From Janibacter limosus (GTDB lineage Bacteria; Actinomycetota; Actinomycetes; Actinomycetales; Dermatophilaceae), in contig NZ_CP036164.1 of assembly GCF_004295485.1 (NCBI RefSeq), forward strand, positions 2,418,001 through 2,482,000: a stretch of 64,000 nt of DNA, written 5' to 3'. The first letter of the stretch is position 1. Each line of letters opens with the position of its first letter. A model generated the notes under the pieces. The model was not told where the DNA came from. It worked only from the letters and a program-made list of their open reading frames with translations, and did no database searches. This document shows positions 1 through 64,000 of this stretch, piece after piece. Position numbers and translations under genes: made by a program.

Positions 1-235
1 ACCACTCGGCGATGCCCTCACGCAGGTCCGGCGTGCCCCACGTCTGCGGGTAGCCGGGTGCATCGGACGCCTCGCGCAGGGCGTCCTGGACGACCTCGGG
101 GGTGGCGTCGACGGGGGTGCCGACCGACAGGTCGACGATCCCCTCCCCCTTCGCCTCGTCGGCAGATGAAAAGGCTCTCGCCCGCTCCTTGGCAGGAGCG
201 AGCGAGTCCCATGGGAAGTCAGGTAAAGACGTCAC
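1..235 (-). CDS. dapC: Succinyldiaminopimelate aminotransferase DapC, N-terminal part only
   Basis: PLP-dependent class I/II aminotransferase of the succinylase branch of lysine/diaminopimelate synthesis, cytosolic. About 78 N-terminal residues are present; the gene runs off the left edge, so the PLP lysine is not visible. Reading from GTG at 235 gives a start MTSLPDFPWDSL, then DLSVGTPVD and PGYPQTWGTPDLREG, a pattern I recognise from actinobacterial DapC. The stop of fdxA lies 16 bp upstream, so the two are probably co-transcribed, the usual order in actinobacteria. The GTG start was chosen because the family N-terminus begins there and upstream codons in this frame look unrelated. The family call is fairly sure; the exact start less so. 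Confidence 0.8.
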   Translation of the reverse strand, partial: MTSLPDFPWDSLAPAKERARAFSSADEAKGEGIVDLSVGTPVDATPEVVQDALREASDAPGYPQTWGTPDLREGIAEW

Positions 236-251
236 GAATCGTCACGCTGCG

Positions 252-578
252 TCATTCGTCGTGCTCCTGCGGGGGCAGAGCGGCCACGATCGGGTGGTCC
301 TTGTCGATCATGCCCATCTTGGCCGCGCCGCCGGGGCTGCCGAGGTCGTCGAAGAACTCGACATTGGCCTTGTAGAAGTCCGCCCACTCCTCAGGAGTGT
401 CGTCCTCGTAGTAGATGGCCTCGACGGGGCACACCGGCTCGCACGCACCGCAGTCGACGCACTCGTCGGGGTGGATGTAGAGACTGCGCTTGCCCTCGTA
501 GATGCAGTCGACGGGGCATTCCTCGATGCAGGCCTTGTCCTTGAGGTCGACACAAGGCTGCGCAATCACGTACGTCAT
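252..578 (-). CDS. fdxA: 7Fe ferredoxin FdxA ([3Fe-4S]/[4Fe-4S])
   Basis: Small acidic electron carrier of 108 residues, the normal family length. Cysteines at 9, 17, 21, 25, 40, 43, 46 and 50 match the seven-iron ferredoxin pattern: C9, C17 and C50 should hold the 3Fe cluster, and C21, C40, C43 and C46 the 4Fe cluster. The second motif CVDCGACEPVCP is intact. The C-terminal extension after residue 60 is typical of the mycobacterial/streptomycete type. It precedes dapC on the same strand and diverges from an acetyltransferase gene only 22 bp away. The ATG has no Shine-Dalgarno sequence but does have a -10 box 7 bp upstream, so the mRNA is probably leaderless. Confidence 0.95.
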   Translation of the reverse strand: MTYVIAQPCVDLKDKACIEECPVDCIYEGKRSLYIHPDECVDCGACEPVCPVEAIYYEDDTPEEWADFYKANVEFFDDLGSPGGAAKMGMIDKDHPIVAALPPQEHDE

Positions 579-585
579 GCCCCAC

Positions 586-591
586 ATACTA
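586..591 (-). promoter_or_regulatory. -10 box for leaderless fdxA transcript
   Basis: On the minus strand TAGTAT fits the actinobacterial TANNNT -10 element. Seven bases separate it from the A of the fdxA ATG, which would put transcription start at or within a base of the start codon. No convincing -35 is seen. The position relative to the start is the main support. Confidence 0.5.
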
Positions 592-600
592 TGTCGCTCC

Positions 601-1626
601 ATGAGCGATCTGATGGTGGGTCTCACCACAGGCACCCGCGTCGCGGTCCGGACGCAGATCGACCCCGCCCCGGCGCACGGCCCGACCCTGACCGACACGG
701 TCGGCGAGCTCCTCGCCCTCGACGACGAGCAGGTGCACATCGCCACCCGCACCGGCGAGGTGGTCCTGCGCCGCGACCTCGTCGTCGCGGCCCGCGCCAT
801 CCCCCCGAAGCCGACCCGCCGCGGCGCCCCCCACCGCGCCATCACCATCGAGGACCTGCACCTCGTCATGACCAAGGGACAGCCCGGCCTCGATGAGGAC
901 TGGCTGGGGACGAAGGGAGCGGGCTGGCTCCTGCGCGCCGGCGCCGGGTGGACCGGACGGTCCAACTCGGCCCTGCCCGTGGGCGATCCCGGCCTGCCCC
1001 TGCCCGAGGCGGTCGACGCGGTCGAGTCCTGGTACCGCGAGCGCGAGCTCGCGCCGGTCGTCATGCTCCCTCGGCCGGTCGGTGCCGGCACGAGCGACGA
1101 CCCGCTCGGAGCCCTTCTGCTGCAGCGCGGTTGGCTCGAGGGCCATCCCGCCGACGTGCTCACCGGCCGGACCGAGACGCTGCTGCACGGCGCCGGTCCC
1201 TCCCCCACCGGGTACTCGCTGCAGGCCAGCGACGCCGCGGACGAGGCGTGGCTGGCGGGCGGCTCACCACGACTGCTCCAGCACCTCGACGCCGCGCGGC
1301 GGATCCTGGCGCTTCCACCGCGTCAGGTCTTCCTCACCGCCCGCGACGCCGCAGGCCACGTCGCCGGCGTCGTGCGCGTGGCCCTGGCCGACGGGTGGGC
1401 CGGCATCTTCGGCCTGCACGTCGACCCCGACCACCGCGGGCGAGGCCTGGGCCGCTGGCTGACGGTCGAGGCCCTGCGCGCGGCCGCCGACGCCGGCGCC
1501 TCACTCACCTACCTGCAGGTCGAGCCGGGCAACGAGCCCGCCCAACGCCTCCACCGGGGGCTCGGCATGACCGCGCACCACGACTACGTGTACCTGGCCA
1601 GGCTTCAGGATTCCGCACGACCTTAA
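601..1626 (+). CDS. GNAT family N-acetyltransferase
   Basis: Protein of 341 residues with a C-terminal GNAT domain. The acetyl-CoA loop reads DPDHRGRGLGRWL around residues 280-292, followed by YLQVEPGNEPAQRLHRGLGM, the usual beta-bulge/alpha-4 region. The first ~100 residues form a small separate domain, seen in actinobacterial homologues as a beta-rich leader. The substrate cannot be told from sequence. It starts 22 bp from divergent fdxA; a second ATG at 613 is an alternative. Its stop codon TAA is supplied by the first unit of a 32-bp repeat array (CCT TAA GG), so the gene ends inside the repeat. Confidence 0.8.
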   Translation: MSDLMVGLTTGTRVAVRTQIDPAPAHGPTLTDTVGELLALDDEQVHIATRTGEVVLRRDLVVAARAIPPKPTRRGAPHRAITIEDLHLVMTKGQPGLDEDWLGTKGAGWLLRAGAGWTGRSNSALPVGDPGLPLPEAVDAVESWYRERELAPVVMLPRPVGAGTSDDPLGALLLQRGWLEGHPADVLTGRTETLLHGAGPSPTGYSLQASDAADEAWLAGGSPRLLQHLDAARRILALPPRQVFLTARDAAGHVAGVVRVALADGWAGIFGLHVDPDHRGRGLGRWLTVEALRAAADAGASLTYLQVEPGNEPAQRLHRGLGMTAHHDYVYLARLQDSARP

Positions 1627-1708
1627 GGAGATGCGGACCCTGGGCCGCACGACCTTAAGGAGATACCCCCCAGGATCCGCACGACCTCAAGGAGATGCGG
1701 ATCCTGGG
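1614..1708. repeat. Tandem palindromic repeat array 1 (3 units, 32-bp period)
   Basis: Three units begin at 1615, 1647 and 1679 with an exact 32-bp period. The shared core is GCACGACCTTAAGGAGATG, with CCTCAAGG in unit 3. Each core is an imperfect palindrome: CGCA and CCTT on the left pair with AAGG and TGCG on the right, with a 3-bp mismatched stretch in each arm. The array spans the 3' ends of two convergent genes. It gives the GNAT gene its TAA stop and the phosphopantetheinyl transferase gene its TGA stop. The same repeat recurs at 21808-21932, also between convergent genes. Confidence 0.9.
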
Positions 1709-2265
1709 CTGCTCGCCTTCGCCCTCTCGAGCGCCTCCGCGGACTCGTCCTGATCGTGGGTGATGACCCCGACCTCACCTGTGCCATCGAAGGCGAGGGC
1801 GGCGAGGTAGCCGTGGAGGGGCACGGGGAGGGGCTGGACGTGCCGGCCTGCCAGGTCCCTCGAGCCGGTGGCCTTGAAGGTCGCCTCCCCGCGCACCCAG
1901 GTCTCGACGTCGGGGCCGCGGTCGAGGGCCTCGACGTCGACACCCACGGGGTCGGGCGAGGTGGCGACCAGGACCAGGGGTCCGGCGTGGGCGACGCTGA
2001 CGTGCAGCCCGGCGACCCGGGGGCGACCGTGGGGGTCGCCGCACTCGTCGCAGGTGCGATCGATCGACACCGCACGGGGATCCTGACCGGTCGCGGCAGC
2101 GACCGCGACCCTCAGCAGCACCGCCCCGACGACGAAGCGCCCCAGGTCGGCCGCCGACGCGAGCCCGTCCGCGCGCCGCTCCTCGACGGGGTCGAGCATC
2201 GAGCGGAGCCGCAGGTCCATCGCGCGCAGGTCCGACCACCAGACGTCCACGACGTGGTTGCCCAT
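1687..2265 (-). CDS. 4'-phosphopantetheinyl transferase (Sfp/AcpT-like)
   Basis: Transfers phosphopantetheine from CoA to a carrier-domain serine. The 192-residue protein shows the Sfp-family motifs: LHVSVAHAGPLVLVA, then GVDVEALDRG (the Mg-binding G-(I/V)-D-x-E), then WVRGEATFKATG in place of the usual W-x-x-KEA-x-x-K. The Lys-Glu pair is Gly-Glu here, which weakens the motif slightly. It diverges, with a 61-bp gap, from a gene whose product has a carrier domain, its most likely substrate. The start is the ATG at 2265; the C-terminus runs into the palindromic repeat array. Confidence 0.8.
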   Translation of the reverse strand: MGNHVVDVWWSDLRAMDLRLRSMLDPVEERRADGLASAADLGRFVVGAVLLRVAVAAATGQDPRAVSIDRTCDECGDPHGRPRVAGLHVSVAHAGPLVLVATSPDPVGVDVEALDRGPDVETWVRGEATFKATGSRDLAGRHVQPLPVPLHGYLAALAFDGTGEVGVITHDQDESAEALERAKASSPGSASP

Positions 2266-2289
2266 GTGTGGCACTGCCCCTCCGAGTTG

Positions 2290-2326
2290 TAACCTGCACC
2301 AAACGACTAAGGATAGGCACACCAAC
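2290..2326 (+). promoter_or_regulatory. Candidate promoter (-10) and DtxR/IdeR-type iron box
   Basis: TAACCT at 2290-2295 fits a TANNNT -10 box. Downstream, TAAGGATAGGCACACCAAC at 2308-2326 matches the 19-bp DtxR/IdeR consensus (T-A/T-AGGTTAGSCTAACCT-A/T-A) at about 13 of 19 positions, with the left half best conserved. It ends at the base before the ATG and overlaps the ribosome binding site, a position suited to repression. Regulation by iron is inferred from this match plus the iron transporter genes in the operon. Confidence 0.45.
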
Positions 2327-4909
2327 ATGACGCTGATGGTCCAGCTCGAGGACGCGCCGGTCGCGGCTCCCGAGCACACCTCGCGCCATCGGGCTCCCTT
2401 CCTCCACCCCGGCTCCCCCGCGCCCGCGCTCGTCGAGCACGGTCGGGTCACCACGCACGACGAGCTGGCGCGCCGGGTCGCCGACCTCGCCGACCGGATG
2501 CCGCCGGCCGCCACGGGCCGCCGGCTCGTGCACCTGCCGCTCGCCCGCGACGTCGCCGGGGTCGTGGGCCACCTCGCCGTGCTGGCCGCCGGCCACGTCG
2601 CCCTCGTCACCGGACCGGACGCCGAGTCGATCACCGCGCGCTTCGCCCCGGACCTGCGCGTGGCCGACGAGCGCATCGAGACGCTGTCGCAGCACGCGAC
2701 CCACCTGCTCCACCCCGACCTGGCGCTCCTGCTGTCCACCTCGGGCAGCACCGGCAGCCCCAAGCTCGTACGCCTGTCGCGCCACAACCTCGGGAGCAAC
2801 GCCGCGGCGATCGCGCAGGCGCTCGGGCTGGGCCCGAAGGACCGCGCGATCACCTCCCTTCCCCTCCACTACTGCTACGGGCTGTCGGTGCTGCACAGCA
2901 CGCTCCACGCCGGCGGCAGCGTCGTCGTGACCGACCGCTCGGTGACCGACGACGAGTTCTGGCGAGAGCACACCGAGCAGCGGGTCACCGTCCTCGCGGG
3001 CGTCCCCCACACCTTCGACCTCATCGGGTCGCGGCTGCGCGACACCCTGCCGGGCCTGCGCCTGGTCACCCAGGCGGGCGGCGCCCTCGCGCCCGACCGC
3101 GTCACGGAGCTCACCGAGCTCGGGCGGGCGAAGGGGTGGCAGCTCGCCGTCATGTACGGCCAGACCGAGGCGACCGCGCGCATGGCGATCCATGTGGGCG
3201 ACGAGGTCGCGCTGCGCCCCGACGCCGTGGGCCGGGCGGTGTCCGGGTCCTCCTTCCGGGTGGACCGGTCCGGTCATGAGGACCGCGACGACGGCGCCGG
3301 CGAGCTGGTCTTCACGGGTCCCGGGGTGATGCTCGGGTACGCCGAGCACCCCGACGAGCTGGCCCTGGGCCGCATGCTCGACGAGCTGCGCACCGGCGAC
3401 CTCGGGCACGTCGACGAGGCCGGCGTCGTGCGCGTCACCGGTCGCTGCGACCAGGTGGCCAAGGTCCTGGGCCTGCGCATGGACCTCGGACGGGTGGGCG
3501 CGGCACTCACCGACGCAGGTCACCGCACCGTCGTCACCGCAGACCCCCAGCATCTCCTCGTCACCCTCGTGATCGACCCTGCCGAAGGGAGCACCCCGCA
3601 CCTGCTGCGGTCGGTCCGGGACCTCGCGGCCCACGCATCCGGTCTGCAGCCGGGCGCCGTCGTCGTCGCTCCCGTCGACGCGATCCCGTTGCTCCCCAAC
3701 GGCAAGACCGACCGCATCGCCTGCCGTGAGCACGCCCTCCGAACGCTTCGGTCCCACCCCGCCGACGGCGCGGCAGGCGACCCCCTCGCCGCCGCCGTCT
3801 CGGTCGTCGCGAGCTCCCTCGGCCGCGACGAGGTCGACCTCGACCGGTCCTTCGCAGAGCTCGGCGGTGACTCCTACAGCCTCGTCCAGACCTCGGTGCG
3901 TCTCGAGCAGGTCCTCGGGCAGCTGCCCGACGGGTGGCACCGGGTCCCCCTTCGCCAGCTCGCGCTGGAGGCCACCCCACCCGGCCGCCACGTGCGCTGG
4001 CTGGACACCCCACTGGTCCTGCGGGCCGTCGCCGCCATCGCGATCTGCGCCAGCCACCTCGGACTGGTCGCCGTCCCGGGCGGCGCCCACACGCTGCTGG
4101 CCCTCGCCGGGTGGTCGATGAGTCGCTTCACCCTCGACACCACCGACCCGAGGGCCCGACGCCGCCGCGGGCTGCGCTCGATCGCCGCCCTCGCCATCCC
4201 GTCGATGGCCGTGGCCCTGGTCGGCCTGGTGACCGCCGGCGGGTACGGCTGGGAAAATGTGCTGCTCGTCAACTGGCTCGTCGGCGAGATGGAGTGGGGC
4301 GCTCGGATCAACCTGTGGTTCATCGAGGCCCTGCTCGCCTGCAGCCTCGCGGTCCTCGCCCTGCTGTCCGTACCGCGCCTGGGGCTGGTCCACGTCCGCC
4401 ACCCCTGGGCCTGGAGCATGGCGCTGGCCGCGGCCGCACTCGTGCCCCGATGGATCCTCGTGCCCGACTCGACCGGCGCCACCCGTGGACTGCCCGGGTC
4501 CGTGCTGTGGCTCTTCGCCCTCGGCATGGCACTGGGCGTGGCGCGCACCCGCCGGCAAAAGCTGGCCACGATGGCGCTGACCGCCATCGGCATGTGGGAC
4601 TTCTTCGTCGAGCCCAGCCGCGGCCTGACCGTCTTCGCCGCGATCGCCGTGCTCGCCTTCGTCCCACGCATCCCACTGCCCCGGCTGCTCGTGCTGCCGC
4701 TCGGTCTGCTCGCCGCGGCCTCCCTGCACGTCTACCTCGTCCAGTGGCAGGTCTTCCGGGTCGTCGACCAGCCGGTCCTCGCCCTGCTGGCCTCCTTCGC
4801 CGCCGGGATCACCGTCTGGTGGCTCCTCCAGGGCCCCACCCGCGCACTCATCGATCGACTCGCCCGACTTCGCCCCACCCTCTCGACCCCGACCGGAGAC
4901 CCCTCATGA
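2327..4909 (+). CDS. NRPS-like fusion: adenylation domain, carrier domain, membrane acyltransferase
   Basis: An 860-residue three-part protein. Residues ~30-470 are an AMP-forming adenylation domain: STSGSTGSPK at 137-146, YGQTEA at 278-283, RTGDLG at 355-360, and LLPNGKTDR with the catalytic Lys near 460. Residues ~485-545 are a peptidyl carrier domain with GGDS (Ser 516). Residues ~560-840 are hydrophobic with about ten membrane spans and resemble the acyltransferase-3 family, with a His in the first span (ICASHLG) and SLHVYLVQW near the end. There is no condensation or thioesterase domain. The likely scheme is to activate an acid, load it on the carrier, and transfer it at the membrane. 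The next gene overlaps by ATGA. The acid activated cannot be named. Confidence 0.8.
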   Translation: MTLMVQLEDAPVAAPEHTSRHRAPFLHPGSPAPALVEHGRVTTHDELARRVADLADRMPPAATGRRLVHLPLARDVAGVVGHLAVLAAGHVALVTGPDAESITARFAPDLRVADERIETLSQHATHLLHPDLALLLSTSGSTGSPKLVRLSRHNLGSNAAAIAQALGLGPKDRAITSLPLHYCYGLSVLHSTLHAGGSVVVTDRSVTDDEFWREHTEQRVTVLAGVPHTFDLIGSRLRDTLPGLRLVTQAGGALAPDRVTELTELGRAKGWQLAVMYGQTEATARMAIHVGDEVALRPDAVGRAVSGSSFRVDRSGHEDRDDGAGELVFTGPGVMLGYAEHPDELALGRMLDELRTGDLGHVDEAGVVRVTGRCDQVAKVLGLRMDLGRVGAALTDAGHRTVVTADPQHLLVTLVIDPAEGSTPHLLRSVRDLAAHASGLQPGAVVVAPVDAIPLLPNGKTDRIACREHALRTLRSHPADGAAGDPLAAAVSVVASSLGRDEVDLDRSFAELGGDSYSLVQTSVRLEQVLGQLPDGWHRVPLRQLALEATPPGRHVRWLDTPLVLRAVAAIAICASHLGLVAVPGGAHTLLALAGWSMSRFTLDTTDPRARRRRGLRSIAALAIPSMAVALVGLVTAGGYGWENVLLVNWLVGEMEWGARINLWFIEALLACSLAVLALLSVPRLGLVHVRHPWAWSMALAAAALVPRWILVPDSTGATRGLPGSVLWLFALGMALGVARTRRQKLATMALTAIGMWDFFVEPSRGLTVFAAIAVLAFVPRIPLPRLLVLPLGLLAAASLHVYLVQWQVFRVVDQPVLALLASFAAGITVWWLLQGPTRALIDRLARLRPTLSTPTGDPS

Positions 4910-5925
4910 ACCGACGCACCCTGCTCACCGCGGCCCTCAGCTCCTCGGTCCTCGCCCTCGCCGCCTGCGGTGGCGCCGACGGTCCGACGAACGACCCCGA
5001 CGCGCTGCAGATCTACTCCAGCCAGCACGACAGCCTCACCAAGGCCTGGGCCGAGGGCTTCACCAAGAAGACCGGGATCAAGACCCAGGTCCGCGCGGGC
5101 AAGGACTCGTCGATGGGCCACCAGATCGTCCAGGAGGGTGAGAAGTCCCCGGCCGACGTCTTCCTCACGGAGAACAGCCCGGCGATGACGCTCGTCGAGA
5201 GCAGCGCGCTCCTCGCCCCGATCGACGCGACGACCCTCGCCCTGGTGCCCAAGAACCGTCGCCCCTCCAGCGGCGACTGGACGAGCGTCGCGGCACGATC
5301 CACCGTGCTCGTCTACAACCCGGACAAGATCAGCGCCAAGGACCTGCCGGCCTCCCTCATGGACCTGAGCAAGCCCGAGTACAAGGACAGGTGGGGTGCC
5401 GGCGCCACGGGCGCCGACTTCCAGGCGATCATCGCCGGGATGCTCGCCGACCAGGGCGAGGCCAAGACCAAGAGCTGGCTCGAGGGCATGAAGACCAACG
5501 CCCGCATCTACGAGAACAACATCGCGACGATGAAGGCCGTCAACGCCGGCGAGGTCCCGATGGGCGTGATCTTCCACTACTACTGGTACCGCGACCAGGC
5601 CGAGACCAAGGAGGGCACGGCCAACACCAAGCTGCACTACTTCAAGCAAGAGGACCCGGGCGCCTTCGTCAGCCTCTCGGCCGCGGGCGTGCTCAAGAGC
5701 GCCAAGCACCCCGACGAGGCGCAGAAGTTCGTGGACTACATTCTCTCTGACGAAGGACAGAAGGTCCTCGAGACGAGCGGGTCCAAGGAGTACGCCGTGG
5801 CCAAGGGCGCGGCCTCCGACCCCGACCTGCCCTCGCTCGAGTCCCTCCAGGCACCCGCCGTCGACCCCTTCTCCCTCGATTCCGAAAAGGTGACCCAGCT
5901 GATGACCGATGCCGGCATCCTCTAG
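4906..5925 (+). CDS. Iron(III)-type ABC transporter substrate-binding lipoprotein (FbpA/AfuA family)
   Basis: Extracytoplasmic solute-binding protein of 339 residues. The N-terminus is a lipoprotein signal with lipobox LAAC, so it should be membrane-anchored. The body has the extracellular-binding-protein family 1 layout used by ferric transporters, including YSSQHDSLTKAWAEGF, ADVFLTENS and a FHYYWYRDQ segment that may supply metal-coordinating tyrosines. It overlaps the upstream fusion enzyme by 4 bp (ATGA) and the permease gene by 17 bp, so the four genes form one transcription unit. Iron as substrate is a family-based inference; thiamine or 2-aminoethylphosphonate binders are more distant alternatives. 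Confidence 0.8.
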   Translation: MNRRTLLTAALSSSVLALAACGGADGPTNDPDALQIYSSQHDSLTKAWAEGFTKKTGIKTQVRAGKDSSMGHQIVQEGEKSPADVFLTENSPAMTLVESSALLAPIDATTLALVPKNRRPSSGDWTSVAARSTVLVYNPDKISAKDLPASLMDLSKPEYKDRWGAGATGADFQAIIAGMLADQGEAKTKSWLEGMKTNARIYENNIATMKAVNAGEVPMGVIFHYYWYRDQAETKEGTANTKLHYFKQEDPGAFVSLSAAGVLKSAKHPDEAQKFVDYILSDEGQKVLETSGSKEYAVAKGAASDPDLPSLESLQAPAVDPFSLDSEKVTQLMTDAGIL

Positions 5926-7435
5926 GCATCTCGTGATGGCCGCGGCGATCCTCGTCGCGGCCATCACCGTGCTCCCGATCGTGCTCGTCGCAGCCGACGG
6001 TCTGGCGACGTCGCCCGGCGACGCGCTGGCCTACCTCCTGCGACCCCGGATCGGGGAGCTGGTCGGCAACACCCTCTCGCTCGTGGTCATCACGGTGCCG
6101 GCCTGCGTCGCGCTCGGGGTGGGCGCGGCCTGGCTCGTGGAGCGCACGGACCTCCCCTTCGCCGGCATCTGGCGGGTCCTGCTCGCCGCACCACTCGCCG
6201 TCCCCGCCTTCGTCGCCGCCTACGCGTGGGTGTCCTTCCGACCGGGGCTGGACGGGCTCGCCGGGGCCGCTCTCGTGACGACTGCCGCCTACTTCCCCTT
6301 CGTCTACCTCCCGGTCGCTGCCATCCTGCGCGACCTGGACGCCGCGCCCGCGGAGGACGCCCGGGCGCTCGGGCTGCGCCCCTTCGCCGCCTGGCGGCGC
6401 GCCGTGCTGCCCCGGCTGCGGCCGGCGATCAGCGGCGGCGCGCTCCTCGTCGCGCTGCACCTGCTCGCGGAGTTCGGCGTGCTCGAGATGATGCGCTACC
6501 CGACCTTCACCACGGCGATCCTGGTCCAGTACCAGGTCAGCTTCAGCAGCAACCAGGGCAGCCTGCTCGCCGTCGTCCTCGTCCTGATGTGCATCACGGT
6601 CCTGACGCTCGAGCACTTCCTGCGCGGCTCCGCACGCACCTCCCGCGTCGGCCGCGGAGTCCACCGGGCCGCCACGCCCGTGCACCTGGGCCGCTGGGCG
6701 CCGGTCGCCTGCATCGGGCTGTCGCTCGTCGTGCTCGTCGCCCTGGTCGTGCCCGTGACCCTCGTCGGCCGCTGGCTCCTGGCCCACCTCGCCGACCCGA
6801 CCGGTACCGGGATGCGCCCGTCCCTGCTGCTGACCACCGGGACGACGATCTCGCTGGCCCTCGCGGCCGCGGTCCTCACGATGGTCATGGCCATCCCCGG
6901 CGCCTGGCTGCTCAGCCGCCGTCGCACCGGCTGGACGCTGCTGCTCGAGCGGGTCACCTATGTCGCCAGCTCCCTGCCGGGCGTCGTCATCGCGCTGGCC
7001 CTGATCACCCTGTCGGTGAACTTCCTGCCCACGATCTACCAGAGCCCCATGCTGCTCGTCGTCGGCTACACGATCCTCTTCATCCCGCGGGCCATGGTCT
7101 CGCTGCGCTCCGGGCTGGCCGCCGCGCCTCCCGAGCTGGGCGACGCCGCCCGCTCGCTGGGCAGCAGCCCGCTCGGCGCCTTCCGCCGGGTGGTGCTGCC
7201 CCTCATCCTCCCCTCGGCGCTCACCGGAGCCGCCCTCGTCGCCATCGCGACCGCGACCGAGCTGACTGCCACCCTGCTCCTGTCACCGACGGGCACCTCG
7301 ACCCTGGCGACCGCCTTCTGGGCCGCGAGCGACGAGTTCGACTACGCGGGAGCCGCTCCCTTCGCGGCCATGATGATCCTGCTGTCCGCCCCCCTGACCG
7401 TCCTGATGCTGCGACAGAGTGGGATCGAAGAATGA
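5909..7435 (+). CDS. Iron(III)-type ABC transporter permease, two fused membrane modules (FbpB family)
   Basis: A 508-residue permease with about twelve membrane segments in two halves, as in FbpB/SfuB. Each half holds an EAA loop that docks to the ATPase: AEDARALGLRPFAAW near residue 150 and LGDAARSLGSSPLGAF near residue 410. The ATG at 5909 lies inside the 3' end of the binding-protein gene, and the TGA overlaps the ATPase start, so translation is probably coupled along the operon. Confidence 0.85.
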   Translation: MPASSRHLVMAAAILVAAITVLPIVLVAADGLATSPGDALAYLLRPRIGELVGNTLSLVVITVPACVALGVGAAWLVERTDLPFAGIWRVLLAAPLAVPAFVAAYAWVSFRPGLDGLAGAALVTTAAYFPFVYLPVAAILRDLDAAPAEDARALGLRPFAAWRRAVLPRLRPAISGGALLVALHLLAEFGVLEMMRYPTFTTAILVQYQVSFSSNQGSLLAVVLVLMCITVLTLEHFLRGSARTSRVGRGVHRAATPVHLGRWAPVACIGLSLVVLVALVVPVTLVGRWLLAHLADPTGTGMRPSLLLTTGTTISLALAAAVLTMVMAIPGAWLLSRRRTGWTLLLERVTYVASSLPGVVIALALITLSVNFLPTIYQSPMLLVVGYTILFIPRAMVSLRSGLAAAPPELGDAARSLGSSPLGAFRRVVLPLILPSALTGAALVAIATATELTATLLLSPTGTSTLATAFWAASDEFDYAGAAPFAAMMILLSAPLTVLMLRQSGIEE

Positions 7436-8472
7436 GCACTGTTGACGTCCGCGGGATCACCGTCGGCTACGGCGCCGAGCCGGTCCTGCGCGAGATCGAC
7501 CTCACCGTCCACACCGGGACGACGACGGCCGTGCTCGGCGCGTCCGGCGGCGGCAAGACCACGCTGCTGCGGGTCATCGCCGGCTTCCTGCAGCCCGATG
7601 CCGGCACCGTGGTCATCGGCGAGCGCACCGTCTGCGGCGACGGCCGGGCCGTCCCGCCCGAGCGCCGCGGCATCGGGTACGTGCGCCAGGACGGCGGGCT
7701 CTTCCCCCACCTCGACGTCGGGGGCAACATCGCCTTCGGGCTGCCCCGCGCCGCGCGGCGTCGGCGCGACCGCGTCGCCGAGCTGCTCGAGCTCGTCGGC
7801 CTGCCCGCGCAGACCGCGACCCGCCGCCCGGCCCAGCTCTCCGGTGGTCAGCAGCAGCGGGTGGCCCTGGCCCGAGCGCTCGCCCTCTCCCCCGCCGTCG
7901 TGCTCCTCGACGAGCCCTTCTCGTCGCTCGACACCGCCCTGCGGGCCAGCACCCGCGAGGCCGTCGCGGCCGCCCTCGCCGAGACGGCGGCCACGACGAT
8001 CCTCGTGACCCACGACCAGCAGGAGGCGCTGTCCTTCGCCGACCAGGTCGCGATCATGCGCGACGGCCGGTTCAGCCAGGTCGGCAGCCCTCGCGAGATC
8101 TACGAGTCGCCCGTGGACCTGCGTGAGGCCTCGTTCCTCGGCGACGTCGTCCACCTCACCGGCCACTGCGTCGACGACGGCATCACCTGCCCGCTCGGCC
8201 TGGTGACGGCACGCAGCGACTCACCGGCAGCCCTCTCCGGCGAGGTCGACGTCGTCGTCCGGCCCGAGGACCTCACGCTGACCGACTCCCCCGGCTGCCC
8301 GCACGGGAGCGTCCAGGAGATCAGCTACCACGGCGCCCACGCCCTCGTCCGGGTCGCCCTGGACGACGGCACCGCCGTGACCGTCCGGGTCGTCGGTCGG
8401 CGCACGCCCGAGCCCGGCGAGCAGGTGCCCGTCAGCGTCATCGGCCCCGTGCTGGCCTACCCGCGCGCCTGA
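7432..8472 (+). CDS. Iron(III)-type ABC transporter ATP-binding protein (FbpC family)
   Basis: Cytoplasmic ATPase of 346 residues that powers the preceding permease. Walker A is GASGGGKT, the signature is LSGGQQQRVALARALA, Walker B is VVLLDEPFSSLD, and the switch histidine sits in LVTHDQQEA. A C-terminal TOBE-like domain starts around residue 235, as in FbpC and CysA-type ATPases. Its ATG overlaps the permease stop. It ends the iron operon; downstream lies an inverted-repeat region before a convergent gene. Confidence 0.88.
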   Translation: MSTVDVRGITVGYGAEPVLREIDLTVHTGTTTAVLGASGGGKTTLLRVIAGFLQPDAGTVVIGERTVCGDGRAVPPERRGIGYVRQDGGLFPHLDVGGNIAFGLPRAARRRRDRVAELLELVGLPAQTATRRPAQLSGGQQQRVALARALALSPAVVLLDEPFSSLDTALRASTREAVAAALAETAATTILVTHDQQEALSFADQVAIMRDGRFSQVGSPREIYESPVDLREASFLGDVVHLTGHCVDDGITCPLGLVTARSDSPAALSGEVDVVVRPEDLTLTDSPGCPHGSVQEISYHGAHALVRVALDDGTAVTVRVVGRRTPEPGEQVPVSVIGPVLAYPRA

Positions 8473-8477
8473 CCCTC

Positions 8478-8633
8478 TGCAGGTAACCCGACACCCGCTG
8501 CAGGGCCTCGGCCCTCGTCGCGTTACCTGCGGGTACGACACCCTTTTGACGCGGCGACCCAGTGGAAGACCCTTGATTTCCGGGGGTTCGACGTGCCGAT
8601 CCCGTGCATGTGGGTGTCGTACCCGCAAGTAAC
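8478..8633. repeat. Long inverted repeat with 22-bp arms plus a partial third copy
   Basis: The left arm at 8522-8543 begins GTTACCTGCGGGTACG; the right arm at 8612-8633 is its reverse complement with a single mismatch in 22. The spacer is 68 bp. A shorter related copy at 8479-8496 combines the two arm ends (GTTACCTGC and GGGTGTCG, read on the minus strand). A small GC hairpin, AGGGCC-TC-GGCCCT, lies at 8502-8515. All of this sits in the 248-bp gap between two convergent genes. No open reading frame of note is present. Confidence 0.8.
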
Positions 8634-8720
8634 ATCTGCGGACGCGGGCCCGGGACCATGCGGCTCGGGGATGCAGGGACGCGCGCAGCGAAGGCCACGG
8701 CCCCGAGGCTCCCCCGAGGC

Positions 8721-10472
8721 TCAGGGGTTGGTGCAGGTGACGCTGTCCTGGGGGATGTAGCGGGTGGTGAAGCTGGAGGACTTGACCGTCTTGCCGTCCT
8801 TGATGAAGGACCGGGTGATGTCCACTGAGAAGCCGGGTGCGGGCGACTGGGGGACGCACCCCTTCTTGTCGTCGACGATCTTCTTGGGCGGCGTGATGTT
8901 CTTGCGGGCGCTCTTGCCGGCCTTGACCTCGTCATAGGCCTTGCGCCCGTGGAAGGAGACCGTCACCTCGTTGCCGTTGACCTCCGCCGTGATGAGGATC
9001 CCGGCACCGGTGTCGTTGGTGAAGCGGTTGTCGACATTGGGCCAGGAGATCGTCGCCTCACGCCCCTCCGGGTAGCGGGAGATGTAGAAGGAGTGCGGGT
9101 GGAACTCCTCGATCTTGGCGCCGGAGAAGAAGACCGCGTTGAAGAGCGTCGTCGACAGCTGTGAGATGCCGCCGCCGTAGTCGTTGGTGAGCCGCCCGTT
9201 CATGATGACGCCGGCCTTGCCGTAGCCCGCGGCCGCGGTCCGCTGCCCCAGCTGCTGGTTGAGCGAGAAGGTCGCGCCCGGGGCGACGTAGGCGCCGTTG
9301 AGCCGGCGCGCGGCCAGGCGGATGTTGTCGGCACGCACGCCGGTGGTGCTCGGCAGGTAGGTGGTGAAGGTGGAGATCTGCTCCTTGGGCAGAGTCTTCT
9401 TCGCCTGCGCCGTCGTCAGCTGCGGCTGGGACTCCTTGGCTGCGACCTCGAAGGTGCGCTGGTCGCCCGACTTCTTCATGGCCGCGACGACCTTGGCCCC
9501 GATGCCCTCCTCCACGAGCGCCAGACCCGTGCTCGAGGGCGTGACCTCGAAGCCCGACCCGTGCCGCACGACCGTCGCGTCCTTGGCCGACCGGAATTGG
9601 CCGGAGGCCTTGCCTGCGTCGATCGCCGCCTGACCGACCTTCTTCTCGTCGACGGTCGCGGACAGCTTGCCGTCCTTGGTGCTGATCGAGACGGCCGCAG
9701 CCAGCTGGTCTGCCGGCACGGAGAAGGAGATGTCCTTGGCCCCGCCCTCGGCCGTGGGGTCGGTCGACGTCACGGTGACGGGACCCGCGACGAGCGGAGC
9801 CAGGTCGTCCTTGGCGAAGCGGTCGATCTCGGTCTGGCTGAGCTCGGGGGCCGGTGCGCTCGTCGGCGCGTCGAAGGAGCGCTGCTGCGGCCACTCCTGC
9901 GCGATCGTGTCGACGACCTGGGCACGGTCGACGGTGAGCCCGGGCCTGGACGCCGTCTTCTTGATCGTCGTACCCTCGAGCGCCACCGTGCCCTCGACGG
10001 GCTTCTTGTCCAGCGCCTTGGTCTTGGCGTCGACGGCCTTGGTAAGCGCGTCCTCGTCGACATCGACCTCGATCGCGCGGTCCACGCCACCGCGCACGTG
10101 GTTCCACAGGTCGCTCGGGTTGAGGCTGAAGCCGGTCAGGCCCTCGACGGAGCCCTCGTAGTCGTAGGACAGGCCGGCGTCCGCGGGGGTCAGCCGGACC
10201 GGGGTGCCGGCAACGGTCACGGTGACCTTGCGGGCTGCCTCGTCGGACAGCCGGCTCTCGAGGGTCCGGCTCGCCTCCGCGGGAGTCTGGCCCCCGACGG
10301 CCACGCCACCGATGCGGGTCTCGGCCGGCACCCGGTCGGCGAAGTACAGCGCCGCGGCGGCGTACAGGCCAGCGAGCACCACGAGGACGAAGGCCACCGC
10401 CAAGAAGGTGCGACCTCCTCGCCGGCGACCGACGGCCTCCTCACCGTCCGTCCAGCTCTCGTCCTTGCTCAT
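8721..10472 (-). CDS. VanW-family cell-wall protein with peptidoglycan-binding-like domains
   Basis: A 583-residue envelope protein. A short charged cytoplasmic N-terminus is followed by one membrane span at about residues 24-46, so most of the chain is outside. Residues ~60-330 resemble the paired PG_binding_4/YoaR repeats found ahead of VanW domains. Residues ~385-510 are the VanW domain, with the conserved NGRLTNDYGGGISQLSTTL and FHPHSFYISRYPEGREA segments. The molecular role of VanW is not established. A good ribosome binding site (GAGGTG) precedes ATG 10472, 4 bp after the flavin reductase stop, so it closes the mshB operon. Confidence 0.88.
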   Translation of the reverse strand: MSKDESWTDGEEAVGRRRGGRTFLAVAFVLVVLAGLYAAAALYFADRVPAETRIGGVAVGGQTPAEASRTLESRLSDEAARKVTVTVAGTPVRLTPADAGLSYDYEGSVEGLTGFSLNPSDLWNHVRGGVDRAIEVDVDEDALTKAVDAKTKALDKKPVEGTVALEGTTIKKTASRPGLTVDRAQVVDTIAQEWPQQRSFDAPTSAPAPELSQTEIDRFAKDDLAPLVAGPVTVTSTDPTAEGGAKDISFSVPADQLAAAVSISTKDGKLSATVDEKKVGQAAIDAGKASGQFRSAKDATVVRHGSGFEVTPSSTGLALVEEGIGAKVVAAMKKSGDQRTFEVAAKESQPQLTTAQAKKTLPKEQISTFTTYLPSTTGVRADNIRLAARRLNGAYVAPGATFSLNQQLGQRTAAAGYGKAGVIMNGRLTNDYGGGISQLSTTLFNAVFFSGAKIEEFHPHSFYISRYPEGREATISWPNVDNRFTNDTGAGILITAEVNGNEVTVSFHGRKAYDEVKAGKSARKNITPPKKIVDDKKGCVPQSPAPGFSVDITRSFIKDGKTVKSSSFTTRYIPQDSVTCTNP

Positions 10473-10476
10473 CTGG

Positions 10477-10965
10477 TCACCTCGTGCTCGTGTAGCGGCT
10501 GCGGTAGTAGATCAGTGGATCATCCCGACGGGCGTCGGCGAGGCTCGAGAGGACCTCGCCGACGACGATCGTGTGGTCCCCGGCCTCGTGGAGGGCGGTG
10601 GTGCGGCACTCGAGCGTGGCCAGCGCGTCGTCGACGAGCGCCACCCCGAGCTCGCCCCGGTGGTGCGCGATGCCGGAGAGCTGCCCGTAGAGCGGTCGCC
10701 CGCCCGTGCTCAGCCAGGTCGCCGTCGGTCGCGCCCCGACCGGCAGGATCGAGACACCCCACACGCCCGACGAGACCACAGCATCATGCCAGCCGCTGTC
10801 CTGCTGGACGCAGACCAGGACGAGCGGGGGGTCGAGCGAGACGGACGTGACCGAGTTGGCGGTCATCGCGTGGTCGTGGCCGTCCTCCAGCGTCGTCACG
10901 ACGGTCACCCCGGTCGCGAAGTGCGCCATCGCGTGGCGCAGGCTCGTCGGCCTCGCACCGCTCAT
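10477..10965 (-). CDS. Flavin reductase-like FMN-binding protein
   Basis: A 162-residue split-barrel flavoprotein of the HpaC/RutF type. It reduces free FMN or FAD with NAD(P)H for partner monooxygenases. Visible motifs are FATGVTVVTT, MTANSVTSVSLDPPLVLVC (the flavin phosphate loop) and the late GDHTIVVGEV. Length is normal. The ATG overlaps the mshB stop (ATGA), and VanW follows 4 bp later. No partner oxygenase is adjacent; an LLM-class flavin monooxygenase at 53013-54335 could use such a reductase, but the link is speculative. Confidence 0.85.
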   Translation of the reverse strand: MSGARPTSLRHAMAHFATGVTVVTTLEDGHDHAMTANSVTSVSLDPPLVLVCVQQDSGWHDAVVSSGVWGVSILPVGARPTATWLSTGGRPLYGQLSGIAHHRGELGVALVDDALATLECRTTALHEAGDHTIVVGEVLSSLADARRDDPLIYYRSRYTSTR

Positions 10966-11873
10966 CGGCGGGCCACCAGCGGCGGGCGCTCGCCCGGCAC
11001 CAGGGCGGGCAGCGGCTCGCCCGTGGTCACGTCGAGGCGGGCATAGCCCTCTCGCCCGCAGAGCCGGGCGACGATGTCGTTGGACAGTGCGTAGGTCCCT
11101 CGCGGACCCAGCGTGACCTGCGTGCGGTGGTGGCGCAGCGCGGCGACCTGCCGCTCCACCGCGGTCTCGTCGACGACGGCGTGGGTCACCACCTCGTCCG
11201 CCACGACCGAAGGGGGGAAGTCCCCCGTCGGCAGCGCCCAGCCGAGGCCACGTACCTCGTCGACCACGGCGAGGACGTCGCGGTCCTCCTGGGCCCACGA
11301 CCGCGGGGTGAGGACGGCGAAGAGGGCCGGGCGGCTCCCTTCGTCCATGCCGGCGAGAGCGCGGCGGGTCACCTCGTGGGTGCGGACGTGGTCGGGGTGG
11401 TCGTAGCCGCCCCGCGCGTCGTAGGTGACGACGAGGTCGGGCGCGACGGACGCGATGACCTCGGTGACGGCGGCGACCGCCCGCTCGTCGTCCGAGCGGA
11501 CCCAGGCCCTCGGGTCGTGGGCGCCGGTGGTCCCGGCCATGCCGGAGTCCCGCCACCGGGAGAGCCGGCCCACGGCCGGATCCTCGCCGAGGACGGTGCT
11601 GTGCGCGCCGATGGCGGTCATCGCACCGCGCAGCTCGTCGCGGCGGAACTCGCCGAGGGTGTCCTCGTGGTCTGCGTCGAGGTGGGCGAGCTCGTGCGGG
11701 ATGACCTCGCCCTGCTCGCCAAGGGTGCACGTGAGGACGTGCACCTCGTCGCCCGCGGCGACGTGGTGGGCGATGGCGACGCCGGTCGCCAGCATCTCGT
11801 CGTCGGGGTGGGCGTGCACGAAGAGCAGCCGCGCGGGCCGTCCGGCGACCAGGACCGGCGCTGCCGTGGTCAC
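10962..11873 (-). CDS. mshB: Mycothiol biosynthesis deacetylase MshB (GlcNAc-inositol deacetylase)
   Basis: Zinc deacetylase that converts GlcNAc-inositol to GlcN-inositol in mycothiol synthesis, cytosolic. The 303-residue protein has the PIG-L/LmbE zinc motif HAHPDDE near residue 21 and the second motif YDHPDHVRTHE near residue 150. The near-complete length match and the PTGDFPPSVVADE segment favour MshB over mycothiol amidase (Mca), which is the main alternative. The GTG start at 11873 overlaps the stop of the binding-protein gene, and its own stop overlaps the flavin reductase start. Confidence 0.85.
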   Translation of the reverse strand: MTTAAPVLVAGRPARLLFVHAHPDDEMLATGVAIAHHVAAGDEVHVLTCTLGEQGEVIPHELAHLDADHEDTLGEFRRDELRGAMTAIGAHSTVLGEDPAVGRLSRWRDSGMAGTTGAHDPRAWVRSDDERAVAAVTEVIASVAPDLVVTYDARGGYDHPDHVRTHEVTRRALAGMDEGSRPALFAVLTPRSWAQEDRDVLAVVDEVRGLGWALPTGDFPPSVVADEVVTHAVVDETAVERQVAALRHHRTQVTLGPRGTYALSNDIVARLCGREGYARLDVTTGEPLPALVPGERPPLVARR

Positions 11874-13618
11874 TCGGACACCCCGACGACGCCGATCTCC
11901 GGCGAGCCTCCGTACACGGGGTTGCCGATGAGCGAGGTGACCTGGGACCCAGCGGCATAGGACAGCCGACTCTGGCGAAGGGGGATGTAGACGCCGTCCT
12001 CGAGCAGCCCGGTGTCGATCGCGGTCCACTGCGCAGCGCTGGACCGGCGGTCACGCGTACCGGCGGCCTTGTCCATCGCAGCCGTCACCTTCTTGTCGGC
12101 GAAGAGCCCGTAGTCGCGGCCCACCGAGGTCTTGCTGAGGTTGATCCGGTCGTCGAAGAGGGGCGGCAGGACGGTGCTCGCCGAGGGGAAGTCCGGGCCC
12201 CAGTTGGCCCACACGACGTCGTGGTCCTGCGCGACCTTGCGCGTGCCGACCTCGGTGAAGTAGTCCTCGCCCAGCGCCTTGAGGGTCACGTCGAAGCCGG
12301 CCTCGTCCCAGCCGGTCTTGAGCGCCTTCATGGCGTCGTCCATGGTGCCGCCGCCCCGGTAGGCGACGGTGATCTTGACGGGGGTCTTGACCTTGCCCTT
12401 GACCAGCTGCGCGCGGGCGTACGTCGGGTCGCCCGAGGGCCCGTGGTCGGCGACGTCCTGGTGGGCGGCCGGCAGCGCGGCTCCGAGCAGGGACCACGTC
12501 GGTGTCCCCGAGTCGGCGCCTCGAGCCTGGTTGTAGGCCTCGCGGTCGGTCGCCTGAGCCAGAGCGCGGCGCACCCGGGCCGACTTCATGGCCTTGCTGC
12601 GTGTGCTGACCGCCAGGTAGTCGACGAGCTGACCGTCGACCTGGACGGACTGGGCGCGATCGCCCGCCTCGTCGACCACCGGCCCGAGGACGGTGGGCAG
12701 CGGGTCCAGGGCGAGCGTGCGACCGCCGTCCTCACCGTCGACGATGGTCTCGACGGCGTCCTTGGCGGTGACGCCCTCCTTGTGCAGGATCGACGTGGGA
12801 CCGGGGGTGCGAAGGGGGTCCGACGCGGGCTTCCACCGCGGGTTGCGCACCCAGGTGCCCCCGGTGCTGGGCGTCCAGCCGTCGGAGAGCCGGTAGGGAC
12901 CGGACGAGAAGGCCTCGTAGGTCGCGTCCTTGCCCTCCTGCGATGCCTTGAAGGGGGCGAACTCCGGCAGCGAGACGACCTGGTCGAAGTACCCCACGGG
13001 CTGGTCGAGGTGGAAGACGACGGTCCGCTCGTCGCGGCACTCCACGGCCTTGTTGATCAGCTGACGCGCGGACTTGGTGGTCCCTCCCTTCGCCAGGGGG
13101 CCGGGATAGGTGGAGCTGCCGTCCTTCTTCTTGGGGATGTCGAGGAAGGTCAGGGCGTAGCCGCTGGAGGAGATGCCCGGGTCGAAGGAGCGCGCGACGC
13201 CGTAGCGCACGTCCTTGCAGGTGATCGGCGAGCCGTCCTGCCACGCGGCGCCCTTGCGCAGGGTGAAGGTCCACGTCGACGCGTCCTTGCTGGCCGTGCC
13301 CGTGCTCGTCGCGAGGTCACCGGCGAGCGTGCGCTGACCCGACAGAGCGGTCGCCGGTGGGTAGGCGGTGAGCGTGCGCATCCAGGTGCGCGAGGCGAAC
13401 CCCGCGACCTGCCGCTGGGTGATGCGCTGCGGGTCCCAGGCCTGCACCGGACCGGTCGAGAGCACGGTCAGCCGGTCCTCGGGTCCGGTCACCTTGCCGG
13501 TGGAGGGGGTGGCAGCGCTACCGCTGCCACCCCCGTCGTCGGCGGTGCACGCAGAGGCACTCGCCACGAGGGCGAGTGCTCCTGATCCTGCGATGAGTCC
13601 TCGAGCGATGCGCCTCAT
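11870..13618 (-). CDS. ABC transporter substrate-binding lipoprotein, family 5 (oligopeptide-type), no adjacent permease
   Basis: A 582-residue extracytoplasmic solute-binding protein. The signal has a lipobox-like SASAC, followed by a Gly/Ser linker and the SBP_bac_5 body (WTFTLRKGAAWQDGSPITCKDV near residue 115). It has no permease or ATPase next to it: typA lies 13 bp upstream and mshB overlaps downstream, an arrangement conserved in many actinobacteria as I recall it. It may borrow the transporter parts encoded at 17544-21806 or 22011-26090. A ribosome binding site (GGAG) precedes ATG 13618. A 13-bp perfect hairpin lies in the linker codons at 13505-13534. Confidence 0.85.
   Translation of the reverse strand: MRRIARGLIAGSGALALVASASACTADDGGGSGSAATPSTGKVTGPEDRLTVLSTGPVQAWDPQRITQRQVAGFASRTWMRTLTAYPPATALSGQRTLAGDLATSTGTASKDASTWTFTLRKGAAWQDGSPITCKDVRYGVARSFDPGISSSGYALTFLDIPKKKDGSSTYPGPLAKGGTTKSARQLINKAVECRDERTVVFHLDQPVGYFDQVVSLPEFAPFKASQEGKDATYEAFSSGPYRLSDGWTPSTGGTWVRNPRWKPASDPLRTPGPTSILHKEGVTAKDAVETIVDGEDGGRTLALDPLPTVLGPVVDEAGDRAQSVQVDGQLVDYLAVSTRSKAMKSARVRRALAQATDREAYNQARGADSGTPTWSLLGAALPAAHQDVADHGPSGDPTYARAQLVKGKVKTPVKITVAYRGGGTMDDAMKALKTGWDEAGFDVTLKALGEDYFTEVGTRKVAQDHDVVWANWGPDFPSASTVLPPLFDDRINLSKTSVGRDYGLFADKKVTAAMDKAAGTRDRRSSAAQWTAIDTGLLEDGVYIPLRQSRLSYAAGSQVTSLIGNPVYGGSPEIGVVGVSE
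13505..13534 (-). other. 13-bp perfect hairpin inside the lipoprotein linker codons
   Basis: GGGGGTGGCAGCG at 13505-13517 pairs perfectly with CGCTGCCACCCCC at 13522-13534 across a 4-base loop. It lies about 85-115 bases into the reading frame of the binding protein, in the Gly/Ser linker after the lipid-modified cysteine. It could slow early translation, aid secretion or be an mRNA processing site; nothing more can be said. Confidence 0.6.
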
Positions 13619-13631
13619 CGGCGCTCCCTTC

Positions 13632-15527
13632 TCAGGAGTTGCGGGCCTTGGAGGCGGTGCGCGCCCGCAGGTTGGCGTCGAGCACGAGCTTGCGGATGCG
13701 GATCGTGTCCGGGGTGACCTCGACGCACTCGTCCTCGCGGCAGAACTCGAGCGACTGCTCGAGGGTCAGCTTGCGGGGCGGGACCACCTTCTCGAAGTTG
13801 TCAGCCGAGGAGGCGCGCACGTTGGTGAGCTTCTTCTCCTTGGTGATGTTGACATCCATGTCGTCGGCGCGCGAGTTCTCGCCGACGATCATGCCCTCGT
13901 AGACCACGGTGCCCGGCTCGGTGAAGAGGGACCCGCGCTCCTGCAGGTTGACCATGGCGTAGGCCGTGACCGGCCCGGAGCGGTCGGCCACGAGCGAGCC
14001 CGAGACGCGGGTGGTGATCGTGCCGAACCACGGCTCGTAGCCTTCGAAGACGTGGTTGGCGATGCCCGCGCCACGCGTCTCGGTGAGGAACTCGGTGCGG
14101 AACCCGATGAGACCGCGGGAGGGCACGAGGAACTCCATCCGGATCCAGCCGGTGCCGTGGTTGGTCATCTGCTCCATGCGGCCCTTGCGGGCGGCCATCA
14201 GCTGGGTGATCGCGCCGAGGTACTCCTCGGGGGTGTCGATGGTCAGGCGCTCGACCGGCTCGTGCACCTTGCCGTCGACCTCCTTGGTGACGACCTGCGG
14301 CTTGCCGACGGTCAGCTCGAAGCCTTCGCGGCGCATCTGCTCGACGAGGATGGCCAGGGCGAGCTCACCACGGCCCTGAACCTCCCACGCGTCCGGACGC
14401 GCGGTCGGCAGGACCCGCAGCGACACATTGCCCACGAGCTCCTTGTCGAGGCGGTCCTTGACCATGCGGGCGGTGACCTTGGTGTTCTTGGTCTCGCCGC
14501 GCCCCACGAGCGGGGAGGTGTTGGTTCCGAGCGTCATCGAGATGGCCGGCTCGTCGACGGTGATCACGGGCAGCGGGATCGGGTTGTCGACATCGGCGAT
14601 GGTGTCGCCGATCATGATCTCGGGGATACCGGCGATGGCGATGATGTCGCCCGGGCGGGCAGCGCCGGTGTCGAGCGGCTTGCGCTCCAGACCCTCGGTG
14701 ATGAGCAGCTCGGTGATCTTGACCTTGTCCTGGGTGCCGTCGTGACGGCACCAGGTGACCTGCTGGCCCTTGCGCAGCTCGCCGTTGAAGACGCGCAGCA
14801 GCGCCAGGCGACCGAGGAAGTTGCTCGAGTCGAGGTTGGTGACGTGCGCCTGGAGCGGGGCGTCCTCCTCGTAGGAGGGCGCCGGGATCGTCTCCATGAT
14901 CGTGCGGAAGAGCGGCTCGAGGTCCTCGTTGTCCGGCAGGGTGCCGTTCTCCGGGCGGTTCATGCTCGCGGCGCCGGCCTTGCCGGAGGTGTAGACGATG
15001 GGGAACTCGATCTGGTCCTCGTCGGCCTCGAGGTCCATGAAGAGCTCGTAGGCCTCGTCGACGACCTCGGCGATGCGGCTGTCGGGACGGTCGACCTTGT
15101 TGATGGCCAGGATGACCGGGAGCTTCGCCGCGAGCGCCTTGCGCAGGACGAAGCGGGTCTGGGGCAGCGGGCCCTCGGACGCGTCGACGAGCAGGACGAC
15201 ACCGTCGACCATCGACAGGCCGCGCTCGACCTCGCCACCGAAGTCGGCGTGACCGGGGGTGTCGATGATGTTGATCGTGACGCCGTCGGGGGCCTCGTGC
15301 GCCGCTGCGGACGGGCCGTTGTAGTGGATCGCGGTGTTCTTGGCGAGGATCGTGATGCCCTTCTCGCGCTCGAGGTCACCACTGTCCATCGCGCGTTCGT
15401 CGATGTGGTCGTGCTCGCCGAAGGCACCCCCCTGCCAGAGCATCTTGTCGACGAGGGTGGTCTTGCCGTGGTCGACGTGGGCGACGATGGCGACATTGCG
15501 GATGTCGCTGCGGGAGATCTTGGGCAT
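13632..15527 (-). CDS. typA: Ribosome-associated GTPase TypA/BipA
   Basis: Translational GTPase of 631 residues, full length for the family. It binds the ribosome and affects stress responses and 50S assembly. G motifs: AHVDHGKTT at 17-25, the switch segment [19 protein letters not shown] and [12 protein letters not shown]-like domains III and V and the specific BipA C-terminal domain follow ([17 protein letters not shown] near the end). ATG 15527 is the only sensible start. It heads the minus-strand run that continues with the orphan binding lipoprotein 13 bp later. Confidence 0.95.
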
Positions 15528-15798
15528 GTCAGGGATTCTCTCAGCAGAAACGGCCTCTCCCCAAATGGACGAGGGAGGGTACCCCCCTTCGGGTCGTCCG
15601 GGAGGAACCCGGGTCCGCTACCGGACAAACTTCGGCAAACAGGTCACGATCGCGAAAATCGGCCCCATTCCGCCCCGCGGGGGCCGGATGTTGGTTACAT
15701 TGCCGGACCAGCCCCTGTGTGCGGTGGATCACCATCGCGCCCCTGTGGCTGTCCCACCCCGGCAACGCCGTCGGGGCCGGCTAGATGAGCGAGGAAAC
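15528..15798. other. Divergent intergenic region between typA and the first peptide-transport operon
   Basis: This 271-bp gap must hold promoters for both directions. On the minus strand, a TACCCT near 15593 could be a typA -10. On the plus strand, a 7-bp-stem hairpin (CGGCCCC/GGGGCCG) lies at 15660-15686, and a GAGGAA ribosome binding site precedes the ATG at 15799. No small gene is convincing here. Confidence 0.4.
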
Positions 15799-17454
15799 AT
15801 GTCGATGAGGAAAGCTGCCCCGCTGGCTGCTCTGGCGGCGACCGCACTGACGCTCAGTGCGTGCGCCGCGAGCGACCGTGACGACTCGGGTTCCGGCGGT
15901 GACACCGGGGGGACCTTCACCTTCGGCGCCGCAGGCGCCCCGGAGGTCTTCGACCCCTTCTACGCCACCGACGGCGAGACCTTCCGGGTCACCCGTCAGA
16001 TCTTCGAGGGCCTCGTCGAGGTCAAGCCCGGCAGCGCCGAGCTCGGCCCCGGTCTGGCTGAGTCCTGGGAGCCGTCCAAGGACGGCAAGGACTGGACCTT
16101 CAACCTGCGCGAAGGGGTGAAGTTCTCCGACGGCGAGGTCTTCGACGGCGAGGCCGTGTGCGCCAACTTCGAGCGGATGGCCGACCAGAACGAAGCGGCC
16201 CAGTCCGGCCCGGCCGAGTACTGGAGCACCGGCATGGGCGGCTTCGGCAAGGACGCCCTCTACGACTCGTGCGAGGTCACGGACGCCAAGACCGTCGTCA
16301 TCAAGGTCAAGTCCGCCACCTCGAAGTTCCCCGCGATGCTCTCCCTGTCCTCCTTCGCGATGCAGTCGCCCAAGGCGCTCGAGGAGGGCAAGGCCAATGA
16401 CGTCAAGACCCAGGGTGAGGGCTTCGTCTACCCGGAGAACTCCCAGAAGCCCGTCGGCACCGGCCCGTACACGCTGGAGAAGTACGACACCGCCAACAAG
16501 ACCGTCACGCTCAAGCGCAACGACGCCTACTGGGGCGAGAAGGCCAAGACCGACAAGATCGTCTTCAAGATCATCCCCGACGAGTCGACCCGCCGTCAGG
16601 AGCTCGAGGCCGGCAGCATCGACGGCTACGACCTGCCCAACCCCGTGGACTGGAAGGGGCTGGAGAGCTCCGGCAACAAGGTCGAGATCCGCGACCCCTT
16701 CAACATCCTCTACCTGGGCCTGCAGCCGGACGCCAACGCCAAGCTCAAGGACGTGCGGGTCCGCCAGGCGATCAACTACGCGATCAACCGCGACCAGCTC
16801 GTGAAGTCGCAGCTGCCCGAGGGCGCCACGCCTGCCTCGCAGTTCATGCCGGACACGGTCAGCGGCTACAACAAGGACCTCGAGCCCTACCCGTACGACA
16901 CGGCCAAGGCCAAGGCCCTGCTCAAGGAGGCCGGCGCCGAGGGCATGACCTTGAAGTTCGCCTACCCGAGCGAGGTCACCCGTCCGTACATGCCCAACCC
17001 GCAGAAGATCCACGAGGCGATCCGCAAGGACCTCGAGAAGGCCGGGATCAAGGTCGAGGTCACGACCAAGCCGTGGAACGGCGGTTACCTCGACAACGTC
17101 GACGCCCACAAGTACGACGCCTTCCTGCTCGGCTGGACCGGCGACTACGACTCCGCCGACAACTTCATCGGCACCTTCTTCGGCAATGCCAAGCTCAACG
17201 ACTTCAGCACCGTGACCGGCGGCTACGGCACCGAGCTGTCGAAGGAGCTGAAGGACGCGGACTCGACGGTGGACGAGGCCGAGCGCTCGGCCAAGTACGA
17301 GGCGATCAACAAGAAGATCGCCGAGGACTACGTCCCGGGTGCCCCGATCTCGCACTCCCCGCCGGCCCTCGTGGTCAGCAAGGACGTCGAGGGCCTGGTC
17401 ACCAGCCCGCTGACGGCCGAGGAGTTCTCCACCGTCACCGTCGGCGGCAAGTGA
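15799..17454 (+). CDS. Oligopeptide/dipeptide ABC transporter substrate-binding lipoprotein (family 5), operon 1
   Basis: A 551-residue SBP_bac_5 protein. The signal peptide ends at lipobox LSAC, then a Gly/Asp/Ser-rich linker. The body shows the family hallmarks LREGVKFSDGEVFDGEAV near residue 105, KPVGTGPYTLEKYD near 230 and VRVRQAINYAINRD near 320. It captures peptides or similar ligands outside the membrane. GAGGAA precedes ATG 15799; a second ATG two codons later is possible. Permease and ATPase genes follow on the same strand after a strong hairpin. Confidence 0.9.
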   Translation: MSMRKAAPLAALAATALTLSACAASDRDDSGSGGDTGGTFTFGAAGAPEVFDPFYATDGETFRVTRQIFEGLVEVKPGSAELGPGLAESWEPSKDGKDWTFNLREGVKFSDGEVFDGEAVCANFERMADQNEAAQSGPAEYWSTGMGGFGKDALYDSCEVTDAKTVVIKVKSATSKFPAMLSLSSFAMQSPKALEEGKANDVKTQGEGFVYPENSQKPVGTGPYTLEKYDTANKTVTLKRNDAYWGEKAKTDKIVFKIIPDESTRRQELEAGSIDGYDLPNPVDWKGLESSGNKVEIRDPFNILYLGLQPDANAKLKDVRVRQAINYAINRDQLVKSQLPEGATPASQFMPDTVSGYNKDLEPYPYDTAKAKALLKEAGAEGMTLKFAYPSEVTRPYMPNPQKIHEAIRKDLEKAGIKVEVTTKPWNGGYLDNVDAHKYDAFLLGWTGDYDSADNFIGTFFGNAKLNDFSTVTGGYGTELSKELKDADSTVDEAERSAKYEAINKKIAEDYVPGAPISHSPPALVVSKDVEGLVTSPLTAEEFSTVTVGGK

Positions 17455-17479
17455 GCCATCCCCGCAGGTGACCTCGTGA

Positions 17480-17515
17480 CGGGGCCGCCTCGACCGACCG
17501 GTCGGGGCGGCCCCG
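17480..17515 (+). terminator. Strong intercistronic hairpin between binding protein and permease genes, operon 1
   Basis: CGGGGCCGCC at 17480-17489 pairs with GGCGGCCCCG at 17506-17515. Pairing continues through CGACCG/CGGTCG around the loop with one mismatch. No U tract follows. Its place between the binding-protein gene and the permease genes suggests partial termination or 3' end protection that raises binding-protein mRNA over the rest, a common arrangement in such operons. Confidence 0.65.
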
Positions 17516-17543
17516 ATCCGCGATCCACGTCAGGAGCGCATCC

Positions 17544-18551
17544 GTGCTGAAGTTCATCATCCGACGACTGCTGCAGCTGGTGGTCGTCCTCTTCGTCCTC
17601 TCGATCCTGCTCTTCGCGTGGCTGCGGGCCCTGCCCGGCGGGGTCGTCTCGGCGATGCTCGGCGAGCGGGCCACCCCCGAGTCACGCGCCCGCCTGACCG
17701 AGGCCTTCGGGCTCGACGAGCCCCTGCCGGTCCAGTACTGGCGCTTCCTCACCCGGGCGCTGCAGGGCGACTTCGGGGTCTCCACGGGCGTGCAGCCCGG
17801 CCGCTCGGCCACCAGCATCCTCGTCGAACGCTTCCCGGCGACGGTGGAGCTGAGCTTCGTCGCCCTCGTGCTGGCCGTCGTCGTGGCCATCCCGCTCGGC
17901 TACCTCGCGGCCAGGAAGCGCGCCAGCTTCCTCGACAACAGCTCGATCGTCGTCTCCCTCGTCGGTGTCGCCGTGCCGGTCTTCTTCCTCGCCTTCCTGC
18001 TGAAGTACGTCTTCGCGATCAAGCTCGGCTGGCTGCCGGTCTCGGGCCGCTCCAACGTCCCCGACGCCACGCACGTCACCGGCTTCTTCGTCCTCGACGG
18101 CCTGCTCACCCGCGAGTGGGACGCCTCCTGGGACGCCCTGAAGCACCTGGTCCTGCCCGGCATCGCGCTGGCGTCCATCCCCTTCGCGATGATCTTCCGC
18201 ATCACCCGCGCGTCCGTGCTGGAGGTCCTCGACGAGGACTTCGTGCGCACCGCCCAGGCGAAGGGGCTCAGTCACCGCGTCGTGCGCGGTCGCCACATCA
18301 TGCGCAATGCACTGCTCCCGGTCATCACCGCCGTGGGCCTGCAGGTGGGTGCCCTGCTCGCCGGCGCCGTCCTCACCGAGACGGTCTTCAACTTCGGTGG
18401 CATCGGTGAGGCGCTCAAGTTCGCCTTCACCCTTCGCGACTACCCCGTGCTGCAGCTGCTCGTCTTCGTCGCAGCCCTGACCTATGTGCTGGTCAACCTG
18501 CTCGTGGACATCCTGTACGCCGTCGTCGACCCCCGAGTGAGGACCCGATGA
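17544..18551 (+). CDS. Oligopeptide ABC transporter permease, DppB/OppB type, operon 1
   Basis: Inner-membrane permease of 335 residues with about six spans. The N-terminal FIIRRLLQLVVVLFVLS span and the EAA loop DFVRTAQAKGLSHRVV near residue 230 are typical of the B subunit. Start GTG 17544 is preceded by CAGGAG. The stop overlaps the start of the C-subunit gene by 4 bp. It pairs with the next gene product to form the channel. Confidence 0.9.
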   Translation: MLKFIIRRLLQLVVVLFVLSILLFAWLRALPGGVVSAMLGERATPESRARLTEAFGLDEPLPVQYWRFLTRALQGDFGVSTGVQPGRSATSILVERFPATVELSFVALVLAVVVAIPLGYLAARKRASFLDNSSIVVSLVGVAVPVFFLAFLLKYVFAIKLGWLPVSGRSNVPDATHVTGFFVLDGLLTREWDASWDALKHLVLPGIALASIPFAMIFRITRASVLEVLDEDFVRTAQAKGLSHRVVRGRHIMRNALLPVITAVGLQVGALLAGAVLTETVFNFGGIGEALKFAFTLRDYPVLQLLVFVAALTYVLVNLLVDILYAVVDPRVRTR

Positions 18552-19549
18552 ACGACTCCCAGAGGCCCGACCAGCCCCGTCGCGGGCTCGGCGCCCGCCG
18601 CAAGCAACGCATCGACGACCTCGCCGCGACCAGCGGCGCCACCACGGTCGCCGAGGCCGGCACCATCGACGACTCCGGTGGGGTGGGGCTCGTCGCGTCC
18701 GCCTGGCGGAGGTTGCGACGCAACCCGATCTTCCTCACCGGCCTGGCGATCACGGTCGTGTTCGTCCTGCTGGCCCTGCTCTCGCCCTGGATCGCGCCCC
18801 ACGACGCGGCCGACAACCCGCTCATCGACAAGGTGAGCCGGCAGAACAACCCCATCCCGGGCCCCGAGCCGGGCTTCCCGCTGGGTGGCGACGACTCCGG
18901 CCGCGACCTGCTCTCACGCCTGCTCGTCGGCAGCCAGCAGACGCTGCTCGTCGGCGTCTTCGCGACTCTCTTCGGGTTGGCCGGCGGGCTCACCCTGGGC
19001 ACCCTGGCCGGCGCCTTCGGCGGGTGGGTCGACTCGGTCGTCATGCGCATCGTCGACGTCATGCTCTCGATCCCGTCGCTGCTGCTGGCCGTGTCGATCT
19101 CGGCCCTGGCAGCCCGCCCCAGCCAGTGGACGGTGATCATTGCCGTGGCCGTCGTCCAGGTCCCGATCTTCGCCCGGCTGCTGCGTGGGTCGATGCTCGC
19201 CCAGCGCGGCAAGGACCACGTCCTCGCGGCTCGCGCCCTCGGCGTCAAGCGCTCGGCCATCATCCTGCGGCACATGCTGCCCAACTCGCTCGGACCGGTC
19301 ATCGTCCAGGCAACCCTCGTGCTCGCCACGGCGATCATCGACGCGGCGGCCCTGTCCTTCCTCGGTCTGGGCAACCCCGACGACAGCAAGCCCGAGTGGG
19401 GGCAGATGCTCGGGCAGGCGCAGCAGTACATCTACGACAACCCGCACCTGGCCTTCTACCCGGCGGCGTGCATCATCGTCGTCGCCCTCGGCTTCACCCT
19501 CATGGGTGAGTCGCTGCGCGAGGCCCTCGACCCCAAGAGCAGGCGGTGA
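18548..19549 (+). CDS. Oligopeptide ABC transporter permease, DppC/OppC type, operon 1
   Basis: Inner-membrane permease of 333 residues. A ~60-residue polar N-terminal stretch precedes the first span, then come the DppC-type GGDDSGRDLLSRLLVG segment and the EAA loop DHVLAARALGVKRSAII. It ends with the usual [12 protein letters not shown] overlap with the B-subunit gene and GTGA overlap with the following ATPase gene indicate one coupled operon. Confidence 0.9.
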   Translation: MNDSQRPDQPRRGLGARRKQRIDDLAATSGATTVAEAGTIDDSGGVGLVASAWRRLRRNPIFLTGLAITVVFVLLALLSPWIAPHDAADNPLIDKVSRQNNPIPGPEPGFPLGGDDSGRDLLSRLLVGSQQTLLVGVFATLFGLAGGLTLGTLAGAFGGWVDSVVMRIVDVMLSIPSLLLAVSISALAARPSQWTVIIAVAVVQVPIFARLLRGSMLAQRGKDHVLAARALGVKRSAIILRHMLPNSLGPVIVQATLVLATAIIDAAALSFLGLGNPDDSKPEWGQMLGQAQQYIYDNPHLAFYPAACIIVVALGFTLMGESLREALDPKSRR

Positions 19550-20622
19550 GCGACGTGATCTCCCCCAGTACCTTCCCCAGCACCTCCCCCACACCCCGAC
19601 GTGGCGACGAGCCGCTGCTGTCCGTGCGCGACCTCTCGGTGACCTTCGGGATCAAGAACGAGAGCCCCTTCACCGCCGTCGACGGGCTGAGCTTCGACGT
19701 GCGACCCGGGCAGACCGTGGGCCTGGTCGGCGAGTCCGGGTGCGGCAAGTCGGTCACCTCGCTGGCGGTCATGGGGCTGCTGCCGCCGCGCGGCAACCGC
19801 GTCTCCGGCACCGTCACCTACGACGGGGTGGACCTGCTGTCCCTCTCCCCCAAGGAGATGGCCGCCAGGCGCGGCAAGGACATCAGCATGATCTTCCAGG
19901 ACCCGCTGTCCTCGCTGAACCCCGTCGTGTCCATCGGTCGCCAGGTCAGCGAGGTCCTCGAGCGGCACAAGGGCATGTCCCGCAAGGAGGCCACACCGCA
20001 CGCCCGCGACATGCTCGCCAAGGTGGGCATCCCCGACCCGGACCGTCGGCTCAAGGAGTACCCGCACCAGCTCTCCGGCGGCATGCGGCAGCGTGCGCTG
20101 ATCGCCATGGCGCTCGCCTGCGAGCCACGGCTGCTCATCGCCGACGAGCCGACCACGGCCCTCGACGTGACGATCCAGGCGCAGATCCTCGCGCTGCTGC
20201 GCGAGCTCGTCGAGGACACCGGCACCGCGCTGATCATGATCACCCACGACCTGGGCGTCGTGGCCGGCCTGTGCGACGAGATCAACGTGCTCTACGGCGG
20301 GCGTCTCGTCGAGCGTGCCGAGCGCCACGACCTCTTCGCCGAGCCCCGCCACCCCTACACCGGTGGCCTCCTCGCGAGCGTCCCGAGCCTCGACGGCGAG
20401 CGGGGCGCCCGGCTCACCCCGGTGCCGGGGTCGGTCTCCGACAACCTGCCGTGGACGAGCGCCTGCGCCTTCGCCCCCCGCTGCGCCAATGCGGTCGAGC
20501 ACTGCCGCGAGCGCACCCCTGACCTGGCCGTGGCCCCCGGTGGGCGCGCGCTGCGCTGCTTCAACCCGCTCGCGGGCGACCCCTCCCCCGCCGAGGGCAC
20601 GACGACCCAGGAGGTCCGATGA
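19546..20622 (+). CDS. Oligopeptide ABC transporter ATP-binding protein, DppD/OppD type, operon 1
   Basis: ATPase of 358 residues. Walker A GESGCGKS, signature [15 protein letters not shown], Walker [14 protein letters not shown] and switch MITHDLG are all present. The C-terminal oligopeptide-ATPase extension with cysteines ([14 protein letters not shown]) fits the [4Fe-4S]-binding tail known from DppD/OppD. Start GTG 19546 overlaps the permease stop. Confidence 0.9.
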
Positions 20623-21806
20623 CCACCGATGCCACGACGACGCCCGCGCCGACCAGCGACACCCCCGGCGAGGTGCTCGTCGACGTCCGCGGGCTCAAGG
20701 TGCACTTCCCCATCACCAAGGGGATCGTCTTCGACAAGGTCGTGGGCCACGTCTACGCGGTCGACGGCGTGGACCTGCAGATCCGACGGGGTGAGACCTA
20801 TGGCCTGGTCGGTGAGTCCGGGTGCGGCAAGTCGACGCTCGGCCGGGCGATCCTGCACCTGGAGCCCCCGACCGAGGGCACGGTGACCTTCGACGGTCAA
20901 CCCATCTCCACGCTCAAGGGCGAGGAGCTGCGCCGGCGGCGCAAGGACCTGCAGATGGTCTTCCAGGACCCCATGGGCAGCCTCGACCCGCGGCAGAGCG
21001 TGGAGGCCCTGCTGGTCGAGGGCATGAAGGCGCACGGGATCGTGGGGGATGCCAAGGAGGCGCAGCCGCGGCTGCGCCAGCTCCTCGCCGACGTCGGGCT
21101 GCCCACCGCGGCCCTGAAGAAGTACCCGCACGAGTTCTCCGGCGGCCAGCGCCAGCGCATCGGCATCGCCCGGGCGCTGAGCGTCAACCCGGAGCTCATC
21201 GTCGCCGACGAGCCGGTCTCGGCCCTCGACGTGTCCGTGCAGGCGCAGGTCATCAACCTCATGTCGGACCTGCAGGCGGAGTACGGGCTCACCTACCTCG
21301 TCATCGCGCACGACCTCGCGGTCGTGCGGCACATCTCTGACCGGGTGGGCGTGATGTACCTCGGTGGCCTCGTCGAGGAGGCGCCCGCCGACGACCTCTA
21401 CGCCACGCCGCGCCACCCCTACACGCGGGCGCTGCTGTCGGCCGTGCCCGTGCCCGACCCGGTCGTCGAGGACTCGCGTGAGCAGATCCTGCTGAGCGGG
21501 GACCTCCCTTCGCCCGCCAACCCGCCGTCCGGGTGCCGCTTCCACACCCGCTGCCCGTGGCGCCAGGAGACGCTCTGCGACACCGAGCGGCCGCAGCTGC
21601 GGGTCGTGCAGGGCACCCGTCGAGACGGCGCTGGCGCGCCTGCTCAGGGCGGCGCCGAGCACAAGGTCGCCTGCCACTGGGCCGAGCAGATCGAGACCGG
21701 CGAGATCCAGCCGCACTCGGTGACCGCCGAGATCGACGAGACCGCCACCGCGCTCGCGGCGAGTGCCGAGGCGGAGCGCCTGACGGGAGACCTCCCCTTC
21801 GCCTGA
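20619..21806 (+). CDS. Oligopeptide ABC transporter ATP-binding protein, DppF/OppF type, operon 1
   Basis: Second ATPase subunit, 395 residues. Walker [10 protein letters not shown], signature [15 protein letters not shown], Walker [13 protein letters not shown] and switch IAHDLAVV are intact. The Cys-rich tail ([15 protein letters not shown]) matches the family. The last ~60 residues are an extra Ala/Glu-rich tail. It ends only a few bases before the second palindromic repeat array and faces an opposing peptide-transport operon. Confidence 0.9.
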
Positions 21807-21807
21807 C

Positions 21808-21932
21808 CGCACGACCTTAAGGAGATGCGGCTGGCCTGCGCACGACCTTAAGGAGATGCGCACCCAAGTGCGCACGAACTTAAGGAGATGCGGCTGGCCT
21901 GCGCACGACCTTAAGGAGATGCGCACGTGGGC
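21808..21932. repeat. Tandem palindromic repeat array 2 (4 units, 31-32-bp period)
   Basis: Units start at 21809, 21840, 21872 and 21903, so the spacing alternates 31, 32, 31. The core is the same as at 1614-1708 (GCACGACCTTAAGGAGATG); unit 3 has GAACTTAAGG. Spacers alternate between two types: after units 1 and 3 they read GGCTGGCCT, after unit 2 they read CACCCAAGT. This suggests duplication of a two-unit block. The array lies in the 204-bp gap between two convergent operons, just before a long-stem hairpin. Confidence 0.92.
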
Positions 21933-21952
21933 ATCTCCGAGAACACGACGAA

Positions 21953-21988
21953 GGGGGCGCCCCACCGGTGATCCGGTGGGGCGCCCCC
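21953..21988. terminator. Bidirectional 16-bp-stem hairpin between convergent transporter operons
   Basis: GGGGGCGCCCCACCGG at 21953-21968 pairs perfectly with CCGGTGGGGCGCCCCC at 21973-21988 around the loop TGAT. There is no long U run on either side, as is common in high-GC actinobacteria. The place between two operons that read toward each other makes a two-way terminator the likely role. Confidence 0.8.
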
Positions 21989-22010
21989 CGTGGTGCGCGT
22001 GCGGGCGCGC

Positions 22011-23156
22011 TCAGGCGCCAGCGGTCGAGGTGTCGGCCTCGGGCACGCCTGCAGACGCGCCGCCTGCCTGACCGGCCGCGACCGCGTCGGTCTGGTCGAC
22101 CATGCCCTGCCCGGCGAAGAGGGAGTCCTGCTCCTGCCCGCTCACGTCCGTCGTCTCGACGATGACCCGCGGCTCTGCGAAGTGGCACCTGGAGAGGTGC
22201 TGTCCGGCGCCGTCCGGGCGCAGCTCCAGCAACGGGGTCTCGGTGCGGCAGATGTCCTGCGCCTTCCAGCACCGCGTGTGGAAGTGGCAGCCCGCCGGGG
22301 GGTTGGCCGGTGAGGGCACGTCCCCCTGCAGCACGATCTGGTCCCGCTTGCCGCGCAACCGCGGGTCGGGCACAGGGACGGCAGACAGGAGCGCCTGGGT
22401 GTAGGGGTGCGTGGGGCGCGAGTAGATGTCGTCCTCGTCACCGATCTCGACCATCCGGCCGAGGTACATGACCCCGACCCGGTCGGAGATGTGTCGCACG
22501 ACCGACAGGTCGTGCGCGATGAAGATGTAGGACAGCCCCAGCTCGTCCTGCAGCTTTTCCATCAGGTTGATGACCTGCGCCTGCACGGACACGTCGAGCG
22601 CCGAGACCGGCTCGTCGCAGATGAGCACCTTGGGGTTGAGCGCGATGCCGCGGGCGATGCCGATGCGCTGGCGCTGCCCCCCCGAGAACTGGTGCGGGTA
22701 GCGGTTGATGTGCTCGGGGTTGAGCCCGACGAGCTCCAGCAGCTCCTGCACCCGCCTGCGTCGGTCGCCCTTGGGCACCACGTCGGAGTGGATCTCCAAC
22801 GGCTCGGCGACGATCTCACCGACGGTGCGTCGCGGGTTGAGCGAGGTGTAGGGGTCCTGGAAGACGATCTGGATGTCGCGACGCAGCCGTCGCATGTCGG
22901 CGCCCGACTGGGCGTACATGTCCACGCCGTTGAAGTCGACGGTGCCCGCGGTGGGGTCCTCGAGCCGCATGAGCAGACGACCGAGCGTGGACTTGCCACA
23001 CCCGGACTCGCCGACGATGCCGAGCGTCTCGCCCTTGTAGAGCTCGAAGTCGACGCCGTCGACCGCCTTGACGTGACCGACCGTGCGACGCAGGACGCCG
23101 CCCTTGATCGGGTAGTGCTTCTTCAGGCCACTGGCCTTGAGGATCACCTCAGGCAT
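22011..23156 (-). CDS. Oligopeptide ABC transporter ATP-binding protein, DppF/OppF type, operon 2
   Basis: ATPase of 381 residues from ATG 23156. Walker [10 protein letters not shown], signature [17 protein letters not shown], Walker [13 protein letters not shown] and switch IAHDLSVV are present, as is the Cys-containing tail (CHFHTRCWKAQDIC). A ~55-residue acidic, Ala/Gly-rich tail ends the protein. The start overlaps the preceding ATPase gene by 8 bp, which argues against a longer upstream start. It is the last gene of operon 2. Confidence 0.9.
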   Translation of the reverse strand: MPEVILKASGLKKHYPIKGGVLRRTVGHVKAVDGVDFELYKGETLGIVGESGCGKSTLGRLLMRLEDPTAGTVDFNGVDMYAQSGADMRRLRRDIQIVFQDPYTSLNPRRTVGEIVAEPLEIHSDVVPKGDRRRRVQELLELVGLNPEHINRYPHQFSGGQRQRIGIARGIALNPKVLICDEPVSALDVSVQAQVINLMEKLQDELGLSYIFIAHDLSVVRHISDRVGVMYLGRMVEIGDEDDIYSRPTHPYTQALLSAVPVPDPRLRGKRDQIVLQGDVPSPANPPAGCHFHTRCWKAQDICRTETPLLELRPDGAGQHLSRCHFAEPRVIVETTDVSGQEQDSLFAGQGMVDQTDAVAAGQAGGASAGVPEADTSTAGA

Positions 23157-24156
23157 CAAGCACCTCCTGGCTGAAATGGCACGCCGACTGGCGCTGCGGG
23201 CCGACATCGAGCAGCTCGGGCCGCTCGGTCCGGCAGATGTCCTGGGCCATCACGCACCGCGGGTGGAAGGCGCAACCCTGGGGGATCCGCGTGAGGTTGG
23301 GCGGGAGCCCACCGATGGCCGAGAGCTTCTGCCCCTTCTGGTCCAGGCGAGGGATCGACTCGAGCAGGCCCTTGGTGTACGGGTGCGCCGGGCGGGCGTA
23401 GATCTCGCCCACCTCGGCGCGCTCGACGATCCGACCCGCGTACATGACCGCGATGCGGTCGGCGACGTCGGCGACCACCCCGAGGTCGTGGGTGATGAGG
23501 ATCAGCCCCATCCTGAACTCCTCCTGCAGCTCCTGCAGGAGGGCCATGATCTGGGCCTGGACCGTCACGTCGAGCGCCGTGGTCGGCTCGTCGGCGATGA
23601 GGACCTTGGGGTCCAGCGCGATCGCCATGGCGATCATGATCCGCTGGCGCATCCCGCCCGAGAACTGATGGGGGTAGGCCTTGACCCGCTCCCTGGCGGC
23701 CGGGATGTTGACCCGCTCCATCAGCTTGATGGCCTGGGCGTAGGCGTCGGACTTGTTGACGTCGCGGTGGACGCGGAACATCTCGGCGATCTGCCACCCG
23801 ACCGGGAAGACGGGGTTCAGCGAGCTCAGCGCGTCCTGGAAGATCATCGAGATCTCCGGTCCGCGGGTGAGCCGGCGCTCCTCCTCCGGCATGGTGAGCA
23901 GGTCCTGACCCTTGTAGAGGATGCGACCGCCGGGAATCGTGGCGGGGGGCATGTCGAGGATGCCCATGATCGCCTGGGCGGTCACGGACTTGCCCGACCC
24001 CGACTCGCCGAGGATCGCGAGGGTCTCCCCCTCGTCGAGGCTGAAGTTGACGCCGTTGATCGCCTTGGCCACGCCCTCGCTGGTGTGGAACTCGACGTGC
24101 AGGTCCTCGACCTCGAGCAGGTGCTCGCCGGTCGCAGGTGTCGTCTGTGTGCTCAT
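23149..24156 (-). CDS. Oligopeptide ABC transporter ATP-binding protein, DppD/OppD type, operon 2
   Basis: ATPase of 335 residues from ATG 24156, which has AAGGTGAG upstream. Walker A GESGSGKS, signature [17 protein letters not shown], Walker [13 protein letters not shown] and switch ITHDLGVV are intact. The tail [14 protein letters not shown] carries the family cysteines. The reading frame stays open upstream of the ATG, but the family N-terminus starts at HLLEVEDL, so the longer form is unlikely. Confidence 0.9.
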
Positions 24157-24175
24157 GTGCTCACTCACCTTGCTC

Positions 24176-25168
24176 TCAGCGGCTCTTGGGGTCGAAGGCA
24201 TCACGCACGGCATCGCCGAGCATGATGAAGGCCAGGACCGCGATGCTGAGGAAGAGGGCCGGGAAGAAGAGGATGTGCGGCGATGCACGCAGCGGCGTCA
24301 GTCCGTCGTTGATCATCACACCCCAGGACACGGTCGGCGGACGCAGACCGATCCCCAGGAAGGACAGCGTCGCCTCCGCCGCGATGTAGGCACCCAGGTT
24401 GATCGTCGCGACGACGATCGCCGGAGCCATCGCATTGGGCAGGACGTGCCGGCGGATGATCCGCATCGGCGTGGCACCGAGGGCACGAGCTGCCTGGACG
24501 TAGTCGTTGGGCTTGACCTGGATGACCGAGGACCGCATCAGACGCATCAGGCTCGGCCAGCCGAAGAGGACGAAGACGAGCACGACCTGGAAGATCACGC
24601 CGAAGTAGCCCTGGATCGGGATGCCCAGGAGCGACGGGGTGTCCTGCAGCGAGGACAGGAAGATGATGCCGACGAGCAGCAGCGGGATGGCGAAGAAGAT
24701 GTCGCCAAGACGGCTGATGAGCGTGTCGATCCACCCGCCGATGTACCCCGCGATCAGGCCGAGCAGGGAGCCCAGCAGCAGCACCCCGACCGTGGCGAGC
24801 ACGCCGACGAGGATCGAGGCGCGGGCACCGTAGACGGTGCGGGTGTAGATGTCCGCGCCCTGGGTGTCCAAGCCGAACCAGTGGTCACCGCTCGGGGTCT
24901 CGCGCGAGCGGCTGAGGTCGTTGAAGCTCAGGTCGTAGGTCGTGAAGAGCGAGGGCCACGCGGCCATCAGGAGCAGGATGGCGATGAGCGCGCTCGAGAC
25001 CCAGAAGAAGGGGTTGCGCCGCAGCGAGCGGAAGGCGTCGGCGGTCAATGACCGCGAGCTGCCATCGGCCGCCTTGGCGACGGCGGCCGCGCGGGTCGTC
25101 GGTGCGGCGGCCTCGTCGTTGCCCGGACCCTGGTTGGCGGGGTCCTGCGCCGTCGTGTTGTCAGTCAT
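24176..25168 (-). CDS. Oligopeptide ABC transporter permease, DppC/OppC type, operon 2
   Basis: Permease of 330 residues. A ~55-residue Ala-rich cytoplasmic N-terminus leads into the first span (FFWVSSALIAILLLMAAWP). HWFGLDTQGADIYTRTVYG and the EAA loop DYVQAARALGATPMRII are typical of the C subunit, and it ends in AFDPKSR. It overlaps the B-subunit gene by 8 bp and is followed 19 bp later by the ATPase genes. Confidence 0.9.
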   Translation of the reverse strand: MTDNTTAQDPANQGPGNDEAAAPTTRAAAVAKAADGSSRSLTADAFRSLRRNPFFWVSSALIAILLLMAAWPSLFTTYDLSFNDLSRSRETPSGDHWFGLDTQGADIYTRTVYGARASILVGVLATVGVLLLGSLLGLIAGYIGGWIDTLISRLGDIFFAIPLLLVGIIFLSSLQDTPSLLGIPIQGYFGVIFQVVLVFVLFGWPSLMRLMRSSVIQVKPNDYVQAARALGATPMRIIRRHVLPNAMAPAIVVATINLGAYIAAEATLSFLGIGLRPPTVSWGVMINDGLTPLRASPHILFFPALFLSIAVLAFIMLGDAVRDAFDPKSR

Positions 25169-26090
25169 TGCTGATCCTCGGGTCGAGGGCGCCGTAGAGC
25201 AGGTCGACGAGCAGGTTCATCAGGAGGTAGACGATCACCAGAGCGGTCACCGCCCCGACGACGGCGATGCCGTCGCGGTTGCGGATGCCGGTGAAGATGT
25301 AGCCGCCCACACCGTTGATCCCGAAGATGCCCTCGGTGACGATCGCGCCGCCGAGCAGGGCCCCGAAGTCGTACCCCATGAAGGTGACCACGGGGATCAG
25401 TGAGTTGCGCAGCGTGTGCACGCCGACGATTCGGCCCTTCTTGAGCCCCTTGGCCTTGGCGGTCCGCACGTAGTCGGACTTGATGTTGTCGGAGATGTTG
25501 CTGCGCATCAGCCGAGCGATGTAGGCCAGCGAGGTGGAGCCGAGCACCATCGCGGGCAGGATCAACGCGAAGAGGCTGGGGTCCTTGCCCGAGGCGAGTG
25601 CGGGGAAGATCTCCCACTTGAGGCCAAGGAAGTACTGCGCGGCGAAGCCGGTGACGAAGATCGGTACCGAGATGACGAAGAGGGTGCTGATCAGGACCAG
25701 GTTGTCGATGAACCCGCCCTTGCGCAGCCCGGCGAGCACACCCGCGAGGATGCCGATGACACCCTCGAAGATCAGCGCCATGACCGCGAGCTTGGCCGTG
25801 ACCGTGAAGCGCTCGCTGAGCTCCTCGGCGACGGGTCGGCCGTACTGGTTCTCGCCCAGATCGCCCTGGATGACGTTCTTCGCGTAGTAGCCGTACTGGA
25901 CCGGCAGCGGCTCGTCCAGGTGGTACTTGGCGTTGAACTTCTCGATGTAGGCCGCGGGACAGGGCCGCTCGCCACACTTGCCTGCCGTGGGGTCACCCGG
26001 CATCGCGAAGACCATGGCGTAGATCAGGAACGTGGAAAGGATGACCACCGGGATCATCTGCAGCAACCGGCGAACGATGTACTTGCCCAC
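25161..26090 (-). CDS. Oligopeptide ABC transporter permease, DppB/OppB type, operon 2
   Basis: Permease of 309 residues with six predicted spans. The N-terminus VGKYIVRRLLQMIPVVIL and the EAA loop DYVRTAKAKGLKKGRIV identify the B subunit. GTG 26090 was chosen because AAGGAGG lies 5 bases upstream; the frame is open further upstream but lacks family similarity. A periplasmic loop has CGERPC, unusual for the family and able to form a disulfide. Confidence 0.88.
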   Translation of the reverse strand: MGKYIVRRLLQMIPVVILSTFLIYAMVFAMPGDPTAGKCGERPCPAAYIEKFNAKYHLDEPLPVQYGYYAKNVIQGDLGENQYGRPVAEELSERFTVTAKLAVMALIFEGVIGILAGVLAGLRKGGFIDNLVLISTLFVISVPIFVTGFAAQYFLGLKWEIFPALASGKDPSLFALILPAMVLGSTSLAYIARLMRSNISDNIKSDYVRTAKAKGLKKGRIVGVHTLRNSLIPVVTFMGYDFGALLGGAIVTEGIFGINGVGGYIFTGIRNRDGIAVVGAVTALVIVYLLMNLLVDLLYGALDPRISND

Positions 26091-26194
26091 GAGCACCTCC
26101 TTCGGATCTGGTACGCACCTCATGCCCGGGGTGCCGGGAGAGGCTATCTCATGCGGTGAGACGCCGAGCGCACCACGGCGCCCGACGTGCACAC

Positions 26195-26231
26195 CACCGG
26201 CCGGTCATCGCGGAAGGATGACCGGCCGGTG
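26195..26231 (-). terminator. Strong intercistronic hairpin between binding protein and permease genes, operon 2
   Basis: CACCGGCCGGTCAT at 26195-26208 pairs perfectly with ATGACCGGCCGGTG at 26218-26231 around a 9-base loop. It lies between the binding-protein stop and the permease start, mirroring the hairpin in operon 1. Partial termination or mRNA stabilisation is the likely effect. Confidence 0.7.
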
Positions 26232-26261
26232 TCATGCTGAGGAGTCAGCCCAGGGGCTGGG

Positions 26262-27875
26262 TCACTTGACCTTCATCGCGGCCAGGTCGGGGCTGCCGAA
26301 CGGGGTCGCCTTGACCTCGGTCACCTTGTCCGACCAGCCGATGATCGTCTTGCCGTACCACAGCGGGATCGTGGTGAACTCCTTGGCGATGAGGCCCTCG
26401 GCCTGCTGGTACAGCTTGTTGGCCTCCTCGGGGGTCTCCGCGGCACCGGCCTCGCTCATGGTCTTCTGGAACTCGGCGTTGTCGTAGCCGTAGTAGTTCG
26501 AGCTCGCCGTCGCACCGTAGATCGGCGAGAGGTAGTTCTCGATGGACGGGTAGTCCATGACCCAACCCATGCGGAACAGGCCCTTGACCTCGTCCTTGCC
26601 GAGCTTGGTCAAGATGGTCTTGAAGTCGACGGACGGGGTGGCGACACAGTCGATGCCGATGGACTTCTTGACGGAGTTGCAGACCGCCTGGGTCCACTCC
26701 TTGTGGCCGCCGTCACCGTTGTAGGACAGGGTGAGCTTGCCGTCGTAGCCGCCGCCCTCCCCGAGGAGCTGCTTGGCCTTCTCCGGGTTGAACTCGCAGT
26801 ACTCGCCACAGGCGCCGGCCTTGTAGCCGTCGACGACCGGGGAGACCCAGCCGGTGGCGGGGGTGTAGGCGTCGTTGAAGATCTGCTTGACGATCGTGGG
26901 CCGGTCGATGGCCATCGAGATCGCCTGACGGACCTTGACGTTCTTCAGCTTGGGGTCGACGTTGTAGTTCATGCCGACGAACTGGAAGGTTGAGTTCTCC
27001 TTCTCGAGGTAACGCCCGTCACCCAGGTCGGTCTGGAACTTGTTGTCGATGAGCGCGCTCGGCGGGATCTGACGGACGACGTCGATCTCACCGGCGAGCA
27101 GGGCGGTGTACTCCGCGTCCGCGTCCTGGAAGATCTGGAAGGTGATCTTGTCGGCGTTGCCACCGAAGTCACCCGAGTAGTCGTCGAACTTGCTCACGGC
27201 GATCGCGGAGTTCTCCTCCCAGGAGTCGAACTTGTACGGACCAGCGGCGACCGGCTTCTTGCCGAAGGCCTCCGGGTCGTCGAAGAAGGAGTCCGGCTGC
27301 GGGGCGAAGGCGGTGTAGCCCAGGCGCAGCGGCAGGTTGGAGACCGGCGTGGTGGTCTTGATGGTGAAGGTGAGGTCGTCGACGACCTTGAGGCCGGTGA
27401 GCTCCTTGACCTTTGACTTGGGGTCGGAGACCTCCTTGAAGCCCTCGACGGGCTCGAAGAAGTAGCCACCCTGCTGGCCGTTGGGGCCGAAGGCGGTGTA
27501 GTTCCACGCGTCGACGAAGTTCTTGGCGAGCACCTCGGTGCCGTCGTGGAACTTGTAGCCCTTCTTGATCTTGACGGTGAAGGTCTGGTTGTCCTTCGTC
27601 TCGATCGACTCGGCGATGTCGTTCTCGGGCTCCGCCGTCTCGGGGTTGTAGTGGATGAGCTTGGCGGTCAGGACGTCGAGGACGTCACCACCACAGGTCT
27701 CAGCAGTGTTGCCCGCGACGAGCGGGTTCTCGGGGTTGCAACCACCCGAGATGATCTCGCCTCCCGCGGTTCCTCCCGAGGTGCTGTCCGAGTCGCTGCT
27801 GCCACCGCACGCGGTCGCGAAAAGCGCGACCGCGGAGATGCTGGCGATTGCCATCGCGCGAGACTTCACTCGCAT
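26262..27875 (-). CDS. Oligopeptide/dipeptide ABC transporter substrate-binding lipoprotein (family 5), operon 2
   Basis: A 537-residue SBP_bac_5 lipoprotein with lipobox ATAC after a short hydrophobic signal, then a Gly/Ser/Thr linker. Family hallmarks include KIKKGYKFHDGTEVLAKNFV near residue 100, PVAAGPYKFDSWEE near 210 and VKVRQAISMAIDRP near 315. Several extra cysteines (GGCNPENP, AETCGGD, GACGEYCEF) suggest disulfides in the mature protein. AGGAGG precedes ATG 27875. It leads operon 2. Confidence 0.9.
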   Translation of the reverse strand: MRVKSRAMAIASISAVALFATACGGSSDSDSTSGGTAGGEIISGGCNPENPLVAGNTAETCGGDVLDVLTAKLIHYNPETAEPENDIAESIETKDNQTFTVKIKKGYKFHDGTEVLAKNFVDAWNYTAFGPNGQQGGYFFEPVEGFKEVSDPKSKVKELTGLKVVDDLTFTIKTTTPVSNLPLRLGYTAFAPQPDSFFDDPEAFGKKPVAAGPYKFDSWEENSAIAVSKFDDYSGDFGGNADKITFQIFQDADAEYTALLAGEIDVVRQIPPSALIDNKFQTDLGDGRYLEKENSTFQFVGMNYNVDPKLKNVKVRQAISMAIDRPTIVKQIFNDAYTPATGWVSPVVDGYKAGACGEYCEFNPEKAKQLLGEGGGYDGKLTLSYNGDGGHKEWTQAVCNSVKKSIGIDCVATPSVDFKTILTKLGKDEVKGLFRMGWVMDYPSIENYLSPIYGATASSNYYGYDNAEFQKTMSEAGAAETPEEANKLYQQAEGLIAKEFTTIPLWYGKTIIGWSDKVTEVKATPFGSPDLAAMKVK

Positions 27876-28082
27876 GGATGTCCTCCTACGTCATGCCGCC
27901 GAGAAAGGCGGATCTATCGGCTTTCCCGACGATCCGGGTCCACCCCTGAGTGCAGCCGCGATCCGCTGCTGCACGAGCCATCAAAAGCCACGACGCACCC
28001 TGTGGCCACGATCAAGTGTGCTGTGAGACACAACTGTGACTCTTCGGTGACCACCCCGGCACCCCCCGCGCCAGATGGAGGG

Positions 28083-30176
28083 TTATCCCTCGACGACCTC
28101 GTCGAGGGTGATGGGGCGTCGATCCGGCCCGGCGAGCGGGAGTCGCCAGTTGGGGTACTCCTCGTCCGTCCCGGGTTGGTTGACGGCACGCACGTCGCCG
28201 ACGAGGTCGGTCAGCGCGACCCCCCGCAGTCGCGAAGGGGTGAGCTCCAGCCAGCGATGGAGCGCCGCCACCACCGCCGCGTCCGCCGCGTCCACGGTCT
28301 CGAGCAGGCCCCGCTCGTGGAGGGCCTCACGGACCGCGCGGATGCTCCCTTCCTCCGCTGCCCGCTCCTCCTCGACGGGCCGGGTCAGCAGGCCCAGGCG
28401 CTCACGGATCGCGACGTGCTCCAGCGCGAGGTACCCGGCGCTGGGCGGGAGGTCGTGCGTGGTCACTGTCGCCAGACAGAGCTCCCGGTAGTCCTCCGGC
28501 GGCCGGGGGCGACCGTCCTCGCCCCACTCGAACCACGCGACGCTCGTGCCGAGGATCCCCCGCTCGACGAGGTGGTCACGCACCCAGGGCTCGACGACGC
28601 CGAGGTCCTCGCCGATGACGACCGCGCCGGCGCGCCGGGCCTCGAGGGCGAGGATCCCGATGAGAGCCTCGTGGTCGTAGCGCACATAGGCGCCGTCACC
28701 GGGCGACGCGTCCTCGGGTACCCACCACAGGCGGAAGAGGCCGATGATGTGGTCGATCCGCAGTCCCCCGGCGTCCGCGAGCACCGCGCGCAGCATGTCC
28801 CGGAAGGGGGCGTACCCGAGCTCCGCGAGCCGGTCCGGCCGCCACGGTGGCTGGGACCAGTTCTGCCCCAGCTGGTTGAACTGGTCCGGCGGGGCGCCCA
28901 CGTCGATGCCGCGAGCGAGAGCGTCACCGAGCGCCCAGGCGTCAGCGCCCTCGGGGTGGATGCCCACGGCGAGGTCCGCGATGACGCCGATCGTCATGCC
29001 CGCGGCCCGCAGCCGCTGCTGGGCCCGGGCGAGCTGACGGCGCACCACCCACTGGGTCCACACGACGTAGGAGATCTCGTCACGGTGGGCCTCGCGGTGC
29101 GCCTCGACGGCAGCCGACGCGGGGTCGTGCAGCTCCTCCGGCCAGTCGGTCTGCCAGAGGGTGCCGTACGTCACGCTCAGCGAGCACCAGGTCGCGAAGT
29201 CCACCAGCGGCTGGCCCTCGTCGCGGTGCAGCCGCGCGACCTCCTCCGCCTGGGCCGGCCCGAGATGGCGGAAGGCGATCCGCAGCGCCGCGTCCTTGAG
29301 CGCCCACGCGGCGTCGCGGTCGATCGTGTCGGCGGCGTTGAGCTCGCGCGCCCGGTCAGCGAGGTCCTCCACCCGAGCGCGTGCCGACTCGGGCAGGTCC
29401 GCCAGCCCCGGCAGGAGCCGCAGGTCGATGTAGACCGGGTTGAGGAAGCGGCGCGACGTCGGCAGGTACGGGGAGGGCTCCATCGGCGCGACCAGCTCGG
29501 CAGCGTGCAGCGGGTTGACGAGGAGGAAGTGCGCATCGTGCTCCCGCACGGCCCACTCCCCCAGGGTCGCCAGATCACCCAGGTCACCGATGCCCTGGCT
29601 GCCCGAGCTGCGCACCTGGTAGATCTGCGTCATCAGGCCGGTGCGGGGCTCCTCCTCGAGCACGGCCGGCAGCTCGAGCCGCTGCGGCACGGTGACCAGG
29701 ACCGCTCGCTCGCCACCGTCCGGGAGCGCGTCGCCGTCCGTCTCGGCCACGAGCCGGTGCCAGCCGAGCGGCAGGTCGGCCGGCACCTCGAAGCCGGCCT
29801 CACCGACGAGCCGGCCGTCGACGTCGTGCGGGTCGACGACGTGCTCCACCTGCTCGAGGTCGCGGCGCTCGCCCCCTTCGAGGACGACGTGGACCCGGAC
29901 CGCGCTGCCGTGCGGCACGTGCACGAGGAGGCGAAGGGGGTCCCCCTCACGCTGGACGACGGTCGGGGGGAGGGAGCGACGCCAGGGCGCGGTGCGGGTG
30001 CGCTCGAGGGCTGCGGCCAGCGACTCCTCGCTCGACGTGTCCTCGCCCAGGGCCTCGAGGACCGCCCGCAGCGAGGTCTCGGGCACCTCACGGTGCTCAC
30101 CGCGCCAGTCCCACCAGTGGGTGTCGACCCCCTTCGCGCGGGCAAGGTCGACGATCAGGGCGGTGGCATCGGTCAC
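28083..30176 (-). CDS. malQ: 4-alpha-glucanotransferase (amylomaltase) MalQ
   Basis: GH77 enzyme that moves glucan segments between malto-oligosaccharides, cytosolic. About 697 residues, with an N-terminal ~150-residue extra domain common in actinobacterial MalQ. Catalytic motifs: GGLRIDHIIGLFRLWW (nucleophile Asp), VVIGEDLGVV (acid/base Glu) and TTHDLP with the third carboxylate. GTG 30176 was preferred over GTG 30185 because AAGGG lies 8 bases before it and overlaps the other. It diverges from the pirin gene with a short gap. Confidence 0.92.
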   Translation of the reverse strand: MTDATALIVDLARAKGVDTHWWDWRGEHREVPETSLRAVLEALGEDTSSEESLAAALERTRTAPWRRSLPPTVVQREGDPLRLLVHVPHGSAVRVHVVLEGGERRDLEQVEHVVDPHDVDGRLVGEAGFEVPADLPLGWHRLVAETDGDALPDGGERAVLVTVPQRLELPAVLEEEPRTGLMTQIYQVRSSGSQGIGDLGDLATLGEWAVREHDAHFLLVNPLHAAELVAPMEPSPYLPTSRRFLNPVYIDLRLLPGLADLPESARARVEDLADRARELNAADTIDRDAAWALKDAALRIAFRHLGPAQAEEVARLHRDEGQPLVDFATWCSLSVTYGTLWQTDWPEELHDPASAAVEAHREAHRDEISYVVWTQWVVRRQLARAQQRLRAAGMTIGVIADLAVGIHPEGADAWALGDALARGIDVGAPPDQFNQLGQNWSQPPWRPDRLAELGYAPFRDMLRAVLADAGGLRIDHIIGLFRLWWVPEDASPGDGAYVRYDHEALIGILALEARRAGAVVIGEDLGVVEPWVRDHLVERGILGTSVAWFEWGEDGRPRPPEDYRELCLATVTTHDLPPSAGYLALEHVAIRERLGLLTRPVEEERAAEEGSIRAVREALHERGLLETVDAADAAVVAALHRWLELTPSRLRGVALTDLVGDVRAVNQPGTDEEYPNWRLPLAGPDRRPITLDEVVEG

Positions 30177-30247
30177 GGGGGTCACCCTTCAGGAGACGGA
30201 CCGCACCTGTCCACCGGGATCGGGGTAGCGTCGCAGGAGTGGACGAC

Positions 30248-31156
30248 GTGCAGATCCTGATCCCCCGCGAGGTGCCGCTCGGCGGTCCCCGCGCCATGCC
30301 GGTGCGGCGGACCCTCCCTTCGCGCCAGCGCAGCCTCGTCGGCGCGTGGTGCTTCCTCGACCACTACGGACCCGACGACGTCGCCGCGACCGGCGGCATG
30401 GTCGTGCCGCGCCACCCGCACACCTCGCTGGCGACCGTGTCCTGGCTCTTCACCGGCGAGATCGAGCACCGTGACTCCACCGGCGCGCACGCGATCGTGC
30501 GGCCCGGCGAGCTCAACCTCATGACGGCAGGTCGCGGGGTGAGCCACTCGGAGTTCTCCACGCCGAAGACGAGCACGCTGCACGGCGTCCAGCTCTGGTT
30601 CGCCCTCCCGACGCGGTCCCGTGGCACCGACCCGTCCTTCGACCACCACGTCCCGGAGCCGGTCTACGTGCCCGGTGGGATCGCCCGGGTCTTCCTCGGC
30701 GAGCTCTTCGGTGTGGTCTCGCCCGTGGCCACCCCTACACCCCTCACCGGCGCAGAGATCATCCTCGACGCCGACGCCGTGACGCAGATCGAGGTCCCCG
30801 AGGGGCACGAGCACGCGGTCCTGCTCGACGACGGTGACATCACGCTCGAGGGCGCCCCGCTGGGGAGCGGCGAGCTGGGGTACCTCGCGCCCGGCCGGCG
30901 CACGATCACCCTCCGGTCGGCCACCGGCGCCCGCGTCGTGCTCATCGGCGGCGAGCCGCTCGGCGAGCAGATCGTCATGTGGTGGAACTTCATCGGCGGC
31001 AGCCACGACGAGGTCGTCGCGGCGCGCGAGCAGTGGATGGCCGAGATCGGTGGCCCCACCGGCGACGCGGGGCGCTTCGGCCCCTTCCCCGAGGGACAGG
31101 CCGCCCCCCTTCCCGCTCCGGCGCTGCCCGGCGGACGACTCCGGCCGAGGGGCTGA
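30248..31156 (+). CDS. Pirin family protein
   Basis: Bicupin metalloprotein of about 302 residues. The N-terminal cupin has the pirin metal site HPHTSLATVSWLFTGEIEHRDS and GRGVSHSE; the C-terminal half is the Pirin_C domain. Many pirins act as quercetinase-like dioxygenases or redox sensors; the role here is open. GTG 30248 was chosen because AGGAG lies 8 bases upstream, whereas GTG 30239 overlaps that site. The hydrolase gene follows one base after the stop. Confidence 0.85.
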   Translation: MQILIPREVPLGGPRAMPVRRTLPSRQRSLVGAWCFLDHYGPDDVAATGGMVVPRHPHTSLATVSWLFTGEIEHRDSTGAHAIVRPGELNLMTAGRGVSHSEFSTPKTSTLHGVQLWFALPTRSRGTDPSFDHHVPEPVYVPGGIARVFLGELFGVVSPVATPTPLTGAEIILDADAVTQIEVPEGHEHAVLLDDGDITLEGAPLGSGELGYLAPGRRTITLRSATGARVVLIGGEPLGEQIVMWWNFIGGSHDEVVAAREQWMAEIGGPTGDAGRFGPFPEGQAAPLPAPALPGGRLRPRG

Positions 31157-31157
31157 G

Positions 31158-31856
31158 ATGGGCCTGCTCAACGCACCTCCCGCACGCACGGTCTTCATCC
31201 ACGGCCGGGGCCGCAGCGGACCCGACGCCTGGCCGCTCATCGCGCAGCTCCAGCGCCCGGACCACGTCTTCCTCCAGCGGACCTGCGCCGCGGACCAGCC
31301 CGAGCGCGACGCCGACCGGGCCATCGCGGCCCTCGGCGGTCGCGGCCACCTTGTCGGGCACTCCTACGGTGCGGTCACGGCGATGCTTGCGGCACAACGT
31401 CGCCCGGACATGGTGCGCAGCCTCGTGCTGATCGAGCCGGCCTGCTACGACCTCGCCCGGGGAGGGCGCGGCGTCGAGCAGCACATCAGCGCGATGGCGC
31501 CGGTCTTCGCCGTCGCCGACGACCCGGGAGTGGGTGGCGAGGACTTCCTCGCGAGGTTCGCCGCGGGCATGGGCGCGGACCCACCAGCCCTCGACGCGGG
31601 CACCTGCGAGGCGGTCGCGGCACGCATCCGCGCGACCCCGGCGCCGTGGGAGATCGCCCTGCGCACGGACACACCGCACCTCGTCCCCACCCTCGTGCTC
31701 ACGGGTGACGCCGCCCCGATGTACACCGAGGTCGCGGCCGCGCTCGAGGCGCAGGGCGCGACCGTCAGTGCCGTGCCCGGCACGGGCCACCGACCGCAGG
31801 ACGCCGACGAGGGTCTGGCCGCGATCTGCCGGTGGCAGTCGGACCACTCGGCCTGA
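31158..31856 (+). CDS. Alpha/beta hydrolase
   Basis: A 232-residue alpha/beta hydrolase fold protein. FIHGRGRSG near residue 14 is the oxyanion HG motif, GHSYGAV near residue 65 is the nucleophile elbow with the catalytic Ser, and GTGHRPQDAD near the C-terminus supplies the His. The acid is probably the Asp in LVLTGDAAPM. It follows pirin with a 1-bp gap, so the pair is probably co-transcribed. The substrate is unknown. Confidence 0.8.
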   Translation: MGLLNAPPARTVFIHGRGRSGPDAWPLIAQLQRPDHVFLQRTCAADQPERDADRAIAALGGRGHLVGHSYGAVTAMLAAQRRPDMVRSLVLIEPACYDLARGGRGVEQHISAMAPVFAVADDPGVGGEDFLARFAAGMGADPPALDAGTCEAVAARIRATPAPWEIALRTDTPHLVPTLVLTGDAAPMYTEVAAALEAQGATVSAVPGTGHRPQDADEGLAAICRWQSDHSA

Positions 31857-31878
31857 CCCACCACCCCCGCCCCGGGGA

Positions 31879-32790
31879 CTACTGCTTGTGCAGGATCGCC
31901 ACCGGGCAGGTCGCCAGGGCGAGGACGCGCTGCGAGACCGAGCCCAGGAGCATCCCGCGGAAGCCACCTCGGCCGCGCGAGCCCACGAGCAGCAGGTCCG
32001 CGCCCTCGGCCACCTCCACGAGCGAGTCAGCGGCCCGGCCGTGGACCACCTGCACGTCGACCTCGATCTCGGGGTGGGCCTGCCGGTCGGCGGCGATGGT
32101 GCGCTCGGCCATGTCGCGGTAGCGGGCGTCGACCGTCTCCCACTCGGGTGTCCCCGGCTCGGTGACGACGACGCCGCCCACGACCTCGACATTCCACGAG
32201 GTCACGGTCGTCACCTTCTTGCCGCGCCGGGCGGCCGCGTCGAGCGCGTGCTGGAAGGCGAGGGTGCTGTGCTCGCTGCCGTCGATGCCGACGACGACGC
32301 GGCCGTCACCCGTGGCGTCAGCGTTCTCGGGGACGAGGACCACCGGGCACGGGGCGTGGGCGACGACGCTCATCGACGTCGTGCCGAGCACGATGCGCTC
32401 GGCGCGGTTCTTGCGGGCGGACCCCACGACGAGGACCCTGGCCCCCTCGGCGGCCGCCAGCAGGGCACCTGACGGCGACCCGGTCGGCAGCGCGGTGGTC
32501 ACGGCGAGGCCGGGTCGCGCCGCCTCGGCCGTGGCGCGCGCCTCGGTGACGACCCGCACCGACTCCTGCTCGACGCGGTCGACGATCTCGGGGCTGGTGA
32601 GCAGCTCGCCATAGGCGGACAGCGGCGTCCCGAGGTCCACGGCGTGCACGAGGTGGAGCGGGGCGGAGAGCGCGACCGCCTCTGCACCCGCCCATTCGAT
32701 CACCGCGGCATCGCGGTGGCTGCCGTCGACCGCCGCGACCACGGCGTCGGCGGGGGTGGGTGTGTCGTGGGTGCTGGCGTCGGTGCTCAT
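31879..32790 (-). CDS. Universal stress protein with tandem Usp domains
   Basis: Two UspA domains in 303 residues, roughly 13-150 and 158-300. Both carry the ATP-binding glycine motif: GSARKNRAERIVLGTTS in the first and GSRGRGGFRGMLLGSVS in the second, so nucleotide binding is likely. Such tandem Usp proteins in actinobacteria are often induced by hypoxia or stasis. No operator was recognised upstream. It converges on the alpha/beta hydrolase with a 22-bp gap. Confidence 0.88.
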   Translation of the reverse strand: MSTDASTHDTPTPADAVVAAVDGSHRDAAVIEWAGAEAVALSAPLHLVHAVDLGTPLSAYGELLTSPEIVDRVEQESVRVVTEARATAEAARPGLAVTTALPTGSPSGALLAAAEGARVLVVGSARKNRAERIVLGTTSMSVVAHAPCPVVLVPENADATGDGRVVVGIDGSEHSTLAFQHALDAAARRGKKVTTVTSWNVEVVGGVVVTEPGTPEWETVDARYRDMAERTIAADRQAHPEIEVDVQVVHGRAADSLVEVAEGADLLLVGSRGRGGFRGMLLGSVSQRVLALATCPVAILHKQ

Positions 32791-32845
32791 GCCCCATTGT
32801 CCCCATGAAGCACCGCCGGGTGAAGGGGGGCGCGCCAGAGCGTGC

Positions 32846-33301
32846 TCAGGTCCAGGTCGTCAGCCCGGCGCGGTCGTGCGCGCCACCCGGCCAGACCGCC
32901 CGGACGATGCCCGCGGCCGCGAGCGCCTTGCGGCACCCGGGGCAGGGCGGATCGGTGATGTAGGCCGTCGCGCCCTTGGTGTCGCGCGTCGCGAAGAGCA
33001 GGGCGTTGACCTCTGCGTGGATCGCGATGCAGAAGCCGGGACTCCCCGGCCGGTCGTAGTCGCCGAGCCCGGGGACGGCCTCGTAGTCGAGCTGTCCACG
33101 CGGGCAGGCTCCCTGGAGGCAGTCGGCCTCCCCCGGCGCCGCACCGTTGTAACCGGTGGCGATGATCCGGTGGTCGATCGTCAGCACGGCGCCCACGCGA
33201 CGGCGGGTGCACTTGGCACGCGCCGCGACTGCGCCGGCGATGCCGAGGAAGTAGTCGTCCCAGCTCGGCACGCTCGGGGCAGGGTCGGTCTCGGCAGGCA
33301 T
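32846..33301 (-). CDS. Deoxycytidylate deaminase-like protein (ComEB/CMP-dCMP deaminase family)
   Basis: Zinc deaminase of 151 residues. HAEVNALL supplies the zinc His and catalytic Glu, and PPCPGC the two zinc cysteines. A cysteine-containing insert (ADCLQGACPRG) between them resembles the extra zinc site of dCMP deaminases. The probable reaction is dCMP to dUMP for dTTP supply. Guanine or riboflavin-type deaminases are less likely given length and insert. Confidence 0.8.
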   Translation of the reverse strand: MPAETDPAPSVPSWDDYFLGIAGAVAARAKCTRRRVGAVLTIDHRIIATGYNGAAPGEADCLQGACPRGQLDYEAVPGLGDYDRPGSPGFCIAIHAEVNALLFATRDTKGATAYITDPPCPGCRKALAAAGIVRAVWPGGAHDRAGLTTWT

Positions 33302-33369
33302 GGACCGATCCTAGGCATCGCCGCACGGAACACGATGGGACGCGCAGCGCCCACCAGTGATAGACCACG

Positions 33370-34602
33370 GTGGTGAGTACCCACGAGAGCCCGTCCATGA
33401 CGACCCGGCGGACTCCCCCCTTCGGCCCCGTCCTCATCGTCACCGCGGTCGCGCTGATCTCGGTCAACCTGCGCCCGGGGGCCACGTCCCTCGGTCCCCT
33501 CCTGGAGGAGGTGCGCACCTCCTTCGGTCTGGGCGGGACGCTGGCAGGTCTGCTCACGGCGCTGCCGGGGTTCGCCTTCGCCGTCGCCGGCGGGCTCGCC
33601 GTCGGGCTGGCGCGCAAGGTCGGCCTGTCGGCCGGCATCACCCTCGGTGTCGCCGGCGTGGTGGTCACGCTCGTCGCCCGCGTGCTGACCGACTCCTCGG
33701 CCCTCTTCCTCGTGCTCACCGCCCTCGGCCTCGCCGGCATGGGCCTGGGCAATGTGCTGGTCCCGGCGTGGATCAAGACGCACTCCAGCGACGGCGGCGT
33801 CCGGCTGATGACGATCTACGGCATGGGCCTGACGGTCGGGGGCACGGCAGGTCCGCTGCTCGCGGCACCGATCGCAGCGGTTGCCCCGGGCCAGTGGCGA
33901 GGGGCGCTCGGCCTGTGGGGCGTGGTTGCCCTGACCGCCCTCGTCCCCTGGGTCGTCATCTCGCTCAAGGACCGCGTGCACCGCCGCGCCGCCGGCGAGC
34001 GTCCGACCTCACGGATCCGGCACTCCCCGACCGCCATCGCGCTGACAGTCCTCTTCGGGGTGCAGTCCACCAATGCCTACGTGCAGTTCGGCTGGCTCCC
34101 GCAGATCTACCGCGACGCGGGCCTCTCGGCCACGACCGCTGGGGTCCTCACGTCGATCCTCGCGGCGCTCGGGATCATCGGTGGCCTGATCATGCCGACC
34201 GTCATCGCCCGCAGCAGGGACCTGTCCGTGTGGATGATCGGCTTTGGTGGCCTGTCCGTCGCCGGCTACCTCGGCCTGCTGCTGGCCCCGGCCACGCTGC
34301 CGTGGCTGTGGGCCGTGCTGCTCGGCCTGTCGGGCTTCGCCTTCCCCACCGCCATCGCCCTGATCACCGCGCGCACCCGCGACCCGCACGTCACGGCGCA
34401 GCTGTCGGGCTTCGTCCAGCCGGTCGGGTACCTGCTCGCGGGGATCGGCCCCCTCCTGGTCGGCCTGCTGCACGAGGCGACCGGTGGCTGGACGCTGGTC
34501 CTCGTGCTGCTCGCAGCGACGACCGGCCTCGGGATCACGCTGGCGGGCCTGCGGGTCGCGCGACCGGTGTGGGTGGACGACGAGATCGCGGCTCGACGCT
34601 GA
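33370..34602 (+). CDS. MFS transporter, CynX/NimT family
   Basis: About 410 residues with twelve membrane spans. NLRPGATSLGPLL in the first span and the overall pattern match the CynX/NimT (cyanate, 2-nitroimidazole) branch of the major facilitator superfamily. The substrate is not predictable. The start is uncertain between GTG 33370, GTG 33373 and ATG 33397. Its 3' end overlaps the convergent thiE gene by 68 bp. Confidence 0.8.
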   Translation: MVSTHESPSMTTRRTPPFGPVLIVTAVALISVNLRPGATSLGPLLEEVRTSFGLGGTLAGLLTALPGFAFAVAGGLAVGLARKVGLSAGITLGVAGVVVTLVARVLTDSSALFLVLTALGLAGMGLGNVLVPAWIKTHSSDGGVRLMTIYGMGLTVGGTAGPLLAAPIAAVAPGQWRGALGLWGVVALTALVPWVVISLKDRVHRRAAGERPTSRIRHSPTAIALTVLFGVQSTNAYVQFGWLPQIYRDAGLSATTAGVLTSILAALGIIGGLIMPTVIARSRDLSVWMIGFGGLSVAGYLGLLLAPATLPWLWAVLLGLSGFAFPTAIALITARTRDPHVTAQLSGFVQPVGYLLAGIGPLLVGLLHEATGGWTLVLVLLAATTGLGITLAGLRVARPVWVDDEIAARR

Positions 34603-35257
34603 CGTCGCGTCGCCGCCACTGCCGCAGGCAGGAGGCGGCCGCGGCACCCGGGTCGGGCGCCCCCATGATCTCGCGCACGACGGCGACCCCGGCGATGCCG
34701 GTCGTCGACAGGAGCGGGATGTCGGCGAGCGTGACGTCGCCGATCGCGATGACCGGCAGGTCGGTGGCGGCAGCACGAAGGGGGTACCCCGCGAGCCCCA
34801 CGGGTGGGCGCCCGACGTCCTTGGTGGGGGTCGGGCGGAAGGGCCCGCTGCCCAGGTAGTCGGGACGGGACCTGCCTGTGCGGGCGTCTGCCGCCCGGAC
34901 GTGCTCCAGCGTCCCGGCGGTGAGCCCGACGACGGCCTCCGGCCCCAGCAGCTCCCGCGCCTCGGCCACCGGGAGGTCGGCCTGGCCGAGGTGCACCCCG
35001 TGGACCGCAGCGCCGCGGCGGCGCGCGGCACGGGCGACGTCGGCCCGGTCGTCGACGAGCACCCGGGTGGCCGGCGCGACAGCCTCCACGGCCTCGGCCA
35101 CGGCGAGGACGAGGTCGAGCAGGTCTCCTGCGAGCAGGTGCTTGGCGCGGACCTGGACGACCCCCGCACCGGCCGCGGCGGCAGCCGCGGCCGCGGCCAC
35201 CGTCGACGGACCGTGCCCCGACGTGACGAGGTACAACCGCCAGTCGATCAGCCCCAT
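34535..35257 (-). CDS. thiE: Thiamine-phosphate synthase ThiE
   Basis: Joins HMP-PP and thiazole phosphate to make thiamine phosphate. 240 residues in a TIM barrel with VQVRAKH near residue 36, VDDRADVAR near 67, GVHLGQADLP and GSGPFRPTPTK. It is about 25-30 residues longer than usual because of a basic/proline-rich tail; that tail is encoded where the gene overlaps the convergent transporter, so it may not be under selection as protein. Last gene of the thiC operon, overlapping thiM by 10 bp. Confidence 0.88.
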   Translation of the reverse strand: MGLIDWRLYLVTSGHGPSTVAAAAAAAAAGAGVVQVRAKHLLAGDLLDLVLAVAEAVEAVAPATRVLVDDRADVARAARRRGAAVHGVHLGQADLPVAEARELLGPEAVVGLTAGTLEHVRAADARTGRSRPDYLGSGPFRPTPTKDVGRPPVGLAGYPLRAAATDLPVIAIGDVTLADIPLLSTTGIAGVAVVREIMGAPDPGAAAASCLRQWRRRDVSVEPRSRRPPTPVARPAGPPA

Positions 35258-36038
35258 GACAGCCGCACCTCCTGCGCCACCTCGGCGGGCGTGACCGCGT
35301 CGAGCGCGTCGAGCAGGGCGACGCGGAAGCTGCCGGGCCCCGGGTGCGTGACCCGCTCGGAGGCCACCGTGAGCAGCGCGGTGGCCGCCACGGTCGCGAC
35401 GAAGGGAGGTGCCGCCGCCAGGTGGGCCGCCGTCAGGGCGCCGAGGAGGCACCCGGTCCCCGTGACCCTGGTGAGGGTGGGTGACCCGGAGTCGACCCGG
35501 GTCGTGCGACCACCGTCGGTGATGACGTCGACGGCCCCCGAGACGGCGACGACGCACCCGTGTCGCACAGCGACCTCGCGTGCCGCAGCCGCCGCGGCGT
35601 CGGGAGCGAGCGTGCTGTCCGCGCCACGCCCACCACCCGCACCACCCGCCAACGTGACGACCTCCGAGCCGTTGCCGCGCACCGCTGTCGGTCCCAGCGC
35701 GAGCAGCTCGTGAGCCATCCGGGTGCGCACCGGCGCCAGCCCGATCGCCGTCGGGTCGAGCACCCACGGGATGCCTGCGGACACCGCGACCCGCGCGGTG
35801 GGGAGCATGCCGGCCATCCCGTCCGCGCCGAGCGACCCGAGGTTGACCAGGAGGGCGTCGGCGATGGTCACGAGGACGGGTGCCTCCTGCTCGCTCTCGG
35901 TGAGCATGGGCCGGGCGCCGGCGGCGAGCAGGCCGTCGGCGACCAGCGCCCGGGTCACCGAGCCCGTGGCGCCGTGCACCAACGGCCCCCGCATGCGCAT
36001 CGCGTCGATCGAGTCGCGGATCCCCGCGCGCAGCTCCT

Positions 36039-36042
<4 letters not shown>
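35248..36042 (-). CDS. thiM: Hydroxyethylthiazole kinase ThiM
   Basis: Phosphorylates salvaged 4-methyl-5-hydroxyethylthiazole. 264 residues with the ribokinase-like fold. MLTESEQEAP, WVLDPTAIGLAPVRT, TAVRGNGSEV and the anion-hole loop GTGCLLGALTAAHLA are recognisable. It overlaps the MFS gene by 4 bp upstream and thiE by 10 bp downstream. No thiazole-synthesis genes (thiG, thiS, thiO) accompany it, which points to salvage of the thiazole half. Confidence 0.9.
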
Positions 36043-39232
<3,190 letters not shown>

Positions 39233-39258
39233 TACAACCACATGGCTACGGTTGCGGC

Positions 39259-40119
39259 ATGGCAGCCCCTCTCCCCCGTCCACCCGTGGTCCTCTCGATC
39301 GCCGGGTCGGACCCCTCGGGAGGGGCCGGGATCCAGGCCGACCTGAAGACCTGCAGCGCGCTCGGCGCCTATGGCACATGCGTCATCACGGCCCTGACAG
39401 CACAGTCGACGCGGGGCGTCACGCATGTGCACGAGGTCCCCACCGAGATCGTGCGGGCACAGGTCGAGACCCTCGTGGCGGACGTGCACGTCGAGGTGGT
39501 CAAGCTCGGCATGCTCGCCTCCGTAGCGATCGTCGAGATGGTGCACGAGCTGCTCGTCACCGGGCCCCTGGCCACGGTGCCGGTCGTGCTCGACCCGGTG
39601 ATGGTATCGACCTCGGGCTCACGTCTGCTCGCCCCGGACGCGGTGGCCGCCGTGCGGGCCCTGCTGCCCCGGGCCGACGTCATCACCCCCAACCTCCCGG
39701 AGGCCGCCGTGCTGCTCGGCGAGGACACCGTGGGGACGGTGGACGGCCTGCGCGGGCAGGCCCAGCGGCTGCTCGACCTCGGCGCCCGACGGGTGCTGCT
39801 CACGGGCGGGCACCTCGAGGGCGACGCGTCGGTCGACCTGTGGGCCGACGCGGGCGGGTCCGTGCCGATCGAGGCTCCCCGCATCGCGACGAGCTCGACG
39901 CACGGCACCGGCTGCACGCTCAGCTCGGCGATCGCCGCCCTTCGCCCTCGGCACGAGGACTGGCTCTCGGCAGTGCTCGAGGCCAAGGCCTGGCTCACCG
40001 AGGCACTGCGCCACGGTGACAGCCTGGACATCGGCGGAGGGCCCGGCCCGGTGCACCACTTCCACGAGCAGTCGCGGTGGCAGGCACCGCTGTCGACCGG
40101 GAGGGTTGCCAACCGCTGA
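39259..40119 (+). CDS. thiD: Hydroxymethylpyrimidine/phosphomethylpyrimidine kinase ThiD
   Basis: Phosphorylates HMP and HMP-P, giving the substrate of ThiE. 286 residues, ribokinase-like, with AGSDPSGGAGIQADLKT at the N-terminus, LDPVMVSTSG and the anion-hole loop GTGCTLSSAI. It diverges from the thiC riboswitch, so it is in the pathway but not under that riboswitch. ATG 39259 is the conserved start. Confidence 0.92.
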   Translation: MAAPLPRPPVVLSIAGSDPSGGAGIQADLKTCSALGAYGTCVITALTAQSTRGVTHVHEVPTEIVRAQVETLVADVHVEVVKLGMLASVAIVEMVHELLVTGPLATVPVVLDPVMVSTSGSRLLAPDAVAAVRALLPRADVITPNLPEAAVLLGEDTVGTVDGLRGQAQRLLDLGARRVLLTGGHLEGDASVDLWADAGGSVPIEAPRIATSSTHGTGCTLSSAIAALRPRHEDWLSAVLEAKAWLTEALRHGDSLDIGGGPGPVHHFHEQSRWQAPLSTGRVANR

Positions 40120-40131
40120 TCGCGGAGGACA

Positions 40132-40917
40132 ATGGGGCTCGTGTCGGGGCAGGGCATGGATCCATATCGCGCGGTCGTCGAGCTCATCACGAGGGTCGCG
40201 GAGGCGCCTGCGCACGTCGACGGCCGGCTGGTCACCATGAGCGACCTGCTGATCGAGCTGCTCGACTCGCCCACCGGCCTGATGGTGCACGGCGCCCCGG
40301 ACGGCTACGAGGTCCGTGCGCTCGGCCACGGGGCCACCCACGACGCGCAGTCACGCCTGAGCGAGGAGCTGCGCATCACGGCCGGCCCCGACCCCCTGCT
40401 CGACACCTTCCGCTCGGGTGACCTCACGCCGACCACCGCCGGTCGCGCCTACGGCGGGCAGGAGGCCTGGCAGGCGAGCGCCAAGTGCCTCGGCAGCATC
40501 GACATCTGGGGCATCGACCAGGTCGCGGCGCTGCCGGTGCGCAGCGGGGAGCAGTTCGTCGCCTTCCTCGTCGGCCGCCGAGGTGCGGACTACTCGGATG
40601 CCGACCTGGACCGGCTGCGCACCGTCCAGCCGGCCGTCGCCGGCCTGGTCAGCATGCTGGAGCCGCACGACCTGCCCCGCAGCTCCCTGCACATCGCCCA
40701 GCTGACTGCTCGCGAGCTGCAGGTGCTCCGGCTCCTCGCGGACGGGCACAAGGCCTCCGCCACCGGCCACCGCGCCGGGTGCTCCCAGCGCACGGTGCAC
40801 CGGCACCTGTCCAACATCTACGACAAGCTCGACGTGGGCGACCGGCTCAGCGCCGTCGTCAGGGCCCAGGAGATCGGGCTCCTCGAGCACACCCCGTCGC
40901 TCGTCCGCCATGGGTAG
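40132..40917 (+). CDS. LuxR-family transcriptional regulator with N-terminal sensor-like region
   Basis: 261 residues. The C-terminal ~65 residues are a LuxR/FixJ helix-turn-helix (LTARELQVLRLLADG, then RTVHRHLSNIYDKLDV). Residues ~10-175 look like a small GAF-type ligand domain, without a receiver aspartate. It starts 12 bp after thiD with GGAGG ahead of the ATG, so it may be co-transcribed. A secreted-protein gene follows 87 bp later and could be its target; targets are unknown. An ATG at codon 9 is an alternative start. Confidence 0.78.
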   Translation: MGLVSGQGMDPYRAVVELITRVAEAPAHVDGRLVTMSDLLIELLDSPTGLMVHGAPDGYEVRALGHGATHDAQSRLSEELRITAGPDPLLDTFRSGDLTPTTAGRAYGGQEAWQASAKCLGSIDIWGIDQVAALPVRSGEQFVAFLVGRRGADYSDADLDRLRTVQPAVAGLVSMLEPHDLPRSSLHIAQLTARELQVLRLLADGHKASATGHRAGCSQRTVHRHLSNIYDKLDVGDRLSAVVRAQEIGLLEHTPSLVRHG

Positions 40918-41004
40918 ATCTACGCATGGCGAGGGCCACCCGTCAGGAGTCTGCTGGAGGGGTCGTCGCCGGGCGGGCCGGCGGCCCCCTCGAAGGAGCA
41001 CTCC

Positions 41005-41448
41005 ATGGCACACCACATCTGGCGCAGGAGCCTGGCGGTCGCCGCCGGCACGGCTGCGCTGACCGTCGGCGCGGCGACGGCCGCCTCCGCGCACCACTGC
41101 TACAAGGTCGACTGGAACCCCAACGCCTATGCCAACCACATGAGCGGCAACACCGCGTGGATGCCGCTCAGCTCCATGGGAGCCATGATCATCTCGGCCC
41201 CGGCCCCGGACGGCGCGGGCCTGCCCCAGTGCGCGAGCTACGCCTCCGTCGCCGTCGACCACTGGATGGCCGAGACCGGCGCCACCTCGGAGCCGCTCAT
41301 CCACTCCAGGGCGACCGTCGGGAGCGGGGCGGCGTACCAGGGCAAGACCGTCAAGCCCTTCGCCTACCTGCAGGACTCCGACTACGCGATCCTGGAGGAG
41401 GGCCTGGGCATGGCCATCGATCAGTGCATGGCCGACCAGGGCGCCTGA
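41005..41448 (+). CDS. Secreted protein of unknown function
   Basis: 147 residues. A clear Sec signal (RRSLAVAAGTAALTVGAATA, cleavage near ASA-HH) leaves a mature protein of about 118 residues beginning HHCYKVDWNP. Cysteines in CYKVD, QCASY and QCMAD and several histidines might bind metal or form a disulfide. I do not recognise the family. AAGGAG precedes ATG 41005, and a GC hairpin (GGGCCGGCGGCCC) lies in the 5' leader near 40974-40990. Confidence 0.75.
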   Translation: MAHHIWRRSLAVAAGTAALTVGAATAASAHHCYKVDWNPNAYANHMSGNTAWMPLSSMGAMIISAPAPDGAGLPQCASYASVAVDHWMAETGATSEPLIHSRATVGSGAAYQGKTVKPFAYLQDSDYAILEEGLGMAIDQCMADQGA

Positions 41449-41468
41449 TCGCACTCAGCGGCTCATGG

Positions 41469-41825
41469 TCAGCGAGTGAGCAGCGCCTGCAGGACGACCG
41501 CCTGGTTGTGCTCCCGGTCCGAGGCACCGAAGAGCAGGGTCACGCGGCCGTGGTCGGCGACGACCTCCTGCAGGTGCTGCCACGCGTCGGAGTCCTCGAG
41601 CTCATGCTCGTACCGACGGGCGAACTCCTCGAAGCGCTCCGGGTCGTGACCGAACCACGTCCGCAGCTGCGTGGACGGGCCGACCTCCTTGAGCCACTCG
41701 TCGACTGCTGCGTCCTGCTTGCTCACGCCCCGGGGCCAGAGGCGGTCGACGAGGACCCGGTGACCATCCCCCTTCGCCGGCTCGTCGCGGACCGAGCGGA
41801 CGTGGACCTGTCGCGTGGTGCTCAT
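41469..41825 (-). CDS. DUF488 family protein (YeaO-like)
   Basis: 118 residues. VDRLWPRGVSKQDAAVDEWLKEVGPST and WFGHDPERFEEFARRYEHEL are the standard DUF488/YeaO motifs. Function is not established. The ATG overlaps the stop of the transporter gene by 4 bp, making a three-gene run with it and a DinB gene. Confidence 0.85.
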   Translation of the reverse strand: MSTTRQVHVRSVRDEPAKGDGHRVLVDRLWPRGVSKQDAAVDEWLKEVGPSTQLRTWFGHDPERFEEFARRYEHELEDSDAWQHLQEVVADHGRVTLLFGASDREHNQAVVLQALLTR

Positions 41826-42862
41826 GCTTCGACCGTATGCCGGACGGAGGGCAACCGGCCGAGCACCATCGCCGCCGCCGCGCATGCCCAGGCGACGACC
41901 GCGACCCACAGCCAGGCCGAGCCGATCCTCTCGACGAGGGGCAGGGAGTCGGCCCGGCCGAGGTACATCCCGGCGACGGCGTACATGCCGAGGGGGAAGA
42001 CGATGCTCCACCACGTCGACTCGTAGCGCAGCGGGAGGCGGTGCACGACATGCCGCCAGACGCCGACGGCGACGAGGACGGGGATGAGCCAGGTGGCCCA
42101 GGCCCAGCACAGGACGACAAGGCCGGCGATCAGCCCCGAGGTCGCGTCGACCATCGGTGTCGAGGTCATCTCCACGATCTTGGCGCCGGCGACCACCGTG
42201 ATGGCCACGGCACCCATCGACACCCAGTACGGCGGGTCGAGGTCCTCCGGCGTCAGCGGGTACTGCACCAGGCGCAGCGCGACGAAGACCGCGCAGGCGG
42301 CGTAGAGCACGACGCCCACCGACCACGCGACGACGGCGAGGACCGCGAGCGCGTCCTGCCCCGTGTCGACGAGCGGCTCCAGACCCGCGGACGCCGTCGC
42401 GACCGACTGGCTCGCGACGACCCAGATGAACCACGTGCCGTTGGCCTCGGTGAGCACGGGGCGCTGCGCACGGGAGAGCACCGCCGCCCACGGCACCGCG
42501 TACCCGAGGACCAGCCACACCACGCTCGCGACGGCGAGGAGGACTGTGCTCACCGTCGGCTGCACCTCCAGGAGGCGGACCGCGAGGACCCCGGAGCCGG
42601 CGACCACGGTGAAGTACCCGAAGGCCCGCCGCGGGTCGTGCAGGTCGGCGACGGCGCGCTCGCGGTGGCCCACGAGCCGGCCGACGAGGGCGAGGACCAG
42701 GAGCACGTATGCCACGACGGCCACCACCAGCAGCACGTTCGAGGCAGCCGACAGACCCTGCTGGTCCAACCCCACCGAGACGATGCCGGTCGCCATGACG
42801 AAGGCGAAGGCCCCCGGTGGCAGGCCGGCGACGGCGGCGCCGATCCGGCCCATGGGAGTCAT
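41822..42862 (-). CDS. TDT/SLAC1 family transporter (tellurite resistance/C4-dicarboxylate type)
   Basis: 346 residues with about ten membrane spans. FAFVMATGIVSVGLDQQG in the first span and YESTWWSIVFPLGMYAVAG late in the chain are hallmarks of the TDT family, which includes TehA, Mae1 and plant SLAC1. Substrates range from sulfite to malate to anions; none can be chosen here. It overlaps the neighbours on both sides by 4 bp. Confidence 0.82.
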   Translation of the reverse strand: MTPMGRIGAAVAGLPPGAFAFVMATGIVSVGLDQQGLSAASNVLLVVAVVAYVLLVLALVGRLVGHRERAVADLHDPRRAFGYFTVVAGSGVLAVRLLEVQPTVSTVLLAVASVVWLVLGYAVPWAAVLSRAQRPVLTEANGTWFIWVVASQSVATASAGLEPLVDTGQDALAVLAVVAWSVGVVLYAACAVFVALRLVQYPLTPEDLDPPYWVSMGAVAITVVAGAKIVEMTSTPMVDATSGLIAGLVVLCWAWATWLIPVLVAVGVWRHVVHRLPLRYESTWWSIVFPLGMYAVAGMYLGRADSLPLVERIGSAWLWVAVVAWACAAAAMVLGRLPSVRHTVEA

Positions 42863-43398
42863 CCGTCGACGTCGTGCAGGTGGTGCTCGATGTCGTGCAG
42901 CAGGTAGCGGCTCAGCTGGGCGACCGTGAAGGGCTGACCGTCACCTCGCAGACCCGTGCGCTCCCAGGCCTCGCCCCGGACCCCGCCCAGGACGTCGACG
43001 GTGCGCTGCGTCTCTGCCGCGATCTCCCCGGCCACGGTCTGCGGGTCGCCGGCCCAGAACTCCTGGCGGACGGCCTCGGCCTCCCCGTCGTAGTCGGCGA
43101 AGGGAGCCCCTTCCTGCGCGAGCATCATCGTCACGCGCTCGCCGAGCACCCGCACGAGGTCACGGGAGTGGCTCGCGTACTCGAGCGGCGACCACACCGC
43201 GGGCGCCGGGCGCTGCGTGGCACCGGGGCGCTCGAGGACGCTCGCCCAGCGCGGGACGGTGGCCTGCAGGCGCTCGCTCGTCAGGACCGGGTCGTGGGTG
43301 GTGTACCCGCACTCGGCGCAGCCGTCGTCGACGACGAAGGCCCAGTCCGTGGTGTCGTGCTCGGCAGGTGGCGGAGGCGTGGCGTCCATACCTGCCAT
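42859..43398 (-). CDS. DinB family protein
   Basis: 179 residues in the DinB/DUF664 four-helix fold. Conserved histidines appear in WSPLEYASHSRDLVRV and LLHDIEHHLHD and could bind a divalent metal. Many actinobacterial DinB proteins are mycothiol-dependent transferases, but that is not shown for this one. The N-terminal part CAECGY adds a cysteine pair. The start may instead be the fourth codon (ATG 43389). Confidence 0.75.
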   Translation of the reverse strand: MAGMDATPPPPAEHDTTDWAFVVDDGCAECGYTTHDPVLTSERLQATVPRWASVLERPGATQRPAPAVWSPLEYASHSRDLVRVLGERVTMMLAQEGAPFADYDGEAEAVRQEFWAGDPQTVAGEIAAETQRTVDVLGGVRGEAWERTGLRGDGQPFTVAQLSRYLLHDIEHHLHDVDG

Positions 43399-43431
43399 GG
43401 TGCCACCGCCGGACGCGGCGGCAGGGTGCGG

Positions 43432-44007
43432 TCAGCCCTCGACGAGGGGGACGAAGCTGTAGGGGCCGTGGCGGGTGGTCTGCGCGCCGTCCGGGCCGCG
43501 CGTCACCCGGAGCATCTCGCCGGTGACGGGGATGACCATGACGCCACCCTCGATCAGCTGGTCGACGAGCGCCTGCGGGAGCGCGGTCGGTGCGGCGGAG
43601 ACGAGGATGCGGTCGAAGGGAGCGAGCTCGGGCATCCCGAGGACGTCACCCTGCGCCTGGCGCACCTCGACCCACGGCCGTGGTGCCTCGGCGAGCGCCC
43701 GCCGGGACCGGTCCACGAGCTCGGGCACGCGCTCGACCCCGATGACGCGGCCCGCTGGCCCGACGAGCTCGCCGAGGACCGCGCTCGTCCAGCCGGAGCC
43801 GCTGCCGACGTCGAGCACGCGGTGGCCCGGTCGCACGTCGAGCAGGCGCAGCATGGCGGCGACGGTGCTCGGCTGGGAGTTGGTCTGCTCGTGCCCGATG
43901 GGCACGGGGGCGTCCTCGCCCGCCTCGCTGCGCAGCTCGAGCGGCAGGAACCTCGTGCGCGGGCAGGCCCGCATGGCCTCCTCGACGGGGTCGCCACGCT
44001 CGCTCAC
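43432..44007 (-). CDS. pcm: Protein-L-isoaspartate O-methyltransferase family
   Basis: 191 residues. The SAM-binding motif VLDVGSGSGWTSAVL near residue 64 and the PCMT start PRTRFLPLE...PIGHEQTNSQPS are present. The enzyme repairs isoaspartyl residues or belongs to a related methyltransferase of that family. GTG 44007 is supported by GGAGGAG six bases upstream. Confidence 0.82.
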   Translation of the reverse strand: MSERGDPVEEAMRACPRTRFLPLELRSEAGEDAPVPIGHEQTNSQPSTVAAMLRLLDVRPGHRVLDVGSGSGWTSAVLGELVGPAGRVIGVERVPELVDRSRRALAEAPRPWVEVRQAQGDVLGMPELAPFDRILVSAAPTALPQALVDQLIEGGVMVIPVTGEMLRVTRGPDGAQTTRHGPYSFVPLVEG

Positions 44008-44020
44008 GACGTCTCCTCCG

Positions 44021-44464
44021 TCAGCCGAAGAGCGCGGCGAGACGGTCGAGGGAGTCCTGCAGGCGCTCGCTGGTGGTGCGACGGGCGCGGGGCAGGCGGG
44101 TCTCGTCGCTCAGGTCGGTCCAGTCGTAGGTGTGCGTGACCTCGGTGCGCCCGCCGTCGAGGGGCCGCAGCACCCACCGCCACAGGTGGCCGGGGGGCGG
44201 GCTCCCCTGCTCCGAGGGGCGCCAGGCGATGAGCCGCCCCTCCTCGAACTCGACGACGTGGTTGTCGCGCAGCACGCCGTCCTTGGTCAGGGCCATGACG
44301 AAGACGTCGCCGACGGCGTGCACGCGCTGTCCCGGGGGTGCCTCGGCGAGGTTGTCGTTGCCGTCCCACGCGGGCTGACGCGCGGGGTCCGCGATCTCCT
44401 CGAAGATCGTCTCCGCAGGGACAGCGATGACGGTGCTGGCGCTCACGATCTTCGTCTCATCCAT
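44021..44464 (-). CDS. SRPBCC (START/Bet v 1-like) family protein
   Basis: 147 residues. An N-terminal SASTVIAVPAETIFEEIADP and a late TEVTHTYDWTDL fit the polyketide-cyclase/SRPBCC lipid-binding fold. No catalytic residues can be assigned. The pcm gene follows 13 bp downstream on the same strand. Confidence 0.75.
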   Translation of the reverse strand: MDETKIVSASTVIAVPAETIFEEIADPARQPAWDGNDNLAEAPPGQRVHAVGDVFVMALTKDGVLRDNHVVEFEEGRLIAWRPSEQGSPPPGHLWRWVLRPLDGGRTEVTHTYDWTDLSDETRLPRARRTTSERLQDSLDRLAALFG

Positions 44465-44529
44465 GACGACCAGCCTCGGGCACGCGCCTCCCACTGGCAA
44501 GACCCAACCGAGCTCCGATGACGTGGCGA

Positions 44530-45459
44530 TCAGCTCCCGGCCGTCACCTCGATGACGATCTTGCCGTTGGCCGAGCCGCTGCGGCTGAGCGCGAAAGCCT
44601 CGGCGACCTGCTCGAGAGGCAGGCTGCGGTCGATCTCGACCTCGAGTCGCCCAGCGGCGACCTCCTCGAGCAGCTGCGACAGGCGCTCGCCGTCGGGTCG
44701 CACCCACACCCAGCGACCACCGTGCTCCTCGACCGTCGGGTCGGCGATCGAGGCGATCCGGCCCCCTTCGCGCAGGACGTCGAGGGAGACGTCGAGGACG
44801 CCACCGACGAGGTCGGCCACGGCGTCGAAGCCGTCGGGGGCGACGTCGCGCAGGCGCTCCTGCAGGCCGTCGCCGTAGGCCACCGGGGTCACGCCGATCG
44901 AGCTCAGCTTGTCGTGGTTGGCCGGGGAGGCAGTGCCGACCACGGTCGCTCCGGCGGCCACGGCCAGCTGCGAGGCGAGGTGGCCGACCCCACCGGACGC
45001 GGCGTGGACCAGGAGGGTGTCCCCCTTGGTCACGGCGAGCGTCTCGAGGACGCGAAGGGCGGTGAGCCCGGTGAGCGGGAGGGCCGCGGCGACGTCGTCG
45101 CCCACCCCGTCGGGCACGGCCGCGACGTCGTCGGCCATGACCGTCACGTACTCGGCGAAGGTGCCGCCGGAGACGACCTGCTTGCGGGCGTAGGAGGCCA
45201 CCCGGTCGCCGGGGGTGAACTCCGGGGTGTCGGGGCCGATCGCGTCGACGACGCCGGCGACGTCCCACCCGGGGATGGCGGGGAAGGTCGCGTCCATGAG
45301 GCCGTCGAGGCCCCCGGACATCACCTTCCAGTCCACGGGGTTGACCGCCGCCCTCGTCACCCGGATGCGGACCTCGCCTGGCCCGACCTTGGGCACCGGG
45401 CGGTCGGTCATCCGCAGCTCGTCGTCGTCGCCGTACCGGTCATAGGTCATCGCACGCAT
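44530..45459 (-). CDS. NAD(P)-dependent alcohol dehydrogenase/quinone oxidoreductase (MDR family)
   Basis: 309 residues. N-terminal GroES-like domain (VNPVDWKVMSGGL, PGWDVAGVVDAIG), then a Rossmann domain with LVHAASGGVGHLASQLAVAAGA. The structural zinc cysteines are missing, so it belongs to the zinc-free quinone reductase branch. The start was set at ATG 45459 because the family begins MRAMTYDRYG. Confidence 0.82.
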   Translation of the reverse strand: MRAMTYDRYGDDDELRMTDRPVPKVGPGEVRIRVTRAAVNPVDWKVMSGGLDGLMDATFPAIPGWDVAGVVDAIGPDTPEFTPGDRVASYARKQVVSGGTFAEYVTVMADDVAAVPDGVGDDVAAALPLTGLTALRVLETLAVTKGDTLLVHAASGGVGHLASQLAVAAGATVVGTASPANHDKLSSIGVTPVAYGDGLQERLRDVAPDGFDAVADLVGGVLDVSLDVLREGGRIASIADPTVEEHGGRWVWVRPDGERLSQLLEEVAAGRLEVEIDRSLPLEQVAEAFALSRSGSANGKIVIEVTAGS

Positions 45460-45641
45460 GGTGGGGACAACAGGCACGTCGGGCAGGTCATTCCACCGGC
45501 GAACCAATGGCTCTGCACCGCACGTGGATTCGACGGATGGACACCCCTCGCGACGCACCCACGGACTCGCAGCGATGGGTGGCCGAGCGGGCGACACCGA
45601 TCATGGCCAAGCACACGCACCCGCCCACGGCAGACCCGCGG

Positions 45642-46004
45642 TCAGGCCTTCTTGACGACGCTGGACTTGAGCAGGATCTCGCCGAAGCCGGCGACCTTGG
45701 CCTCGATGTCGTGGCCGTCACCGCTGTCGGGGATCATCCGGATCCCGCTCACCTTGGTGCCGATCTTGAGCGAGCTGCCGCCCGATCCCTTGACCTTGAG
45801 GCTCTTGACGATCGTCACCGTGTCGCCGTCGACGAGCAGGTTGCCGACCGCGTCACGGGTGACCGGCTCGGCGTCAGCGGCGTCGGTGTCCTGCGCGCCC
45901 GGCGTCCACTCGTGGGCGCACATGGGGCAGGCGAGGAACCCGCCGCTCTCGTAGGTGAGGTCGCTGGCGCACTCGGGGCACGGGGGGAGCTGGTCGTCAG
46001 ACAT
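45642..46004 (-). CDS. YjdM/PhnA family zinc-ribbon protein
   Basis: 120 residues. An N-terminal zinc ribbon (CPECASDLTYESG...LACPMC) is followed by the PhnA domain (GNLLVDGDTVTIVKSLKVKG). The role of YjdM is unclear despite the old alkylphosphonate name. ATG 46004 diverges from the cysteine lyase gene with a 64-bp gap. Confidence 0.85.
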   Translation of the reverse strand: MSDDQLPPCPECASDLTYESGGFLACPMCAHEWTPGAQDTDAADAEPVTRDAVGNLLVDGDTVTIVKSLKVKGSGGSSLKIGTKVSGIRMIPDSGDGHDIEAKVAGFGEILLKSSVVKKA

Positions 46005-46068
46005 CACATCTACCTCACTGGGGGCCGTCACGCGGACGCAGGCTGCGACCGGGTGACATCGTACGAGC

Positions 46069-47199
46069 ATGGTTAGTCACACCACTCCGCCCACGACCAC
46101 CGTCGCCGCCGAGGAGGACGTCAACCGCTACGACCCCGACTACCGCCAGTGGCTCGAGACGGCGATCCGCAGGGTGCGCAGCGACGCCAACCGGTCGGCG
46201 GACACGCACCTGGTCCGGGTGCCGCTGCCCGCGCAGTGGGGCGTGGACCTCTACCTCAAGGACGAGTCGGTGCACCCCACCGGGTCCCTGAAGCACCGGC
46301 TGGCCCGCTCCCTCTTCCTCCATGCCCTGTGCAACGGGTGGATCCACCCGGGCAGGCCGGTCATCGAGGCCTCCAGCGGGTCGACCGCCGTGTCCGAGGC
46401 CTACTTCGCCTCGCTGATCGGCGTCCCCTTCTACGCGGTCATGGCACGCTCGACGAGTCGGCAGAAGGTGGAGCTCATCGAGTTCCACGGTGGGACCTGC
46501 CACTTCGTCGACAACGCCCACGAGGTCTACTCGGTGGCCACGGCACTCGCGGAGGAGACCGGCGGTCACTACATGGACCAGTTCACCTACGCCGAGCAGG
46601 CCACCGACTGGCGCGGCAACAACAACATCGCCGAGTCGATCTTCGAGCAGATGTCGATGGAGGAGCACCCGGAGCCGGCCTGGATCGTCGCGACCGCCGG
46701 GACCGGTGGCACCTCGGCGACCCTGGCCCGGTACGTCCGCTACACCGGACGGTCCACGGGCATCTGCGTGGCCGACCCGGAGAACTCGGCCTTCTTCCCG
46801 GGGTGGCGCGACCACGACCCGACGGTCACGACGGACGTGGGATCACGCATCGAGGGCATCGGACGGCAGCGGGTCGAGTCGAGCTTCATCGCGTCGAGCA
46901 TCGACCGGATGATGCGCGTGCCTGACGCGGCCTCGATCGCCTCGGTCCTGCTCCTGGAGCAGCTGCTCGGCACGCGGGCGGGCGCCTCCACGGGGACGAG
47001 CCTGTGGGCCGCGCTGCGCATCGTCTCCGAGATGGTGCAGGCAGGGACGAAGGGGAGCATCGTCTCGTTGATCTGCGACCCGGGTGAGCGCTATCTCGAC
47101 AAGTACTATTCGGCGGCGTGGCTGCAGGAGCAGCAGATCGACATCGCGCCCTTCCAGAGGCGCCTCGAGGACTTCATGCGCTCGGGCTCGTTGGCCTGA
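46069..47199 (+). CDS. cds1: PLP-dependent cysteine lyase of the Cds1 type
   Basis: 376 residues, cysteine synthase-like fold. The PLP lysine lies in HPTGSLKHRLARSLF near residue 73, and ASSGSTAVSEAYFA and TAGTGGTSATLARY bind the substrate and cofactor phosphate. The overall layout matches mycobacterial Cds1, an L-cysteine desulfhydrase that releases H2S, rather than CysK or cystathionine beta-synthase. The cysteine desulfhydrase role is a family inference. Divergent from yjdM. Confidence 0.72.
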   Translation: MVSHTTPPTTTVAAEEDVNRYDPDYRQWLETAIRRVRSDANRSADTHLVRVPLPAQWGVDLYLKDESVHPTGSLKHRLARSLFLHALCNGWIHPGRPVIEASSGSTAVSEAYFASLIGVPFYAVMARSTSRQKVELIEFHGGTCHFVDNAHEVYSVATALAEETGGHYMDQFTYAEQATDWRGNNNIAESIFEQMSMEEHPEPAWIVATAGTGGTSATLARYVRYTGRSTGICVADPENSAFFPGWRDHDPTVTTDVGSRIEGIGRQRVESSFIASSIDRMMRVPDAASIASVLLLEQLLGTRAGASTGTSLWAALRIVSEMVQAGTKGSIVSLICDPGERYLDKYYSAAWLQEQQIDIAPFQRRLEDFMRSGSLA

Positions 47200-47251
47200 C
47201 GCGGTGTGGATGGCATGAGGTGGTGGCTCGCGCTGGTGAACAGCCGAGACG

Positions 47252-47623
47252 TCACAGGGTGTCGTGACAGCGGACCCCGACATCCCGGGCGGCGGCGAGC
47301 AGACGCCGGTCGCGAGTCCACAGCCGCCCACCGGGGACCAGCGCGACCGACCCGAGCAGGTGCGTGTCGACAGCGCTGAGACCACGCCCCCAGAGGCGGC
47401 GTCTGTCCACCAGCTCGAGGAGCTCGCGGTGCGTCACGACAGGGAACGTGTGCAGGTCAGCGAGCAGGCCCACGACTCGGTCACGCTCTCGGATGGACCC
47501 CAGAGCCAGCTCCTCGATGACGTAGGGGTGGCAACCCACCGCGTCGTCCTGCAGGCGCGCGACGAGCTCGGGCTCCTCCGCACGGAGGTGGTCGATCCAG
47601 ATCGAGGTGTCGACCAGGATCAC
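47252..47623 (-). CDS. vapC: PIN-domain toxin VapC
   Basis: 123 residues, a magnesium-dependent ribonuclease of type II toxin-antitoxin systems. Acidic residues at the N-terminus (LVDTSIWIDHLR), in the middle (EELALGSI) and late (SAVDTHLLGS, TRDRRLL) form the PIN active site. GTG 47623 overlaps the antitoxin stop by 4 bp. Confidence 0.88.
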   Translation of the reverse strand: MILVDTSIWIDHLRAEEPELVARLQDDAVGCHPYVIEELALGSIRERDRVVGLLADLHTFPVVTHRELLELVDRRRLWGRGLSAVDTHLLGSVALVPGGRLWTRDRRLLAAARDVGVRCHDTL

Positions 47624-47817
47624 TCCGGCGCGCCTCGACGCCGTGGGGCCGCCGTGGCATGGGGGTCTGCACCGCCGAGGGCAATCAGTCGGCGAGCGCT
47701 CTCGACCCGGATGAGCGTCTCGAGTCCCTCGCGCAGCAGGACCGAACGCTCCACGATCCCCGTCAGCTCCGTCGCCCTGGCCATGAGCTCATCGTCGATC
47801 GTCACCGTCGTGCGCAT
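47620..47817 (-). CDS. vapB: VapB-type ribbon-helix-helix antitoxin
   Basis: 65 residues. MRTTVTIDDELMARATELTG is a typical ribbon-helix-helix N-terminus for DNA binding; the C-terminus RRRGAPE would contact VapC. It is encoded just upstream of, and overlapping, the toxin. An inverted repeat in the promoter region is the likely autoregulatory operator. Confidence 0.85.
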   Translation of the reverse strand: MRTTVTIDDELMARATELTGIVERSVLLREGLETLIRVESARRLIALGGADPHATAAPRRRGAPE

Positions 47818-47831
47818 GGAAGCCTCCACAT

Positions 47832-47864
47832 CATCATGAGCATCTGTTGATGCTCCACATGATG
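47832..47864. promoter_or_regulatory. Inverted-repeat operator candidate for vapBC
   Basis: CATCATGAGCATC at 47832-47844 is mirrored by GATGCT and CATGATG at 47849-47864, with three extra bases in the right arm. It lies 15 bp upstream of vapB, where a VapBC complex would be expected to bind. Confidence 0.6.
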
Positions 47865-47921
47865 ACAGGTGGTCATGGGCATGGCCACCGGCGGTGACGC
47901 CCGGGCCGGGGTGGATGGCGC

Positions 47922-48437
47922 TCACCCGATCGTGTAGACCATGCCGCGCCCGTCCTCGGCGAGTGTGGTCATGAAGGCGCGGGCTCGCCCGAGGAAATGA
48001 CCGACGTAGGAGATCTCCTCCTGCGGATCGCGATGACCGAACCCGAGCTCTGGCAAACGGGCGAGCTCGTCCGCGCCGATGGCCGACAGGTCGTGGGCGA
48101 TCTCGGGGATGTCGCCGGGTCTGAGCGTGCGAACCCACCGCCGATGCCCCCGCTCGGTCCAGGTCACCTCCCCCTCGAACATGCGGTATGCCGGTCGCGC
48201 AGCCGAGTCGTCCAGCTGCCCGGTGAGCACCTGCAGATGCCGCCATGCCTTGTCGAGGTAGAGCATGTCGCGCTGCGGCAGCGTCTGAACCCCGGTGATC
48301 GTGCTGGCCATGGCTCGGCGGGGCACCAGTCCCCAGGCGTCGGCCAGCGGATCGTCCGACATGATGTTGTCGGGGTCGCTCAGGGCCTGCTCCGTCTGGT
48401 CACGATCGAAGGCGAATGCGTAGTACCGGATTCCCAT
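47922..48437 (-). CDS. DUF1877 (YfbM-like) family protein
   Basis: 171 residues. Starts MGIRYYAFAFD and contains YLDKAWRHLQVLTGQLD, the signature stretch of DUF1877/YfbM. Function unknown. The frame is open for another 77 codons upstream, but the family start is at ATG 48437. Confidence 0.8.
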   Translation of the reverse strand: MGIRYYAFAFDRDQTEQALSDPDNIMSDDPLADAWGLVPRRAMASTITGVQTLPQRDMLYLDKAWRHLQVLTGQLDDSAARPAYRMFEGEVTWTERGHRRWVRTLRPGDIPEIAHDLSAIGADELARLPELGFGHRDPQEEISYVGHFLGRARAFMTTLAEDGRGMVYTIG

Positions 48438-48647
48438 GGCGCCAGCCTCGTCTCGGCGACGTGGTCCCACAGAGCTGAAACCCGTCCTGTGGACGTGCCC
48501 TTGGACGGGACGTGCCGTGTGGATGAGCAGAGCCGCAGCACGCGGCGCTGAGCTCACCCGACGGTGTGGACACGGACCGGTGACGAGATCCTTCGGCGTA
48601 CAGTCCAAGGAGGAGCTGACTCGGGTTCCCCAACCATGGGAGTCCGG

Positions 48648-49862
48648 ATGTCCGGCACCGCTCAACACACCTCAGCTGTCCCCCCTTCGTCAGGCACGAA
48701 CGCTGCGGACTCGCTCCTCACCCTCGGTCTGCTTGCAGGGTCGTCGATGGAGAACGAGCGACGACTCCCGCTGCACCCCCACCACCTGGACCGGATCGAC
48801 CCCGACCTGCGAGCCAAGATGATCGTGGAGCGCGGATACGCCACGGACTTCCAGCTGGAGCCCGGGTACATCGAGTCGCGGGTGGGACGAGTCGCGGATC
48901 GCTCCGAGGTGATCGAGTCCGCGGACGTCCTGCTGCTGCCCAAGCCGCAGGCTGCGGACGTGACCGCGATCCCGCAGGGGCGGGTCCTGTGGGGGTGGCC
49001 GCACTGCGTGCAGGACGCGCAGATGACCCAGACCGCGATCGATCGCGGGCTCACGCTCATCGCCTTCGAGGCGATGAACCACTGGAGCCGTCAGGGCGAC
49101 TTCAGCCTGCACGTGCTGCACAAGAACAACGAGCTGGCCGGCTACTGCTCCGTGCTGCACGCGCTCAGCCTGCGCGGGTCGACGGGCAACTACGGGCCCC
49201 GGATGAGTGCGGTCGTCATCGGGTTCGGGGCCACCGCGCGCGGCGCGGTCACCGCGCTCAAGGCCCACGGGATCCACGACATCCAGGTCCTCACCCAGCG
49301 AGGCGCCTCAGCGGTCGGCGCGCCGATCCACAGCGCGCACCTCACCCAGCTGAACACCGCCGACGGCCCGACCCACCTCAGCACGGTGGTCACGGACGAC
49401 GGCGATGTCCTGCTCCCGACCTTCCTCGCGTCGCACGACATCGTCATCAACTGCACCCTCCAGGACCCACTGGCACCGATGACCTACCTGCGGACCGTGG
49501 ACCTCGAGGAGTTCTCCCCGGGCAGCCTGATCATCGACGTCTCCTGCGACGAGGGGATGGGGTTCGAGTGGGCGCGGCCCACGGAGTTCGAGGACCCGAT
49601 GTTCGTCGTCGGGCAGGGAGTGAACTACTACGCCGTCGACCACAGCCCGTCGTACCTGTGGAACTCCGCCACCTGGGAGATCAGCGAGGCCCTCCTGCCC
49701 TTCCTCCGCACGGTGATGGAGGGCCCGTCGGCGTGGTCGAGGAGCCTGACCATCTCCAAGGCGATCGAGATCCACGACGGAGTCATCAAGAACCCGGACA
49801 TCCTGGAGTTCCAGGGTCGCGAGGCCGACCACCCCCACGCCCGGACTGCTCGGGTGTCCTGA
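48648..49862 (+). CDS. N5-(carboxyethyl)ornithine synthase-like dehydrogenase (alanine dehydrogenase/PNT family)
   Basis: 404 residues. The N-terminal half has LLAGSSMENERRLPLHPHHL, and the Rossmann half has MSAVVIGFGATARGAVTALKAHG. This resembles the opine-type carboxyethylornithine synthase and alanine dehydrogenase/transhydrogenase fold. It probably joins or splits an amino acid and a keto acid with NADPH; the exact substrate is not known. ATG 48636 is an alternative start. It overlaps the convergent gene by 77 bp. Confidence 0.7.
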   Translation: MSGTAQHTSAVPPSSGTNAADSLLTLGLLAGSSMENERRLPLHPHHLDRIDPDLRAKMIVERGYATDFQLEPGYIESRVGRVADRSEVIESADVLLLPKPQAADVTAIPQGRVLWGWPHCVQDAQMTQTAIDRGLTLIAFEAMNHWSRQGDFSLHVLHKNNELAGYCSVLHALSLRGSTGNYGPRMSAVVIGFGATARGAVTALKAHGIHDIQVLTQRGASAVGAPIHSAHLTQLNTADGPTHLSTVVTDDGDVLLPTFLASHDIVINCTLQDPLAPMTYLRTVDLEEFSPGSLIIDVSCDEGMGFEWARPTEFEDPMFVVGQGVNYYAVDHSPSYLWNSATWEISEALLPFLRTVMEGPSAWSRSLTISKAIEIHDGVIKNPDILEFQGREADHPHARTARVS

Positions 49863-50571
49863 CGCCGCGTCGCGACTCAGGCGAGGAGGTGCCGTGGAGC
49901 TCGACGTCCAGGCCGTGGGTGCTGGCGAGGTCGAAGACCCGGGGTACCACCGCGCCGAAGGACTCGGGCCCGAGCGGCAGGGTGAGGTCGCGGTGGGCCG
50001 TGCGCCCATCGAGGAGCTCGAGCCCGATCGAGCGGCGGCCATCGCGCATCCCGAGCTTCACACCCGCCGACCGGTCGAGGCCACGCCGCACCGCCTGACG
50101 CGCGAGGTGCTCGGCGTCGAGCTGCGCCAGAGCGTTGGTCCTGCGGGCCCGAGGGAGATGGCTGTCAAGTCGCATCGAGGAGATCTCGCTCCACGTGAGG
50201 TGCGGCTGCCCGGCGCCGACCGCCCCATCGACGACGAAGAGCCCGTCGACTCCCTCGTCGTCGATGCTCACGAGCGGCTCGCTCTGACGCGACCACCGGA
50301 CAATGCGCGTGAGGACCTCCGCCGCACTGACCAGGCTCACGAGTGCGACCAGGACGAAGAAGATCCCGAACCCGCAGCCGATGACCTTGCCCGCGAGCTC
50401 CATCTGCCTCAGGGACGCGACGATCATCACGATGCCCAGTGCGGCAAGCGCGATCATGATCAGCGCCGCCACACCGAACCCGACGAGCTGGCGGGCCGCG
50501 CGTCCGGACTCGTAGCGGATGACCACCCTCGCCGAGTCGTCGACATGGTGCTCGCCGCTGCGGTCGCTCAT
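49786..50571 (-). CDS. Hypothetical membrane protein with two transmembrane segments
   Basis: 261 residues. Two hydrophobic spans at about 30-52 and 61-86 follow a short polar N-terminus; the ~175-residue remainder is soluble and has a PH-like strand pattern (LVSIDDEGVDGLFVVDG, HLTWSEISSM). I do not recognise a named family. The 3' end overlaps the convergent dehydrogenase by 77 bp, so the last ~25 residues may be poorly conserved. Confidence 0.65.
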   Translation of the reverse strand: MSDRSGEHHVDDSARVVIRYESGRAARQLVGFGVAALIMIALAALGIVMIVASLRQMELAGKVIGCGFGIFFVLVALVSLVSAAEVLTRIVRWSRQSEPLVSIDDEGVDGLFVVDGAVGAGQPHLTWSEISSMRLDSHLPRARRTNALAQLDAEHLARQAVRRGLDRSAGVKLGMRDGRRSIGLELLDGRTAHRDLTLPLGPESFGAVVPRVFDLASTHGLDVELHGTSSPESRRGVRTPEQSGRGGGRPRDPGTPGCPGS

Positions 50572-50621
50572 GCCGGGATCCTACGGACACGCGATCACCG
50601 GGCTGGGGGACAATGGACGCA

Positions 50622-51338
50622 ATGAGTACGACAGACCTCTGGTACGTGTCCTATGGCTCCAACATGTCTCGTCGGCGGCTGGGCTCCTACATCGAAGGGG
50701 GCCGACCGCCCGGCTCGGCGGTGACCTACGTCGGTGCGCGTGACACGACGATGCCGCTCGCCGACATGGCCGTCACCCTCCCCGGCAGCCTGTACTTCGC
50801 GGGCGAGTCGCGCACGTGGGGCGGCGGGGTCGCCTTCTACGACCACGACTCCCCCGGCGCCACCGCGGCCCGCGCCTACCGGGTCACCGTCAGCCAGTTC
50901 GTCGACATCGCGGCCCAGGAGATGCACCGCATCCCCGACCCGGGCGACCCGCTCGAGGCCGTGCTGCTCAACGGACTAGACGGTGCCCGCCACCAGGCAG
51001 GCCCGGGCGTCTACGAGACCCTGATCGAGGTGGGCCGGCACGACGGTCTGCCGATGCTGACCTTCACCGCTCCCCACGGACTGACCGCGGTACCCCACAC
51101 GCCGCCGCGTCCCGCCTACCTCGCGATGCTGGCCGAGGGCCTGCGCGAGGCGCACGGCTGGGACACGGAGCAGATCGGCGCGTACTTCGCTGCCGTCATC
51201 CGCGGTGAGGACGAAGGGAGCCCGGCGGCTCCCCCTTCGCACGACCGTGCCGCGCTGGACGCGATGGCGCAGGACCCCGACTTCGCGGGCAGCCGCGAGG
51301 AGTCAGCACTGCGGCCGGACCGGCAAGGGAATCCCTGA
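50622..51338 (+). CDS. Gamma-glutamylcyclotransferase-like protein
   Basis: 238 residues. YVSYGSNMSRRRL near the N-terminus is the YGSN motif of the GGCT/AIG2 fold, and the Arg/Tyr/Gly-rich follow-up (YIEGGRPPG) fits. The catalytic Glu cannot be fixed by eye. ATG 50613 three codons earlier is an alternative. It is separated from the next genes by a toxin-antitoxin region on the other strand. Confidence 0.65.
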   Translation: MSTTDLWYVSYGSNMSRRRLGSYIEGGRPPGSAVTYVGARDTTMPLADMAVTLPGSLYFAGESRTWGGGVAFYDHDSPGATAARAYRVTVSQFVDIAAQEMHRIPDPGDPLEAVLLNGLDGARHQAGPGVYETLIEVGRHDGLPMLTFTAPHGLTAVPHTPPRPAYLAMLAEGLREAHGWDTEQIGAYFAAVIRGEDEGSPAAPPSHDRAALDAMAQDPDFAGSREESALRPDRQGNP

Positions 51339-51397
51339 ACGGGCTGGGCGGGACGGTCCCCACACCGCCCACGCGGGGCTTCGTTCACGCTGCCCCG

Positions 51398-51718
51398 TCA
51401 TGCGACATGCAACGGCGTGATCGCGGCAACCTTGTCGCGCAGTGCACGGCGCTCGAGCCGGAGCTCGTAGTTCGACTGCAGATTCATCCAGAGCTCCTCG
51501 GACGTTCCAAAGTAGCGCGCCAGACGGATCGCCGTATCGGCGGTGATCCCCCGCTTGCCGTGCACGATCTCGTTGATCCGGCGCGGCGGAACACCGATGG
51601 ACACGGCAAGCTTGTTCTGCGTGATCCCGAAGCCCTCGATGAAATCCTCCATCAGGATCTCTCCCGGGTGGATCGGCTCGATCAGGTCGTTCTCAGTGGT
51701 AGTCGACGAGTTCGACAT
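51398..51718 (-). CDS. higA: HigA-type helix-turn-helix antitoxin
   Basis: 106 residues. HPGEILMEDFIEGFGITQNKLA and GVPPRRINEIVHGKRGITADT form the Xre-like HigA DNA-binding domain. The toxin gene precedes it and overlaps it by 26 bp, the toxin-first order typical of higBA. ATG 51718 is supported by GGGAGG eight bases upstream. Confidence 0.9.
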   Translation of the reverse strand: MSNSSTTTENDLIEPIHPGEILMEDFIEGFGITQNKLAVSIGVPPRRINEIVHGKRGITADTAIRLARYFGTSEELWMNLQSNYELRLERRALRDKVAAITPLHVA

Positions 51719-51974
51719 TGTCCGCACCTCCCTCTCTCCAGACGAAGCAGAGACGCCATTGCGCGTTCACGCGGATGCTGTGCTGCCCGCGTCGGTCGCC
51801 GACCAGACGCTCCAGGCGGTTGCCTGGCGGGACCCTGAGGTCCTCGACATCCTTCGCCGCGTGAATCAGCTCGAGCTTCCGCAAGGTCGCCCTCTGCACC
51901 GTCCGGTCGACGCGCTTGACGTACTGCTCATGCCAGATGCGCTCGGTGTCCTTGCTGCCGAACGATCTGATCAC
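51693..51974 (-). CDS. higB: HigB/RelE-type ribosome-dependent toxin
   Basis: 93 residues. IRSFGSKDTERIW at the N-terminus and VNAQWRLCFVWREGGADNVELVDYH at the end match HigB of the RelE superfamily, which cuts mRNA on the ribosome. GTG start. A TTATAT-like -10 and an AT-rich inverted repeat lie upstream. Confidence 0.9.
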   Translation of the reverse strand: MIRSFGSKDTERIWHEQYVKRVDRTVQRATLRKLELIHAAKDVEDLRVPPGNRLERLVGDRRGQHSIRVNAQWRLCFVWREGGADNVELVDYH

Positions 51975-52001
51975 GAGACCAGCATATAACGGACACCGTC
52001 A

Positions 52002-52018
52002 TTAACGCTAGACGTTAA
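52002..52018. promoter_or_regulatory. Perfect inverted repeat, likely HigA operator
   Basis: TTAACG-CTAGA-CGTTAA is a perfect 6-bp dyad in an AT-rich patch about 30 bp upstream of higB, just upstream of a TATAAC/TTATAT promoter element at about 51983-51990. Autorepression by HigA is the expected use. Confidence 0.65.
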
Positions 52019-52124
52019 ACCCAAACCCGACCACGTTCCGGCACGCACGGCCATCACTGTCCTCAGACTGCGCACCATCCTCAGGTCGGAGCACCAAGCA
52101 CGCCGGTGGCCGTGCGAGACGAGA

Positions 52125-52460
52125 TCAGTCGGTGGTGATGTGGCTTCGCAGTGCCTCGGCGAGCGGCTGGAGATGCGTCTCCACGACATCGCGGACGACA
52201 TCGGCGGCGACTCCGAAGTACTGGTGGACGAGGATGTTGCGGAAGCCCCGGATCTGCGGCCAGGGGATATCCGGATGCGCATCTGTGATCTCGGCAGGGA
52301 GATGGTTCACGGCTTCGCCGATGATCTGTAGATTGCGCTCGATCGCATCCATTGCCATCTCCACCGTGCCCGCATCGCCCTCAAGAGCGACGACATATCG
52401 CTGGCATCGTTCGATGGCCTCGAGGACATCGGCGATGCGCTGAGCAGGGTCTCGGCTCAC
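52125..52460 (-). CDS. hepT: HepT-like ribonuclease toxin (DUF86)
   Basis: 111 residues, HEPN domain. RNILVHQY gives the R-x4-H-x-Y motif: Arg and His form the RNase site, and Tyr is the residue that MntA AMPylates in known pairs. The start overlaps the partner gene by 4 bp. Confidence 0.88.
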   Translation of the reverse strand: MSRDPAQRIADVLEAIERCQRYVVALEGDAGTVEMAMDAIERNLQIIGEAVNHLPAEITDAHPDIPWPQIRGFRNILVHQYFGVAADVVRDVVETHLQPLAEALRSHITTD

Positions 52461-52786
52461 AGCGCGACCGCGTCGATGAGTGCCGAGGCCGAAATCGGCC
52501 GCTTGAGCAGCTGGACGGGAAACACGTCGATGTCGTCGCGGCCGAAGAGCGCTCGGGTGTCTTCCATCAGCCCCGAGGCCCGCATGAGCAGATTCCCCTC
52601 CGCAGGGTCCATCTCGACCAAGATGTCGATGTCCGAACCTGGGCGCGCAGTGCCCCGGGCAATGGAGCCGAACAGCTTCGGGCTGGTTGCGCCGTACCGG
52701 TCCAGGATCGCCAGGAACTCATCACGATGCGCGTCGAGGAGCTCGCGCAGGGCGAGCGTCTCGGGTGTCATGGTGATCTCAGGCAT
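52457..52786 (-). CDS. mntA: MntA-like minimal nucleotidyltransferase antitoxin
   Basis: 109 residues. GSIARGTARPGSDIDILVE fits GS-x10-D-x-D of the MNT family; a third acidic residue lies in DIDVFPVQLL. In characterised pairs, MntA blocks HepT by adding AMP to its tyrosine. The gene order and 4-bp overlap support such a module. Confidence 0.88.
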   Translation of the reverse strand: MPEITMTPETLALRELLDAHRDEFLAILDRYGATSPKLFGSIARGTARPGSDIDILVEMDPAEGNLLMRASGLMEDTRALFGRDDIDVFPVQLLKRPISASALIDAVAL

Positions 52787-52932
52787 GTCGTCAGGATACC
52801 TGCGAGTGCGGATTAGCACGGCTGTTCCGCCGACGATCTGAACTGATGAGGCCCGACGGTTTGAGCTACCTGGCCAAGCCTCATACGGCGTCGGCTGACC
52901 GGCTGCCGCGGAGGGAGGACAGTATGCGTGTC

Positions 52933-52966
52933 CTACACGTTGAAGCGGAACTCCACCGCGTTCTGT
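52933..52966. repeat. ychF-end repeat, copy A (left boundary)
   Basis: 25 bp identical to the ychF 3' end, from CTACACG through CTCCACC, then GCGTTCTGTGG. It marks the left edge of the insertion chain; sequence to its left shows no further copy. Confidence 0.8.
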
Positions 52967-53012
52967 GGCCGAACAACCTTTGGTGACAGCGACTCTGATG
53001 GCGGAACTCGAA

Positions 53013-54335
53013 TCAGCTGACGCGGGGGTCCTGGCCATACTGCCGCGGCACCCCCAGGTGCTCGCGCAGCGTGGAACCCTGGTAGTCGCGGTGGTAAAGT
53101 CCCCGCTTCTGCAGGATCGGGACGACCTCGTCGACGAAGTCGTCCGCGATCGCGTACGTGGCCTGCTGGAGCCAGAAGCCGTCCGCGATCCCGGCTTCGA
53201 ACGCGTCCTGCAAGTAGTCGGCGATCGCCTCGGGAGGCCCGACCGGGCTAGGGGCATAGTCGATGACGCCGTGGGCCAGGATCTCGCGCGGGGTCCAGCC
53301 CTGGTACGCAATCTCCAGCGCACGGGACGAGCGAGGATCAGCCGGGTTCGCCCGCGCACTCTCGAGCTGCGGTCCGCTCAGAGGCTGGTCGGCCCGCGAC
53401 GCATCCAGGCTCAGACCGAGCATCTGTCCGAGCATCGGCACCCGCTGCGGCGCGAGGTGCTCGTCCATCTGCATGCGCCTGCGGATCGCCTCCTCTACGG
53501 TGCTGCCCATGATCGGCATGAATCCCGTGAAATACTTCAGTTCGTCCGCGTCGCGACCAGCCTGGTGTGCGGCGGATCGGTACATCTCCCGCTCCTGGCG
53601 AGTGGTCGCGAAGTCGTACGTGGACGATCCCACCGCGACGCTGGCGTAGCGGCCGGCAAGCCCTAAGCCGTACTCGCCGCCACCAGCGGAGGCGACGACA
53701 GGCTGGCCCTGCTCCGAGGGCGGGATGACCAGCGGCCCGCGGGAGGCGATATGCTTGCCGCCCAGGTTGATCGGCTGGATCTGGTCCATGTCCAGGAACT
53801 GGCCGGTATCGACATCGCCGACCCACGCATCCTCGCCCCAGCTGCCCCAGAGCGCCTGCACGATGGTGATCATCTCGTGGGCGCGCTCATAGCGTTCCGC
53901 ACGCGGCCGTACCTGCTCGCCATAGTTCGCCACAGCAATCGGGTCGCTCGTGGTGACGGCGTTCCAGCCCATGCGCCCGCGGCTGAGCACATCAAGCGCC
54001 TTGAACTGGCGGGCCAGGTTGTAGGGCTCGTTGTAGGTCGTCGATCCGGTGGCGATGAAACCGACCCGCGTGGTCTCGTGCGCGAGGACCGAGAGCGTCA
54101 CGATCGGATCCAGCGTGGACGCAGGGGCCTGGTTCTCCATGTCCCCGCGAGCCCCCGGGAAGTCCGGAGCGAACAGGAACGCGAACTTCCCCCGCTCGGC
54201 GGTCTGCGCCAACTTCACCTGAACCTCGACATCGGTCAAGTTTCTCGTGTCGTTCTCCGGAGCGCGCCACGCCTGCCCCTGCACCCCGTAACCGCTGCTC
54301 AAGGTGGCACTGAGCAACATCATCTTCTGACTCAT
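53013..54335 (-). CDS. LLM-class flavin-dependent monooxygenase (NtaA/SnaA/DszA family)
   Basis: 440 residues, a luciferase-like TIM barrel using FMNH2 from a reductase. LSRGRMGWNAVTTSD near residue 120 and YERAHEMITIVQALWGSW near 150 are hallmarks of the nitrilotriacetate/pristinamycin/dibenzothiophene sulfone monooxygenase branch. Such enzymes attack sulfonates, sulfones or aminopolycarboxylates; the substrate is not known. No reductase or transporter gene accompanies it. It is the only gene of the first inserted segment. Confidence 0.85.
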   Translation of the reverse strand: MSQKMMLLSATLSSGYGVQGQAWRAPENDTRNLTDVEVQVKLAQTAERGKFAFLFAPDFPGARGDMENQAPASTLDPIVTLSVLAHETTRVGFIATGSTTYNEPYNLARQFKALDVLSRGRMGWNAVTTSDPIAVANYGEQVRPRAERYERAHEMITIVQALWGSWGEDAWVGDVDTGQFLDMDQIQPINLGGKHIASRGPLVIPPSEQGQPVVASAGGGEYGLGLAGRYASVAVGSSTYDFATTRQEREMYRSAAHQAGRDADELKYFTGFMPIMGSTVEEAIRRRMQMDEHLAPQRVPMLGQMLGLSLDASRADQPLSGPQLESARANPADPRSSRALEIAYQGWTPREILAHGVIDYAPSPVGPPEAIADYLQDAFEAGIADGFWLQQATYAIADDFVDEVVPILQKRGLYHRDYQGSTLREHLGVPRQYGQDPRVS

Positions 54336-54455
54336 GAGTGGTCCTCCGTCGTGGCGGGGGTCAAGGGCGCAACTGCTTCGAGCCCTGACGCAGCTGCCAC
54401 GAGAGCGCTGCCGGCCACCGGGTTCGCATCATGTTCTTGTAGCACTCATTCTCAG

Positions 54456-54486
54456 ACGATGAACAGGAACTCCAGCACATTCCGTG
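54456..54486. repeat. ychF-end repeat, degenerate copy E
   Basis: GATGAACAGGAACTCCAGCA then CATTCCGTGG. About 26 of 34 positions match copy A, including the flank TTC-GTGG that the ychF end itself lacks. It closes the monooxygenase segment 24 bp before copy B. Confidence 0.65.
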
Positions 54487-54510
54487 GTCTCGCGAGAAGT
54501 CAATGGGGAG

Positions 54511-54565
54511 CGACTACACGTTGAAGCGGAACTCCACCGAGTTCCGGCAGATGCCAACCTCTGAA
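54511..54565. repeat. ychF-end repeat, copy B
   Basis: 28 bp (54511-54538) identical to 57213-57240, followed by GAGTTCCGGCAGATGCCAAC and CTCTGA. The flank to the right of the core is shared with copy C, so the two neighbouring segments have related left ends. Confidence 0.85.
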
Positions 54566-54583
54566 TTCTCCCGCTATACCGAA

Positions 54584-54973
54584 TTACAGGTAGCGGCACA
54601 CCCTGTCCGCTCCGCACGTGTCGGGGTCCGGATGCGCGGCGTCGCGCCTGAGGTCGGCAAGGGTGGCATGCAATGCGGTGAGCCTGGCGATCTGCTGCTC
54701 GATCTCGGCCAGGCGTGCGTCGAGGAGATCGCGCACGTGCTCGCAGGGCGCGTGACCACCGTCTCGGATGTCGAGGATCTGGCGGATCTGGGCGAGGCTG
54801 AGGCCGGCGGCCTGCCCTCGGTGGACGAAGTCGATCCGGGCGATGGCGTCGGGCGCGTAGTCGCGGTAGCCAGACGGGGTGCGCACGGCCGGGGGCAGCA
54901 GGCCCTGCTCCTCGTAGAACCGCAGCGTCTTCGCCGTCGTGCCCGCAGCCTCGGCGAGTTCCCCGATGCGCAT
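54584..54973 (-). CDS. merR: MerR-family metal-responsive regulator
   Basis: 129 residues. N-terminal winged helix (MRIGELAEAAGTTAKTLRFYEEQGLLPP), then a dimerisation helix. Cys in HAPCEHV near residue 80 and the pair CGADRVC near the C-terminus correspond to the three mercury-binding cysteines of MerR (C82, C117, C126); copper sensors of the CueR type lack the first. The spacing between the last two is shorter than in Tn501 MerR. Divergent from merA; starts 4 or more codons upstream are possible. Confidence 0.8.
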   Translation of the reverse strand: MRIGELAEAAGTTAKTLRFYEEQGLLPPAVRTPSGYRDYAPDAIARIDFVHRGQAAGLSLAQIRQILDIRDGGHAPCEHVRDLLDARLAEIEQQIARLTALHATLADLRRDAAHPDPDTCGADRVCRYL

Positions 54974-55004
54974 CGCAGCCTCCATCCATGCGTCAGGAGC
55001 ACTC

Positions 55005-55036
55005 TTGACCTTCCCCTGTACTGGAAGGTCCAGTAT
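55005..55036 (+). promoter_or_regulatory. MerR-type promoter/operator of merA
   Basis: -35 TTGACC at 55005-55010 and -10 CAGTAT at 55031-55036 are 20 bp apart, the over-long spacing that MerR proteins correct. The dyad ACCTTCC-CCTGTACT-GGAAGGT fills the spacer at 55008-55029. It looks like the CueR-type box rather than the Tn21 mer operator. Confidence 0.8.
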
Positions 55037-55078
55037 GGCTGAGAAGGAAGAGAAGTCCAAGCGTTGACAGGAGCTGCG

Positions 55079-56503
55079 ATGCCTACGAAGTACGACCTCG
55101 CCATCATCGGATCGGGTGGCGGTGCGTTCGCCGCGGCGATCCGCGCGACCACGCTCGGCAAGTCAGTGGTGATGATCGAGCGCGGCACGCTCGGCGGGAC
55201 CTGCGTGAACACCGGGTGCGTGCCTTCGAAGGCGCTCATCGCCGCCGCCGAAGCGCGACACGTCGCCGCGGACGCCTCGGCCCAGTTCCCGGGGATCGCG
55301 ATGACCGCGGAGCAGGTGGACATGCCCGCCCTGATTGCCGGGAAGCAGTCGCTGGTCGAGTCGCTGCGCGGCGAGAAGTACGCCGACGTCGCCGACTCCT
55401 ACGGCTGGCCGGTGTGGCAAGGAGACGCCGCGTTCGCGGGCACCTTCGACGCGCCGATGCTGGAGGTCGCAGCCACCGACGGGACGGTCCAGGCGATCGA
55501 GGCGGAGCACTACCTGGTCGCCACGGGGTCTCGGCCGTGGGCTCCGCCGATCGACGGCCTGGACGAGGCGGGGTACCTGACGTCGACCACCGCGATGGAG
55601 CTGGACCAGGTCCCCGAGTCGCTGCTGGTGCTCGGCGGCGGCTACGTCGCCCTGGAGCAGGCGCAGCTGTTCGCGCGTCTCGGTTCCCAGGTCACCGTGC
55701 TGGCGCGGTCCCGGCTGGCGTCGAAGGAGGAGCCAGAGGTGTCCAGGACACTTCAGCAGGTGTTCGCCGACGAGGCGATCCGCGTGGTGCGCCGCGCGCT
55801 GCCCACCCGAGTGTCCCGGGAAGCAGCGACCGGGCAGGTGTTGGTGACCGCAGACGTGTCGGGCGGCGAGCAGGAGTTCCGCACCGACCAGGTCCTGGTG
55901 GCGCTCGGACGCCGCCCGGTCACCGACGGGCTGAATCTCGGCCCGGTCGGGGTGAAGACCGGCGGCTTCGGCGAGGTGGTCGTCTCCGACCGGATGCAGA
56001 CCTCCAACCCACGGATCTGGGCCGCGGGCGACGTGACGGGGCACCCCGAGTTCGTCTACGTCGCCGCCCACCACGGCACCCTGGTCGCCGAGAACGCCTT
56101 CGCTGAAGCCGACCGGGCGGTGGACTACGCCCGGCTGCCGAGAGTGACGTTCACCAGCCCGGCGATCGGGGCGGTCGGCATGACGGAGAAGGAGGTCGTC
56201 GCCTCGGGGATCCGCTGTGACTGCCGCGTCCTGCCCCTGCACCACGTGCCCCGCGCGCTGGTCAACCGCGACACCCGCGGCTTCATCAAGATCGTCGTGA
56301 ACGCCGACACGAGCGAGATCCTCGGCATGACCGCCGTCGCCAAGGACGCCGGGGAACTCGCCGCCGCAGGGGTCCACGTGCTCGGCAAGAAGGTCGCCGA
56401 GGTCGCCGACGCGTGGGCCCCCTACCTGACCATGGCTGAAGGCATCCGGATCGCCGCCAAGGCCTTCACCACCGACCCGTCGATGCTGTCGTGCTGTGCG
56501 TGA
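55079..56503 (+). CDS. merA: Mercuric reductase MerA (without N-terminal HMA domain)
   Basis: 474 residues, FAD-dependent disulfide oxidoreductase reducing Hg(II) to Hg(0) with NADPH. FAD motif IIGSGGGAFAAAI, redox pair GTCVNTGCVPSK, NAD(P) motif VLGGGYVALEQAQ, and the C-terminal pair in LSCCA that carries Hg(II) to the active site. The latter separates it from lipoamide or mycothione reductases. No merT, merP or merB is nearby. ATG 55079 has GGAG five bases upstream. Second inserted segment. Confidence 0.93.
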   Translation: MPTKYDLAIIGSGGGAFAAAIRATTLGKSVVMIERGTLGGTCVNTGCVPSKALIAAAEARHVAADASAQFPGIAMTAEQVDMPALIAGKQSLVESLRGEKYADVADSYGWPVWQGDAAFAGTFDAPMLEVAATDGTVQAIEAEHYLVATGSRPWAPPIDGLDEAGYLTSTTAMELDQVPESLLVLGGGYVALEQAQLFARLGSQVTVLARSRLASKEEPEVSRTLQQVFADEAIRVVRRALPTRVSREAATGQVLVTADVSGGEQEFRTDQVLVALGRRPVTDGLNLGPVGVKTGGFGEVVVSDRMQTSNPRIWAAGDVTGHPEFVYVAAHHGTLVAENAFAEADRAVDYARLPRVTFTSPAIGAVGMTEKEVVASGIRCDCRVLPLHHVPRALVNRDTRGFIKIVVNADTSEILGMTAVAKDAGELAAAGVHVLGKKVAEVADAWAPYLTMAEGIRIAAKAFTTDPSMLSCCA

Positions 56504-56533
56504 AGGCATGGCCTGAGCCAGCGAATGGACACC

Positions 56534-56587
56534 AGAGGTTGAAGCGCAGAACGGAACTCCACCGATTTCCGGCAGACACCAACCTCT
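56534..56587. repeat. ychF-end repeat, copy C, with inverted ends
   Basis: Contains GTTGAAGCG, a 7-bp insertion, then GGAACTCCACCGATTTCC and GGCAGACACCAACCTCT. The copy is bracketed by AGAGGTT at 56534-56540 and AACCTCT at 56581-56587, a perfect 7-bp inverted repeat, so the whole site could fold on itself. It separates merA from the remnant segment. Confidence 0.75.
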
Positions 56588-56687
56588 CAATGATCACCAC
56601 GCGCGACCGCGCAGGTCGACCTCGCCGTCCGGCCAGGAAGCAAGCCGGTCTCGGCCAACTTGCCTTCAGTCTGCTCGCTTCGCCGCG

Positions 56688-56921
56688 TCATCGATGGGCC
56701 TCCCGGCGGTGACCAGCAACCGTCTGAGACTCGAGCGCTTCGTACGGCGTCGTTTTCATCGCATCCCGAACCCGCGTCAGTTCGACGAACGCTGGCAGGT
56801 TAGGCCTTGCGCGCCTGGGGACGGCAACATTGATTCGTCGGGGATTCACATCAGCGAGGCCGAACAACGCCAGCACGGACTCGCCGTGCAGGTACGCGCC
56901 CTCACCAGCGCGCAGGAACGC
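56688..56921 (-). pseudogene. C-terminal remnant of an AbiEi-like antitoxin
   Basis: Minus-strand reading gives FLRAGEGAYLHGESVLALFG then LADVNPRRINVAVPRR and ELTRVRD, which resembles the middle of AbiEi-type type IV antitoxins. An in-frame TAG cuts the 5' side and the expected N-terminal helix-turn-helix and C-terminal part are missing. It abuts and slightly overlaps the broken VOC gene. Confidence 0.55.
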
Positions 56922-57192
56922 CTATCCACGTCGACCTTGTCCTCGACGGATACCGGCTCGGCCTCGCCACCGAAACCAGCACCCGCGATGACCACGGTCT
57001 CGACCCGGTCGCCGATGGTCGCGGGCAGCGGTGATCCTGTGGACTGACGACGTTCCCTCAGGCTACGAGCGACTCATCGAGCTCGGCGCAACGCCCGTCA
57101 AGTCGCCAGAGCCCTGGCTCGATCGTCTACTGATCGTCTGGGTCGAGGACCCGGACGGCCACCTGGTGCAGGTTGTCCAAGCCACGAGCTGA
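56915..57192 (+). pseudogene. Frameshifted VOC (glyoxalase-fold) gene remnant
   Basis: One frame gives GTPIHVDLVLDGYRLGLATE and DHGLDPVADGRGQR up to a TGA near 57031; the next frame continues VILWTDDVPSGYERLIELGA and PWLDRLLIVWVEDPDGHLVQ to the stop at 57192. Together they form most of a VOC-family protein, so a frameshift near 57030 and loss of the 5' end have inactivated it. It fills the third segment up to the ychF end. Confidence 0.75.
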
Positions 57193-57197
57193 CGAGA

Positions 57198-57240
57198 CGT
57201 TGAACCGAAACGCGACTACACGTTGAAGCGGAACTCCACC
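57198..57240. repeat. ychF-end repeat, copy D (authentic ychF 3' end) with a degenerate half-copy
   Basis: 57213-57240 contains the ychF stop and last codons and equals copy B over 28 bp. Just left of it, 57198-57212 reads ACGTTGAACCGAAAC, a weak copy of the same core. This is the chromosomal end of the insertion chain. Confidence 0.8.
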
Positions 57241-58301
57241 ACGTCGCCGTCGACCATGACGTACTCCTTGCCCTCCATGCGCACCTTGCCTGCAGCCTTG
57301 GCATCGGCCATCGAGCCCAGCGCGTCGAGGTCGTCGAAGGAGACGACCTCGGCCTTGATGAACCCTCGCTCGAAGTCGGTGTGGATGACGCCCGCCGCCT
57401 GGGGAGCCTTGTCCCCGCGGTGGATCGTCCACGCGCGCGACTCCTTGGGGCCGGCGGTGAGGTAGGTCTGCAGACCGAGGGTGTTGAAGCCCTTGCGCGC
57501 GAGCTGGTCCAGGCCCGGCTCGTCGATGCCCACGGACTCGAGCAGCTCGCGCGCCTCGTCGTCCTCGAGCTCGGCGACCTCGGACTCGAGCTTGGCGTTG
57601 AGGAAGATCGCCTCGGCCGGCTCGACGAGCGCCTGCATGCGCTCCTGCAGGTCGGTGTCGGTCAGCTGGTCCTCGTCGACGTTGAAGACGTAGATGAAGG
57701 GCTTGGTGGTGAGCAGACCCAGCCCCGCGGCCAGCTCCATGTCGACCCCGGCGGCCGCTCCCTTCGCAGAGAGGGTGTCGCCTGCCTCGAGCACCTCGCG
57801 GGCGGCGACGGCCGTGTCGAGGACGGCCTTGTCGATCTTCTTGCCCTTGAGCTCCTTCTCGAGCCGCGGGATGGCGCTCTCGAGGGTCTGCAGGTCAGCG
57901 AGGACGAGCTCGGTGTTGATGGTCTCCATGTCGGAGGCCGGGTCGATGCGGCCGTCGACGTGGGTCACGTCGTCGTCGACGAAGGCGCGCACCACCTGGC
58001 AGATCGCGTCCGACTCGCGGATGTTGGCGAGGAACTTGTTGCCCAGCCCCTCCCCTTCGCTCGCACCGCGGACGATGCCGGCGATGTCGACGAAGGAGAC
58101 CGTCGCGGGGAGGATCTTCTCGCTCCCGAAGATCTCGGCGAGCCGCTTCAGCCGGACGTCCGGCAGCGGGACGACGCCGACATTGGGCTCGATGGTCGCG
58201 AAGGGGTAGTTCGCGGCCAGGACGTTGTTCTTGGTCAGGGCGTTGAACATCGTCGACTTGCCGACGTTGGGGAGCCCGACGATTCCGATGGAGAGTGCCA
58301 C
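57216..58301 (-). CDS. ychF: Ribosome-associated ATPase YchF/EngD
   Basis: 361 residues, an OBG-family P-loop protein that prefers [12 protein letters not shown] at the N-terminus, [17 protein letters not shown] and FNVDEDQ in place of the G4 NKxD are characteristic, and the C-terminal TGS domain ends [15 protein letters not shown] start. The last codons serve as the apparent attachment site for the adjacent insertions and remain intact. Confidence 0.95.
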
Positions 58302-58313
58302 GGGGACAAGAGT

Positions 58314-58607
58314 CTAACCGGGCGAAGGGGGATCCCCGCCCCGGTCCCCGGCGGCCACCCAGCGACGGAGCAGGTGGCGCAACGACCACCAGATCGCGAC
58401 GAAGAGCACGAGCAGCCCGAGGAGGCGCCACCACGATCCACCGGAGGTGGCGAGCACGGGGACGTAGAGCAGGGTGCACAGCACCGGGACCGCGGCGAAG
58501 ACCAGCGCGAAGTCCTTGATCGTCTCGCGACCCCACATCGACCAGAGCATGACCCGGCTGGTCGGCCGACGGCGCGGCAGCCGCAGGTCGTCGAGGGGGT
58601 CGCTCAC
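58314..58607 (-). CDS. Small membrane protein of unknown function
   Basis: 97 residues. Two hydrophobic spans (about 32-53 and 60-78) between a basic N-terminus and a Gly/Pro-rich C-terminus. The start overlaps the NUDIX gene by 4 bp, so it is probably expressed with it. No named family was recognised. Confidence 0.65.
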   Translation of the reverse strand: MSDPLDDLRLPRRRPTSRVMLWSMWGRETIKDFALVFAAVPVLCTLLYVPVLATSGGSWWRLLGLLVLFVAIWWSLRHLLRRWVAAGDRGGDPPSPG

Positions 58608-59179
58608 GGCCCCTCAGCGGCAGTCGGGCCCTGTGGGTCCGCGGAGTTCTCGAGGTACACCGTGCCCTCGACGCGGGCGAGGACCTCGGCGACCATGCGG
58701 GCGGTGTAGGGCGCGACCCGCTCGGCGACCGTCGCTGCGTCGGCCCAGTGGACCGCCTTGATCTCGCGGGCCTCGAGCGAAGCCCTCTCGAGGAAGTCCT
58801 CCGGGACGTGGCCGAGGTCGAAGAGGCAGAGCAGCGCGTCGTCCCACCCGCGGTAGGGCGGCAGCCAGTTGACCGCGAGCAGGCTGCGGACAGCGACGTC
58901 GAGGCCGAGCTCCTCCTTGACCTCACGCACGACGCAGTGGGCAGGCGACTCCCCCGGGTCGACGATGCCGCCGGGCAGGTCCCAGTCCTTCTTGTACGTC
59001 AGCTCGCACAGGGCGATGCGGTCGCCGTCGGTGCGCAGGATCCCCTGGGCGATGAGGCGCTTGCGGGGCATCCGGGCGTTGAGGATCTTGTTGAAGGCGA
59101 GGCGCCCCGCCTCGGTCGCGAGGTTGGGCCGAGTCGTGGAGGCCTTGACCTGGTCCTCGGTGGGCTCGTCGCTCGTCAT
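58604..59179 (-). CDS. NUDIX hydrolase
   Basis: 191 residues. The NUDIX box GGIVDPGESPAHCVVREVKEELG matches G-x5-E-x7-R-E-U-x-E-E-x-G. It hydrolyses a nucleoside diphosphate linked to another group; which one is unknown. ATG 59179 chosen as the first start close to the conserved region. Confidence 0.85.
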   Translation of the reverse strand: MTSDEPTEDQVKASTTRPNLATEAGRLAFNKILNARMPRKRLIAQGILRTDGDRIALCELTYKKDWDLPGGIVDPGESPAHCVVREVKEELGLDVAVRSLLAVNWLPPYRGWDDALLCLFDLGHVPEDFLERASLEAREIKAVHWADAATVAERVAPYTARMVAEVLARVEGTVYLENSADPQGPTAAEGP

Positions 59180-59262
59180 GGCCTCGAGGCTATCCGTCAG
59201 CGCTGTCAGTGGTCGACGAGAGGATGAGTCATGGGTCGTCAATGAGGACGAAGGGGGATGAC

Positions 59263-61284
59263 ATGGACGTCATCGAATCGGAGCGGGACACCGCGAGGGA
59301 CACGGATCGGTGGACGGAGCCGTGCACGGACAGGTTCGCCGGGTGCCCAGCGCCCGACGACGAGGTCGAAGGGGTGCTGGGCCACGTACTCCGCCTCGTG
59401 CAGCATGCGCGTGACACGACGATGGCCTCCGCCGCGTCCCGTGATGATGCGCAGCTCGAGGGCGGCTTGCGGGCCACGGAGACGGCCCGTCGCGCCGTCG
59501 ACGCGTTGGAGCTGGCCCTCGTTGCCGAGGTCAACCGACGGGGCGAGGAGCGCGGCGCCGACGGTCTCTATCGCGATCGTCGACTGGCCGAGGGGCAGGT
59601 GGCCGACATGGCACCCGATGCGGTGGCGCTGGCGATCGGCGTGGGACCGACGGAGGCCGCTCGGCGATGCGATCTGGCCGCCCGCGCCTCCACCGACCTG
59701 GCCGATCTGACCGCCCTCCTCGCGAGCGGTCGCGTGAGCCGCCGAGCCTTGGAGCAGGTGCGCAAGCACACGCGGGACACGGACCCGGAGACGACGCAGG
59801 CCATGGTCGAGCACCTGCTCGGCGAGCGACGTGGGCAGCCCGGCTCCATCCGCATCACCGGGATGGAGCCTCATGAGGTCGCCAAGACCTGTCGTCGGTT
59901 GATCAACCGCCTCGAGCCCGAGCTCATGCAGGCGCGCGCGGATGCCAATCGCGCCACCCGACTCGACGTCCGCTCGGAGCCGGGGCCGGTCGGCACCAGT
60001 TATCTGACGGCGACCCTGCCGAGCGAGATGGCTGCGGCTCTCAAGGCGGCCGTCGACGCGGCTGCCAAGCCCCACCTCGAGGCGGACCCGTCGATGCCGG
60101 TCGGCACCGCTCGGGCGCTCGGTCTGGCCGACCTCGCACTCTGCGGCGTCGAGGTGTCGGCAGAGGTCCGGCTGGGCATCCCGGTGATCGCCTCGGCGGC
60201 GTCGCGACTGACCTTCGCTCCCGTGCGGCCGAGCTGCCCCGGCTTCAGAGGGACGTCCACCGGACCGCGCGACATGACCGATGCCGAGGTCCGCGAGCTG
60301 CTCGCCGACGACGTCGAGTACGAGCGGGCGACGACGGAGACCGTCCGGATCGTCGCCGGAACGGGCCCGGACGAGGTGGACGTGCTGTCGGAGGAGTGGC
60401 TCCCTGACGTCACCACGCAGGTCCGCGCGGGCGAAGGGGGCGACGCCCCGTGGGTCTCGGGGACGACCATCCCAGGGGTCGGTTTCGTCCCGCCGGACGT
60501 GGTGGCGGCGATCATCGGCCGCCTCGACACCAAGGTGGGCCGGGCCCTGCTCGATGCCCGCACCGGCACGCTCCTCGAGACGTCGACCTCCAGCTACGCG
60601 ATCCCCAAGGCGCAGCGTGAGTTCGTCGCCGCCCGTGACGGGAAGTGCCGGATGCGGGGCTGCGATCGGCCTGCGCTCTCGACCCGCCTGGGGTGGCAGG
60701 CCGACGTGGACCATGCGATCCCGTGGCCGGATGGCGACACCAGCCCGTGCAACCTGTCGGACCTGTGCCGACACCACCACCTGGTCAAGCACTCCCGTCG
60801 GTGGACCCACCGGCTCGATGCCAACGGATCCACCGAATGGGTCACGCCAGGAGGCACCGTGGCCTTCACCTTCCCCGTCCACGCGGTCGACGACGATGGT
60901 GATCACCCTTCGTCCCCATCCACGGGGACCAACGAGCCGAGGACCTCCCTTCGTCCCCGGCCACGGGGACCAACGAGCCGGCAGACCTCCCATCGTCCCC
61001 GGCCACGGGGACCAACGAGCCGAGCGGCCCCCCTTCGTCCCCATCCACGGGGACCAACGAGCTCACGACTGATGAGCTGCCGCCCTTCTGACCCACGCTG
61101 TCGGTACTGGCTGGTTGTCTGGAGCCATGGACATCACGAGCCTGCTCATCGGACTCCTGGTCGGCGCCCTCTTCGCAGGGGTGGTCGCCTGGCTGGCGGG
61201 CCGCGCCGAGGTCGCCGGTCTGCGCGCCGAGCGCGACGGCCTGCGCGAGCGGCTCGAGGACCACGAGATCGCGACCGAGGATGA
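59263..61284 (+). CDS. DUF222/HNH endonuclease-like protein, 3' end frameshifted
   Basis: Residues ~20-400 are a DUF222 (13E12 repeat) domain; residues ~445-510 are an HNH domain with CRMRGCDRPAL and DVDHAIPWPDGD, PCNLSDLCRHHHLVKH. Start ATG 59263 has AAGGGGG upstream. After the HNH domain the gene enters a 42-bp tandem repeat. The first unit is one base short, so the frame shifts and runs as an Arg-rich tail to 61284, overlapping rmuC by 158 bp. Restoring one base gives 14-residue PSSPATGTNEP-type repeats ending ELPPF at a stop at 61091. Such genes are abundant in actinobacteria and possibly mobile; their function is unclear. Confidence 0.8.
   Translation: MDVIESERDTARDTDRWTEPCTDRFAGCPAPDDEVEGVLGHVLRLVQHARDTTMASAASRDDAQLEGGLRATETARRAVDALELALVAEVNRRGEERGADGLYRDRRLAEGQVADMAPDAVALAIGVGPTEAARRCDLAARASTDLADLTALLASGRVSRRALEQVRKHTRDTDPETTQAMVEHLLGERRGQPGSIRITGMEPHEVAKTCRRLINRLEPELMQARADANRATRLDVRSEPGPVGTSYLTATLPSEMAAALKAAVDAAAKPHLEADPSMPVGTARALGLADLALCGVEVSAEVRLGIPVIASAASRLTFAPVRPSCPGFRGTSTGPRDMTDAEVRELLADDVEYERATTETVRIVAGTGPDEVDVLSEEWLPDVTTQVRAGEGGDAPWVSGTTIPGVGFVPPDVVAAIIGRLDTKVGRALLDARTGTLLETSTSSYAIPKAQREFVAARDGKCRMRGCDRPALSTRLGWQADVDHAIPWPDGDTSPCNLSDLCRHHHLVKHSRRWTHRLDANGSTEWVTPGGTVAFTFPVHAVDDDGDHPSSPSTGTNEPRTSLRPRPRGPTSRQTSHRPRPRGPTSRAAPLRPHPRGPTSSRLMSCRPSDPRCRYWLVVWSHGHHEPAHRTPGRRPLRRGGRLAGGPRRGRRSARRARRPARAARGPRDRDRG
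60908..61071. repeat. Tandem repeat, 4 units of 41-42 bp, each with a GTCCCC/GGGGAC hairpin
   Basis: Units start at 60908, 60949, 60991 and 61033 (spacing 41, 42, 42). Each holds CGTCCCC-(A/G)-(T/G)-CCAC-GGGGACCAACGAGC, with an internal 6-bp stem and 6-base loop. The short first unit shifts the reading frame of the HNH gene. Confidence 0.9.
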
Positions 61285-62335
61285 CGACCGGACCGCCGCC
61301 GCGCTCGTGCCCCTCGGCGAGACCCTGCGCCGGGTCTCGGCCAAGGTCGAGCAGCTCGAGCGCGACCGGGTGAGCCAGTACGCCTCGGTGCGTGACGCGC
61401 TGGGCCGCGTGGAGGACTCGACGACCCGTGTGGGGCGCGAGGCATCATCACTGGCCTCGTCCCTGCGCATCTCCTCCGTGCGCGGGGCCTGGGGCGAGGT
61501 GCAGCTGCGCCGGGTGCTCGAGGTGTCCGGCATGCTCGCCCGCTGCGACTTCGACGAGCAGGCACGTGGCGAGGCCTCCACCGGACGCGACGTGCGTCCC
61601 GACGTCGTCGTCAACCTGCCCGGCGGCAAGCACCTCGTCATCGACGCCAAGGCACCGATGAGTCACTGGCTGCAGGCCCAGGCCGAGGAGATCGACCCGT
61701 CCGAGCACGACCGTCTGCTCGAGGCGCACGCTGCCTCCCTCCGCTCGCACGCGACGACCTTGGCGGGCAAGGCCTACTGGACCGCCTTCGACCCCTCCCC
61801 CGAGATGGTCGTGTGCTTCGTCCCGTCCGACGCGACGCTGGCGTCCGCCCTCTCCCGCGCGCCCGGGCTGCACGAGGAGGCGATGGCCGAGCGGGTCGTG
61901 ATCGCCTCCCCCGGCACCTTGCTCGCCCTGCTGCGCACCGTGGCCTACGCCTGGCAGCAGGAGTCCGTGACCCGCGACGCCCAGGAGCTGCTCACCATCG
62001 GACGCGAGCTCTACGAGAGGTTGGGGACGCTCGGCGAGCACGCCACCCGGATGGGCCGCTCGCTGCAGCGCTCCGTCGAGGACTACAACCGCCTCGTCGG
62101 CTCGCTCGAGTCCCGTGTGCTCGTCAGCGCCCGACGGATGAGCGAGATCGGGATCAGCCCCGACGAGCTGGAGGAGGTGGCTCCCGTGACGACCGCTCCT
62201 CGGCCGCTCACCGCGCCCGAGCTCCTCGACACCATCGCCGCCGACCACGCCCGGCCCGAGCTCGATCTCGGGCTGACACGTCAACCTCATCAGGAGCAGG
62301 ATGGCCAGCATCCCCGACGCGAGGAGGCGTCATGA
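61127..62335 (+). CDS. rmuC: DNA recombination protein RmuC
   Basis: 402 residues. One N-terminal membrane span (LLIGLLVGALFAGVVAWLAG), a coiled-coil stretch to about residue 75, then the RmuC domain with a restriction-endonuclease-like core (RPDVVVNLPGGKHLVIDAKAP). RmuC limits inversions in E. coli; its molecular action is not settled. Start ATG 61127; the stop overlaps the next gene (ATGA). Confidence 0.9.
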   Translation: MDITSLLIGLLVGALFAGVVAWLAGRAEVAGLRAERDGLRERLEDHEIATEDDDRTAAALVPLGETLRRVSAKVEQLERDRVSQYASVRDALGRVEDSTTRVGREASSLASSLRISSVRGAWGEVQLRRVLEVSGMLARCDFDEQARGEASTGRDVRPDVVVNLPGGKHLVIDAKAPMSHWLQAQAEEIDPSEHDRLLEAHAASLRSHATTLAGKAYWTAFDPSPEMVVCFVPSDATLASALSRAPGLHEEAMAERVVIASPGTLLALLRTVAYAWQQESVTRDAQELLTIGRELYERLGTLGEHATRMGRSLQRSVEDYNRLVGSLESRVLVSARRMSEIGISPDELEEVAPVTTAPRPLTAPELLDTIAADHARPELDLGLTRQPHQEQDGQHPRREEAS

Positions 62336-62955
62336 GCCAGACATCCGACACCGAACGCGGCACCGAGCCCGGGACCGCTTCCCAGGGACCCGGAGCGGCT
62401 GCCGAGCGCCCGCCCTCATGGGAGCCGCCACTGGCCGGTACTGACGCCGAGCAGATCGTAGCGGCGCTCGACCGGCAGCGCGCCACCTTCCGGTGGAAGG
62501 CCGACGGCCTCGACGCCGCGGGCCTGGGGTCACGCTTCGGCGCCTCACGGCTGACGCTCGGCGGTCTGCTCATGCACCTCGCCCTCGTCGAGGACTACTA
62601 CTCCAGCACCCGCCTGTCCGGCACGCCCCTCGACTCCCGCTGGGACGAGGTCGTCGCCGACGAGGACTCCGACTTCACCCCGAGGGAGTCGCCCGAGGAG
62701 CTCTACGCGCTCTACGACGAGGTGGTCGGTGCGGCCCGACGCCGCTACGCAGCCGCCCTCGCCGACGGTGGTCTCGACCAATCGGTGCACATGGGCATCC
62801 CCGAGGTGGGTCACGCCAACCTGCGCCGGCTGCTGCTCGACCTCCTCGAGGAGTACGGCCGGCACACCGGTCACGCCGACCTGCTGCGCGAGGCCGTCGA
62901 CGGGCGCGTGGGCGAGGACCCCGACGAGGAGTGGGTCACCCCCTGGGACCGATGA
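62332..62955 (+). CDS. DinB family protein (DUF664)
   Basis: 207 residues. A disordered ~35-residue N-terminus precedes the DinB fold, with LLMHLALVEDYYSS and EEYGRHTGHADLLREAVDG supplying the metal-site histidines. It may be a mycothiol-dependent transferase, as for some actinobacterial DinB proteins; that is unproven here. Coupled to rmuC by ATGA overlap. Confidence 0.78.
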   Translation: MSQTSDTERGTEPGTASQGPGAAAERPPSWEPPLAGTDAEQIVAALDRQRATFRWKADGLDAAGLGSRFGASRLTLGGLLMHLALVEDYYSSTRLSGTPLDSRWDEVVADEDSDFTPRESPEELYALYDEVVGAARRRYAAALADGGLDQSVHMGIPEVGHANLRRLLLDLLEEYGRHTGHADLLREAVDGRVGEDPDEEWVTPWDR

Positions 62956-63039
62956 GTCCCCCGTGCGTGGGCGCTCCGGCTCCCAACCCCCACAGGGCAG
63001 CCCCTCCGTGAGGCCGCGAGCGTGCGCCATGATCGACGC

Positions 63040-63510
63040 ATGACGCAGGAGATGCCATCACCGGCCAGCTGGTACTTCGAGGACTTCGCCGTGGGTCAGG
63101 TCTTCCGCACCCAGGGCCGCACCATCACGGAGAGCGACATCGTGAGCTTCGCCGGGTGGAGCTGGGACACCAACCCGGTGCACACCGACGCAGTCAGCGC
63201 CGCCGGCGGGCGATTCGGCGAGCCGATCGCCCACGGTGTCCTGGGCCTCTCCGTCGCGATGGGTCTGCTCTCCCGCTTGGGCATCTTCGAGGCCTGCTCG
63301 ATCGCCCTACTCGGCATCGACGGCTGGCGGTTCGAGGCTCCCGTGGTCGTCGGCGACACAGTCCGGTGCACCGTCACCATCACCGGGGCCCGGGCCACGA
63401 GCAAGGGCGACGCCGGCATCCTCGAGCGTGACCTCGTGCTCACCAACCAGGACGACGTGGTCGTCCAGCGCGGCAGCATCGGCCTGATGGTCGCGCGCCG
63501 CCAGGCCTGA
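63040..63510 (+). CDS. MaoC-like dehydratase (hotdog fold)
   Basis: 156 residues. SWDTNPVHTDAVSA holds the Asp-x4-His pair of (R)-specific enoyl-CoA hydratases, and IAHGVLGLSVAMGLLSRLG is the hydratase central helix. It likely hydrates an enoyl-CoA. ATG 63040 was preferred over GTG 63022 since the family starts close to it. Confidence 0.82.
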   Translation: MTQEMPSPASWYFEDFAVGQVFRTQGRTITESDIVSFAGWSWDTNPVHTDAVSAAGGRFGEPIAHGVLGLSVAMGLLSRLGIFEACSIALLGIDGWRFEAPVVVGDTVRCTVTITGARATSKGDAGILERDLVLTNQDDVVVQRGSIGLMVARRQA

Positions 63511-63589
63511 CCTCACCCCACGCGCCTCGCGCCTCAACCCTCCCGCTCGACCCGTCACACCTCGCGCCTCGCGTCTCATCCCCCGCCCC

Positions 63590-64000
63590 TCAGACCTCCA
63601 GCACCCGCGCGATCGGCACACCGGCCCGGTAGCTCAGGTGCAGGTGGTTGGGCGCCTCGAGCACCGTGAGGTCAGCGCGTGCACCGACCTCGATGCGGCC
63701 GATGTCGTCGCGGTGCAGGGCGCTGGCGCCACCACGGGTCGCGGCGACGACCGCCTCGCTCGGGGTCATCCCCATCTCGCGGACGGCGAGCGCGATGACG
63801 AAGGGCATCGAGCTGGAGTAGCAGGTCCCGGGGTTGCAGTCGCTGGCCAGCGCCACCGAGACACCGGCGTCGAGCAGGGCCCGCGCGTCCGGGTAGGGCG
63901 AGCGGGTGGAGAACTCCACGCCCGGCAGGAGTGTGGCGGTCGTCGTCCCGGCCGCCCCCACCAGTGCATCGACGTCCGCGGCCGACAGGTACGTGCAGTG
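63590..64000 (-). CDS. hutI: Imidazolonepropionase HutI, C-terminal part
   Basis: Third step of histidine degradation: opens imidazolone propionate to formiminoglutamate. About 136 C-terminal residues are present; the gene continues past the right edge. [52 protein letters not shown] (metal-site Asp) and [16 protein letters not shown] are recognisable from the amidohydrolase family. Confidence 0.88.

Follow-up and report, generated by a model that had tools for sequence, protein, structure and literature searches.

We found that many actinobacteria carry, behind the 3' end of the housekeeping gene ychF, rows of small gene cassettes that are interchangeable and have passed from genus to genus as exact units; no enzyme that would move them turned up alongside. 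One such row lies in the window, a 64,000-nucleotide stretch of the Janibacter limosus genome, where an array at ~51.3-57.2 kb holds five cassettes separated by copies of the ychF 3' end. Across the loci compared, the cassettes have precise boundaries, re-use one site, have been transferred between genera and show coding constraint in their copies of the gene end, and no tyrosine integrase was found inside the arrays examined. Taken together, these are likely to be mobile, recombinase-less gene cassettes that insert site-specifically into a ychF-anchored array and are moved by a recombinase provided in trans, the latter following from the conserved ends and the precise boundaries. Mobilization in trans had been suggested in an earlier note on this DNA, and we retain it as the best reading.

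The ychF gene itself (57216..58301, minus strand), an open reading frame that also served as the tblastn anchor, terminates with GTGGAGTTCCGCTTCAACGTGTAG, and its last codons, VEFRFNV and the stop (57216-57239), form the insertion site. Outward from ychF, the cassettes carry a decayed VOC gene, merR plus a merA-like gene, a luciferase-like monooxygenase, a HepT/MNT pair and HigB/HigA. The cassette adjoining ychF (56563..57215, minus strand) was assigned to the VOC/glyoxalase type by likeness to locus L107 of genome G381, whose first post-ychF cassette contains a VOC-like ORF and is 81% identical to the first 301 bases of ours; the window ORF itself (56694-57044) gave no Pfam hit and was named by eye. 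Junction 1 (56534..56587, minus strand) combines the right end of this cassette (56563-56587) with a degenerate core copy bearing a 5-nt insertion (56534-56562). Cassette 2 (54538..56562) encodes a merR-like regulator (about 54584-54976, minus strand; Pfam MerR) and a merA-like oxidoreductase (55064-56503, plus strand; Pfam Pyr_redox_2), and shows an 85% DNA match to merA-merR of Corynebacterium plasmids. It is followed by junction 2 (54514..54562, minus strand), with an exact core copy at 54514-54537 and the right-end motif at 54538-54562, and, ~60 bp away, by junction 2b (54452..54500, minus strand), which consists of a degenerate core (54452-54475) plus a right-end motif and is probably the stump of a lost cassette. 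Cassette 3 (52957..54475, minus strand) carries the luciferase-like monooxygenase (53013-54335; PF00296) and ends at junction 3 (52933..52981, minus strand; exact core copy 52933-52956, right-end motif 52957-52981). Cassette 4 (52032..52956, minus strand; PF01934, PF01909) has a HepT-like RNase (52125-52460) and an MNT-type nucleotidyltransferase (about 52457-52786), a probable toxin-antitoxin pair; it matches DNA within the ychF locus of G051 at 81% over 668 bp. Junction 4 (52008..52056, minus strand), made up of a core copy with two mismatches to the degenerate tail pattern (52008-52031) and a right-end motif (52032-52056), leads to cassette 5 (51303..52031, minus strand; PF05015, PF01381), with a HigB toxin (51693-51974) and a HigA-like antitoxin (51398-51727). 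A core copy distal to the HigBA cassette was looked for and not found; homology with the empty site of G010, and with relatives, restarts at ~51302, beyond this cassette.

All five places at which the earlier note had located a ychF 3' end proved real, including the two exact 24-25-mer copies, and all core copies in the window share one orientation. The chain that it described is likewise real but incomplete, as the copy at 52008-52031, which it did not list, opens the HigBA cassette and carries the chain on to ~51.3 kb. The TTC-C/T-G to the right of the core that the inserted copies have in common forms the inner end of a longer conserved motif. Site-specific stacking of segments that lack a recombinase is retained as the best reading, with two amendments: the units are gene cassettes with conserved ends, and they belong to a large family in Actinomycetes rather than to a local chain. 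Upon searching the whole 3.55-Mb genome with the 25-mer CTACACGTTGAAGCGGAACTCCACC, allowing up to three mismatches, we obtained three occurrences, all on one strand and all in the window array, and none with the reversed pattern. A genome-wide dispersed repeat, which the note had considered, is therefore not what these copies represent.

Relatives within the genus carry empty and differently filled sites at ychF. In the close relative G010, the site is empty, and ~350 bp separate ychF from the flank shared with the window. G011 has one 0.7-kb cassette that differs from those of the window; its outer core retains the empty-site tail GTCTGA, its ychF-proximal core has GTGTAA, and ~1.4 kb beyond its cassette are absent from G010. 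In G002, a HigBA cassette lies directly at ychF, while in the window HigBA is outermost. Such an arrangement would be predicted if incoming cassettes insert beside ychF, and it is at odds with the same genes having been inherited in the same order, the outcome that the earlier note had named as fatal to its proposal.

To describe the junctions, we used 81 fetched loci, picked for a pattern match or as relatives, which yielded 61 authentic ychF ends (counting the 144-codon fragment of G221) and 217 other core-like hits. Of the latter, 161 with a CGGAAC-like motif upstream (two substitutions allowed) were analyzed, among them a few extended duplications of ychF (L034) and a single truncated authentic end (L113), and 56 were set aside. 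The inserted junctions have a common conserved right end, about AGAGGTTRTTCGGCTACGGAACG, that is absent from ychF; its consensus reads about CAGAGGTTRTTCGGCTACGGAACG, and the cassette right end comprises ~26 bp and terminates in CGGAACG. At least 11 of 17 consensus bases in the outer part were matched in 96 of 160 junctions compared to 0 of 160 control stretches, where the 17-base consensus was derived from the same junction data and its outer part had played no role in junction selection. With few exceptions, the junctions point in one orientation, and the intervals between neighboring ones have a median of 1,246 bp (n = 141; 10th-90th percentile 633-4,097). Past the stop codon, another motif that resembles the right end in inverted form was clear in only 10 of 222 junctions (0.05 expected); it was left out of the argument.

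Comparison of junctions that share a neighbor located the ends within the core (positions are counted from base 1 of the 24-base core, read in the ychF direction). Junction pairs with the same left cassette agree up to -3 (-4 excepted) and no longer from -2 onward (42 usable of 44 pairs), and pairs with the same right cassette agree clearly from about +11/+12 (112 pairs). Core positions 2-11 are more alike inside a locus than between loci, with none of 500 shuffles as low in either of two genera, while positions 12-20 showed no locus specificity (253 and 436 of 500 shuffles, respectively). The left part of the core is hence locus-specific, and the right part belongs to the following cassette. 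Linkage and within-genus shuffles together point to a mainly local source of the middle 13-14 bases and to arrival of the last ychF codons with the cassette. Linkage left of +11 was nonetheless partial among 56 non-HigBA left-end pairs (0.77 at position 2, versus a base level of 0.48). A single crossover at mid-core was dropped as a candidate after the end-linkage, partial-linkage and within-genus shuffle tests.

The inserted copies bear the mark of coding sequence. Relative to the consensus they contain 381 synonymous and 61 non-synonymous codon differences, where possible single changes number 14 and 49, respectively, and this synonymous excess indicates that the copies have been working ends of ychF. 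Furthermore, AGG or AGA arginine codons (AGR) occur in the ychF tail at 17 of 41 array-bearing loci, where 0.69 would be expected from the gene body, and at 1 of 20 loci with no array in view, which shows that the middle stretch is sometimes brought in as well. In GC at third codon positions, tails from array and no-array loci were not significantly different (p = 0.17). Partial linkage and AGR codons together argue that neither a pure target duplication nor one fixed crossover accounts for all junctions.

Whole cassettes have moved between hosts. A comparison of 138 cassettes yielded 45 pairs that match along 80% or more of the longer member, and 9 of these pairs are between genera. A 652-bp cassette is 90.4% identical between G011 and G250, compared to 71.6% for ychF, and another is 98.5% identical between G327 and G198, compared to 84.0% for ychF. 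Similarly, the window HigBA cassette shares 96.4% identity over 617 bp with one of G371, a member of another family. The same unit thus turns up, with exact boundaries, in more than one position and host, as mobile cassettes in general do. The cargo is integron-like: among the Pfam matches listed, we found GNAT acetyltransferases and glyoxalases, regulators of the TetR, MarR and ArsR types, proteins of the HigBA, FitA, PIN, HEPN, HepT and MNT types, a few IS transposases, Abi_2, GmrSD and a KAP NTPase, as well as a single Cass2-type domain. Pfam was run on 231 of 242 cluster representatives in batches, and the families are the 25 commonest of each batch, so that a singleton recombinase could be among the rest.

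The family is broadly distributed. Two to six copies of the tail pattern, mostly clustered and on one strand, occur in 22 of 147 genomes (the window's included). The junction pattern with its upstream motif was found in at most 127 of 396 genomes and 36 of 109 genera of the order, with no match of the reversed control in these 396 genomes, and junction-like matches occur in at most 29 of 296 genomes of the class; these counts are upper limits, as ychF itself, with GGGGACGTGG, accounts for some of the matches at two mismatches. An exact pattern scan of GTDB contigs returned at least 119 stretches. Among the matches listed, 80 loci carry names that we take to be all Actinomycetes, including Demequina, Brevibacterium, Brachybacterium, Kocuria, Arthrobacter, Microbacterium, Nocardia and Acidipropionibacterium. 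The exact pattern gave no match in viral_contigs. Of the 81 fetched loci, 20 had no ychF in view; extending 14 of them upstream brought ychF into view in 12, on the strand of the copies and at about 1-20 kb from the first copy in view, and it was not seen in the extended stretch of G343 and G071, the latter having a core copy ~80 kb from ychF.

We propose that each cassette comprises one or a few genes, and that its left end would supply the end of the ychF reading frame (F N V stop, TTYAACGTNTAR). Once excised, and probably in circular form, a cassette would recombine with the ychF 3' end, and ychF would stay intact because the left end re-encodes its tail. Strand exchange may be staggered, spanning the 13-14 bp that separate the two ends (YGGTNGARTTYMGN), which would leave this stretch mostly of local origin. 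Newer cassettes would then adjoin ychF and push older ones outward. The presumed enzyme would be a site-specific recombinase acting in trans, from the host or from a visiting element.

Our search for this enzyme covered both recombinase classes. A tblastn search with seven tyrosine recombinases over 163 loci, some of which come from the same genomes, hit only two of them, L054 (the integrase element of G041) and L073 (a remnant in G030). Serine enzymes were screened less deeply, with one resolvase query, which matched only L054, L073 and L068, and with PF00239 in chosen genomes, which gave a match ~4 kb from the first core of G143. In 30 genomes, PF00589 hits lay more than 100 kb from the arrays or on other contigs (compared by eye). 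Lastly, a 50-base junction consensus was compared with plasmid and phage records, none of which covers 80% of it; partial plasmid matches came from Nocardia farcinica, Tsukamurella and Nonomuraea records, one of them annotated ychF.

The earlier note had called for a search for a recombinase beside a ychF end, and such enzymes do exist: integrases lie directly at the ychF 3' end in six genomes (G041, G036, G056, G196, G319 and G385), and in G030 an integrase remnant adjoins a ychF-tail copy. The cassettes could hence be cis-mobilizable remnants, cut-down relatives of G041-type elements that this integrase family moves in trans. Against this, the outer copies in the four genomes where one was found (G041, G036, G056 and G196) share only a 16-bp core, TTCCGCTTCAACGTST, with little in common leftward and without the right-end motif; for G319 and G385, the sequence retrieved showed no outer copy. 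Moreover, the five of these genomes included in the order scan (G036, G056, G196, G319 and G385) contain no cassette junctions, and we consider this origin unlikely.

Alternatively, host XerC/XerD might move the cassettes in the manner of pdif modules. Six genomes with ychF-tail copies or arrays (G327, G198, G345, G416, G143 and G097) have two PF00589 matches each, and in the four that were typed (G327, G143, G345 and G198) both proteins score best as XerC-/XerD-type, mostly just under the equivalog cut-offs; the array genomes G198 and G345 moreover gave no PF00239 match. Of six such proteins in the window genome, the two that were typed also score best as XerC/XerD-type. The sites, however, are dissimilar. 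In each of seven genomes, the top dif-like site includes CCGATAATNNNCATTATG, which does not resemble the CGGAAC and GTTCMG arms of the junctions (by eye); at two mismatches, the reversed pattern matched as well in G345 and G143. The local-origin stretch, furthermore, measures 13-14 bp and not the 6 bp usual for dif sites. A resemblance of the junctions to XerCD/dif sites was accordingly not supported, and a host Xer reaction seems improbable.

A site-selective transposase or a casposase-like enzyme in trans might instead transpose the cassettes and duplicate 13-14 bp of the target. This would fit the local origin of the middle 13-14 bp, for which the main test showed no linkage to the cassette on either side, as well as the partly inverted repeats at the cassette ends (by eye). 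A strict target duplication, on the other hand, can neither bring AGR codons into the ychF tail nor produce the partial linkage of the 56 pairs. In addition, transposase clusters (IS3-like and ISL3-like by eye) are each confined to two loci at most, and the rve domain was present in 2 of 130 proteins among the families listed. We therefore give this mechanism only a small chance.

Integron-type cassettes with attC sites and IntI, that is, CALINs with an integrase elsewhere, are disfavored and very unlikely. The scale of the 141 intervals and the cargo, with its toxin-antitoxin, GNAT, glyoxalase and single Cass2-type proteins, are integron-like, but the junctions copy a coding gene end and fold hardly better than shuffled sequence (mean z of -0.67 for the top and -0.66 for the bottom strand in the first 80 junctions; 0.03 in a control of 61 ychF ends), such that the signal is weak and an attC-like hairpin was not supported. 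Also, the typed XerC/XerD-type proteins of G327, G143, G345 and G198 and the pair from the window genome score well short of the integron-integrase cut-offs. Vertical inheritance of an ancient cluster, with repeats that arose by chance or are dispersed, has nothing in its favor beyond the decay of some copies and is refuted by the empty and differently filled sites within the genus, by the confinement of the repeats to ychF in this genome, and by cassettes that are more alike than ychF between genera.

Mobile cassettes moved in trans invite comparison with several known systems. Integrons are the textbook gene-cassette system, and their cassettes and CALINs are small promiscuous units, stacked at one site, with an integrase that is often not adjacent. 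The ychF cassettes resemble them in gene number (one or a few) and in cargo, which includes toxin-antitoxin, acetyltransferase and glyoxalase genes, and differ in being anchored in a coding gene with a re-encoded tail, in lacking a clear attC-like hairpin signal, and in the absence of an integron integrase among the proteins typed. The pdif modules are recombinase-less units bounded by short recombination sites and moved by XerC/XerD; the likeness lies in these features and in a suspected host enzyme, and the differences in sites unlike dif, in a chromosomal location behind ychF and in a longer local-origin stretch. As integron and dif features were looked for and not found, we class the ychF units as a variant of mobile gene cassettes that belongs to neither. 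CIMEs, formed by tandem accretion, are att-flanked segments stacked at a gene 3' end, and the ychF units share with them the absence of a recombinase of their own and direct core copies flanking units at a gene 3' end. According to PMC4057263, PAISt at the bacA 3' end of Streptomyces undergoes modular excision, where several direct repeats recombine and release modules; it is large and has its own tyrosine recombinase, whereas the ychF units are ~1 kb, have conserved ends of their own and moved between genera without one.

In line with the earlier note, which knew of no described recombinase-less family at ychF, we found no description of ychF cassettes or islands in actinobacteria in the open-access literature, to which our survey was confined; its picture does need the correction that integrase-bearing elements targeting ychF exist. 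G041-type elements and the Streptomyces satellite phage MulchRoom use or carry the same ychF 3' end but bear an integrase, and the four G041-type outer copies found share only the 16-bp core. Near the MulchRoom integrase gene, a run of 23 bases matches the junction consensus exactly; it falls in a 42-base stretch recognizable by eye as a ychF tail. The main text of PMC10690885 does not contain "ychF". PMC10383233 and PMC6375853 place pneumococcus prophages upstream of ychF, "ychF" occurs once in PMC8460829 on Staphylococcus prophages, and it does not occur in PMC3218068 on actinobacterial ICEs.

It is a serious, though still tentative, possibility that Actinomycetes possess an integron-independent cassette platform of their own, in which ychF is the acceptor, its tail is re-encoded on entry, and unrecognized recombination machinery, possibly a host enzyme that every cell has, captures cassettes and shuffles them between genera. 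Integrons are, to our knowledge, rare in Actinomycetota, and a second widespread cassette platform would, if true, explain the spread of small adaptive genes in this phylum, with the ychF end as a predictable genomic address at which to read them. It also sharpens the question of which enzyme moves the cassettes where only XerC-/XerD-like tyrosine recombinases were detected in some hosts.

Units resembling cassette 2 occur at other positions relative to ychF. In G169 and G143, merRA units that are 87-88% alike to cassette 2 are found 5' of ychF, and in G221 such a unit precedes the 144-codon ychF fragment; because of these positions they were excluded from the count of array members.

Integrases of one tyrosine integrase clade are encoded by genes that abut the stop codon of ychF, at locus L054 (genome G041) and at loci L337-L341 (genomes G036, G056, G196, G319 and G385). 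The elements at ychF that carry these integrases measure about 9-15 kb in the four genomes in which the outer 16-bp core, TTCCGCTTCAACGTST, was found (G041, G036, G056 and G196). By eye, the G041 element also contains an apparent type I restriction gene set. Other elements have left a longer duplication of ychF, located (read in the direction of ychF) at 9782 in locus L034 and at 7376 in locus L052, some 8.6 kb and 6.1 kb from the gene, respectively; this duplication spans 79 bp, with 93.7% agreement between the window and the copy in G006. The conserved right end of the cassettes is absent at both sites, and the elements concerned possibly represent a third kind of insertion at ychF.

In the Streptomyces satellite phage MulchRoom (OQ784832; locus L320, 7338-7379), a stretch of about 42 bases reads like the tail of ychF and lies some 70-110 bp from the tyrosine integrase gene of the phage, so that ychF is probably its attachment site. 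The word 'ychF' does not occur in the main text of the MulchRoom paper (PMC10690885). A stretch resembling the ychF tail, matched at 92% across 25 bases with an E value of about 0.3, lies near one record end of the unannotated faecal phage contigs MT835996 (locus L322, 18-42) and MT838115, which are possibly prophages at ychF.

Relatives of the merR-merA cassette of the window, 87-88% alike to it, occur in G169 (L325), G143 (L055) and G221 (L134), on the 5' side of ychF rather than behind it, and the G221 unit precedes a 144-codon ychF fragment. Immediately behind ychF in G143 (L055, 7706-8905), two ORFs resemble, by eye, pieces of an IS110-type transposase. In G071, the ychF tail recurs about 80 kb from the gene (L043, G071:C1:2182532), accompanied by a motif like the cassette right end, which may reflect either a rearrangement or a second site. 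As to cargo, one ORF in the alignment of cassette ORFs (A2) matched an aminoglycoside adenylyltransferase family (PF10706).
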